DNA from: Rubrivivax sp. | Lineage (GTDB): Bacteria; Pseudomonadota; Gammaproteobacteria; Burkholderiales; Burkholderiaceae_C | Length of the DNA stretch: 32,217 nucleotides | NCBI GenBank assembly: GCA_016788525.1 | Contig: JAEUPD010000061.1 | Coordinates: 1-32,217, forward strand | Direction: 5' to 3' | In this document: in pieces, positions 1 through 32,217 of the stretch | Numbering within the stretch: the first letter of the stretch is position 1 | Layout: every line of letters begins with the position of its first letter | Made by a program: the position numbers and the translations under genes | Notes under the pieces: generated by a model | Database searches by the model: none | What the model was told of the DNA's origin: nothing | What the model saw: only the letters and a program-made list of their open reading frames with translations

Positions 1-770
1 ATGCCGTTCACCGGCGAGACGAGCACGGTGCGCTTGAGCGCGTCGTCGCGCACGACCATCTGCTCCTCGAGCAGCGACAGCTCGGTGCGCACACGCACGA
101 GCTCGGCGCTGGCTTCCTGGCGGAAGCGGTTGATGCGCTCGCTGTTGCCCAGGCGCAGGTCGTTGACCTGCCGGCGCAGGCGCATCACCTCCACCTCGCT
201 CATCAGGCCCCGCTGCGCCATGCGCTCGGCCACCTGCAGCTCCTCGACAAGCAGGGCGATGCTGCGCTGGTTGGCGGCCACCGCTTCATCGAGCGCGCGC
301 TTGCGCGCCTCGAAGCTCTCGGTCTCGCCCTGCACGACGGCGGGCGACTTCTTGACCTCGGGCGGAAAGACGAGGGGCTTGCCCATGGCCTCGGCGCTGA
401 GCCGTGCGACCGCGCCCATCAACGCCACGCGCTTGGCCTGGCCTTCGGCCTGCTGCGCCTCGACGCGCGTGGGGTCGAGCGTCGCGAGCTGCTGACCCTG
501 GCGGACCTGTTCGCCCTCGCGCACCGAGAGCTCGCGCAGGATGCCACCTTCGAGGCTGGCGATGAGCTGCTCGCGCCCCTCGGGAATGATGCGCACGGGC
601 GCCTTCGCGATGATGTCCACCTGCGCCACGGCGGCCCAGCCGAGCGCGCCGGCGAGGATGACGAGCATCAGGTACACGGCCCACATCGCAGCCGGCGCGG
701 CCTCCACCACGTGCGCGCTGCGCACGGGGCTGAGGTAGGCGAGATCACCGGGTTCGAGGCGGGCGGTCAT
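1..770 (-). CDS. HlyD-family secretion periplasmic adaptor, 5' part only
   Basis: Membrane-fusion (periplasmic adaptor) subunit that would bridge an inner-membrane ABC exporter and an outer-membrane channel. The window holds about 256 N-terminal residues; the rest lies beyond the left edge. Read on the minus strand from ATG at 770, it has a short cytoplasmic head, one membrane segment near residues 28-50 (AAPAAMWAVYLMLVILAGAL), then the biotinyl-lipoyl-like start with VRIIPEGREQLIASLEGGIL and the typical REGEQVRQGQQLATLDPTR. A long helical hairpin rich in Glu, Arg and Ala follows, ending at VRDDALKRTVLVSPVNG, where the second lipoyl half begins. These are hallmarks of type I secretion adaptors (HlyD/PrtE/LapC-like). 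The cognate ABC transporter is not in the window, so the substrate is unknown. Large repeat-containing adhesins are commonly exported by such systems, but the surface protein at 3241 has its own signal peptide and need not be the cargo. Confidence 0.88.
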   Translation of the reverse strand, partial: MTARLEPGDLAYLSPVRSAHVVEAAPAAMWAVYLMLVILAGALGWAAVAQVDIIAKAPVRIIPEGREQLIASLEGGILRELSVREGEQVRQGQQLATLDPTRVEAQQAEGQAKRVALMGAVARLSAEAMGKPLVFPPEVKKSPAVVQGETESFEARKRALDEAVAANQRSIALLVEELQVAERMAQRGLMSEVEVMRLRRQVNDLRLGNSERINRFRQEASAELVRVRTELSLLEEQMVVRDDALKRTVLVSPVNG

Positions 771-857
771 GTTGTTCTCGGCGTCGAGCGAGCCAGGCCG
801 AGCGCCACGCTGCCTTGGGCCGCGGCCACGTGTGGCGATGCAGCCGACCAGCGGCGT

Positions 858-1098
858 GGCAAAGGGCGGCGCGGGCAGGGCGCGGCGCTTAGCTGCGGCG
901 GTCGGCCCTGGGGGGCCGACTCCGCTGCGCTGCTCGGACTCCTGGCCCGCGAACAACTCGCTTCACTCGCTGCGCTCGTTTCGCTCGGACAGTGTTCGCG
1001 AGTCAGATGTGGAAGCGCGCGAGTACGCGCGCCGACCCCAGGCCTGCGCTGCTCAGCGCCGCAAATGCGCCCCGCCGGGCTCGCGCCCGCGGCCTTGC
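858..1098 (+). repeat. Large palindromic intergenic repeat, copy 1 (orientation A)
   Basis: First of seven related copies in the window. The outer arms read GGCAAAGGGCGGCGCGGG on the left, with a degenerate complement on the right. The core holds the shared blocks CTCCTGGCCCGCGAACAACT, TCACTCGCTGCGCTCGTTTC, GACAGTGTTCGCGAGTCAGA and the small hairpin GCGCGCGAGTACGCGCGC. Nested inverted repeats would fold a transcript into a multi-branched structure. All six reading frames through it give low-complexity Arg/Ala/Pro text, so I read it as non-coding. Confidence 0.85.
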
Positions 1099-1618
1099 TA
1101 GGGAAGGCTGTGAACCCCGTAGGTCGGCATGCCGCCGGCATCCCGAGGTAGCTATCCGAAGCCCTGCGGGGCCTATGGCCCACCTGTCCTAGCCAAGACT
1201 TGGTCTGGTAGAACGAAGCGACCGCTCCAGACTTCGTGTGGCTGCACGAGCACACCCCGCGCGTAGCTGGCGCTTGTCTTGTCGACGGCATGTCGTACGA
1301 CGCCGTAGGCCGACGACTCGTGAAGAGGTATCCGGCCGAAGGCTTGCGGCGTGAGCCGCACTACGTTTATCTCGATCTGGACGCCGCACCGGAGAAAGCA
1401 GTCGGCCCAGCCGCAGCAGCTTGACCATCTGGGCCGAAGGGCGCCACCCGCTGCCGAGCTTTCGGCCGGCACTCCCGATCGGGTTCGTGCGCTGGCGCGT
1501 GCATCGTGAGTACCGGCTGCCTCGGCACTGGCGCATGCGGCCGCGACTTCGAAAGGCGACTGATGCAGGTCTGGTGTTGCACACACACGACCTTCTCTTG
1601 CACACGCCTCCACGCCTC
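1099..1618. other. Spacer without a recognisable gene
   Basis: About 520 bases between two inverted repeat copies, upstream of the HlyD gene on one side and the SRPBCC gene on the other. GC is lower than in the flanking repeats. It contains an 11-bp perfect palindrome CCAAGACTTGG (about 1193-1203), a GTCGAC site at 1281 and a 62-codon open frame at 1236-1424. That frame has no good ribosome-binding site and resembles no family I know. It may be remnant DNA; I assign no function. Confidence 0.4.
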
Positions 1619-1865
1619 CCGCAAGGGGCTGTGCGGGCAGGGCGCGGCGCGCATCTGCGGTGCCGAGCAGCGCAGGGCTCCTGGCCGCGCGCGTACTCGC
1701 GCGCATCCACATCTGACTCGCGAATACTGTCTGAGCGTAACGAGCGCAGCGAGTGAAGCGAGTTATTCGCGGGCCAGGAGCCCGAGCAGCGCAGGGCAGT
1801 CGGGCCCTCAGGGCCCGACCGCCGCAGCTGCGCGCCGCGCCCTGCCCGCACAGCCCTTTGCCGCC
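1619..1865 (-). repeat. Large palindromic intergenic repeat, copy 2 (orientation B)
   Basis: Well-preserved copy inverted relative to copy 1. The outer arms GGCTGTGCGGGCAGGGCGCG and its complement CGCGCCCTGCCCGCACAGCC bracket about 200 bases. Inner pairs include GGGCTCCTGGCC/GGCCAGGAGCCC and GACTCGCGAATA/TTATTCGCGGG. The left flank CACGCCTCCACGCC also recurs beside copies 6 and 7, so the element probably extends about 20 bases beyond the arms. Copies 1 and 2 lie head to head around the 520-base spacer. Confidence 0.87.
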
Positions 1866-1949
1866 ACAGCCGTTGGAGGCCCGCCCCTTGCATCGCAGCA
1901 AGCAGCGCACCGGCACGGCTAACATGCCTCGCGCCAAGAGTGCCCCGCC

Positions 1950-2411
1950 ATGCCCGACCCCGACTCCGACCCCCGCACCCTGCGCACCGCCCGCACCCTG
2001 CCCTACACCGCCACGGCGATCTATGGCGCATTCGCTTCGCCGCAGCAGCTGGCCGCGTGGTGGGGGCCTGAGGGCTTCTCCAACTCGTTCGAGGTCTTCG
2101 AGTTCACCGCTGGCGGCCGTTGGCAGTTCGTGATGCACGGCCCCGACGGCACCGACTACGCCAACGAGTGCGTGTTCGCGGCGCTGGAGCCGGCGCGCCG
2201 CGTGGTCATCCGTCACACCTGCGCGCCGCTGTTCACGCTCACGGTCGAACTGCAGGCCGAGACCGCCGCGGCCGGGGCCACGCGCATCACCTGGGAGCAG
2301 GCGTTCGACGATGCCGCCACCGCCGAGGCCGTGCGCGCCGTCTGCGAACCGGCCAACGAGCAGAACCTCGACCGCCTGGCCCGCGTGCTGGCCGGCGCCC
2401 CCGCACGCTGA
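1950..2411 (+). CDS. SRPBCC / AHSA1-like domain protein
   Basis: A 153-residue single-domain protein of the START/Bet v1-like (SRPBCC) superfamily, AHSA1 (Hsp90 activator homologue) branch. Visible marks are the N-terminal RTLPYTATAIYGAFASPQQL, in which the first strand leads into the helix, followed by AAWWGPEGFS, the FTAGGRWQFVMHGPDG hairpin, YANECVFAALEPARRVVIRH, and the long C-terminal helix NEQNLDRLARVLAG. The family binds hydrophobic ligands in a helix-grip cavity; the ligand cannot be told from sequence. The ATG at 1950 follows the repeat region, and its 5' context has no strong Shine-Dalgarno sequence. The 3' end overlaps the only ATG available to the DUF4256 gene, so the two may be translated together. 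Confidence 0.9.
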   Translation: MPDPDSDPRTLRTARTLPYTATAIYGAFASPQQLAAWWGPEGFSNSFEVFEFTAGGRWQFVMHGPDGTDYANECVFAALEPARRVVIRHTCAPLFTLTVELQAETAAAGATRITWEQAFDDAATAEAVRAVCEPANEQNLDRLARVLAGAPAR

Positions 2412-3009
2412 CGGGAAGTTCGCGATCGCCAGCACCACCCGGGCTTCGAAGCCGGCAGGCACCACCCAGGCGCCCGACCACGCGCCGCCGCTGCACAGGC
2501 TGCAAGCACGGTTCGAGCAAGAGCTGCCGCGCCACGACAACGTGCCTTGGGGCGAGGTTCAGGCGCGGCTCGCGGCCCACCCCGCGGCGCTGGCAGCGCT
2601 GCAGGCGATGGAAGCCAGCGGCGGCGAGCCCGCCTTCACCTGGCGCGACACCGCCACCGGGCAGCTGTGCTTCTGCGACTGCTCGGCCGAGAGTCCGGCC
2701 GGCCGCCGCAGCCTGTGCTACGACCGCGAGGCGCTGGACGCGCGCAAGGAGCACAAGCCCGCCGGCAGCGCCACCGAGCAGGCCGCGGCCATGGGCATCG
2801 AACTGCTCACCGAAGAGCAGTACCGGCGCCTGCAGCAAGGGGGCGAGTTCGATCTCAAGACCCCCAGCTGGATCCGCACGCCCGATGCGGTGCGCGTGCT
2901 GGGCGGTGCGCTGTTCTGCGACCGCCGCTACGGCCAGGTGTTCGTCTATCACAACGGGGCACTGTCCTACTACGCCGCGCGCGGCTTTCGCGGGCTGTTG
3001 CGGGTGTGA
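2311..3009 (+). CDS. DUF4256 family protein
   Basis: The C-terminal ~172 residues are a clear DUF4256 protein: LQARFEQELPRH, AMEASGGEPA, CDCSAESPAGRRSLCYDREA, RKEHKP, GIELLTEEQYRRLQ, SWIRTPDAVRVLGGALFCDR and FVYHNGALSYYAARGFRG. The biochemical role of this family is unknown to me. The start is a problem. Family homology begins near residue 61 (about 2491), and the only in-frame ATG is at 2311, inside the SRPBCC gene in another frame, which would add about 34 residues of out-of-frame SRPBCC sequence. No ATG, GTG or TTG occurs in this frame between about 2401 and 2491. Either the long form is made, a non-standard start is used after the SRPBCC stop, or the two products are linked by a frameshift. 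The 3' end at 3009 is firm. Confidence 0.85.
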   Translation: MPPPPRPCAPSANRPTSRTSTAWPACWPAPPHADGKFAIASTTRASKPAGTTQAPDHAPPLHRLQARFEQELPRHDNVPWGEVQARLAAHPAALAALQAMEASGGEPAFTWRDTATGQLCFCDCSAESPAGRRSLCYDREALDARKEHKPAGSATEQAAAMGIELLTEEQYRRLQQGGEFDLKTPSWIRTPDAVRVLGGALFCDRRYGQVFVYHNGALSYYAARGFRGLLRV

Positions 3010-3240
3010 ACACCCAGGCCCGCGCCTGGGCCTTGGCCAGGGCCCGGATGTGGGCCAGGGTGGGCGCAGGGCGGGCGCGCACATCGGCACCCCGCACACG
3101 CCGGCCGGTGCCCGCCGGCGACGGCATGTCCTCCAGCAAGTAACGCCCGGGTTTGACGGCAAGGAGGGGCGCTCTTTCGGCGATTCGCGGCATCGCCGGC
3201 TGGCTCCAATCGCGGGCAGAAGCCCCCTGGGACCAAGACG

Positions 3241-6200
3241 ATGCCGCCGCTCGCCCTGCCTCGCCCCGCACTGAACCTCGCCGCCGTTGCCGCCGTTGCG
3301 GCCGCGGCGGCCGCTGCGGCCGCGGTGGTGGCGCTGGCGGCTGCCCCGGGGGGCGCCGCGGCGCAGGGCCAGGGTGCCGGCAGCCCGGCGGTGCCGGCGC
3401 AGCCGGCGCAAGGCGCCACCCTGCGCACGCCGCTGCTCTCGGCGGGCGGCGAAGACCTGCGCGTGGACATCGGCACCACGTTTTCCAACCGCGACGGCGT
3501 GCTGCTCAGCGGCGCGCTGGCCGCGCGCCTGGGCGAGACCAGCGCCTCGGGCCTGGTGTTCTCGCTGGGCAGCCGCAGCCAGGAACTCGTGCTCAACGGC
3601 GCATGGCAGTGGCACACCGACCAGCGGCTGCTGGCCAGCGTCGGCCAGTTGCGGCAACGCCAGCCGTTTGACTTCACCAGCGGCCGCGTCGAGACCCGCG
3701 TGGTGCAGGACCAGGGCGCGCTCAGCTGGCGCCAGCGCCTGGGCACGGGCTGGCTGCGGGCCTTGCACGTCGATGCCTACGGCGCGCGCACGCCCAGCCG
3801 CGAGCTCGGCGCGCAGATCTACGCGCTGGAGACGCCGGCGCTGTTCGAACTGTGGCGCGACCCGCGGCGCCTGGCCGGTGCGCGCCTGGGCGGCGCCGAG
3901 ATCAGGCTCGGCACCGCACCCTGGCCGGGCACCGAGCTGCTGCTGGGCCTGGGCCGCGAGTCGCTGACCCAGGACTACGCCACCGGCGCCACCACCCGCC
4001 GCGCGCAGGTGGCCAGCATCGACTTCGCGCACGAGCTCTCGGACAGCGCCGCCTGGTCGGCCGGCTATGCGCGCACGCTGGCCAATGAACGCATTGCGCT
4101 GGGCTGGAGCCAGGCGGTGGCCGGCGGCGTGCTCGGCATCAACCTGGTGGAACTGCGCGGCCGCGGCGGCCTGCGCAGCGACCAGCAGGCGCGGCTGTCG
4201 TGGAACCTGCCGCTCGGCACTTCGGGCCCTGCCGGCGTGCGCGCCGCGCTGGGGGCCCCGTCCAACTGGGGCCGCCTGCTCGACGTGGTGGCCGAGCGCC
4301 CGCAGCGCCTGCCGCAGCAGGTGCTGGCGCGGGCCGACCACACCGCGGCGCCGGTGCGCCTGGTGGAGATCGACAAGACCGCGCTGCCCGCGGGCAGCAC
4401 CATCGACCGGGCCAGCGGCGCGATCAGCGTGCCGCTGGGCGTGAGCGTGTCGGGCATCGCCGGCATCACGCGCAACGGCGCGGCGTTTGCCGATGGCGGC
4501 GGCGCGTTCATGGCCTCTGCGCAGCAGCTGGTGATTGAGCCCGCGGCCCTGGCCGAGCCCGCCGTCGGTGCCGCCGACATCTATCGCGTGACGCTGAACA
4601 ACACCGCCGGCGGCACCACGGTGGTCGAGGTGCTGGTGGCGCGTGGCTCGGTGCGCATCCAGCGCATCACCGTCAGCGCCGGCCTGCAGCCGCCGGGGCT
4701 GGCGCCCCTGCTGCCGCTGGTGCGCACCTACGGCGACCCGGCCTTCACGCTGAGCGCACCCAGCTCGGCCAGCAACGGTGCCATCACCTACACCAGCAGC
4801 CAGCCGGCAGTGGCCACGGTCAGCGGCAACGTCGTCACCATCGTCGGTGCGGGCACCACCACGCTCACCGCCCACCAGGCGGCCACCGCCACGCACGCCG
4901 CGGGCGGCGCCAGTGCCACGCTCACGGTGCAGCCGGCGCTGCCCACGCTGGCCGGCTTTGGCGCACTGACCAAGAACCTGGGCGACGGGCCGTTCGTGCT
5001 GGCGGTGCCCAGCTCCAACAGCGCCGGCGCCATCACCTACACCAGCAGCAACGTGCAGGTGGCCACCGTCAGCGGGCAGGTGGCCACACCGGTGGGCGAA
5101 GGCACCACCACGCTCACCGCACACCAGGCCGCGGCGGGCCACTACGCCGCTGGCAGCATCTCGGCCACGCTCACCGTGGGCCAGGGGTTGCCGGGCCTCG
5201 GCCACTTCGCGCACCTCACCAAGACCTTCGGCGAAGCGCCGTTCGCACTCTCCGCGCCCACGTCGAACAGCAGCGGCGCGTTCAGCTACGCCAGCAGCAA
5301 CCCCGCCGTGGCCACGGTCAGCGGCGGCACGGTCACCATCGTCGGCGCGGGGCTGGCCACGCTCACCGCCACGCAGGTGGCCGCCGGCGGATTCGGCAGC
5401 GCCAGCATCTCGGCCACACTGACCGTGCAGCCCGCGCTGCCCGCGCTCACGAACTTCGGCGCCACCAGCCGCACCTTCGGCGAGCCGGCCTACGCGCTGG
5501 CAGCGCCCACCTCCACCAGCGCCGGTGCCTTCAGCTACACCAGCACCAACCCGGCGGTGGCCACGGTCAGCGGCAACGTCGTCACGCTCACCGGCGTGGG
5601 CACCACCATGCTCACCGCCACGCAGGCGGCGGCCGGCAACCACGGCAGCACCAGCATCTCGGCGCCGCTGACGGTGTTTGCCGGCGTACCCGCGCTGGGC
5701 ACGTTCGCGCCGATCAGCCTGGCTGCCAACGCGCCGCCGCACACGCTCACGCCGCCGGCCAGCCCCAGCGCCGGCAGCTTCAGCTATGCGAGCAGCAACC
5801 CGGGCGTGGCCAGCGTGAGCGGCAACGTCGTCACCGTGGTCGGCGTGGGCACCACCACGATCACCGCCACCCAGGCCGCGCACGGCAACTACCTGGGCGC
5901 CAGCACCAGCACCTTGCTGGCGGTGGGCAGCACCGTGCCGACACTGGGCGGCTTCCCGGCCATCGGCAAGACCTTCGGCGACGCCGCCTTCACGATCAGC
6001 CCGCCCAGCTCCAACAGCGCCGGCAGCTTCAGCTACGCCAGCAGCAACACGGCGGTGGCCACGGTCAGCGGCAACACCGTCACGCTGGTGGGCGCCGGCA
6101 CCACCACGCTCACCGCCACCCAGGCCGCCAGCGGTGGCTACAGCGCCGCCAGCATCGCCGCCACGCTCACGGTGAACGGCGCCACGCCCGCGCTGGGTGC

Positions 6201-8202
6201 CTTCGGGCCCTACAGCCGCAGCTACGGCGACCCGGCCTTCACGCTCACCGCCCCGAGTTCACCGAGTGCCGGTGCATTCACCTTCAGCAGCGGCAACGCC
6301 GCGGTGGCCACGGTGAGCGGCAACACGGTCACCATCGTCGGCGCGGGCAATGCGCTGCTCACCGCGCAGCAGGCAGCCAGCGGCGGCTACAACGCCGCCT
6401 CGACCAGCGTGATGCTCACCGTGAGCCCGGTGGCGCCCACGCTCGGCAGCTTCGGCCCCTACACGAAGAACTACGGAGACGCCGCCTTCGCGCTTTCGCC
6501 GCCGGCCAGCAACAGCGCCGGCGCCTTCACCTACGCCAGCGACAACCTGGCGGTGGCCACGGTGAGCGGCAACACCGTCACCATCGTCGGAGCCGGCAGC
6601 GCCAACCTCACCGCCACCCAGGCCGCGGCCGGCAACCACACCTCCGGCAGCGTGGCCACCGCGCTCACGGTGGCGCCAGTGGCGCCGTCGCTCTCAGGCT
6701 TCGGTGCCATCGGCAAGACGTTTGGCGACAGCGCCTTTGCGCTGGCCGCTCCCACCAGCAACAGCGCCGGCACGTTCAGCTACGCCAGCAGCAACGCGGC
6801 AGTGGCCACGGTCGCCGGCAACGTCGTCAGCATCGTGGGGGCCGGCACGGCCACCCTCACCGCCACGCAGGCGGCGGCCGGCAACTACGGCAGCGGCTCC
6901 ATCGCCGCCACGCTGACAGTGAGCGCCGGCACCCCCACGCTGGGCAGCCTGAGCGTGGCGGGCAAGACCTATGGCGATGCGCCATTCGCGCTCACCGCAC
7001 CCAGCAGCAACAGCGCCGGTGCCTTCAGCTACACCAGCAGCAACACCGGCGTGGCCACCGTGAGCGGCAGCACCGTCACCGTGGTGGGCGTCGGCAGCGC
7101 CACCCTCACCGCCACGCAGGCGGCCAGCGGCAACTACGGCAGCGCCAGCGCCTTGGCCATGCTGGTGGTGAGCGCGGCCACGCCCACGCTGGGCAGCTTC
7201 AGCGTCGCCGGCAGGACGCTGGGCGACGCGCCATTCGCGCTGACCGCGCCCACCAGCAACAGCGCCGGCGCCTTCAGCTACACCAGCAGCAACACGGCGG
7301 TGGCCACGGTGAGCGGCAACACCGTCACGCTGCACGCCGCGGGCAGCACCAACATCACCGCCACGCAGGCCGCCCAAGGCAACTACGGCAGCGCGATGAC
7401 CACGGCCACGCTCACCGTCAGCGCCCAGGCGCCCACGCTGGGCAGCTTCAGCGTGGCCGGCAAGACCTTTGGCGACGCCAACTTCACGCTCACGGCGCCC
7501 ACCAGCAACAGCGCCGGCGCGTTCAGCTTCAGCAGCAGCGACACGGCGGTGGCCACGGTGAGCGGCAACACGGTGACCATCGTCGGGGCCGGCAGCGCCA
7601 CCCTCACCGCCACCCAGGCCGCCGACGGCAACTACGCCGCGGGCTCGACCACCGCCACGCTGACGGTGGCCAAGGCCACGCCCACCATCGCGGCCATCGC
7701 GGATGTCAGCCTGCTGTCGTCGGACTTCTCTGGCCTGTGCATTTCCGACAACACCAGCAGCTGCCCGGGACCGTACTCACGATTCGTGCAGTACACGCTG
7801 ACGCTGGGCGCGGCCACCACCCACCCGGGCGACCTGGGCGCAGCCGCCCCGCCCATCAGCACTGCCACCGTGCTGCGCCTGGGCGACGCGATGACCGTGG
7901 GCACGGCCGGCGTCGTGAATGCAGCGGCTGCGAACCACTACAGCGGGCCCTCATGGTCCATCCAGTCGGGTTTCGCGGTGAGCTACCCGCGCTCCACGCC
8001 GGCCACCACCACGGTGACCGTGACGCGCGCGGCCACGCCGAACTTCAACGCCGCCTCGCGCACCTTCACGCTGACCATCACGCCCACCGATGGCGGCGGC
8101 TACTGCTTCAATGGCGGCAACTACGTGCGGAACGGCGGCCTCCAGGAGTGCGTGTGCACGGCGGACTACACCGGGGAGCGCTGCGACCAGCCCGTCCTGT
8201 AG
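3241..8202 (+). CDS. Giant surface protein: barrel-like N-part, 12 Ig-like repeats, C-terminal EGF signature
   Basis: 1653 residues. Residues 1-41 are an extremely Ala-rich signal peptide ending GGAAA|QGQ. Residues ~65-322 alternate short amphipathic strands (DLRVDIGTTF, LVFSLGSRSQELVLNG, QGALSWRQRLG, GTELLLGLGRESLTQDY, SIDFAHEL, GINLVELRGRGGL) and look like an outer-membrane beta-barrel. Residues ~323-483 are a beta-rich linker. Residues 484-1477 are twelve tandem repeats of 81-83 residues with the core KTFGDxxFxLxAP, NSAGAFSYxSSN, AVATVSGNxVTIVGAG, LTATQAAxGNY, resembling bacterial Ig-like (Big) domains. Residues ~1478-1620 are a further diverged domain, and the protein ends with CVCTADYTGERC, an EGF-type signature. 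Barrel first and Ig stalk after is the order seen in intimin/invasin inverse autotransporters; no LysM motif is visible. Probably a surface adhesin (inference). Repeat 5 lacks the KTFGD motif. The ribosome-binding site is weak. Confidence 0.85.
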   Translation: MPPLALPRPALNLAAVAAVAAAAAAAAAVVALAAAPGGAAAQGQGAGSPAVPAQPAQGATLRTPLLSAGGEDLRVDIGTTFSNRDGVLLSGALAARLGETSASGLVFSLGSRSQELVLNGAWQWHTDQRLLASVGQLRQRQPFDFTSGRVETRVVQDQGALSWRQRLGTGWLRALHVDAYGARTPSRELGAQIYALETPALFELWRDPRRLAGARLGGAEIRLGTAPWPGTELLLGLGRESLTQDYATGATTRRAQVASIDFAHELSDSAAWSAGYARTLANERIALGWSQAVAGGVLGINLVELRGRGGLRSDQQARLSWNLPLGTSGPAGVRAALGAPSNWGRLLDVVAERPQRLPQQVLARADHTAAPVRLVEIDKTALPAGSTIDRASGAISVPLGVSVSGIAGITRNGAAFADGGGAFMASAQQLVIEPAALAEPAVGAADIYRVTLNNTAGGTTVVEVLVARGSVRIQRITVSAGLQPPGLAPLLPLVRTYGDPAFTLSAPSSASNGAITYTSSQPAVATVSGNVVTIVGAGTTTLTAHQAATATHAAGGASATLTVQPALPTLAGFGALTKNLGDGPFVLAVPSSNSAGAITYTSSNVQVATVSGQVATPVGEGTTTLTAHQAAAGHYAAGSISATLTVGQGLPGLGHFAHLTKTFGEAPFALSAPTSNSSGAFSYASSNPAVATVSGGTVTIVGAGLATLTATQVAAGGFGSASISATLTVQPALPALTNFGATSRTFGEPAYALAAPTSTSAGAFSYTSTNPAVATVSGNVVTLTGVGTTMLTATQAAAGNHGSTSISAPLTVFAGVPALGTFAPISLAANAPPHTLTPPASPSAGSFSYASSNPGVASVSGNVVTVVGVGTTTITATQAAHGNYLGASTSTLLAVGSTVPTLGGFPAIGKTFGDAAFTISPPSSNSAGSFSYASSNTAVATVSGNTVTLVGAGTTTLTATQAASGGYSAASIAATLTVNGATPALGAFGPYSRSYGDPAFTLTAPSSPSAGAFTFSSGNAAVATVSGNTVTIVGAGNALLTAQQAASGGYNAASTSVMLTVSPVAPTLGSFGPYTKNYGDAAFALSPPASNSAGAFTYASDNLAVATVSGNTVTIVGAGSANLTATQAAAGNHTSGSVATALTVAPVAPSLSGFGAIGKTFGDSAFALAAPTSNSAGTFSYASSNAAVATVAGNVVSIVGAGTATLTATQAAAGNYGSGSIAATLTVSAGTPTLGSLSVAGKTYGDAPFALTAPSSNSAGAFSYTSSNTGVATVSGSTVTVVGVGSATLTATQAASGNYGSASALAMLVVSAATPTLGSFSVAGRTLGDAPFALTAPTSNSAGAFSYTSSNTAVATVSGNTVTLHAAGSTNITATQAAQGNYGSAMTTATLTVSAQAPTLGSFSVAGKTFGDANFTLTAPTSNSAGAFSFSSSDTAVATVSGNTVTIVGAGSATLTATQAADGNYAAGSTTATLTVAKATPTIAAIADVSLLSSDFSGLCISDNTSSCPGPYSRFVQYTLTLGAATTHPGDLGAAAPPISTATVLRLGDAMTVGTAGVVNAAAANHYSGPSWSIQSGFAVSYPRSTPATTTVTVTRAATPNFNAASRTFTLTITPTDGGGYCFNGGNYVRNGGLQECVCTADYTGERCDQPVL
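4690..7671 (+). repeat. Twelve tandem ~249-bp coding repeats
   Basis: DNA-level tandem array inside the surface-protein gene. The first unit is 243 bp (residues 484-564); the next eleven each span 249 bp. Blocks such as GTGGCCACGGTCAGCGGCAA and CTCACCGCCACGCAGGC recur almost unchanged in each unit. Late units (9-12) are more alike than early ones, and unit 5 is the most diverged. Such arrays commonly change copy number by unequal recombination or slippage, and assemblies from short reads may miscount them. Confidence 0.9.
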
Positions 8203-8241
8203 CGACCATCAGGGATTGAAGGCGCCCCGGGGCATCACGCC

Positions 8242-8270
8242 GGCAGAAGTCGGGGCCCTCGGCTTCTGCC
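8242..8270. terminator. Possible bidirectional transcription stop between convergent genes
   Basis: Hairpin with an 8-bp stem GGCAGAAG/CTTCTGCC and a 13-base GC-rich loop. It sits between the 3' end of the surface-protein gene and the 3' end of the AraC-type gene, which converge. There is no run of T on either side, so it may be a Rho-linked or mRNA-end structure and not a classical intrinsic terminator. Confidence 0.4.
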
Positions 8271-8277
8271 ACGCAGG

Positions 8278-9237
8278 CTACACCGCCGCCGCGCGCCGGT
8301 AGTCACTCGGTGCCACGCCCAGGTGGGCGCGGAACACGCGGCTGAAGTGCGCCATGTTCTGGAAGCCCGCGGCCAGCGCGATGTCGGTGATCGAGCGGTG
8401 GGCGCTCGCCTGGTCGACGAAGGCCTGGCGGCAGGCCTCGAGCCGGCGCGCGAGGATGTAGCCGGCCACGCCGTCGGCCTCTTCGGCAAAGGCGTTGTAC
8501 AGCTGCCGCCGGCTGACGTTGAGTGCGCTGGCGATGGCGTCCACCGTCAGCCCGGGCTCGGCCAGATGCTGCGCCACATGCTGCTTGATGCGCTCGCGCA
8601 GCGCCTCGCGCTGGGTCTGCGCGGTGGCCTGGCCGGCCAGGTCGAGCAGCGACAGGTGCACCAGCTGCGTGATGGCGTCGCCCACGCCGCGCGCCGCGGC
8701 CTCGGGCATGCTGGGCAGCTCGCGAAAGGCGTTGCGCATGGTGTCCAGCGCCAGGCGCGAGATGCCGCCGCTGCCGCCCAGGCGCCGCGCCATCAGCGCT
8801 TCGAGCATGGGCGCGCTCACCCCCCTCTCGGCGAAGGCGCGCTTGGGCAGCATCACGATCAGGTGCTCCACGCGCCCGGGGTTGGCCACCGCGTAGCTGT
8901 CGGTGGTGTCGTAGATGCTCCACTGGCCCGGCGTCACCCAGGTCTCGCGGCCCTTCTGCTCCACGCCCGCGCAGCCGACCCATGGCGCCACGATCTTGAG
9001 GTAGGGCGCCTCGGTGGCGCGTGCGATGGCGTTGGAGCGCATCACGCGGTGGCGCGTGGCCTCCAGGTGCGTGAGCACCACCTCGCCGGCGTGCCAGGTG
9101 CTGGCGCGGCCGGAGAAATCGGCGTCGCCGTACTCGTCGGCCTTCAGGCCCTGGAAGAGCTGGGAGATCCAGCCTCGCCAGAAGGCCACGCGCTCGCCGG
9201 CGGCGACCTCGCGGGTGTCCATCAGCTGCGGCTTCAT
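8278..9237 (-). CDS. AraC-family transcriptional regulator (FeaR/NphR-like)
   Basis: 319 residues. The N-terminal ~170 residues fit the AraC-binding-like ligand domain (as in FeaR and NphR): opening VAAGERVAFWRGWISQLF, then GQWSIYDTTDSYAV and HLIVMLPKRAF. The C-terminal ~100 residues are the double helix-turn-helix: LTVDAIASALNVSRRQLYNA for the first reader helix, and SITDIALAAGFQNMAHFSRV then FRAHLGVAPSDYRR for the second. It is transcribed away from the ABC importer operon across a 196-bp spacer that holds a tandem 21-bp direct repeat, the usual arrangement for an AraC activator acting on the neighbouring operon. FeaR controls an aromatic-aldehyde dehydrogenase in E. coli, and this operon also ends in such a gene, which supports an aromatic effector (inference). 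Confidence 0.92.
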   Translation of the reverse strand: MKPQLMDTREVAAGERVAFWRGWISQLFQGLKADEYGDADFSGRASTWHAGEVVLTHLEATRHRVMRSNAIARATEAPYLKIVAPWVGCAGVEQKGRETWVTPGQWSIYDTTDSYAVANPGRVEHLIVMLPKRAFAERGVSAPMLEALMARRLGGSGGISRLALDTMRNAFRELPSMPEAAARGVGDAITQLVHLSLLDLAGQATAQTQREALRERIKQHVAQHLAEPGLTVDAIASALNVSRRQLYNAFAEEADGVAGYILARRLEACRQAFVDQASAHRSITDIALAAGFQNMAHFSRVFRAHLGVAPSDYRRAAAV

Positions 9238-9334
9238 GGGGGCGCGAGCTTAGCCGCGGCGACGCCCTTCGTGTGCGCCCGCGCCCGAGGCGGGGGCCGC
9301 CGGGCCGGGGCGCCGCGGGTAAGTCCCAGGGTCG

Positions 9335-9377
9335 CGTGCACGCGCCGGCAAGCGGCCGTGCACGGCTGGCAAAGCGG
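9335..9377. promoter_or_regulatory. Candidate AraC-type operator (two direct 21-bp repeats)
   Basis: Two imperfect direct repeats, 9335-9355 and 9357-9377, both beginning CGTGCACG and ending AAGCGG, with a start-to-start distance of 22 bp, about two helical turns. AraC-family proteins typically bind paired direct half-sites at this spacing. The pair lies about 57 bases upstream of the substrate-binding-protein start and about 100 bases from the regulator start. I do not see an obvious sigma-70 promoter pair. Confidence 0.55.
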
Positions 9378-9433
9378 GGCGCGCCGCGCCTTTCCACAAT
9401 GGCGCCGTCAGCCCCCACCCGACAGGAGACGCC

Positions 9434-10657
9434 ATGCCCACCTTGCCGACCACCCTGCCCTCCCATCTGAGCCGCCGCCGCCTCGTGCAGGCGCTTGCCG
9501 CGGGCGCTGCCACCGCGGGGCTGCCGGGCCTCGTGCACGCGCAGGGCGGCCCGGTGCGCGTGGGCTACGCGATGGCGCGCACAGGCCCGTGGAGCGTGGG
9601 CGCGCAGGTCAGCCAGGAGCCCAACTTCCTGCTGTGGGCCGAGCAGCAGAACGCCGCCGGCGGCCTGAACGTGAAGGGCGTGAAGCGCCCGATCGAACTC
9701 ATCAGCAGCGACGACCGCAGCGACATGGAAACGGTGGTGCGCACCTACGAGAAGCTGATGGGCAGCGACAAGGTCGACCTCATCCTGCCGCCCTGGGGCA
9801 GCAACGCCAACTTCGCCGTGGCGCCGCTGGCCAACAAGTACGGCTACCCGTTCCTCGCACCCACGGCGCTCTCGCGCCGGCTGGTGGAGATGAAGCTGCC
9901 GTACTTCTTCCTGCTGCTGCAGCAGCCCAAGCCGATGATGGAGGCGCTGGTCGACATGCTGAAGGCCAACGGCGCGAAGTCGGCCGCCGTGGTGTACGTG
10001 GACGACCTGTTCGGCATCGAGAACTTCGCGGCGCTGAAGGTGGCGCTGGGCGGCAGCGGCATCAGTGTGGTCGACGAGAAGAGCTACCCGCTGGGCGTGA
10101 AGGACCTGAGCCCGGTGCTGCGCGGCATCAAGGACAAGAACCCCGATGCCTTCATCGGCCTGACCTACCCGCCCGACACCATCCTCGCCAGCCGGCAGAG
10201 CAAGGAGATCGGCTTCAACCCGAAGTTCTTCTACGCCAGCGTGGGCACGGCGTTCCAGCTGTACCGCAACGTCATGAAGGAGGGCGCCGAGGGCGTGCTG
10301 GGCATGGGCAGCTGGAACGCCAAGACGAGCGCCAGCGCCAAGGCGTACTTCGAGGCCCACGTGAAGAAGTTCGGCGCCACCAAGGAGCCCGACCGCTGGG
10401 CCAGCGGCCACTGCTGGGCGGGGCTCCAGATCCTCACCGCGGCCGTGGCCAAGGTGGGGCTGGACCGCAAGGCGATGCGCGACTACGTGGCCAACACCAC
10501 GCACGACACGATCATCGGCAAGGTGCGCTTCCAGGGCAGCGAGAACGTGGGCATTCCGGGCACGGTGGCGCAGTGGCAGAAGGGCGAGTTCGAGGTGGTG
10601 TGGCCGAAGACTTCGGCCACGGCGCCGTTGAATGCCAACAAGCCGGCTTGGGTGTAG
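9434..10657 (+). CDS. ABC importer substrate-binding protein (LivK-like, aromatic/branched-chain class)
   Basis: 407 residues, periplasmic binding protein of the LivK/Peripla_BP_6 type. A twin-arginine-like leader (SRRRLVQALAAG, residues 13-24) and a hydrophobic stretch end at VHAQ near residue 36. Mature-protein marks are VRVGYAMARTGPWSVGAQ, LWAEQQNAAGGLNVKG, PIELISSDDRSD, the first hinge ILPPWGSNANFAVAPLANKY, and FLAPTALSRR. A strong ribosome-binding site (AGGAG) lies 5 bases before the ATG. It is the first gene of the operon and is separated from the permease genes by 758 bases containing two large repeats. The ligand is not shown by sequence; the downstream aldehyde dehydrogenase suggests an aromatic compound. 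Confidence 0.93.
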   Translation: MPTLPTTLPSHLSRRRLVQALAAGAATAGLPGLVHAQGGPVRVGYAMARTGPWSVGAQVSQEPNFLLWAEQQNAAGGLNVKGVKRPIELISSDDRSDMETVVRTYEKLMGSDKVDLILPPWGSNANFAVAPLANKYGYPFLAPTALSRRLVEMKLPYFFLLLQQPKPMMEALVDMLKANGAKSAAVVYVDDLFGIENFAALKVALGGSGISVVDEKSYPLGVKDLSPVLRGIKDKNPDAFIGLTYPPDTILASRQSKEIGFNPKFFYASVGTAFQLYRNVMKEGAEGVLGMGSWNAKTSASAKAYFEAHVKKFGATKEPDRWASGHCWAGLQILTAAVAKVGLDRKAMRDYVANTTHDTIIGKVRFQGSENVGIPGTVAQWQKGEFEVVWPKTSATAPLNANKPAWV

Positions 10658-10720
10658 CAACTCGCTCGGGCACCGGTTGCGGCATTCCCGTCTTTGACTT
10701 CATCTGTGGCGCACGAGCGT

Positions 10721-10982
10721 TTGCGCGGCAATGCCGCGGGCGGCGCGGCCGGGGCGGGCGCAGTCCGCGCCCGGGCCATGGGCCCGGGTGCCCTGCGTCG
10801 CACGGTCTTGCGGGCGCGCGAAAAAACTCGCTGCGCGCGCGCAAACGCGCGCTCCGCTCAGACAGTTTTCGGGAGTCAGTCTTGGATGCGCGCGAGTACG
10901 CGCGCTGCCCGCAAGCCCGCGCGACTCCGGCGCGGACCGCTGATGGCCCGCCCCGGCCGCGCCGCCCGCGGCATTGCGGCAA
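10721..10982 (+). repeat. Large palindromic intergenic repeat, copy 3 (orientation A)
   Basis: Orientation A, about 262 bases. The outer arms TTGCGCGGCAATGCCGCGGG and CCCGCGGCATTGCGGCAA are nearly perfect complements. The arm sequence differs from copies 1, 2, 6 and 7 but is still self-complementary, showing compensatory change. The core GACAGTTTTCGGGAGTCAGT, the hairpin GCGCGCGAGTACGCGCGC and the run GCGCGCGCAAACGCGCGC match the family. Confidence 0.87.
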
Positions 10983-11082
10983 CGTGGTGGCACACGTCGG
11001 CACCCCAAGCCTCGGCATCTGAAGCCAGGCAGGCTCGGCAACACCGCGGCGCTGTGGGCCGCCCCCCTTCGACCGCCGCGCG

Positions 11083-11344
11083 GTGGTTGCAAAGCCGGCG
11101 TTGCGCTGACCGGTGCGGGCCATCAGCAGTTCGCGCCGGAGTCAGGCGGGTTGTCGGGCGGCGCGCGTACTCGCGCGCTTCCAAGACTGACTCGCGAAAA
11201 CTGTCTGAGCGGAGCGCGCGTTTGCGCGCGCGCAGCGAGTTTTTTCGCGCGCCCGACAACCCGCATGACGCAGGGCACCCGGGCCTTTGGCCCGGGCGCG
11301 GACTGCGCCCGCACCGGCCAGCGCAACGCCGGCTTTGCCGCCAC
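11083..11344 (-). repeat. Large palindromic intergenic repeat, copy 4 (orientation B)
   Basis: Inverted partner of copy 3, 100 bases downstream in the same spacer. The outer arms run GTGGTTGCAAAGCCGGCG to CGCCGGCTTTGCCGCCAC, with a second pair GCGCTGACCGGTGCGGGC/GCCCGCACCGGCCAGCGC. The core GACTCGCGAAAACTGTCTGA is conserved. Copies 3 and 4 together could pair over most of their length to form a long hairpin between the receptor gene and the first permease gene. Confidence 0.87.
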
Positions 11345-11415
11345 AACGATCGAACGCCAACCCCACAACTCAACGCGGGCCTCAACGCCAGCCGCCGCAA
11401 CGCAGGCCTGCAGCC

Positions 11416-12300
11416 ATGACCGCCACCGCCTGGTTCGAGCTCATCGTCTCCGGCCTCATCACCGGCGCCGTCTACTCGCTCGTGGGCCTGGGCCTGAACC
11501 TGCAGTACGGCCTGATGCGCATCCTGAACATCGCCCATGGCGAGTTCCTGATGCTGGGCGCCTTCCTCACCTGGATGGCCACCACCGCCTGGGGCTGGTC
11601 GCCGCTGGCGATGATCCCTCTCAGCTTCGTGCTGCTCATGGCCATCGGCGTGGGCATCCACCGCCTCACCTTCAGGCGCCTGGCCGAGACCAGCCCCGAC
11701 CTCGACATCTTCGAGGCCCGCGGTCTGATGGTGGCCTTCGGCCTGATGTTCCTGGTGCAGAACTTCGCGCAGCTCACGTGGGGCGGCGACCTGCGCGGCT
11801 ACGACTACCTCACCGACCCGGTGCCCTTGCCCGGCGGCACGCAGTTCGCCGGCAACAAGCTCGTGCTGCTGGCGCTGTCGCTGGCCTTCAGCCTCGCGCT
11901 CATCGTCGTGCTGCGCCTCACGCTGTGGGGCAAGGGCGTGCGCGCGCTCATGCAAAGCCCCGCCGGCGCGCAGCTGGTGGGCATCGACACCGAGCGGCTG
12001 CACCCGCTGATGTTCGGTGCGGGCCTGGGCCTCTCGGGCGTGGCGGGCTGCCTGCTCTCCACGGCCTACACCATCACGCCGTCGATGGGCGAGCCCTACA
12101 CGGTGACGGCGCTCATCGTCATCACCCTGGGCGGCTTCGGCCACATGGGCGGCGCGCTCGCGGGCGGGCTGGCGCTGGGCGTCATCGAGGCGGTGGGCAT
12201 GCACTTCACCAACCCCTCGCTGAAGTCGGTGCTGAGCTACGCGGTGTTCATCCTCGTGCTGCTCTGGAAACCGAACGGCCTGTTCAACAAACGGAAATGA
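11416..12300 (+). CDS. Branched-chain-type ABC permease, LivH-like
   Basis: 294 residues, inner-membrane permease with eight or so hydrophobic segments. The N-terminus GLITGAVYSLVGLGLNLQYG followed by RILNIAHGEFLMLGAF is the LivH hallmark. The cytoplasmic loop RALMQSPAGAQLVGIDTERL couples to the ATPases, and TALIVITLGGFGHMGGALAG is the typical late segment. ATG 11416 is chosen because family homology starts just after it; the longer in-frame extension runs into repeat copy 4. It ends 106 bases before livM, and the gap holds the second repeat family. Confidence 0.93.
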   Translation: MTATAWFELIVSGLITGAVYSLVGLGLNLQYGLMRILNIAHGEFLMLGAFLTWMATTAWGWSPLAMIPLSFVLLMAIGVGIHRLTFRRLAETSPDLDIFEARGLMVAFGLMFLVQNFAQLTWGGDLRGYDYLTDPVPLPGGTQFAGNKLVLLALSLAFSLALIVVLRLTLWGKGVRALMQSPAGAQLVGIDTERLHPLMFGAGLGLSGVAGCLLSTAYTITPSMGEPYTVTALIVITLGGFGHMGGALAGGLALGVIEAVGMHFTNPSLKSVLSYAVFILVLLWKPNGLFNKRK

Positions 12301-12320
12301 ACCTGCCACAACCAAGCCAG

Positions 12321-12402
12321 GCGACCGCCGCGGATCCGGGTCTGCCGGGCCGCCGGCGGTGCCCCCCTGGAGGGGAGGCGGCCGCAGGCCGCTTCGGGGG
12401 GG
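12321..12402 (-). repeat. Second intergenic repeat family, copy 1
   Basis: About 80 bases lying just before the LivM-like start. On the minus strand it begins CCCCCCCGAAGCGGCC, continues GCCGCCTCCCCTCCAGGGGG, and ends in a GC-rich segment GGCGGCCCGGCAGACCCGGA. It aligns over its whole length with the copy at 14268-14344 at roughly 80% identity by eye, in the opposite orientation. It holds two small inverted repeats (CCCCC/GGGGG and GCGGCC/GGCCGC) and is unlike the large palindromic family. It places a G-rich stretch about 5 bases before the ATG. Confidence 0.8.
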
Positions 12403-12406
12403 AGCC

Positions 12407-13486
12407 ATGACTCGCCATGTCACCAGCAGCGACCCCTGGCATGTGCGGCTGCGCGAGCGGCTGTTCGGCTGGGTGCTGGACGCACGCGGCATGGGCCGCG
12501 ACATGTGGGTGCTGTTCGCGCTCACCGGCTGGGCGCTGGCCATCCCGCACTACGGCAGCGAGTTCGCGGTGTCGATGGCGCTGACCTGCCTGATGTACGT
12601 CGCGCTGGCCACCAGCTGGACCCTCTTCTGCGGCACCACTCGCTACCTCTCGCTGGCGACCTCGGCCTTCTTCGGCATCGGCGCCTACACCGGCGCGCTC
12701 ACGATCGAGCAGTTCGATTGGTTGGCCGTCATCGCACTCGGCGCCGCGGTGGCCGCGGTGGTGGCGGTGGTGATGGGCAGCGCGGTGCTGCACCTGCGCG
12801 GCACCTACTTCGCCGTGCTCACCTTCGGCATGACCGAGCTCATCCGCCACGCCGTCACCTACTGGGAGAAGAAGGTCACCGGCACCGTGGGCCGCGTGCT
12901 CACCACGGTGCCCGATCGCGACACCGTGTACCTCACGGTCGCCGGCCTCGCGGTGCTGGCGGTGGCGGTGAGCCTGCTGGCGCGCCGCACGCGCTTCGGC
13001 CTGGCGCTGCAGGGCATCGGCGCCGACGAGCAGCGCGCGATGACGCTCGGCGTGAACACCCGCGTCGTCAAGGTGCTGGGCTTCGCGCTCACCGCGGCGT
13101 TTGCCGGCGCCGTGGGCGCGGCGATGAGCGTGCGCTGGACCTACATCGACCCGGCCACCGTTTTCAACCCCTTCATCGGCTTCCAGACGGTGTTGATCGC
13201 GCTCATCGGCGGCATCGCCACGCTGTGGGGGCCGCTCATCGCCGCCATCGTCTTCAGCCTGCTGGCCGAGACGCTGCGGCTGCAGGCGCCGCAGCTGTAC
13301 CTGATGGCCTTGGGCTTTCTGCTGATCCTGTGCGTGCTGTACCTGCCGGGCGGCCTGGCCTCGATGCGCTGGGCGAGTTTCCGCCAGTGGCGCGACGACA
13401 TCCGCGGTTGGTGGCGCGAGCGCGAAGACAAGGCCAAGCGCGCGGCGCGCCGCGAGCGCGACGCACGCTACGGGGTGGGTTCATGA
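12407..13486 (+). CDS. Branched-chain-type ABC permease, LivM-like
   Basis: 359 residues, second inner-membrane permease. Family marks: YVALATSWTLFCGTTRYLSL, ATSAFFGIGAYTGALT, HLRGTYFAVLTFGMTELIRH, the coupling loop RFGLALQGIGADEQRAMTLG, and IGFQTVLIALIGGIATLWGP. The C-terminus is a charged cytoplasmic tail (WWREREDKAKRAARRERDAR) longer than usual. ATG 12407 is preferred over an upstream start in the repeat because homology starts here and the G-rich segment precedes it. The stop codon overlaps the ATG of a 14-codon frame (ATGA at 13483-13486) that leads into the LivG-like gene. Confidence 0.93.
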   Translation: MTRHVTSSDPWHVRLRERLFGWVLDARGMGRDMWVLFALTGWALAIPHYGSEFAVSMALTCLMYVALATSWTLFCGTTRYLSLATSAFFGIGAYTGALTIEQFDWLAVIALGAAVAAVVAVVMGSAVLHLRGTYFAVLTFGMTELIRHAVTYWEKKVTGTVGRVLTTVPDRDTVYLTVAGLAVLAVAVSLLARRTRFGLALQGIGADEQRAMTLGVNTRVVKVLGFALTAAFAGAVGAAMSVRWTYIDPATVFNPFIGFQTVLIALIGGIATLWGPLIAAIVFSLLAETLRLQAPQLYLMALGFLLILCVLYLPGGLASMRWASFRQWRDDIRGWWREREDKAKRAARRERDARYGVGS

Positions 13487-13527
13487 TCGGCCCAACCACC
13501 AGCGGCAAGCGAAGGGCGGCGCCATGA
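13483..13527 (+). CDS. 14-codon minicistron linking livM-like and livG-like genes
   Basis: Reads MIGPTTSGKRRAAP. Its ATG overlaps the LivM-like stop (ATGA, 13483-13486) and its TGA overlaps the LivG-like start (ATGA, 13524-13527). The exact double overlap would let a ribosome pass from livM through the mini-frame to livG by termination-reinitiation. A purine-rich GCGAAGGGCGG inside it could be the livG ribosome-binding site. It may be a coincidence of a 40-base spacer; no peptide function is implied. Confidence 0.35.
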   Translation: MIGPTTSGKRRAAP

Positions 13528-14267
13528 ACGGCCACCCGGTGCTGGAAGCCCGCCACGTCACCGTGCGCTTCGACGGCCTGGTGGCCGTGGACGACGTGAG
13601 CGCCGCCTTCGCCGCCGGCGAGCTGGTGGGCATCATCGGCCCCAACGGCGCGGGCAAGACCACGTTCTTCAACGCCCTCTCGGGCGTGCAGCAGCCCACC
13701 GGCGGCGAGCTGTACGCGATGGGCCGGCGGCTCACCGGCAGCAAGCCGCACAAGTACGCCGCGCTCGGCATCGCGCGCACCTTCCAGACGCCGCGCATCT
13801 TCGGCAGCCTCAGCGTCGCGGCCAACATCGACTTCGGCCTGCAGTTCGCCGGCCGCCACCGCGCCGGCGTGTGGCTGCTGAAAGACGAAGACAGCATCCT
13901 GCACGTGATCGGCCTCTCGGAGCAGCGCGACCTGCCGGCCGCGGCCATCACGCCCAGCCAGCAGCGCCTGCTGGAGATCGGCATGGCGCTGGCCACGCGG
14001 CCCAAGCTCTTGCTGCTGGACGAAGTAGCCGCCGGCCTCACCGAAGCCGAGATCGATTCGATGGCGCAACTCATCAAGCGCTTTCGCGACGAGCTGGATC
14101 TCACCGTGATCTGGATCGAACACGCGGTGACCACGCTGCTGAAGTACGTGGAGCGCGTGATCGTGCTGCACCAGGGCCGCAAGATTGCCGACGGCACACC
14201 GGCCGAGGTGGTGCGCAATGCCGAGGTGATCGAGGCGTACCTTGGCGACGAGATGGTGGAAACATGA
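13524..14267 (+). CDS. Branched-chain-type ABC ATPase, LivG-like, with atypical signature motif
   Basis: 247 residues. Walker A GPNGAGKTT at residues 39-47; RTFQTPRIFGSLSVAANI is the Q-loop region; Walker B LLLLDE ends at D166-E167; the H-loop is VIWIEHAV. The usual ABC signature (LSxGQ) is replaced by ITPSQQ (residues 142-147), and the residue after Walker B is Val where Pro is common (DEVAAGLT). The partner ATPase downstream keeps a canonical MSGGEQQ. In a heterodimeric ABC importer one weakened site can be tolerated because the two ATPases share two composite sites. The C-terminus AYLGDEMVET fits the LivG end. The stop at 14267 is followed at once by a second-family repeat. Confidence 0.9.
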   Translation: MNGHPVLEARHVTVRFDGLVAVDDVSAAFAAGELVGIIGPNGAGKTTFFNALSGVQQPTGGELYAMGRRLTGSKPHKYAALGIARTFQTPRIFGSLSVAANIDFGLQFAGRHRAGVWLLKDEDSILHVIGLSEQRDLPAAAITPSQQRLLEIGMALATRPKLLLLDEVAAGLTEAEIDSMAQLIKRFRDELDLTVIWIEHAVTTLLKYVERVIVLHQGRKIADGTPAEVVRNAEVIEAYLGDEMVET

Positions 14268-14344
14268 CCCCCCCGAAGCGACTTCGTCGCCTCCCCCCAG
14301 GGGGCGCCGCCAGCGGCCCGGCAGAGCCGGTTCCGCGGCGGCCG
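14268..14344 (+). repeat. Second intergenic repeat family, copy 2
   Basis: Begins at the end of the LivG-like gene: CCCCCCCGAAGCGACTTCGT, then CGCCTCCCCCCAGGGGGCGC and CAGCGGCCCGGCAGAGCCGG. Aligns with 12321-12402 in reverse orientation. It holds the small hairpins GAAGCGACTTC and CCCCCAGGGGG and fills most of the 106-base gap before the LivF-like ATG. Confidence 0.8.
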
Positions 14345-14373
14345 CTGGGCTGTGTTCGAGTGCTGCGACGACT

Positions 14374-16626
14374 ATGAACAACGACCTCGAAGCCGCCCTC
14401 GGCCAGCGCCTGGCGCACCTGAAGGTCATCGGCCTGGCAGCAGGTTATGGCCCTTTCCTCGTGCTGCGCGACATCCGCATCGAAGCGCGGCCGGGGCTCA
14501 CCGTCGTCCTCGGCCCCAACGGTGCCGGCAAGACCACGCTGCTCAAAGCCATCGCGGGCCTGATCCCGCGCGCCGCCGGCACGCTGTGGTTCGACGGCGC
14601 CATCCTCGACCCCGAGGCCAAGACGAGCGAGATCGTCGAGCGCGGCCTGACGCTCGTGCCCGAGGGCCGGCAGCTCTTTGCGCAGATGACGGTGCGCGAG
14701 AACCTCGAGTTGGGCGGCTGGCTCGCGACGAAGGAAGAACGCAGCCAGCGCCTGGACGAAGTGCTCGCCCTCTTCCCGCGGCTGGCCGAGCGCATCGGCC
14801 AGCGCGCCGGCACCATGAGTGGCGGCGAACAGCAGATGGTTGCCGTGGGCCGCGCGATGATGAGCAAGCCGCGTCTCTTGATGCTCGACGAGCCCTCGCT
14901 CGGCCTCGCGCCCAAGATGGTGGACGAGCTGCTCGGCATGGCCCGGCGCATCGCCGACCAGGGCACCACCGTGCTGATGGTGGAGCAGAACGTGAAGAAG
15001 GCGCTGGCCGTGGCCGACCGCGGCTACGTGCTGGAGCGCGGGCGCATCGTCGCCAGCGGCCCCGCCAGCCTGCTGGCGCGCAGCACGGTCATCCGAGAGG
15101 CCTATCTCGGCAAGACCGACGAACGAACCTCAGCCAGCCGCGCCGCTGGCATCGCCACGAAGGAGAGCCCCGTGTCCGACCTCAGCATGCTCATCAACGG
15201 CCTCTCGGTCAGCGCCGAGAAGGGCGCCACCTTCGACCGCCGCAACCCGCTGGACGGCAGCGTGGCCACGCGCGCGCCCGCGGCCAGCGCCGCCGACGCG
15301 GTCGCCGCCTGCGACGCCGCTGCCGAGGCTTTCAAGACCTGGAAGGACACCGGCCCCAGCGAGCGCCGCATGCTGCTGCTGAAAGCCGCCGACGCGCTGG
15401 AGGCGAAGACACCCAAGTTCATCGAGGCCGTGCCCGCCGAGACCGGCGCAACCGGCATGTGGGCCGGCTTCAACGTGATGCTGGCCGCCGGCATGATCCG
15501 CGAGGCCGCCTCGCTCACCACGCAGATCGGCGGCGAGGTGATTCCCTCCGACGTGCCCGGCTCACTCGCGATGGGCGTGCGGCAGGCAGCCGGCGTGGTG
15601 CTCGGCATCGCGCCGTGGAACGCGCCCGTCATCCTGGGCGTGCGCGCGATTGCCACGCCGCTGGCCTGCGGCAACACGGTGATTCTCAAGGGCAGCGAGA
15701 ACTGCCCGCGCACGCACCAGCTCATCATCGAGGCGTTCCAGGACGCGGGCTTCCCGCCGGGCGTCGTCAACTACATCACCAACGCCCCGGCCGATGCGGG
15801 TGCGGTGGTGGAGGCGATGGTGTCGCACCCCGCCGTGCGCCGCGTGAACTTCACCGGCAGCACGCGCGTGGGCAAGCTCATCGCGCTGACCTGTGCCAAG
15901 TACCTGAAGCCGGTGGTGCTGGAACTCGGCGGCAAGGCGCCGCTGGTGGTGCTGGACGACGCCGAGATCGAAGCCGCGGTGAACGGCGCCGCCTTCGGCG
16001 CCTTTGCCAACAGCGGCCAGATCTGCATGAGCACCGAGCGCATCATCTGCGACAAGAAGATCGCCGACGACTTCGTGGCCCAGTTCGTGAAGAAGGCGAA
16101 GGCCCTGCCGCTGGGTGACCCGCGCAAGCCCGACCCCGTGGTGCTGGGCAGCGTCATCGGCATGGGCACGGTGGAGCACTGCAACGCGCTGATCGACGAC
16201 GCGCTGGCCAAGGGCGCCAAGCTCGTGTGCGGCGGCAAGGCCGACAACACGCTGATGCCCGCCACCGTGCTGGACCACGTGACGCCCAAGATGCGCATCT
16301 ACCACGAGGAGACCTTCGGCCCCGTGAAGTGCGTGGTTCGCGTGGACGGCGTGGACGAGGCGGTGGCCTGCGCGAACGACAACGAATACGGGTTGTCAGC
16401 CGCCGTGTTCGGCAAGGACACGGCGCGGGCGATTGCGGTGGCGCGGCGCATCGAGAGCGGCATCTGCCACGTGAACGGGCCCACCGTGCACGACGAGGCG
16501 CAGATGCCGTTTGGTGGCGTGAAGGGTTCCGGGATGGGGCGCTTCGGCGGGCGGGCGGGGATTGCGGAGTTCACCGAGCTGCGGTGGATCACGGTGCAGA
16601 CGGGGGAGAGGCACTACCCGTTCTGA
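14374..16626 (+). CDS. LivF-like ABC ATPase in one stop-free frame with aldehyde dehydrogenase
   Basis: From ATG 14374 the frame stays open for 750 codons. Residues 1-~250 are a complete LivF-type ATPase: LKVIGLAAGYGPFLVLRDI, Walker A GPNGAGKTT, VPEGRQLFAQMTVRENLELG, signature MSGGEQQMVAVGRAMM, Walker B LLMLDEPSLGLAP, H-loop VLMVEQNVKKAL, and the family's usual end VIREAYLGK. A stop would be expected there. Instead a ~20-residue linker (TDERTSASRAAGIATKESP) runs into the aldehyde dehydrogenase. An internal GTG with a strong ribosome-binding site opens the dehydrogenase at 15172, so the locus may make a fusion protein, a free dehydrogenase, or both. Loss of a single stop codon is the simplest origin. 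The ATPase would act at the inner membrane with the LivH/LivM-like permeases. Confidence 0.8.
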   Translation: MNNDLEAALGQRLAHLKVIGLAAGYGPFLVLRDIRIEARPGLTVVLGPNGAGKTTLLKAIAGLIPRAAGTLWFDGAILDPEAKTSEIVERGLTLVPEGRQLFAQMTVRENLELGGWLATKEERSQRLDEVLALFPRLAERIGQRAGTMSGGEQQMVAVGRAMMSKPRLLMLDEPSLGLAPKMVDELLGMARRIADQGTTVLMVEQNVKKALAVADRGYVLERGRIVASGPASLLARSTVIREAYLGKTDERTSASRAAGIATKESPVSDLSMLINGLSVSAEKGATFDRRNPLDGSVATRAPAASAADAVAACDAAAEAFKTWKDTGPSERRMLLLKAADALEAKTPKFIEAVPAETGATGMWAGFNVMLAAGMIREAASLTTQIGGEVIPSDVPGSLAMGVRQAAGVVLGIAPWNAPVILGVRAIATPLACGNTVILKGSENCPRTHQLIIEAFQDAGFPPGVVNYITNAPADAGAVVEAMVSHPAVRRVNFTGSTRVGKLIALTCAKYLKPVVLELGGKAPLVVLDDAEIEAAVNGAAFGAFANSGQICMSTERIICDKKIADDFVAQFVKKAKALPLGDPRKPDPVVLGSVIGMGTVEHCNALIDDALAKGAKLVCGGKADNTLMPATVLDHVTPKMRIYHEETFGPVKCVVRVDGVDEAVACANDNEYGLSAAVFGKDTARAIAVARRIESGICHVNGPTVHDEAQMPFGGVKGSGMGRFGGRAGIAEFTELRWITVQTGERHYPF
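15160..15174 (+). promoter_or_regulatory. Internal ribosome-binding site and GTG start of the aldehyde dehydrogenase
   Basis: AAGGAG at 15160-15165, six bases before GTG 15172, lies within the open frame joining the LivF-like ATPase and the dehydrogenase. It is among the strongest Shine-Dalgarno sequences in this operon, which argues that a free dehydrogenase is still translated. Confidence 0.7.
15172..16626 (+). CDS. NAD(P)-dependent aldehyde dehydrogenase (salicylaldehyde/vanillin dehydrogenase-like)
   Basis: 484 residues if started at GTG 15172. AAGGAG lies 6 bases upstream, ideal for initiation, although the frame is also open from the LivF-like gene. Oxidises an aldehyde to the acid with NAD(P). 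Visible: cofactor segment GIAPWNAPVILGVRAIATPL, KGSENCPRTH, FTGSTRVGKLIA, general base in LELGGKAP (E251), catalytic nucleophile in SGQICMSTER (C285), EETFGPVKCVVRV, and the C-terminal MPFGGVKGSGMGRFGG. The QICMSTER wording and the closing SGMGRFGGRAGIAEFTELRW resemble aromatic-aldehyde dehydrogenases such as salicylaldehyde (NahF/DoxF-like) and vanillin dehydrogenases. Operon context with an AraC/FeaR-like regulator and a LivKHMGF-type importer supports uptake and oxidation of an aromatic compound. The exact substrate is not decidable here. Confidence 0.92.
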   Translation: MSDLSMLINGLSVSAEKGATFDRRNPLDGSVATRAPAASAADAVAACDAAAEAFKTWKDTGPSERRMLLLKAADALEAKTPKFIEAVPAETGATGMWAGFNVMLAAGMIREAASLTTQIGGEVIPSDVPGSLAMGVRQAAGVVLGIAPWNAPVILGVRAIATPLACGNTVILKGSENCPRTHQLIIEAFQDAGFPPGVVNYITNAPADAGAVVEAMVSHPAVRRVNFTGSTRVGKLIALTCAKYLKPVVLELGGKAPLVVLDDAEIEAAVNGAAFGAFANSGQICMSTERIICDKKIADDFVAQFVKKAKALPLGDPRKPDPVVLGSVIGMGTVEHCNALIDDALAKGAKLVCGGKADNTLMPATVLDHVTPKMRIYHEETFGPVKCVVRVDGVDEAVACANDNEYGLSAAVFGKDTARAIAVARRIESGICHVNGPTVHDEAQMPFGGVKGSGMGRFGGRAGIAEFTELRWITVQTGERHYPF

Positions 16627-16691
16627 GCTGGGCCGGCTCGGAGTCGCTGGCTCTGCTGACTTCTTGGGCCGCGCGTTCGACGAGCGGCACC

Positions 16692-16822
16692 GGCAAGGCC
16701 GCGGGCGGGAGCCCGTCGGGGCTTAGTTGCGGCGGTCGGGCTCTGGGGGCCCGACTGCCTTGCGCTGCTCGGCCTGGGGTCGCGCTCACAACTCGCTTCA
16801 CTCGCTGCGCTCGTTTCGCGCC
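16692..16822 (+). repeat. Large palindromic intergenic repeat, copy 5 (truncated, orientation A)
   Basis: Only the left half of the element remains: GGCAAGGCCGCGGGCGGG, GCTTAGTTGCGGCGGTCGGG, GGGGCCCGACTGCCTTGCGC, and CAACTCGCTTCACTCGCTGC, ending at GCTCGTTTCGCGCCCC. The hairpin GTCGGGCTC/GGGCCCGAC is kept. It lies between the convergent 3' ends of the dehydrogenase and the restriction endonuclease genes, where the restriction-modification segment begins, and may mark the edge of that insertion. Confidence 0.8.
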
Positions 16823-16834
16823 CCTTGCTCTGCC

Positions 16835-17752
16835 TCACTTCGTGGAGCCGATGAACTCGCCGAGCTTGTCGAGGTCGTGGGACCAGAAAAGGGATAGGCC
16901 GCGCAACTGCGCCTGTTCGAGGTTCAGCACCTTGAAGACTCCGGCCAGCGCGGCGGCAGGCACGACCTGCGCGGTGCCGAACTGCTTGATCCAGTATTCG
17001 GCTTTGACTGCTGCGTCGTTGTTCAGGCGCTTGACGCTGTTGGTCGCGCTGTTCGACACCTTGCACTCGATCGCCATGAGACGCGTGTCGTGCAATCGCA
17101 CGACAACGTCGGCCTTGCGCTCGCCGAGCAGACATTCAGCGCAGAACTGCATGGCCTGCGGCCCTTTGACGATCGTGTTGATCGCCACGGCCGGGGCCTC
17201 GGTGAAGCCCATGTTGCGAAGGTAGTCCTTCACTGTTGTCTCTTGATTCTCCTTGCCCTCGTTGCGTCGCTCGGTCGCGATGCGCTGTGCGGCCAGGAGT
17301 ACAGAAGACGCCAGCAAGGCAGCTTCGCGCTGGCGAGCGGTCGGAGCGCCGCCGGCTTCCATCCATGGAAAGCGGTGGGGGTCGATCACGCGCTCAATGA
17401 CCGCGAACACCTTGCGCAGCGACTCGGGCTCGTTCCTCAAGATGCCGGGAGCGATCGAATCGACATCGGCGACGACTTGCAGATCGTCATCCGAGATCGG
17501 CGGGCCGGCCAAATAGCGCAACGCTTCGCCGAGGCCCAGGCCATATGCTTCGGCAAGGTTGTCGTCGGTGATCGCGCCAGGGTTGAGGTCGCTCAGCTTC
17601 TTGAAGAGCAGCTCGAACTTGCCTCGCGCCTGTTTGTAGTGTGTTGCCCAGGAGCCAGTGACGGCCAAGCGCTCAGTCCTGAACTGAGCGGCAGAGGTCG
17701 CGGCGTCTTCGGCGAGTTCGGCAGTGGTCCATCGAGGCGGTGCGCTTGTCAT
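16835..17752 (-). CDS. XamI-family type II restriction endonuclease
   Basis: 305 residues matching the XamI family, whose founding member recognises GTCGAC. The N-terminal two thirds are helical (FRTERLAVTGSWATHYKQAR, LNPGAITDDNLAEAYGLGLG, DPHRFPWMEAGGAPTARQRE). The probable PD-(D/E)xK core is RKADVVVRLHDTRLMAIECK with D215, E229 and K231. The ATG at 17752 overlaps the stop of the methylase gene (ATGA), a classical coupling that lets the methylase be made first. Base composition is nearer 60% GC than the ~70% around it, consistent with transfer. The recognition sequence is inferred from the family only. Confidence 0.87.
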   Translation of the reverse strand: MTSAPPRWTTAELAEDAATSAAQFRTERLAVTGSWATHYKQARGKFELLFKKLSDLNPGAITDDNLAEAYGLGLGEALRYLAGPPISDDDLQVVADVDSIAPGILRNEPESLRKVFAVIERVIDPHRFPWMEAGGAPTARQREAALLASSVLLAAQRIATERRNEGKENQETTVKDYLRNMGFTEAPAVAINTIVKGPQAMQFCAECLLGERKADVVVRLHDTRLMAIECKVSNSATNSVKRLNNDAAVKAEYWIKQFGTAQVVPAAALAGVFKVLNLEQAQLRGLSLFWSHDLDKLGEFIGSTK

Positions 17753-19392
17753 GCGGACAATGTTTCCAGGCTTGGGATTCGCAGGCGCTCGATCTCCTTG
17801 GGCTCGAACTTGGTCAAGCCTCCGGCATAGGTTCTGCCGCTCCCCGTGTTGATGTTCTTGTTGAGCCACGTCACTAGCCGCGCCATGACACCGTCGGCCA
17901 GCGGCTGGCTCGGGTAGAGGCCGTGCGCGACGTTGATGTGTCGCGCGCCACATGCGTTGACCGTGAACTGAGGCGGCCGGCGGGCCATGTATGTGCAAAG
18001 GATGGGCGCCGGAGCCTTGAGGCCTACGGACCACCAGGCTTTGCGGTGCCGCGCGATGTAACTCCGATCTGCGCCGTTGAGCTTCGCCCAGGACAGAAAG
18101 TCGCTGACGCGTCGGCGCTCTTCCTTGGTGAAGTCGTCCAGCTCGGCCGGCAGGTCGATGACACGGCGCAGGTCCTCGGCCGAGTTCAGATGCGCGCCGG
18201 CGTGGATCAGGTCTTTGGCCTTGGTGACGGCCGGCAGCTTGACACGATCGGGCAGGCCCTGAGCATGCTCACCGGCAATCCAGACGACGTTTGCACCCGT
18301 GACCTGACCACGATGCACACGGAACAGCTCACCAAGCTCGATGTCACCGGCTATGGCTGGCTCGGACGGTCGAACGATGATCGACCAGCGCGGCGCGGAA
18401 TGCAGCTTCTCGCGCGGGATGTCGGTTCCGTTGGTTAAGCCGTTGAGGCGTTCCAGCTCATCGATGGCGTGCACCCGCACCGGTTCTGCCGTCTTGCCGA
18501 CGCGGAAGCAGGTGATCGCGGCCGTCGTCGCCGTTCCCGGGAAGGCTTCGACGGTCGGCTCGAGCACGTGCAGGGCCACTCCTCCCAACTCGTCGAGCAA
18601 GAGCCGACGAAGCGCAGAACCGTAGTTCACATCCAGCCACTCGGCTGAGGTGATGAATGCGCCTACATCTCCCGCCTTCGCGAGCAAGCGCGTTTGCAGG
18701 AAGAAGTGCAGATGCAGGCCAGCCAGCGCGCTCGCCTTGATGCCGAAGTCGGCGAAGGTCGAGGCGTACCAGGCTTTCCAGTCCTCGGCGATGTCGTGGT
18801 GTCGCACGTATGGCGGATTGCCGATGAAGACGGTCATGCCGGCGCAGCGCGGCAGCTTGACCTCGCGATAGTCCTTGACCAGTACGGTCGCCCGATCGGT
18901 CCACCCGCGAGCGGCGAGGTTCGCACGCAGCATCAGCGCAGCCAGCGGATCCATCTCCACAGCCACGAGTTGCGCATCTGGGAAAGCCTCGCCTGCCGCT
19001 AGGACGAAGCGACCCGAACCCGCTCCCGGATCGACGACGCGGGCCGGCGTTCCTTGGCTGGCCAGCCAAGTCATCATCGAGCGGACAATCGGCGCAGGCG
19101 TATAGACGGCGCCGGTGGCGCGCCGCTCGGCTGCCGATCGGACTGACGAGAAGGCTTCCCCAAGCGGGTCAGCTCCACGGGCGATTGCTTTGCGGATCGT
19201 CTCGATGTCCCGAGGCACGAGCCCCGATGCAAACGCAGCCTCTGCCAGCTTGCGCTCGGCCGCAGACAGGCTGCCTTGTTCGCCGATTAGGGCCAGGCAC
19301 AGGGCTGCCAGTTCTTGCTCCGTCTGCACGACCACTTCCGTTCTCTCCAAGACAGCAAACAGGTCAGCTTGGCCCGGTAGCTGCTTCTTCAT
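17749..19392 (-). CDS. N6-adenine DNA methyltransferase of the XamI-like restriction-modification system
   Basis: 547 residues, gamma-type adenine methyltransferase that would protect host DNA at the endonuclease's site. Residues 93-110 (TGAVYTPAPIVRSMMTWL) are the usual lead-in; the S-adenosylmethionine motif DPGAGSGRF is at 121-129, VAVEMDPLA at 144-152, and catalytic NPPY at 192-195 followed by VRHHDIAEDWKAWY. The C-terminal half (from about 300) is the target-recognition part, with a TaqI-like arrangement. ATG 19392 is followed by KKQLPGQADLFAV; its ribosome-binding site is weak. It is the first gene of a two-gene operon with the endonuclease. No controller (C) protein gene is visible. 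Confidence 0.9.
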   Translation of the reverse strand: MKKQLPGQADLFAVLERTEVVVQTEQELAALCLALIGEQGSLSAAERKLAEAAFASGLVPRDIETIRKAIARGADPLGEAFSSVRSAAERRATGAVYTPAPIVRSMMTWLASQGTPARVVDPGAGSGRFVLAAGEAFPDAQLVAVEMDPLAALMLRANLAARGWTDRATVLVKDYREVKLPRCAGMTVFIGNPPYVRHHDIAEDWKAWYASTFADFGIKASALAGLHLHFFLQTRLLAKAGDVGAFITSAEWLDVNYGSALRRLLLDELGGVALHVLEPTVEAFPGTATTAAITCFRVGKTAEPVRVHAIDELERLNGLTNGTDIPREKLHSAPRWSIIVRPSEPAIAGDIELGELFRVHRGQVTGANVVWIAGEHAQGLPDRVKLPAVTKAKDLIHAGAHLNSAEDLRRVIDLPAELDDFTKEERRRVSDFLSWAKLNGADRSYIARHRKAWWSVGLKAPAPILCTYMARRPPQFTVNACGARHINVAHGLYPSQPLADGVMARLVTWLNKNINTGSGRTYAGGLTKFEPKEIERLRIPSLETLSA

Positions 19393-19969
19393 GAAGGCAC
19401 ACGCATCTAGTCACCCACAACGTGAGAGGCGCGCCAATGTTGGACGCAGCAAGCCTGCAGGAACCTCGCGCAACTCTCACTCCCATCGCGTGGAAGCTGA
19501 GGGGACCGGTCACCGCATTCCTCCCAGTCGGTCGCCTCGAGCTGGACGGCTGCGTCACATTTGACCATGCGGTGCAAAGGCTCCGGCCAGAGCTGTTGTT
19601 ACGTACAGTATGACCCTTCCAGGCGCTTCTGTCGACGCGCTCGAGGACACCCGACGATCGATCGGCCCTTTGGACGCTGGCGCCGAGGTTCCACCGCAAA
19701 GGTCAACGCCATCATCTCGGCGTCGGGCGAGCGGCTCCATCCGGAGCTGCCGGATCGCAGGGACCTTGGCGCTGCCTGAACGAGATGCCCGGTCCGATCG
19801 CCATGAAGCATCCGCAAAGGGCTGCACAGCCGGGGCGCTCCGGGAACTCGCGCACTTCCCTCGGCTGTTGACACTGACATCGGTTGCGGTGAAGACGTAG
19901 CTCGGGGCGGCCAGCTTGCTCGAGGACGGTTGGGTGGTTGGTCTATCCGCGCTCGGTGCGGTGGCGGGC
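19393..19969. other. Spacer upstream of the restriction-modification operon; no gene recognised
   Basis: About 580 bases. Several frames of 60-110 codons exist on both strands, but none has family features, good start context or consistent codon use. It includes TTGTTACGTACAGTATGA near 19595, the most AT-rich patch, and a GTCGAC site at 19631. It should contain the methylase promoter, which reads leftward. It may hold decayed coding sequence related to the remnant just downstream. Confidence 0.35.
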
Positions 19970-20175
19970 CAAGGTGCTGACAGGCGCTGCGGCTGTGCTT
20001 CGCGGACCTGAACGTCCTCGGCAGCGATCGCACGCGGCGCATCGACCTTGAGACTCTTCATGGTGGCGGCGCTGGAGAACGACGCGCTCGTCCACCAGGC
20101 GCCGGCCATCGCGAGCTGCAAGGCGCCTTGGGCGCCGGCGCATGCGGTGGCGGGAGCGGTGCGAGGCTGATGGGA
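19970..20175 (+). pseudogene. Decayed second copy of the NAD(P)-binding protein gene (3' part)
   Basis: Matches the intact gene at 22389-23093 in two blocks. TTCGCGGACCTGAACG matches the intact gene near 22800, then about 120 bases are missing, then CGCACGCGGCGCATCGAC through TTCATGGTGGCGGCGCTGGA and CACCAGGCGCCGGCCATC match 22940-23030. A one-base insertion before CTTCATGG breaks the frame relative to the intact gene. After it the text still reads VAALENDALVHQAPAI, then SCKAPWAPAHAVAGAVRG and a stop, close to the intact C-terminus. Similarity is about 85-90% by eye in the aligned blocks. It is a remnant of a tandem or inserted paralogue. Confidence 0.75.
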
Positions 20176-20224
20176 CATCCCCGCGCAATGGACGCTCCGG
20201 CCCTTCGTGCACGCCTCGGCGCCT

Positions 20225-20470
20225 CCGCAAAGGGATGTGCGGGCAGGGCGCGGCGCGAATCTGCGGCGCTGAGCAGCACAGGGCTCCTGGCCGCGCGCGT
20301 ACCCGCACGCTTCCATGACTGACTCGCGAACACTGTCTGAGCGGAACGAGCGCAGCGAGTGAAGCGAGTTGTTCGCGGGCCAGGAGCCCGAGCAGCGGAA
20401 GGAAGTCGGGCCCCCAGGGCCTGACCGCCGCAGCCAAGCGCTGCGCCCTGCCCGCACAGCCCTTTGCCGC
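20225..20470 (-). repeat. Large palindromic intergenic repeat, copy 6 (orientation B)
   Basis: Full-length and very close to copy 2: GGGATGTGCGGGCAGGGCGC, then GGCTCCTGGCCGCGCGCGTA, then GACTCGCGAACACTGTCTGA, then GAGCGCAGCGAGTGAAGCGA, and closing arm CGCCCTGCCCGCACAGCCCT. Left flank GCACGCCTCGGCGCCTCCGC matches the flanks of copies 2 and 7. It lies between the paralogue remnant and the broken HEPN toxin gene. Confidence 0.87.
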
Positions 20471-20482
20471 CCCGGCCGGTGG

Positions 20483-20838
20483 TCAGTACTTCGAGCCGGC
20501 TCGCCCGATCATCCGGTGAACCGCGGAGGTCAGCTCCGGAAGGTCCTGCTCGACCACGAGTCACACCGAGCCGAGATCGACGCCGAGATAGCCGTGAACG
20601 ATGACGTTCCGGAAACCGCTCAGCTCGCGCCAGGGAATCTGCGACTCCGTGGCCTTGATCTCGCTCGATAGCCGCTGGCTCGACTCCGTCAACATCTGCA
20701 GATTGCGAATGACCGCGTCCTGCACGAGGCGCGAATCGTCGAAGCGGGCACGCTCGCCATCGTGTACTCGCGAATGCGGTCGAGGCAATCGAGCATGTGC
20801 GCCAGCAGCACCCGGTCTGCTTCGGCGCCCGGGTTCAC
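20483..20838 (-). pseudogene. hepT: HEPN (HepT/DUF86) toxin gene, broken by a frameshift and a nonsense codon
   Basis: HepT toxins are RNases of the HEPN fold paired with an MNT nucleotidyltransferase. The GTG start at 20838 overlaps the MNT stop (GTGA). The frame reads MNPGAEADRVLLAHMLDC and DRIREYT, then a one-base deletion near 20761-20763 shifts it. In the next frame it resumes as DGERARFDDSRLVQDAVIRN, LQMLTESSQRLSSEIK, WRELSGFRNVIVHGYLGVDL. RNVIVHGY (about 20588-20611) is the catalytic RX4HxY motif. A TGA at 20561-20563 then replaces the family's conserved Trp, after which the same frame still reads LVVEQDLPELTSAVHRMI to a natural stop at 20483. Restored length is about 118 residues, normal for the family. 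Two lesions make a functional toxin unlikely. Confidence 0.8.
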
Positions 20839-21119
20839 AGCAGCACCGCGTCAGCCAGGACACGCTCGCGCAGCGCCGGGTGCAGGCCCGCCTCGGTGAC
20901 GACGTCCACACGGCGGCCGAGCAACTCCTGCGCATCCAGCAACAAACCACCCAAGGCGAGGGCGCTGGTGCCCGGCGCGAGCGTCACCAGCAGGTCGACG
21001 TCGCTGTCGTCCCGGGCGTCGCCACGGCTCATCGAACCGAACACGCGCAGGCTGGCCATGCCCCGCCGGCGGGCCATGGCCAACAACTCGTCTCGATGGG
21101 CCTCGATGAGAGGGTGCAT
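20835..21119 (-). CDS. mntA: MNT-domain nucleotidyltransferase antitoxin (MntA-like)
   Basis: 94 residues, minimal nucleotidyltransferase. The active-site pattern GSMSRGDARDDSDVDLLV has the GSxSRG motif at residues 28-33 and the metal-binding aspartates D40 and D42. The C-terminus RRVDVVTEAGLHPALRERVL fits the family's DVV...L.p.lr..I..e ending. Studied MntA proteins neutralise HepT by adding AMP to the tyrosine of the RX4HxY motif. Here the gene is intact and overlaps its toxin partner by four bases, but the partner is broken. The start ATG 21119 is the family-typical one (MHPLIEAHRDELLA). Confidence 0.88.
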   Translation of the reverse strand: MHPLIEAHRDELLAMARRRGMASLRVFGSMSRGDARDDSDVDLLVTLAPGTSALALGGLLLDAQELLGRRVDVVTEAGLHPALRERVLADAVLL

Positions 21120-21288
21120 GAGAGTCAGTTTACCGAAGCCACGATGCCCGTTGCCCTCGTTTGGCGCCGGGCTGCCCGCAATCCCGCTGGCTCACGCGCG
21201 CCGGCCATTCGGCCCGCTGGCCCCAGGGCAGCGTGCAGCCGCTTTGGCGGGCGGGCCGGCACGTGGGCCACCCTCGAAGGCAGCCCTG

Positions 21289-21306
21289 TTGCACCATTCG
21301 ATGCAA
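21289..21306. promoter_or_regulatory. Short inverted repeat upstream of the RHH fragment
   Basis: TTGCA and TGCAA separated by 8 bases, in the otherwise GC-rich spacer between the MNT gene (leftward) and the ribbon-helix-helix frame (rightward). Ribbon-helix-helix antitoxins usually bind such palindromes over their own promoters. The site is short and could be chance. Confidence 0.25.
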
Positions 21307-21328
21307 TACGCCATCACCCCAGGGTGCC

Positions 21329-21494
21329 GTGCGCACCATCTCCCTCCGGCTCGACGACCGCACCAATGCCTTGCTACGTCTGATCTGCGAGCGGCTCGGG
21401 GTGAGCGAGGCGAGCGCGCTGAAGGCGGCCATCGAGCCTTGACGCTGGTGCCGATTTGCTGGCGAGCTTCTTTCGGGTGGTTGCGCCCTCATAG
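21329..21494 (+). pseudogene. Ribbon-helix-helix (CopG-like) DNA-binding protein, apparently frameshifted
   Basis: From GTG 21329 the text reads MRTISLRLDDRTNALLRLIC then ERLGVSEASALKAAIEP and stops at 21442 after 37 residues. That covers the ribbon, helix A and the beginning of helix B of a CopG-type antitoxin. A one-base shift at about 21440 would continue as DAGADLLASFFRVVAPS to a stop at 21494, giving the ~55-residue length common for this group. No toxin gene follows. It may be a degraded antitoxin or a very short intact one. Confidence 0.5.
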
Positions 21495-21526
21495 GGGCGC
21501 CAGCGCGTGCCCGCCGCCGCCCGGCG

Positions 21527-21937
21527 TTACGCGCCACTGCCCCCAGTGCCCGCAGTGCCCCCACTGCCATACGGCCGCGTGATGATCTCCAGGTAGTGCC
21601 CATCCAGGTCGTTCCAGTACACCCCGCGCCCGCCGTCGTGCCGGTTGATGCGCCCCGGCTGCTGGTGTGCCGGGTCGGCCCAGTACGGCAGCCCTCGCGC
21701 CTGGATGCGTTCGAAGATCCGGTCGAACTCCTCCTCGCCCACGAGGAAGGCGTAGTGCTCGATGGTCAGGTGCTCGTCGGACTGGATGTAGGCCAGCGTC
21801 ACGTGGTTGTCGAGTTCCACGTCCCAGAACGGCCCGAAGCGCACCGGGGCCGGGCGGCCCAGCATCTCGCTGAGGAACGCGGCCGACGCATGCGGGTCGC
21901 GGGCGTGGACGATGGTGTGGTTCAGTTCGATCGGCAT
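21527..21937 (-). CDS. VOC (glyoxalase/bleomycin resistance-like) family protein
   Basis: 136 residues, single vicinal-oxygen-chelate domain built of two beta-alpha-beta-beta-beta units. The opening is MPIELNHTIVHARDPHASAA, then FLSEMLGRPAPVRFGPFWDV, IEHYAFLVGEEEFDRIFERI and HDGGRGVYWNDLDGHYLEII. Likely metal ligands are the His of LNHT, the His of EHYAF and the Glu of LEII. The C-terminus is a Gly-rich tail (GSGGTAGTGGSGA). ATG 21937 follows GGGAG at good spacing. Substrate unknown; family members include dioxygenases and resistance proteins. Confidence 0.9.
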   Translation of the reverse strand: MPIELNHTIVHARDPHASAAFLSEMLGRPAPVRFGPFWDVELDNHVTLAYIQSDEHLTIEHYAFLVGEEEFDRIFERIQARGLPYWADPAHQQPGRINRHDGGRGVYWNDLDGHYLEIITRPYGSGGTAGTGGSGA

Positions 21938-22125
21938 GGCGTGGCTCCCGGGTTCCCAGGCCAACGGGTCGGGCGCATCGTAGGCATATCGGCCGGTCGA
22001 TGCCGGGTTTCGCCCGGCCGGCGCATGCGCATCACGGAGCCGGCCCGCCACCGAAGCCGGTATCGCCATGGCATCAAGACCACCCAGAACTGGCGCCGAC
22101 TCCTTGCCTGCGCACGCCTCGACGC

Positions 22126-22210
22126 TGCCGCAGAGGGCTGTGCGGGCAGGCTGCGGCGCGCACTTGCGCATCTGCGCGCCGCAGCCTGCCCGCACAGGCC
22201 TGTGCCGCCA
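22126..22210 (-). repeat. Large palindromic repeat family, copy 7 (arms only)
   Basis: An 85-base version made only of the two outer arms: AGGGCTGTGCGGGCAGGCTG and, 30 bases on, GCCGCAGCCTGCCCGCACAG, joined by the small palindrome GCGCACTTGCGCATCTGCGC. It would fold into one long stem. The arms carry a matched change (AGGCTGCGGC/GCCGCAGCCT) relative to copies 2 and 6, so pairing is conserved while sequence is not. The flank GCGCACGCCTCGACGC matches those of copies 2 and 6. Confidence 0.82.
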
Positions 22211-22388
22211 CCACGCATCGAAGTTGCCGGGCCACCTCCGAACTGCACGGCAACACGGATATCCGGACCGGGCCGCAGTGCTTACAGTGCCGATCTGGCA
22301 CTTCGAATCTGTAGAGGATGAAGCCCACGGGCCAATGCCCGATTGCGCCGAGACCCTTTGGGACCGTGATGAACATGAGTGCAACCCG

Positions 22389-23093
22389 ATGAAGGTCTGC
22401 ATCGTCGGGGCGAGTGGCAAACTCGGCCGCTACATGGTCCAGCACGCGCTCGCCCGCGGCCATGAGGTGGTGGGCGTCTGCCGCCCGCGCAGCGTCGGCA
22501 AGCTAAGTGCATTCAAGGGCCGCATCACGGTGGTGCCCGGCACCACCGACGACCGGCAGGTCATCCGGCAAGCGGTGGCCGGCTGCGACGGGGTGCTCAC
22601 CGTGCTCGTGCCGTTCGGCGTGCACGGCCTCGCCACCGGCACCGCGCAGGCGGTGCTCGACTTCGCGCGCCCGGGCGCGCGGCTGGTGTTCTCCTGCGGC
22701 TGGCACATCACGCGCGACGGCCAGGATGTCTACGCGCGCTCGCTGCTGTGGCAAGCCAGAGTCTTCCGCTGGCTGGCGCCGAAGCTGCGATTCGCGGACC
22801 TGAACGACCAGGAAGAAGCGTGCCGGCGCATCTTTGCCAGCCCCACCCGCTGGACGTTGGTGCGCGGCAGCGACCTGGAAGAGGGCCCGAGCGAAGGCCT
22901 GCCGGTGTGGAGCGAACACGTGGGCGACCCCGTGCTCGCCAGCAACCGCACGCGGCGCGTCGACTTTGCGCTGTTCATGGTGGCGGCGCTGGACAACGAC
23001 GCGCTCGTGCACCAGGCGCCGGCCATCGTCGGGTGCCAAACACCTTCGGCGCTGGCGCATGCGGCGGCGGCAGGGGTGGCACGGGGCGGATAG
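22389..23093 (+). CDS. Atypical short-chain dehydrogenase-like NAD(P)-binding protein (NmrA-like)
   Basis: 234 residues. The Rossmann start MKVCIVGASGKLGRYMVQHA carries GxxGxxG (GASGKLG, residues 7-13), followed by RGHEVVGVCRPRS, GCDGVLTVLVPFGVHGLATG, RLVFSCGWHITRDGQDVYAR and TRWTLVRGSDLEEG. The classical YxxxK dehydrogenase pair is not evident, as in NAD(P)H-binding NmrA-like proteins that act as redox sensors or epimerase relatives. ATG 22389 is chosen because the glycine motif starts at once; upstream in-frame text is non-homologous. A broken second copy of its 3' part lies at 19970-20175. Confidence 0.87.
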   Translation: MKVCIVGASGKLGRYMVQHALARGHEVVGVCRPRSVGKLSAFKGRITVVPGTTDDRQVIRQAVAGCDGVLTVLVPFGVHGLATGTAQAVLDFARPGARLVFSCGWHITRDGQDVYARSLLWQARVFRWLAPKLRFADLNDQEEACRRIFASPTRWTLVRGSDLEEGPSEGLPVWSEHVGDPVLASNRTRRVDFALFMVAALDNDALVHQAPAIVGCQTPSALAHAAAAGVARGG

Positions 23094-23111
23094 ATCGCGG
23101 ACATGGCCTGT

Positions 23112-23126
23112 ATCTGCATTGCAGAT
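23112..23126. terminator. Small perfect palindrome after the NAD(P)-binding gene
   Basis: ATCTGCATTGCAGAT, a 7-bp stem with one central base, 19 bases after the stop codon and between two convergent genes. A loop of one base would not form a good RNA hairpin as drawn, and there is no T-run. It could be a weak terminator or a protein-binding site. Confidence 0.25.
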
Positions 23127-23207
23127 GTCTCGCAGGTAGCTGAGATGCAGAGGCGCCCGACACACTGACCCCGGCACACGCCGAATGCAAGTCGGGTGGC
23201 AGGCGGG

Positions 23208-23925
23208 CTACGAGGCCTTCGGCGCCCGCGCCACGTAGACGCCGCTGGCCACCAGCACCAGCCCCGCCAGCGCCAGCGTCGGCCCGGTGCCCAGCATCTG
23301 GGCGCCGAAGCCGAACACCAGCGGGCTGGCCGCCTGAGCCGTTCCCACCAGGGCCAGGCGCGCGCCCAGCGCTTCGCCGACGCGGTGCTCGGGCACCGAG
23401 TGATGCAGCAGCGACTGAGTCATCGGCTGCGCCAACCCCAGCCACGCGCCGAGCACGAACGACAGCGCCATCAGCACGATGGCTGCGGTCAGCGGCCAGA
23501 GTTCGCGCGCCAGCAATGGTGAACGCGAATGCGCAGTCGGCGCGGCGCCGGGCCCGGCCGCCGCGGCCGCAGCGGCACCTGACACCCGCGCGGTGCCCGG
23601 TGGCACCTGCCAGCACAGGCTCAGCAGCCACACCAGCAACGGCAGCACGGCCAGCAGGCCAAACACCGCGCCGGCCGGCAGATGGTCCAGCCCCCATCCT
23701 GCCACCAGCGGGCCGGCGAAAGCCGAGATCGAACTGGCCGTGGCCAGCGTACCGAAGTTGCGCTTGCGCCGCTCGGCGGACGGTACGTCCTGCTGCTTCT
23801 TGCTGGCGGGCTGGTGAGCCCGTCAGCTTCAGCCCCAGCACCGCCAGCGCCAGCCGCACGGCGGTGTAGAAACCGTGCGAGCCGATGGCCGCCAGACAGG
23901 CGGTGTAGATGTTCAGCGCGGGCAC
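23208..23925 (-). pseudogene. MFS transporter remnant with internal deletions
   Basis: Starts at GTG 23925 with MPALNIYTACLAAIGSHGFY and the first membrane helix, ending at LGLKLTGSPA. The text then jumps, out of frame, to SAERRKRNFGTLATASSISA and FAGPLVAGWGLDHLPAGAVF, which in intact MFS proteins lies after helix 4. About 75 residues are missing there. After a central loop, a second shortening is suspected where SPLLARELWPLTAAIVLMAL meets LGLAQPMTQSLLHHSVPEHR. The end GEALGARLALVGTAQAASPL to VARAPKAS is normal for helices 11-12. The total of about 235 residues compares with ~400 for the family. The last 165 residues form one open frame from 23705 but would not make a working transporter alone. 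Confidence 0.72.
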
Positions 23926-23932
23926 GCGGGCC

Positions 23933-24391
23933 TCAACCAGCGGCCATCGTGATCCCCTCGTGCGAGATGACCAGCGTCTCCACCGCCACCTCGTTGCCGG
24001 TGGCCTTCAGGTCGGTGCCGCTGATCTTGTTCGGCCAGGCGTTGGCCAGCGTCCACACCATCGTCGGTGAACCGGCCTCGTCCAGCAGGCTGATGGTCAC
24101 CGGCTTGCGCTGGATGATGTTCATCTTGATCTCGTTGAACCAGTCCCAGAACTTGTTGTCGCTCTTGAAGACGCCCTTCTTCATCGTGACATCGCTGTAC
24201 TTCTTCAGCCCGGGCATCTTCGTCACCGAGAACTGCGCACTGTCGCCGCGACGGTACTCGATGGGTTGCACTTCGGCGTCCAGGCCCGAGACCTCCTGGA
24301 AGTGCATCACCCTGTCGTCCCATTTCACCTCGAAGCGGAACTTGGGCAGCGGCCACACGGTGGTGGACTGGGCTGAGCCGTCATCGGGCAT
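23933..24391 (-). CDS. Contractile-tail tube protein (T4 gp19 / Afp1-like), solitary
   Basis: 152 residues of the phage T4 gp19-like tail-tube family, also used as inner tube of extracellular contractile injection systems. Marks: PLPKFRFEVKWDDRVMHFQE, VSGLDAEVQPIEYRRGD, KMPGLKKYSDVTMKKGVFKS, WFNEIKMNIIQRKPVTISLL and WTLANAWPNKISGTDLKATG. ATG 24391 has GGAGA eight bases upstream. Tube proteins normally sit in a run of sheath, baseplate and spike genes. None is nearby: the neighbours are a broken MFS gene and a cupin gene. It may serve a system encoded elsewhere or be a stranded relic, but the frame is intact. Confidence 0.87.
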   Translation of the reverse strand: MPDDGSAQSTTVWPLPKFRFEVKWDDRVMHFQEVSGLDAEVQPIEYRRGDSAQFSVTKMPGLKKYSDVTMKKGVFKSDNKFWDWFNEIKMNIIQRKPVTISLLDEAGSPTMVWTLANAWPNKISGTDLKATGNEVAVETLVISHEGITMAAG

Positions 24392-24523
24392 GGCGTTTCT
24401 CCAAGCGGTCGTGGGGCAAGGCCATCCGGCGGGCCGCGATCTCGGCCTCGTGCGGGCCGCACCGATCATGCCAGGAGGGTGTGGCAACATGCGCCGCGGC
24501 CTGCTGCCCCTTGGAGCCCACCC

Positions 24524-25015
24524 ATGTCGCCCACCGCCCCCATCACCGACGCCAACCCCACGGTCGCCGAGATGGAGGCACGGGTCGCGCGCTTTGCCAG
24601 GCTCGTGCCCACCGAAGACTACGTCGACTCGGGCATCCCGGGCTGCGAACGCACCACCTGGCGCGTGCTCGGCCAGCCGCCGGGCGCGCCGCTGCAGGCC
24701 GAGGACTTTCACCTCAACCTCGTGCGCTGCGAGCCGGGCAAGAGCGCGCCGCTGCACAACCACCTGACGCAGGAAGTGTTCGTCGCGCTCACCGGCCGCT
24801 GGGAGGTGTTCTGGGGCCCGCAGGGCGCGCGCAGCCTGGTGCTGGAGCCGCTGGACACGGTGAGCATTCCGCCGGGCGTCTCACGCGGGTTCCGCAACGT
24901 GTCGGCCGAGCCGGCGTTGCTGATGGGCATGGCCAGTGGGCGCGACCCCGGCCAGATCAACTGGCCGGCCGAAGTGCGCGCGGCCGCGCTGGCCGCGGGG
25001 GTGCGGTTGCCCTGA
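24524..25015 (+). CDS. Cupin domain protein
   Basis: 163 residues with one small-barrel cupin domain. HLNLVRCEPGKSAPLHNHLT followed by QEVFVALTGRWEVFWGPQG gives the first motif G(X)5HXH(X)3-4E(X)6G, with the metal ligands in PLHNHLTQEVF. The second motif is LDTVSIPPGVSRGFRNVSAE, in which the usual His is replaced by Ser/Arg-containing PPGVSRGF. The loss of that ligand may mean weak or no metal binding. ATG 24524 is preferred over one 45 bases upstream because TTGGAG lies just before it. Substrate unknown. Confidence 0.87.
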   Translation: MSPTAPITDANPTVAEMEARVARFARLVPTEDYVDSGIPGCERTTWRVLGQPPGAPLQAEDFHLNLVRCEPGKSAPLHNHLTQEVFVALTGRWEVFWGPQGARSLVLEPLDTVSIPPGVSRGFRNVSAEPALLMGMASGRDPGQINWPAEVRAAALAAGVRLP

Positions 25016-25044
25016 TGGTCTGATACGCACTTGCGTTCGAAGAC

Positions 25045-25488
25045 ATGGAAAGGCCTTCGACAACGTGGTGGCGCCGAGGACGCCGCGTGGTCGGCTCCGC
25101 GAATGAAGCCGCCCGCGGCCGCGCGGTGGTGACCTGCCAGACACCCCTGCGCCTGGGCAGCCACTCCGAACCCGAGCCCGACCTGATGCTCGTGCAAGCC
25201 CGGCACGGCGGGTATGCACAAAGGCACCCCACCGCGGAGGACGTGCTGCTGCTCATCAAGGTGGCCGGTACCTCACCCGACTACGACCGCCTGGTGAAGA
25301 TGCCGTTGTACGCCCGGCACGGCCTGCGCGAGGCGTGGATCATCGACATCGAGCACCGCCAGGTGCGCTTCTTCCGCAAGCCCCGGGCCGAGGCCTACAC
25401 CGACATCACCGCGACCGAAACGCCCGGTGTCGCCGCGGTGGAGGCACTTCCGGGCGTGGCCATCGACCTCGGCGGCCTGCTCGCCTGA
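25045..25488 (+). pseudogene. Uma2-family (DUF820) nuclease, N-terminally truncated with catalytic Glu changed to Lys
   Basis: 147 codons. The Uma2 fold is a PD-(D/E)xK nuclease-like domain common near mobile DNA. Homology begins abruptly around residue 19 (NEAARGRAVVTCQTPLRLG), so about 50 residues at the N-terminus are missing. EPEPDLMLV holds the conserved Asp (D46). The following strand, normally LLVEVAD, reads LLIKVAG: the expected catalytic Glu is Lys at residue 72 (codon AAG at 25258-25260, one transition from GAG). YDRLVKMPLYARHGLREAWI is typical. The start at 25045 has no good ribosome-binding site. It is probably an inactive remnant although the frame is open. Confidence 0.7.
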
Positions 25489-25497
25489 GGCACCGCA

Positions 25498-26514
25498 TCA
25501 CCCGCGCGGGTGATGCCTGGCATGCAGCTGCTTGAGCCGCTCGCGCGCCACGTGCGTGTAGATGGTGGTGGTGGCGATGTCGGCGTGGCCCAGCAGCATC
25601 TGCACCGCGCGCAAGTCGGCGCCGTGGTTCAGCAGGTGCGTGGCGAAGGCGTGGCGCAGCACGTGCGGGGTGAGCGGCGCGTTGATGTCGGCGACGACGG
25701 CGTAGCGCTTGACGATCTGCCAGAACATCTGCCTCGTCATGCCGCTGCCCAGGCGCGTGACGAACAGCGCCTCGCTCGAGCGCACCGGCAGCGCCTCGCG
25801 CGCGGCACTGCCGCCGCGCACTCCGGCGCCGCGGCGCGGCTTCATCGCCAGCACGGCGGGCCGGCCTTCGGCCAGCCAGCGCGTGAGCCACGCGTGCGCT
25901 TCCTCGCCGAAGGGCACCAGGCGCTCGCGTGCGCCCTTGCCCAGCACGCGCAGCACGCCTTCGCTCAGGCTCAGGTGCACGAGCCGCGCTTGCACCAGTT
26001 CGGTCACGCGCAGGCCGCTGGCGTACATCAGTTCCAGCATCGCGCGGTCGCGCAGGCCCAGCGGCGTGGCAGTGTCGGGCGCGGCCAGCAGCGCCTCCAC
26101 CTGCGCTTCCGAAAGCGTCTTCGGCACGCGCAGCGGCTGCCTGGCGGCCAGCAGCTCCAGCGTGGGGTCGGCGGCGATGCGCCGCTCGCGCAGCGCCCAG
26201 CGGAAGTAGCGCTTGAAGACGGTGAGCCGCCGGTTGGCCGTGGTGGCGCGGCTGGCCGCGTGGCGCGCGGCGGCGTAGCCCAGCAGGTCGGCCTTGCCGC
26301 ACTCGTCGAGCGTGCGCTGCGCGTGCCCGGCCAGCCACGTGGCCAGCAGCACGAGATCGCGGCGGTAGGCCTCCAGCGTCAGCCGCGCGAGGCCGTCTTC
26401 CACCCACAGGGCATCGACAAAGCGGTCGATGCCCTGCGTGCTCTGGTCCAGCCAGGGCGCGTGCCGCGGGTCGGGCGCCGCGGCGGCGGGGGGAGTGGGC
26501 GCCTGACGGCCCAA
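25498..26514 (-). CDS. xerD: Site-specific tyrosine recombinase XerD
   Basis: 338 residues. XerD with XerC resolves chromosome dimers at dif. N-terminal SAM-like core domain (residues 25-115: GIDRFVDALWVEDGLARLTL, AYRRDLVLLATWL). Catalytic residues: R169 in SGLRVTEL, K193 in LGKGARERLVPFG, H284 and R287 in TPHVLRHAFATHLL, H310 in LLGHADIATT, and nucleophile Y319 in IYTHVARERLKQLHARHHPRG. This C-terminal wording is that of XerD and not XerC. An Arg/Gly-rich insertion at about 224-246 (KPRRGAGVRGG) and a Pro/Ala-rich N-terminal extension make it longer than the usual ~300. The gene is housekeeping, not part of a visible mobile element. Its start almost abuts the next gene's stop, with one base between. 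Confidence 0.93.
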   Translation of the reverse strand: MGRQAPTPPAAAAPDPRHAPWLDQSTQGIDRFVDALWVEDGLARLTLEAYRRDLVLLATWLAGHAQRTLDECGKADLLGYAAARHAASRATTANRRLTVFKRYFRWALRERRIAADPTLELLAARQPLRVPKTLSEAQVEALLAAPDTATPLGLRDRAMLELMYASGLRVTELVQARLVHLSLSEGVLRVLGKGARERLVPFGEEAHAWLTRWLAEGRPAVLAMKPRRGAGVRGGSAAREALPVRSSEALFVTRLGSGMTRQMFWQIVKRYAVVADINAPLTPHVLRHAFATHLLNHGADLRAVQMLLGHADIATTTIYTHVARERLKQLHARHHPRG

Positions 26515-26515
26515 C

Positions 26516-27499
26516 TCAGTCGAGCTTCAAGCCCTGCTTGGCCACCACACCCTTGTAGACGCCGAACTCGGCCTTGATCTGCTCGGCAAACTGCGCCGGC
26601 GTGTTGCCGACGATCAGCGAGCCGGTGTCCTCGATGCGCTTCCTGACGGCCGGGTCGGCCAGCGCCTTGGTGACCGCGGCATGCACCTTGTCCACCACGT
26701 CCTTGGGCGTGCCCTTGGGCGCCAGGACGCCGTAGTAGGCCATGCGGTTCACCGGCTCCAGGCCCATCTCCTTGAAGGTGGGAATGCCCGGCAGCACCGC
26801 CAGCCTGTTCGGCGCGGCCACCACCAGCGGCACCAGCCGCCCGTCCTTGATGAACGGCAGCGCCGAAGGCAGGTTGTCGAAGATGATGGGCACCTGCCCG
26901 GCCACCGTGTCGTTGAGCGCGGGGCCCGCGCCGCGGTACGGGATGTGCGTCATGAAGACGCCGGCCAGGCTCTTGAACAGCTCGGTCTGCAGGTGGCCGA
27001 TGCCGCCGGTGCCCGAACTGGCATAGCTGTGCCGGCCGGGGTTCTTCTTCAGCACTTCGAGGAAGGCCTTGTAGTCCTTGGCCGGGAAGCTCGGGTGCAC
27101 GGCGATCACGTTGGGCGTGGCCGCGATGTTGATGACCGGCACGAAGTCGGTGAGCGGGTCGTAGCCGATCTTCGTGTTGATGGCCGGGTTGGCCGCGGTG
27201 GTGGAAACGGTGGCCATGCCGAGCACATGGCCGTCGGGGGTGGACTTGATCATCTCCAGCGCGCCGATCGAGCCGCCGCCGCCGGCCTTGTTCTCCACCA
27301 CCACCTGCTGGCCGAGCGCGGCGGTCATGGCCGGCGCCACGATGCGGGCGATGATGTCGGTGGTGCCGCCGGGCGCGAACGGCACGATCAGGCGCACGGG
27401 CTTGCTCGGGAATCCCTGGGCCAGGGCCGAGGCCGGCCCCAGCAGCGTGGCGGCGGCCGCGGTGGCGGCAAGGGTCATCAGGGTCTGGCGGCGTGTCAT
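26516..27499 (-). CDS. Bug-type (tripartite tricarboxylate transporter) solute-binding receptor
   Basis: 327 residues, periplasmic. The signal peptide MTRRQTLMTLAATAAAATLL ends ALAQG near residue 28. Family marks: FPSKPVRLIVPFAPGGTTDI, VENKAGGGGSIGALEMIKST, GYDPLTDFVPVINIAATPNV, SYASSGTGGIGHLQTELFKS, HIPYRGAGPALNDTVAGQVP. These Bug receptors are greatly expanded in Burkholderiales and bind organic acids, amides or nicotinate-like compounds. No TctA/TctB membrane partners are nearby, as is common. ATG 27499 is preceded by GGAGAA; an upstream in-frame ATG at 27574 lacks signal-peptide character. Confidence 0.93.
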   Translation of the reverse strand: MTRRQTLMTLAATAAAATLLGPASALAQGFPSKPVRLIVPFAPGGTTDIIARIVAPAMTAALGQQVVVENKAGGGGSIGALEMIKSTPDGHVLGMATVSTTAANPAINTKIGYDPLTDFVPVINIAATPNVIAVHPSFPAKDYKAFLEVLKKNPGRHSYASSGTGGIGHLQTELFKSLAGVFMTHIPYRGAGPALNDTVAGQVPIIFDNLPSALPFIKDGRLVPLVVAAPNRLAVLPGIPTFKEMGLEPVNRMAYYGVLAPKGTPKDVVDKVHAAVTKALADPAVRKRIEDTGSLIVGNTPAQFAEQIKAEFGVYKGVVAKQGLKLD

Positions 27500-27577
27500 C
27501 GGGGGTTCTCCGTCTTGGGGTTGGGGTGTGGCTTCGGAATCGAACGGGTCATGCTGTGCACAGGCTGCGTCCAAGGT

Positions 27578-28198
27578 TCAGCTCTTGGGCACCGGCGCCG
27601 CGCCCAGCATGCCGGCGCGCAGGTCGCGATGAAAGGGGTGCTGCCCGATGAACGAACGCAGCAGCGCCGCGTAGAAGTCGGCGCCGGCGATGGCCGGGCC
27701 GCGCGGGCGGCCGTCCAGCACCAGGGTGGTTGTGCCGCGCTCGGCATCGAAGTCGAAGTCGACCACGGCGCCGGCGCGCACGTCGCGCACGGCGTTCATC
27801 TGCGCGACGAGCTGGCCCACGCGTTCGCGCAGCGCTTCCTGCTCGGCGGCGGCGGCGTTGCGCATCATGCCCTTGTGCATGGCCTTGCCCAGCTCCACCG
27901 CCGGCGCTTCGCGCAGCATGACCACGCGCACGCGCTTGGCGCCGGGCTGCGCGATCACCTGCTCGGCCGTGCCGGCGCGCTGGGGCAGGTACAGCGCCGC
28001 CACGTACAGCTTGAACCAGCCGGCGGCCCGCAGGCCCACGCCGTTGAGCACCAGCTCGCGGCCGGCGACGGCGGCGCGGTCGTCGAACCGCACACCCTCC
28101 AGCACCGTGGTGGCGCCAGCGGGGCCGACGGTGGCCAACAGCACGAGCCCCCACGCGATGGCGCCCAGCGGGCGAGCGGCGCGAGCGGCCCGGCCCAC
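27578..28198 (-). CDS. Chalcone-isomerase-like periplasmic protein
   Basis: About 206 residues with a signal peptide (RPLGAIAWGLVLLATVGPAG, cut near GATT). The domain matches bacterial chalcone isomerase-like proteins (CHI-like 'Chalcone_3'): VLEGVRFDDRAAVAGRELVL, LNGVGLRAAGWFKLYVAALY, KRVRVVMLREAPAVELGKAM, VRAGAVVDFDFDAERGTTTL and GADFYAALLRSFIGQHPF. True flavonoid isomerase activity is unlikely in this group; its role is unknown. No ATG lies near the signal peptide; GTG at 28198 or GTG at 28210 are the candidates, in a 9-base tandem repeat (CCCATGCCG on the plus strand, about 28201-28230). I chose 28198. Confidence 0.82.
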   Translation of the reverse strand: MGRAARAARPLGAIAWGLVLLATVGPAGATTVLEGVRFDDRAAVAGRELVLNGVGLRAAGWFKLYVAALYLPQRAGTAEQVIAQPGAKRVRVVMLREAPAVELGKAMHKGMMRNAAAAEQEALRERVGQLVAQMNAVRDVRAGAVVDFDFDAERGTTTLVLDGRPRGPAIAGADFYAALLRSFIGQHPFHRDLRAGMLGAAPVPKS

Positions 28199-28603
28199 CG
28201 CCCATGCCACCCATGCCGCCCATGCCGCCCGCAGCGGCCGTGCCTGCCCCGCCGGCGAGGCCGGCCGGCCCACGCCAGGCGCCGGCACCGACGGCCGGGC
28301 CAGCCGGGCGCGGGCGCCCGACCCTTCGGCAGGGCGATTCGGCAGCGAGATCGAGCAGCGTGACACGGCGGGATTGTCGTTTGGCGGCGTGGCGCGGCGT
28401 GAAGCCCTTCGACGGCAACGCCAACGGTGCCATGGCCGCCGACCGCGCGCGTTGTGGGCAACCACATCGAGGGCAATCCCCAGGTCGTGGCACAGCCCGG
28501 CCCGGCGCCCTGGCGCCGCCGCCGCGGCGAACACCCCGGAGCCCCGGCCCGCCGGCCCAACTGGCAGACTGCATGCCCATGCAAACGCGGCGCGGCTGAA
28601 GCG
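28199..28603. other. Spacer between divergent genes
   Basis: About 400 bases between the chalcone-isomerase-like gene (leftward) and the AEC carrier gene (rightward). It starts with three tandem 9-base units CCCATGCC[A/G]. Open frames through it are long only because of GC content and show Arg/Pro/Ala-rich text without family features. It must hold promoters for both neighbours, but I cannot place them. Confidence 0.4.
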
Positions 28604-29524
28604 ATGCAGGTGGCCTGGCTGCTGGTGCCGGACTTCGTGCTCATCGCGCTGGGCTGGGCGCTGTGCCGCTTCACCGCGCTGAACCGCCCGGTGTGGGACG
28701 GCGTGGAGCGGCTGGTCTACCACCTGCTCTTTCCGGCGCTGCTGTTCGAGTCGATCGTGCGCCACCCGTTGGCACCGGGCGCGGCGTGGCCGCTGGTGGC
28801 CGCCGCGCTGGCCGTCACCGGCACGGGCATCGTGCTGGCGCTGGCGCTGGGGGCGTGGCCCGGCGTCGACGCGCGCGCGCACGCCTCCGGGGCGCAGACG
28901 GCCTACCGCTTCAACTCCTACGTCGCGCTGGCGCTGGCCGCGCGGCTGGGCGGCAGCCCGGGGCTGGCGGGCATGGCGCTGGTGCTGGCGGTGTGCGTGC
29001 CGGTGGTCAACGTGGCCGCGGTGTGGCCGCTGGCGCGCCAGGGCGGGCAGTTGTTCTGGCGCGAACTGCTGCGCAACCCGCTGATCCTGGCCACCCTGGC
29101 GGGCCTCGCCTTCAATGCGCTGGGCGGGCGGTTGCCCGACGTGGCGGCCACCACCTTGTCGCGGCTGGGCAGTGCGGCCCTGCCGCTGGGGCTGATGGCC
29201 GTGGGCGCCGGGCTGACGATGGGCGCGCTGCGCGACGCACCGCGGCTGGGCGCGGCGCTGCTGGGTGTGCGGCACGTGGTGCTGCCGCTGGTGGCGCTGG
29301 CCTTGGTGGCCGGCCCAGCGCCGCTGCTGGGCATGCCGGCGCTGCACCAGCAGCTGCTGGTGGCCTTCGCAGCGCTGCCCACGGCCTCCAGCGCCTACGT
29401 GCTGGCCGTGCGGCTGGGCGGGCATGGCGCCTACGTGGCCGGGCTCGTCACCGTGTCCACGCTGCTGGCGATGCCCGGGCTGCCGCTGGCGCTCTCGGCG
29501 TGGCGGTGGCTGGCTGCGCTCTGA
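28604..29524 (+). CDS. AEC (auxin efflux carrier) family transporter
   Basis: 306 residues, inner-membrane protein with about ten hydrophobic segments. The beginning VPDFVLIALGWALCRFTALN, then VERLVYHLLFPALLFESI, is the AEC opening. AYRFNSYVALALAARLGGSP, FWRELLRNPLILATLAGLAF and LPLGLMAVGAGLTMGALRD are further family blocks, and LHQQLLVAFAALPTASSAYV is the conserved second-half motif. Family members export or exchange small organic acids or amino acids. ATG 28604 fits the family's usual N-terminus; an in-frame ATG 59 codons upstream gives non-homologous text. Confidence 0.9.
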   Translation: MQVAWLLVPDFVLIALGWALCRFTALNRPVWDGVERLVYHLLFPALLFESIVRHPLAPGAAWPLVAAALAVTGTGIVLALALGAWPGVDARAHASGAQTAYRFNSYVALALAARLGGSPGLAGMALVLAVCVPVVNVAAVWPLARQGGQLFWRELLRNPLILATLAGLAFNALGGRLPDVAATTLSRLGSAALPLGLMAVGAGLTMGALRDAPRLGAALLGVRHVVLPLVALALVAGPAPLLGMPALHQQLLVAFAALPTASSAYVLAVRLGGHGAYVAGLVTVSTLLAMPGLPLALSAWRWLAAL

Positions 29525-29527
29525 CGG

Positions 29528-29553
29528 CTGGCCGCGAGGGCTGAAGCGGCCGG
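29528..29553. terminator. Possible bidirectional terminator hairpin between convergent genes
   Basis: CTGGCCGC and GCGGCCGG form an approximately 7-bp GC stem around a 10-base loop in the 36-base gap between the AEC carrier and the aminotransferase-like gene. No T-run follows on either strand, so intrinsic termination is uncertain. Confidence 0.35.
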
Positions 29554-29560
29554 CAGCGCA

Positions 29561-30475
29561 CTACCGCAAGCACGCCTGCAAGTACAGCGCGCTGGCCTCG
29601 GCCGTCAGCGGCCCGGGCTTGCCGTCGCCAATCGGCCGCCCGTCGATGCGCGTCACCGGCGTCACGCCGCCCAGCGTGCCGGTGACGAAGGCTTCGCGGG
29701 CCGAGTAGACCTGGGCCAGTGTGAAGTCGCACTCGCGCGCCACCTTGCCGGCGCCGCGCCAGGCGGCGATCACATTGCCCTGGGTGATGCCCTTGAAGCT
29801 GTACAGGCTGGTCGAGGTCCAGAGCTCCTCGTCGCGCACGATGAAGAAATTGGTCGAGTTGCAGCTGGCGACAAAACCGCGCGGGTCGAGCATCAGCGCT
29901 TCGTCGGCACCGGCGTTGATGGCCTGGATCAGGGCCTGGATCAGGTTCAGCCGGCTGTGCGAATTCAGCCGCAGGTCGAACACGTCGGGCCCGCTGGTGC
30001 GGAATGCCGAGGTGAACAGCGACAGCCCGCGGGCGCGGGTCTCGGGCTTGGGCGTCTTGTACTCGGCAACGATGACCACCGTGGCGCTGCCGACCACGAA
30101 GCGCGGGTCCTGGTTGGGCGTTCGCTTCAAGCCTCGCGTGACCATCAAGCGCATGTGGGCGCCGTCGGTCATGCCGTTGCGCTCGAGCGTGAGCGCGAGC
30201 GCCCGCTCGAGCGCCGCGCGGTCCATGCCGATATCGAGCGCGATGGACTTCGCGCCCTCGACCAGCCGGTCAAGGTGCGCCTGCAGGCTGATCAGGCGGC
30301 CCTGCACCAGCCGCAGCCCTTCCCAGACGCCATCGCCGAGCACGAAGCCGCTGTCGAAGATCGACACCACGGCCTGGTGGCGCGGGAAGAACTCGCCGTT
30401 CACGTAGACCTGCACATGCTCGTTGCGCGGATCGGCGGCGTAGCCCTGGGCGCTTTCGGAGCTGGGGGTGTTCAT
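29561..30475 (-). CDS. Class IV aminotransferase-fold protein lacking the usual PLP lysine
   Basis: 304 residues of the branched-chain/D-amino-acid aminotransferase fold. Marks: VQVYVNGEFFPRHQAVVSIF, DSGFVLGDGVWEGLRLVQGR, LISLQAHLDRLVEGAKSIAL, AHMRLMVTRGLKRTPNQDPR, GADEALMLDPRGFVASCNST and NFFIVRDEELWTSTS. Members normally hold PLP through a Lys placed six residues before the Asn/Glu/Gly of the following helix (LKHLNRLE in PabC, IKSLNLLG in D-amino acid transaminase). Here the aligned text is LRLNSHSRLN, with Asn at the Lys position. The protein may be a non-canonical enzyme or may use another residue. ATG 30475 is used; an in-frame ATG at 30514 is possible. It lies 35 bases after the amino-acid ABC ATPase gene on the same strand. 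Confidence 0.87.
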   Translation of the reverse strand: MNTPSSESAQGYAADPRNEHVQVYVNGEFFPRHQAVVSIFDSGFVLGDGVWEGLRLVQGRLISLQAHLDRLVEGAKSIALDIGMDRAALERALALTLERNGMTDGAHMRLMVTRGLKRTPNQDPRFVVGSATVVIVAEYKTPKPETRARGLSLFTSAFRTSGPDVFDLRLNSHSRLNLIQALIQAINAGADEALMLDPRGFVASCNSTNFFIVRDEELWTSTSLYSFKGITQGNVIAAWRGAGKVARECDFTLAQVYSAREAFVTGTLGGVTPVTRIDGRPIGDGKPGPLTAEASALYLQACLR

Positions 30476-30510
30476 AGTTTGGCTCCTGGCGGGCTGGGAC
30501 CGCGGCGGGT

Positions 30511-31332
30511 TCAAAAGTGGAATTCGTTGTGGCGCGCCAGAAAGGCCTGGGTGCGCGCCTGGCGCGGGTGCTTGAGCACTTCATCGGGCGTGCCCTGCTC
30601 GTGGATCACACCCTCGGCGATGAACAACACGCGGTTGGCCACGTGGTAGGCAAAGCCCAGCTCGTGCGTCACCAGCAGCAGGGTGCGGCCTTCGTCGGCC
30701 AGCGCGCGGATCACGCGCAGCACCTCGCCCACCAGCTCGGGATCCAGCGCCGAAGTGGGCTCGTCGAACAGCAGCAGCTCGGGCTCCATCGCCAGCGCGC
30801 GCGCGATCGCCACGCGCTGCTTCTGGCCGCCGGAGAGACGGGCCGGGTACTCGCTGGCCTTGTCGGCCAGGCCGACACGCGCCAGTTGCGCGCGCGCCTG
30901 CACATCGGCTGCTTCGCGCGCCAGGCGCTTCACGGTGAGCAGGCCTTCCATCACGTTGGCGAGCGCCGTCATGTGCGGGAACAGGTTGAACTGCTGGAAC
31001 ACCATGCCCACGCGCTGGCGCACCTGCGTCAGCTCACGCTCCGTGTACTCGGTGCGCACGCTGCCGTCGCGCAGCGTGCGCTCGGTGCCGATCACGGCGC
31101 CGCCGAGTTCGACGCGCCCGCTGCTGGGCCGCTCCATGAAGTTCAGGCAGCGCAGCAGCGTGCTCTTGCCCGACCCCGATGCCCCGAGGATGGCGATGCG
31201 GTCGCCGCGCGCCACGGTGAGGTCGATGCCCTTCAGGACCTCCGTCTGCCCGAACTGCTTGCGCAGCGCGCTGACTCGCAGCAGAGGGCGCAGCAGGGGC
31301 GGGGCGCCGGCGGGCTCGCTGGATGCGGTCAT
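30511..31332 (-). CDS. Polar amino-acid ABC importer ATPase (GlnQ/HisP-like)
   Basis: 273 residues. Walker A GASGSGKST, Q-loop VGMVFQQFNLFPHMTALANV, signature LSGGQKQRVAIARALAM, Walker B ELLLFDEPTSALDPELVGEV, H-loop LLLVTHELGFAYHVANRVLF; the end PRQARTQAFLARHNEF is typical of GlnQ/HisP. An insertion, ERTLRDGSVRTEYTERELTQ, before the Q-loop matches the longer HisP/OccP-like members. It follows its permease gene by 6 bases. The solute-binding protein and the rest of the second permease lie beyond the right edge or elsewhere. Confidence 0.93.
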   Translation of the reverse strand: MTASSEPAGAPPLLRPLLRVSALRKQFGQTEVLKGIDLTVARGDRIAILGASGSGKSTLLRCLNFMERPSSGRVELGGAVIGTERTLRDGSVRTEYTERELTQVRQRVGMVFQQFNLFPHMTALANVMEGLLTVKRLAREAADVQARAQLARVGLADKASEYPARLSGGQKQRVAIARALAMEPELLLFDEPTSALDPELVGEVLRVIRALADEGRTLLLVTHELGFAYHVANRVLFIAEGVIHEQGTPDEVLKHPRQARTQAFLARHNEFHF

Positions 31333-31338
31333 CGAGTC

Positions 31339-32004
31339 TCAATCGCCTTCGCGCAGCCTGCGCTCCAGCACATAGGTGGCCTGCACCAGCGGGTACAGGA
31401 AGGCGAAGAACAGCAACGCGATCACGGTGTAGGCCTCGATCGGGTTGAAGTGGATCGAGGCGATCAGCTTGCCTTGCTGCAGCAGCTCCACGTAGGCCAC
31501 GGCCGAGGCCAGCGTGGACATCTTGAAGATCTCGATGGCGCGATTCGTCAGCGCCGGCAGCATGCGCTTGATGGCCTGCGGCAGGATGATGCGGCGCATC
31601 GCCTGGCCTTGCGTCATGCCCAGCGCCTGCGCGCCTTCCCACTGGCCGCGTTCGAGCGACTGGATGCCGCCGCGGAAGATCTCGCCCGAGAACGCGGCCG
31701 AGTTGAGCGAGATGCCCAACGCCGCGGCCGTGAGCGGGCTGATCTCGAACGGCAGCAGCATCGGCAGCGCGAAGTAGAACCACAGGATCTGCACCAGCAC
31801 CGGTGTGGTGCGGAAGAACTCGACGAAGGCGCTCGCCGGCAGGTAGATCCAGGAGCGCCGCGAATACCGCCCGAGACCGACCAACAGGCCGAGCGAGAGG
31901 CCGAGCACCAGGCAGATGACGAAGATGCGCAGCGTGCCGGCCGCACCCGCGAGCAGCGCTGCGGGATGGGCCCAGACGGCGTCGAAATTCCAGCGGTGGT
32001 TCAT
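31339..32004 (-). CDS. Polar amino-acid ABC importer permease 1
   Basis: 221 residues, five or so membrane segments. N-terminal LLAGAAGTLRIFVICLVLGL is the HEQRO-type permease lead. FVEFFRTTPVLVQILWFYFA is the conserved GTPLLVQ-like stretch. The coupling EAA loop is EGAQALGMTQGQAMRRIILP followed by QAIKRMLPALTN. The C-terminus is LVQATYVLERRLREGD. It is 19 bases downstream of a second permease gene on the same strand, giving the usual permease-permease-ATPase order. Confidence 0.93.
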   Translation of the reverse strand: MNHRWNFDAVWAHPAALLAGAAGTLRIFVICLVLGLSLGLLVGLGRYSRRSWIYLPASAFVEFFRTTPVLVQILWFYFALPMLLPFEISPLTAAALGISLNSAAFSGEIFRGGIQSLERGQWEGAQALGMTQGQAMRRIILPQAIKRMLPALTNRAIEIFKMSTLASAVAYVELLQQGKLIASIHFNPIEAYTVIALLFFAFLYPLVQATYVLERRLREGD

Positions 32005-32023
32005 CGGGCGGCCATCAGTTCAC

Positions 32024-32217
32024 TCAATGCACCGTGGTCTCGCCGCTGACGGCCAGGCGCCGCTCGACGCGATGCACCACCAGGCTCGCCGCATAGATGA
32101 CCACGAAGTAGATCAGCGCCGTGACGGTGAACACCTCCAGCGGCCGGAAGGTCTTCTGCGCCAGCTCGTTGGCCTGGAACAGCAGGTCGGCGTAGGAGAC
32201 GGTGGCCACCAGCGTGG
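32024..32217 (-). CDS. Polar amino-acid ABC importer permease 2, C-terminal part only
   Basis: The last ~64 residues of a second permease, open to the right edge. ATVSYADLLFQANELAQKTF and RPLEVFTVTALIYFVVIYAA are parallel to permease 1's ASAVAYVELLQQGKLIASIH region. It ends LVVHRVERRLAVSGETTVH. The start is outside the window. Together with permease 1 it would form the heterodimeric membrane channel. Confidence 0.88.
   Translation of the reverse strand, partial: TLVATVSYADLLFQANELAQKTFRPLEVFTVTALIYFVVIYAASLVVHRVERRLAVSGETTVH

What the first reader, a model, noticed from the sequence alone, without database searches (positions are those of the whole stretch)
14374..16626. LivF-type ABC ATPase and aldehyde dehydrogenase share one stop-free frame
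The frame is open from the LivF-like ATG 14374 to the dehydrogenase stop at 16626, 750 codons, with a ~20-residue linker exactly where a LivF stop is expected. A strong AAGGAG plus GTG at 15172 would also start a free dehydrogenase. The locus may therefore make an importer ATPase with a tethered enzyme that oxidises what is imported (metabolic channelling), while also making the free enzyme. I know of no described LivF-dehydrogenase fusion. The simplest alternative is loss of a single stop codon.
Basis: partly seen in the sequence, partly recalled or inferred. Interest (0 to 1): 0.72.

Follow-up and report, generated by a model that had tools for sequence, protein, structure and literature searches.

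The report
Importer ATPase fused to aldehyde dehydrogenase
In this bacterium the ATPase of a nutrient importer and an enzyme related to aromatic-aldehyde oxidisers are encoded as one protein, with a second start signal that should also make the enzyme alone; relatives share the arrangement, and the join seems to have arisen more than once.

Summary
Window 14374-16626 is one frame of 750 codons plus stop: a complete LivF-type ATPase (residues 1-246), a 20-residue linker and a complete aldehyde dehydrogenase (ALDH) closest to vanillin and salicylaldehyde dehydrogenases. AAGGAG (15160) plus GTG (15172) lies at the junction. It is not an artefact or a lone lost stop. I catalogued 47 fused and 95 split loci. 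On trees built without the junction the fused state needs four changes: a clade of 35 from the window's family, a clade of nine around two named alphaproteobacteria, and two singletons. No split row lies inside either clade. Linker length changed at least 23 times there, never out of frame. Linker substitutions show codon constraint. All 47 fused loci keep a Shine-Dalgarno motif plus ATG/GTG in a weakly structured stretch. Fusion protein plus free ALDH is the likely output. Tethering is plausible but untested; the substrate is unknown. No LivF-ALDH fusion appeared in the paper listings I saw. New variant of a known kind: fusion of operon neighbours with internal initiation.

The parts
8278..9237 (-). 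AraC-type regulator, divergent from the operon
   Evidence: Pfam AraC_binding_2 + HTH_18; a match in 35 of 57 relatives with enough flank, of which 34 upstream of the operon and one (L092, 26% identity) downstream
9434..10657 (+). Substrate-binding protein (Peripla_BP_6)
   Evidence: Pfam; homologue upstream of LivH in 57 of 57 loci examined
11287..12300 (+). LivH-type permease (start codon uncertain)
   Evidence: BPD_transp_2; 57 of 57
12359..13486 (+). LivM-type permease
   Evidence: BPD_transp_2; LivM is the best NCBIfam hit, below its cut-off; 57 of 57
13524..14267 (+). LivG-type ATPase with its own stop
   Evidence: ABC_tran + BCA_ABC_TP_C; 57 of 57
14374..15111 (+). LivF-type ATPase domain, residues 1-246; Walker A, signature and Walker B regions intact (motif names recalled)
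   Evidence: Pfam ABC_tran, LivF is the best NCBIfam hit, 1ji0 alignment, motif residues invariant in 39 fused proteins
15112..15171 (+). Linker, residues 247-266
   Evidence: pLDDT below 50 at 247-266; codon-level constraint across 9 pairs of fused loci
15160..15165 (+). Internal Shine-Dalgarno AAGGAG, 6 nt before GTG
   Evidence: read directly; GGAG (46) or AGGA (1) kept in 47 of 47 fused loci
15172..16626 (+). Aldehyde dehydrogenase domain; the GTG is also the likely start of free ALDH (484 aa)
   Evidence: Pfam Aldedh; vanillin DH 9ihb E 4e-189, salicylaldehyde DH 6qhn and NahF 4jz6; E517 and C551 invariant in 39 fused proteins

Best explanation
The last two genes of a LivKHMGF-type import operon, livF and a vanillin/salicylaldehyde-dehydrogenase-like gene, are stably fused. 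Translation from the LivF start makes a LivF-linker-ALDH protein of 750 residues, and this operon has no other LivF. Translation from the retained internal ribosome-binding site makes free ALDH from the same mRNA. Most likely the LivF part pairs with LivG under the LivH/LivM permeases and holds an ALDH on a flexible tether at the cytoplasmic side of the importer, while free ALDH subunits complete the ALDH oligomers. Shown by sequence: the fusion, its conservation, four changes of state on the tree, codon constraint on the linker, retention of the internal start. Inferred: that both products accumulate (about 0.85), and that the benefit is co-locating oxidation of an aromatic aldehyde with uptake (about 0.5).
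For: Open frame in 47 catalogued loci. Fused state needs 4 changes on a 137-row tree and on a 59-row mixture-model tree, where 200 bootstrap trees gave a 5-95% range of 4-4; the clades of 35 and 9 hold no split row. At least 17 + 6 linker-length changes inside those clades, 0 out of frame, against at least 23 frame-class changes with at least 47 length changes in 56 split relatives. Linker pN/pS 0.31 in frame against 1.32 and 2.21 in the shifted frames; differences at codon positions 19/12/40 (9 pairs). Pooled pN/pS 0.13 for LivF and 0.08 for ALDH. Internal start: 47 of 47 keep SD + ATG (36) or GTG (11); spacing 6 or 9 nt in 46 of 46 with GGAG, against 5-12 nt in 86 split loci, 46 of 86 multiples of three; of other in-frame ATG/GTG codons in 38 fused loci 22 of 2458 have GGAG at 4-10 nt. 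Folding energy there averages -8.6 in 47 fused loci and -8.1 at 88 split starts, background -22.8 and -21.4. Linker disordered in the model. Binding protein, LivH, LivM and LivG upstream in 57 of 57 loci examined.
Against: No protein-level data. The window's own junction is weaker than average: GTG start, folding energy -14.5 (above 93.5% of 600 other positions). The linker sequence is little conserved. The fusion is uncommon: in an even phylum sample of 398 genomes, 30 of 45 matches were fetched as loci; 12 of the 30 had an adjacent LivF, and the 2 fused ones were the window itself and a known member of its clade. Split relatives live without it. Counts of changes do not by themselves tell gain from loss. 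One search warns of long branches, L204, L124 and L226 among them, and the place of L226 is unsupported.
Confidence: 0.72

Rival explanations
1. Expression-level fusion: the join has no channelling role. It fixes the ratio of LivF to ALDH or is simply tolerated, and the tether is neutral.
For: ALDH follows LivF in the split relatives too; free ALDH is probably still made by the internal start; linkers are variable and disordered.
Against: If the tether were neutral some lineage should have regained a stop or lost frame; in the tree none of the 35 and none of the 9 did, despite at least 23 length changes. Four changes of state on the tree.
Confidence: 0.35
2. Recent loss of a single stop codon, or an assembly error, at this locus.
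For: In one GC-rich locus a 20-codon stop-free stretch is unremarkable.
Against: The same open frame in 36 loci of the window's group from separate genomes, named isolates among them; they form one clade (35 of the 36 were in the tree).
Confidence: 0.01
3. Only the fusion is made; the SD + ATG/GTG is a leftover of the ancestral ALDH start.
For: 11 of 47 fused loci have GTG there, against 0 of 94 split loci (93 ATG, 1 TTG), which suggests relaxed strength.
Against: With at least 6 start-codon changes over the 44 fused rows scored, only ATG and GTG occur; GGAG stays while the residue before Glu varies (Lys, Gln, Glu, Ala, Arg); low structure kept.
Confidence: 0.1
4. The fusion protein is made and then cleaved in the linker, giving separate LivF and ALDH.
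For: Linker disordered and variable; nothing here excludes it.
Against: A kept internal start would then be largely redundant. I saw no shared motif in the linkers printed apart from the stretch at the SD and start, by eye only.
Confidence: 0.1

Closest known systems
LivF / branched-chain amino acid importer ATPases (NF008626; structure 1ji0)
   Same: Complete LivF-like domain in a LivKHMGF-type operon
   Different: NF008626 matched well below its curated cut-off (227.8 vs 441 bits); no stop after LivF; C-terminal enzyme
Vanillin and salicylaldehyde dehydrogenases (9ihb, 6qhn, NahF 4jz6)
   Same: Aligned over 463-479 query residues, including the ELGGK Glu and GQICMS Cys
   Different: Those chains are 467-500 residues long, without an ATPase domain; here an importer ATPase is joined at the N terminus
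NrtC of the cyanobacterial nitrate importer
   Same: Importer ATPase subunit with an extra C-terminal domain (PMC6603209, passages seen)
   Different: There the extra domain is regulatory, not an enzyme
UrtABCDE and urease in Synechocystis
   Same: A urea importer whose UrtE is of the same ATPase group (second-best NCBIfam hit of our LivF); urease proteins came down in the same PII pull-down, and the authors suggest possible metabolic channelling (PMC6603209, passages)
   Different: Association by pull-down, no covalent fusion
Cas11b from inside cas8b
   Same: One gene, two products by internal in-frame initiation (PMC11899642, abstract)
   Different: Unrelated proteins; archaeal CRISPR

Membership tests
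LivF (importer ATPase) | ABC ATPase domain with intact Walker A, signature, Walker B (motifs recalled) | tested here: met
   Pfam; G47, N49-K53, S149-G151, D172-E173 invariant in 39 fused proteins
LivF (importer ATPase) | Operon with binding protein, LivH, LivM, LivG | tested here: met
LivF (importer ATPase) | NCBIfam LivF equivalog cut-off (441 bits) | tested here: not met
   227.8 bits, yet the best-scoring family; LivF-like, not that equivalog
Vanillin/salicylaldehyde dehydrogenase-like ALDH | Full-length ALDH alignment with catalytic Cys and Glu (roles recalled) | tested here: met
   C551 and E517
Vanillin/salicylaldehyde dehydrogenase-like ALDH | Activity on aromatic aldehydes | not testable with these tools
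   needs an assay
Internal-initiation dual-product gene | Conserved SD + start in frame inside the ORF | tested here: met
   47 of 47 fused loci
Internal-initiation dual-product gene | Both products detected | not testable with these tools
   needs Ribo-seq or proteomics

The most novel reading that the evidence does not exclude
Bacteria have up to four times turned an ABC importer into an enzyme-bearing scaffold by fusing LivF to an aromatic-type aldehyde dehydrogenase, and tune the share of tethered and free enzyme with an internal start, so that mixed ALDH oligomers sit at the importer's exit and consume a reactive aldehyde as it forms.
Probability: 0.42. Interest if true: 0.78.

Novelty: new variant of a known kind. 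Interest (0 to 1): 0.6.

Why it matters
Direct coupling of uptake to the first catabolic steps is often proposed and seldom shown (general knowledge). Here the link is covalent, kept across a clade and reached more than once, and sister groups with split genes are natural controls. That makes transport-metabolism channelling testable in named isolates. It also shows a fused gene that keeps the downstream gene's ribosome-binding site, so annotating one 750-residue protein would miss the second product.

Tried and rejected
Single stop loss or assembly error: rejected by relatives. A LivF-ALDH fusion common across the phylum: not supported, 2 of 30 fetched loci in an even sample (15 of the 45 matches were not fetched). 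Plasmid copies: of 250 records with a match, 6 cover at least 80% of the query in one place (H1-H3, H10-H12); five carry separate ALDH and ABC annotations and H2 has no annotation (30 of 250 listed). A TPP enzyme as constant partner: found by L091, L104 and some split alphaproteobacterial loci, not in the window (many loci have only about 1.5 kb of flank). Substrate from neighbours: an amidase in L048 and an anthranilate synthase gene in L096 lie downstream, so no inference. Papers: for a fusion and 45 for internal starts; I saw listings only (20 of 75, 20 of 57, 10 of 1,486) and no described LivF-ALDH fusion in them. The structure model has low confidence at 385-403, 546-552 (which holds C551), 583-593 and 696-750, probably from the shallow alignment; I use it only for the linker and the presence of two domains. 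No fold search was run.

Dropped or double rows: 30 of 179 loci were removed as duplicates; L198, L214 and L217 were left out as copies when merging. L022 and L031 are one locus counted twice among the 95 split loci, which also include three distant ones (L027, L029, L032). One search used 137 of the 142 loci with adjacent LivF: rows under 58% ALDH identity or with a short ALDH were dropped, among them L158 (fused, contig edge). One search used a hand-picked 59. Part of the split set came from a tblastn ranking capped at 80 that favours same-frame neighbours; 25 split loci from genome surveys alone gave junction length mod 3 of 15, 4 and 6 for 0, 1 and 2. Clade-2 junction lengths were measured by two conventions 6 nt apart; all are multiples of three and seven lengths are distinct either way. 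In one search the SD was cut off from the linker in seven pairs, while in the two alphaproteobacterial pairs the cut fell after it.

Full report
Observation. The frame 14374-16626 is open for 750 codons. It encodes a complete LivF-type ATPase, a 20-residue linker and a complete aldehyde dehydrogenase. The LivF part aligns to 1ji0 up to its near-terminal AYLG, so nothing of LivF appears to be missing. The internal AAGGAG-N6-GTG lies at 15160-15174. The window is a whole contig of a 73%-complete draft genome.

Relatives. In the genus (81 genomes, own included) 32 have a match at E <= 1e-150; 15 matches span both parts with no stop and 4 span both with one TGA. A named-genome scan kept the best 80 of 587 loci. 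Together with a family survey of 399 genomes (110 with a match, not all classed) and 35 fetched regions, 149 distinct loci were classed: 38 fused, 59 split in the same frame, 31 split in another frame, 21 without an adjacent LivF or at a contig edge. Named fused organisms include Piscinibacter sp. MQ-18, P. defluvii, P. sakaiensis 201-F6, Caldimonas caldifontis, C. manganoxidans, Aquabacterium humicola, Roseateles toxinivorans and Caldovatus aquaticus. Split ones include Hydrogenophaga, Polaromonas, Ramlibacter, Limnohabitans, Tepidimonas, Bradyrhizobium and Shinella. Surveys around the genomes of L104 and L091 (195 and 199 genomes) added nine fused loci, total 47 fused and 95 split.

History. 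Trees from LivF + ALDH without the junction (137 rows, quick; 59 rows, careful mixture model) both need four changes, all forced by starred branches; 200 bootstrap trees gave 4-4. The fused clades are nested among split rows, which favours gains, but change counts cannot tell gain from loss, and several rows, L226 included, sit on long branches.

Selection on the join. Between fixed LivF and ALDH residues the junction is 48 to 75 nt in clade 1, needing at least 17 length changes, and takes seven lengths in the nine rows of clade 2, at least 6 changes; all are multiples of three. In 56 split relatives at least 23 frame-class changes accompany at least 47 length changes. A lost frame inside a fused clade would have shown as a split row there; none did. 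In nine pairs of fused loci the linker has 71 differences falling 19/12/40 on codon positions, pN/pS 0.31, against 1.32 and 2.21 in shifted frames. LivF and ALDH are under strong purifying selection (0.13 and 0.08, 15 pairs, not all independent). A LivF under such selection with no stop before the end of ALDH implies that the fusion protein is made.

Internal start. All 47 fused loci keep an SD (46 GGAG, 1 AGGA) and ATG (36) or GTG (11). Spacing is 6 or 9 nt in 46 of 46, always whole codons, while split loci spread over 5-12 nt (46 of 86 multiples of three). Elsewhere in 38 fused frames 22 of 2458 in-frame ATG/GTG codons have GGAG at 4-10 nt. The 60-nt folding energy there averages -8.6 in 47 fused loci and -8.1 in 88 split loci, against backgrounds of -22.8 and -21.4; 46 of 47 fused junctions are at or above the 90th percentile. 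The window is less extreme: -14.5, above 93.5% of 600 positions. GTG occurs only in fused loci (11 of 47; 0 of 94 split), which may mean that free enzyme is down-tuned where the fusion supplies part of it (inference).

Function. Binding protein, LivH, LivM and LivG precede LivF and ALDH in 57 of 57 loci with at least 5.5 kb upstream (11 fused, 46 split), often with a divergent AraC-type gene. The ALDH is nearest to vanillin and salicylaldehyde dehydrogenases, so an aromatic aldehyde or its precursor is the likely substrate. Upstream of L091 and L104 lies a thiamine-diphosphate enzyme of family PRK08327 (L104 above the cut-off; L091, cut by the edge of the fetched stretch, just below), with weaker similarity to benzoylformate decarboxylase, and one Burkholderia plasmid match overlaps genes annotated as aldehyde dehydrogenase and mdlC (H9). 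The model shows two folded domains and a disordered linker at 247-266. I propose that LivF carries ALDH to the importer and that free ALDH completes the oligomers; co-location is inferred, not shown.

Known background. An importer ATPase with an extra, regulatory C-terminal domain is known (NrtC), and a urea importer was pulled down together with urease proteins (PMC6603209, passages). Internal in-frame initiation is known (PMC11899642, abstract). I saw no LivF-ALDH fusion in the listings; the library lacks most subscription papers.

Verdict.

Noticed in passing
16835-19392 (-): XamI-type restriction endonuclease (16835-18034) with an Eco57I-like N6-methylase gene (17749-19392), convergent with and just downstream of the fused gene.
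   Followed up: no
14275-14306: GC-rich repeat between LivG and LivF; five copies at up to 3 mismatches in the genome, one (C118:7709) about 280 nt before a stretch similar to LivF.
   Followed up: partly
L225 (G872): Relative in which LivF lacks a stop and reads out of frame 929 nt into the ALDH gene; natural overlap or assembly error.
   Followed up: no
3241-8202 (+): Predicted 1653-residue protein with a Big_2 Ig-like domain match and a weaker hyaluronate-lyase beta-domain match.
   Followed up: no
L019, L020, L053, L063 and other split loci: In many split loci of the window's family LivF carries a C-terminal extension of about 20 residues with a recurring TTAADAVQRRRK-like pattern before its stop; function unknown.
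   Followed up: no
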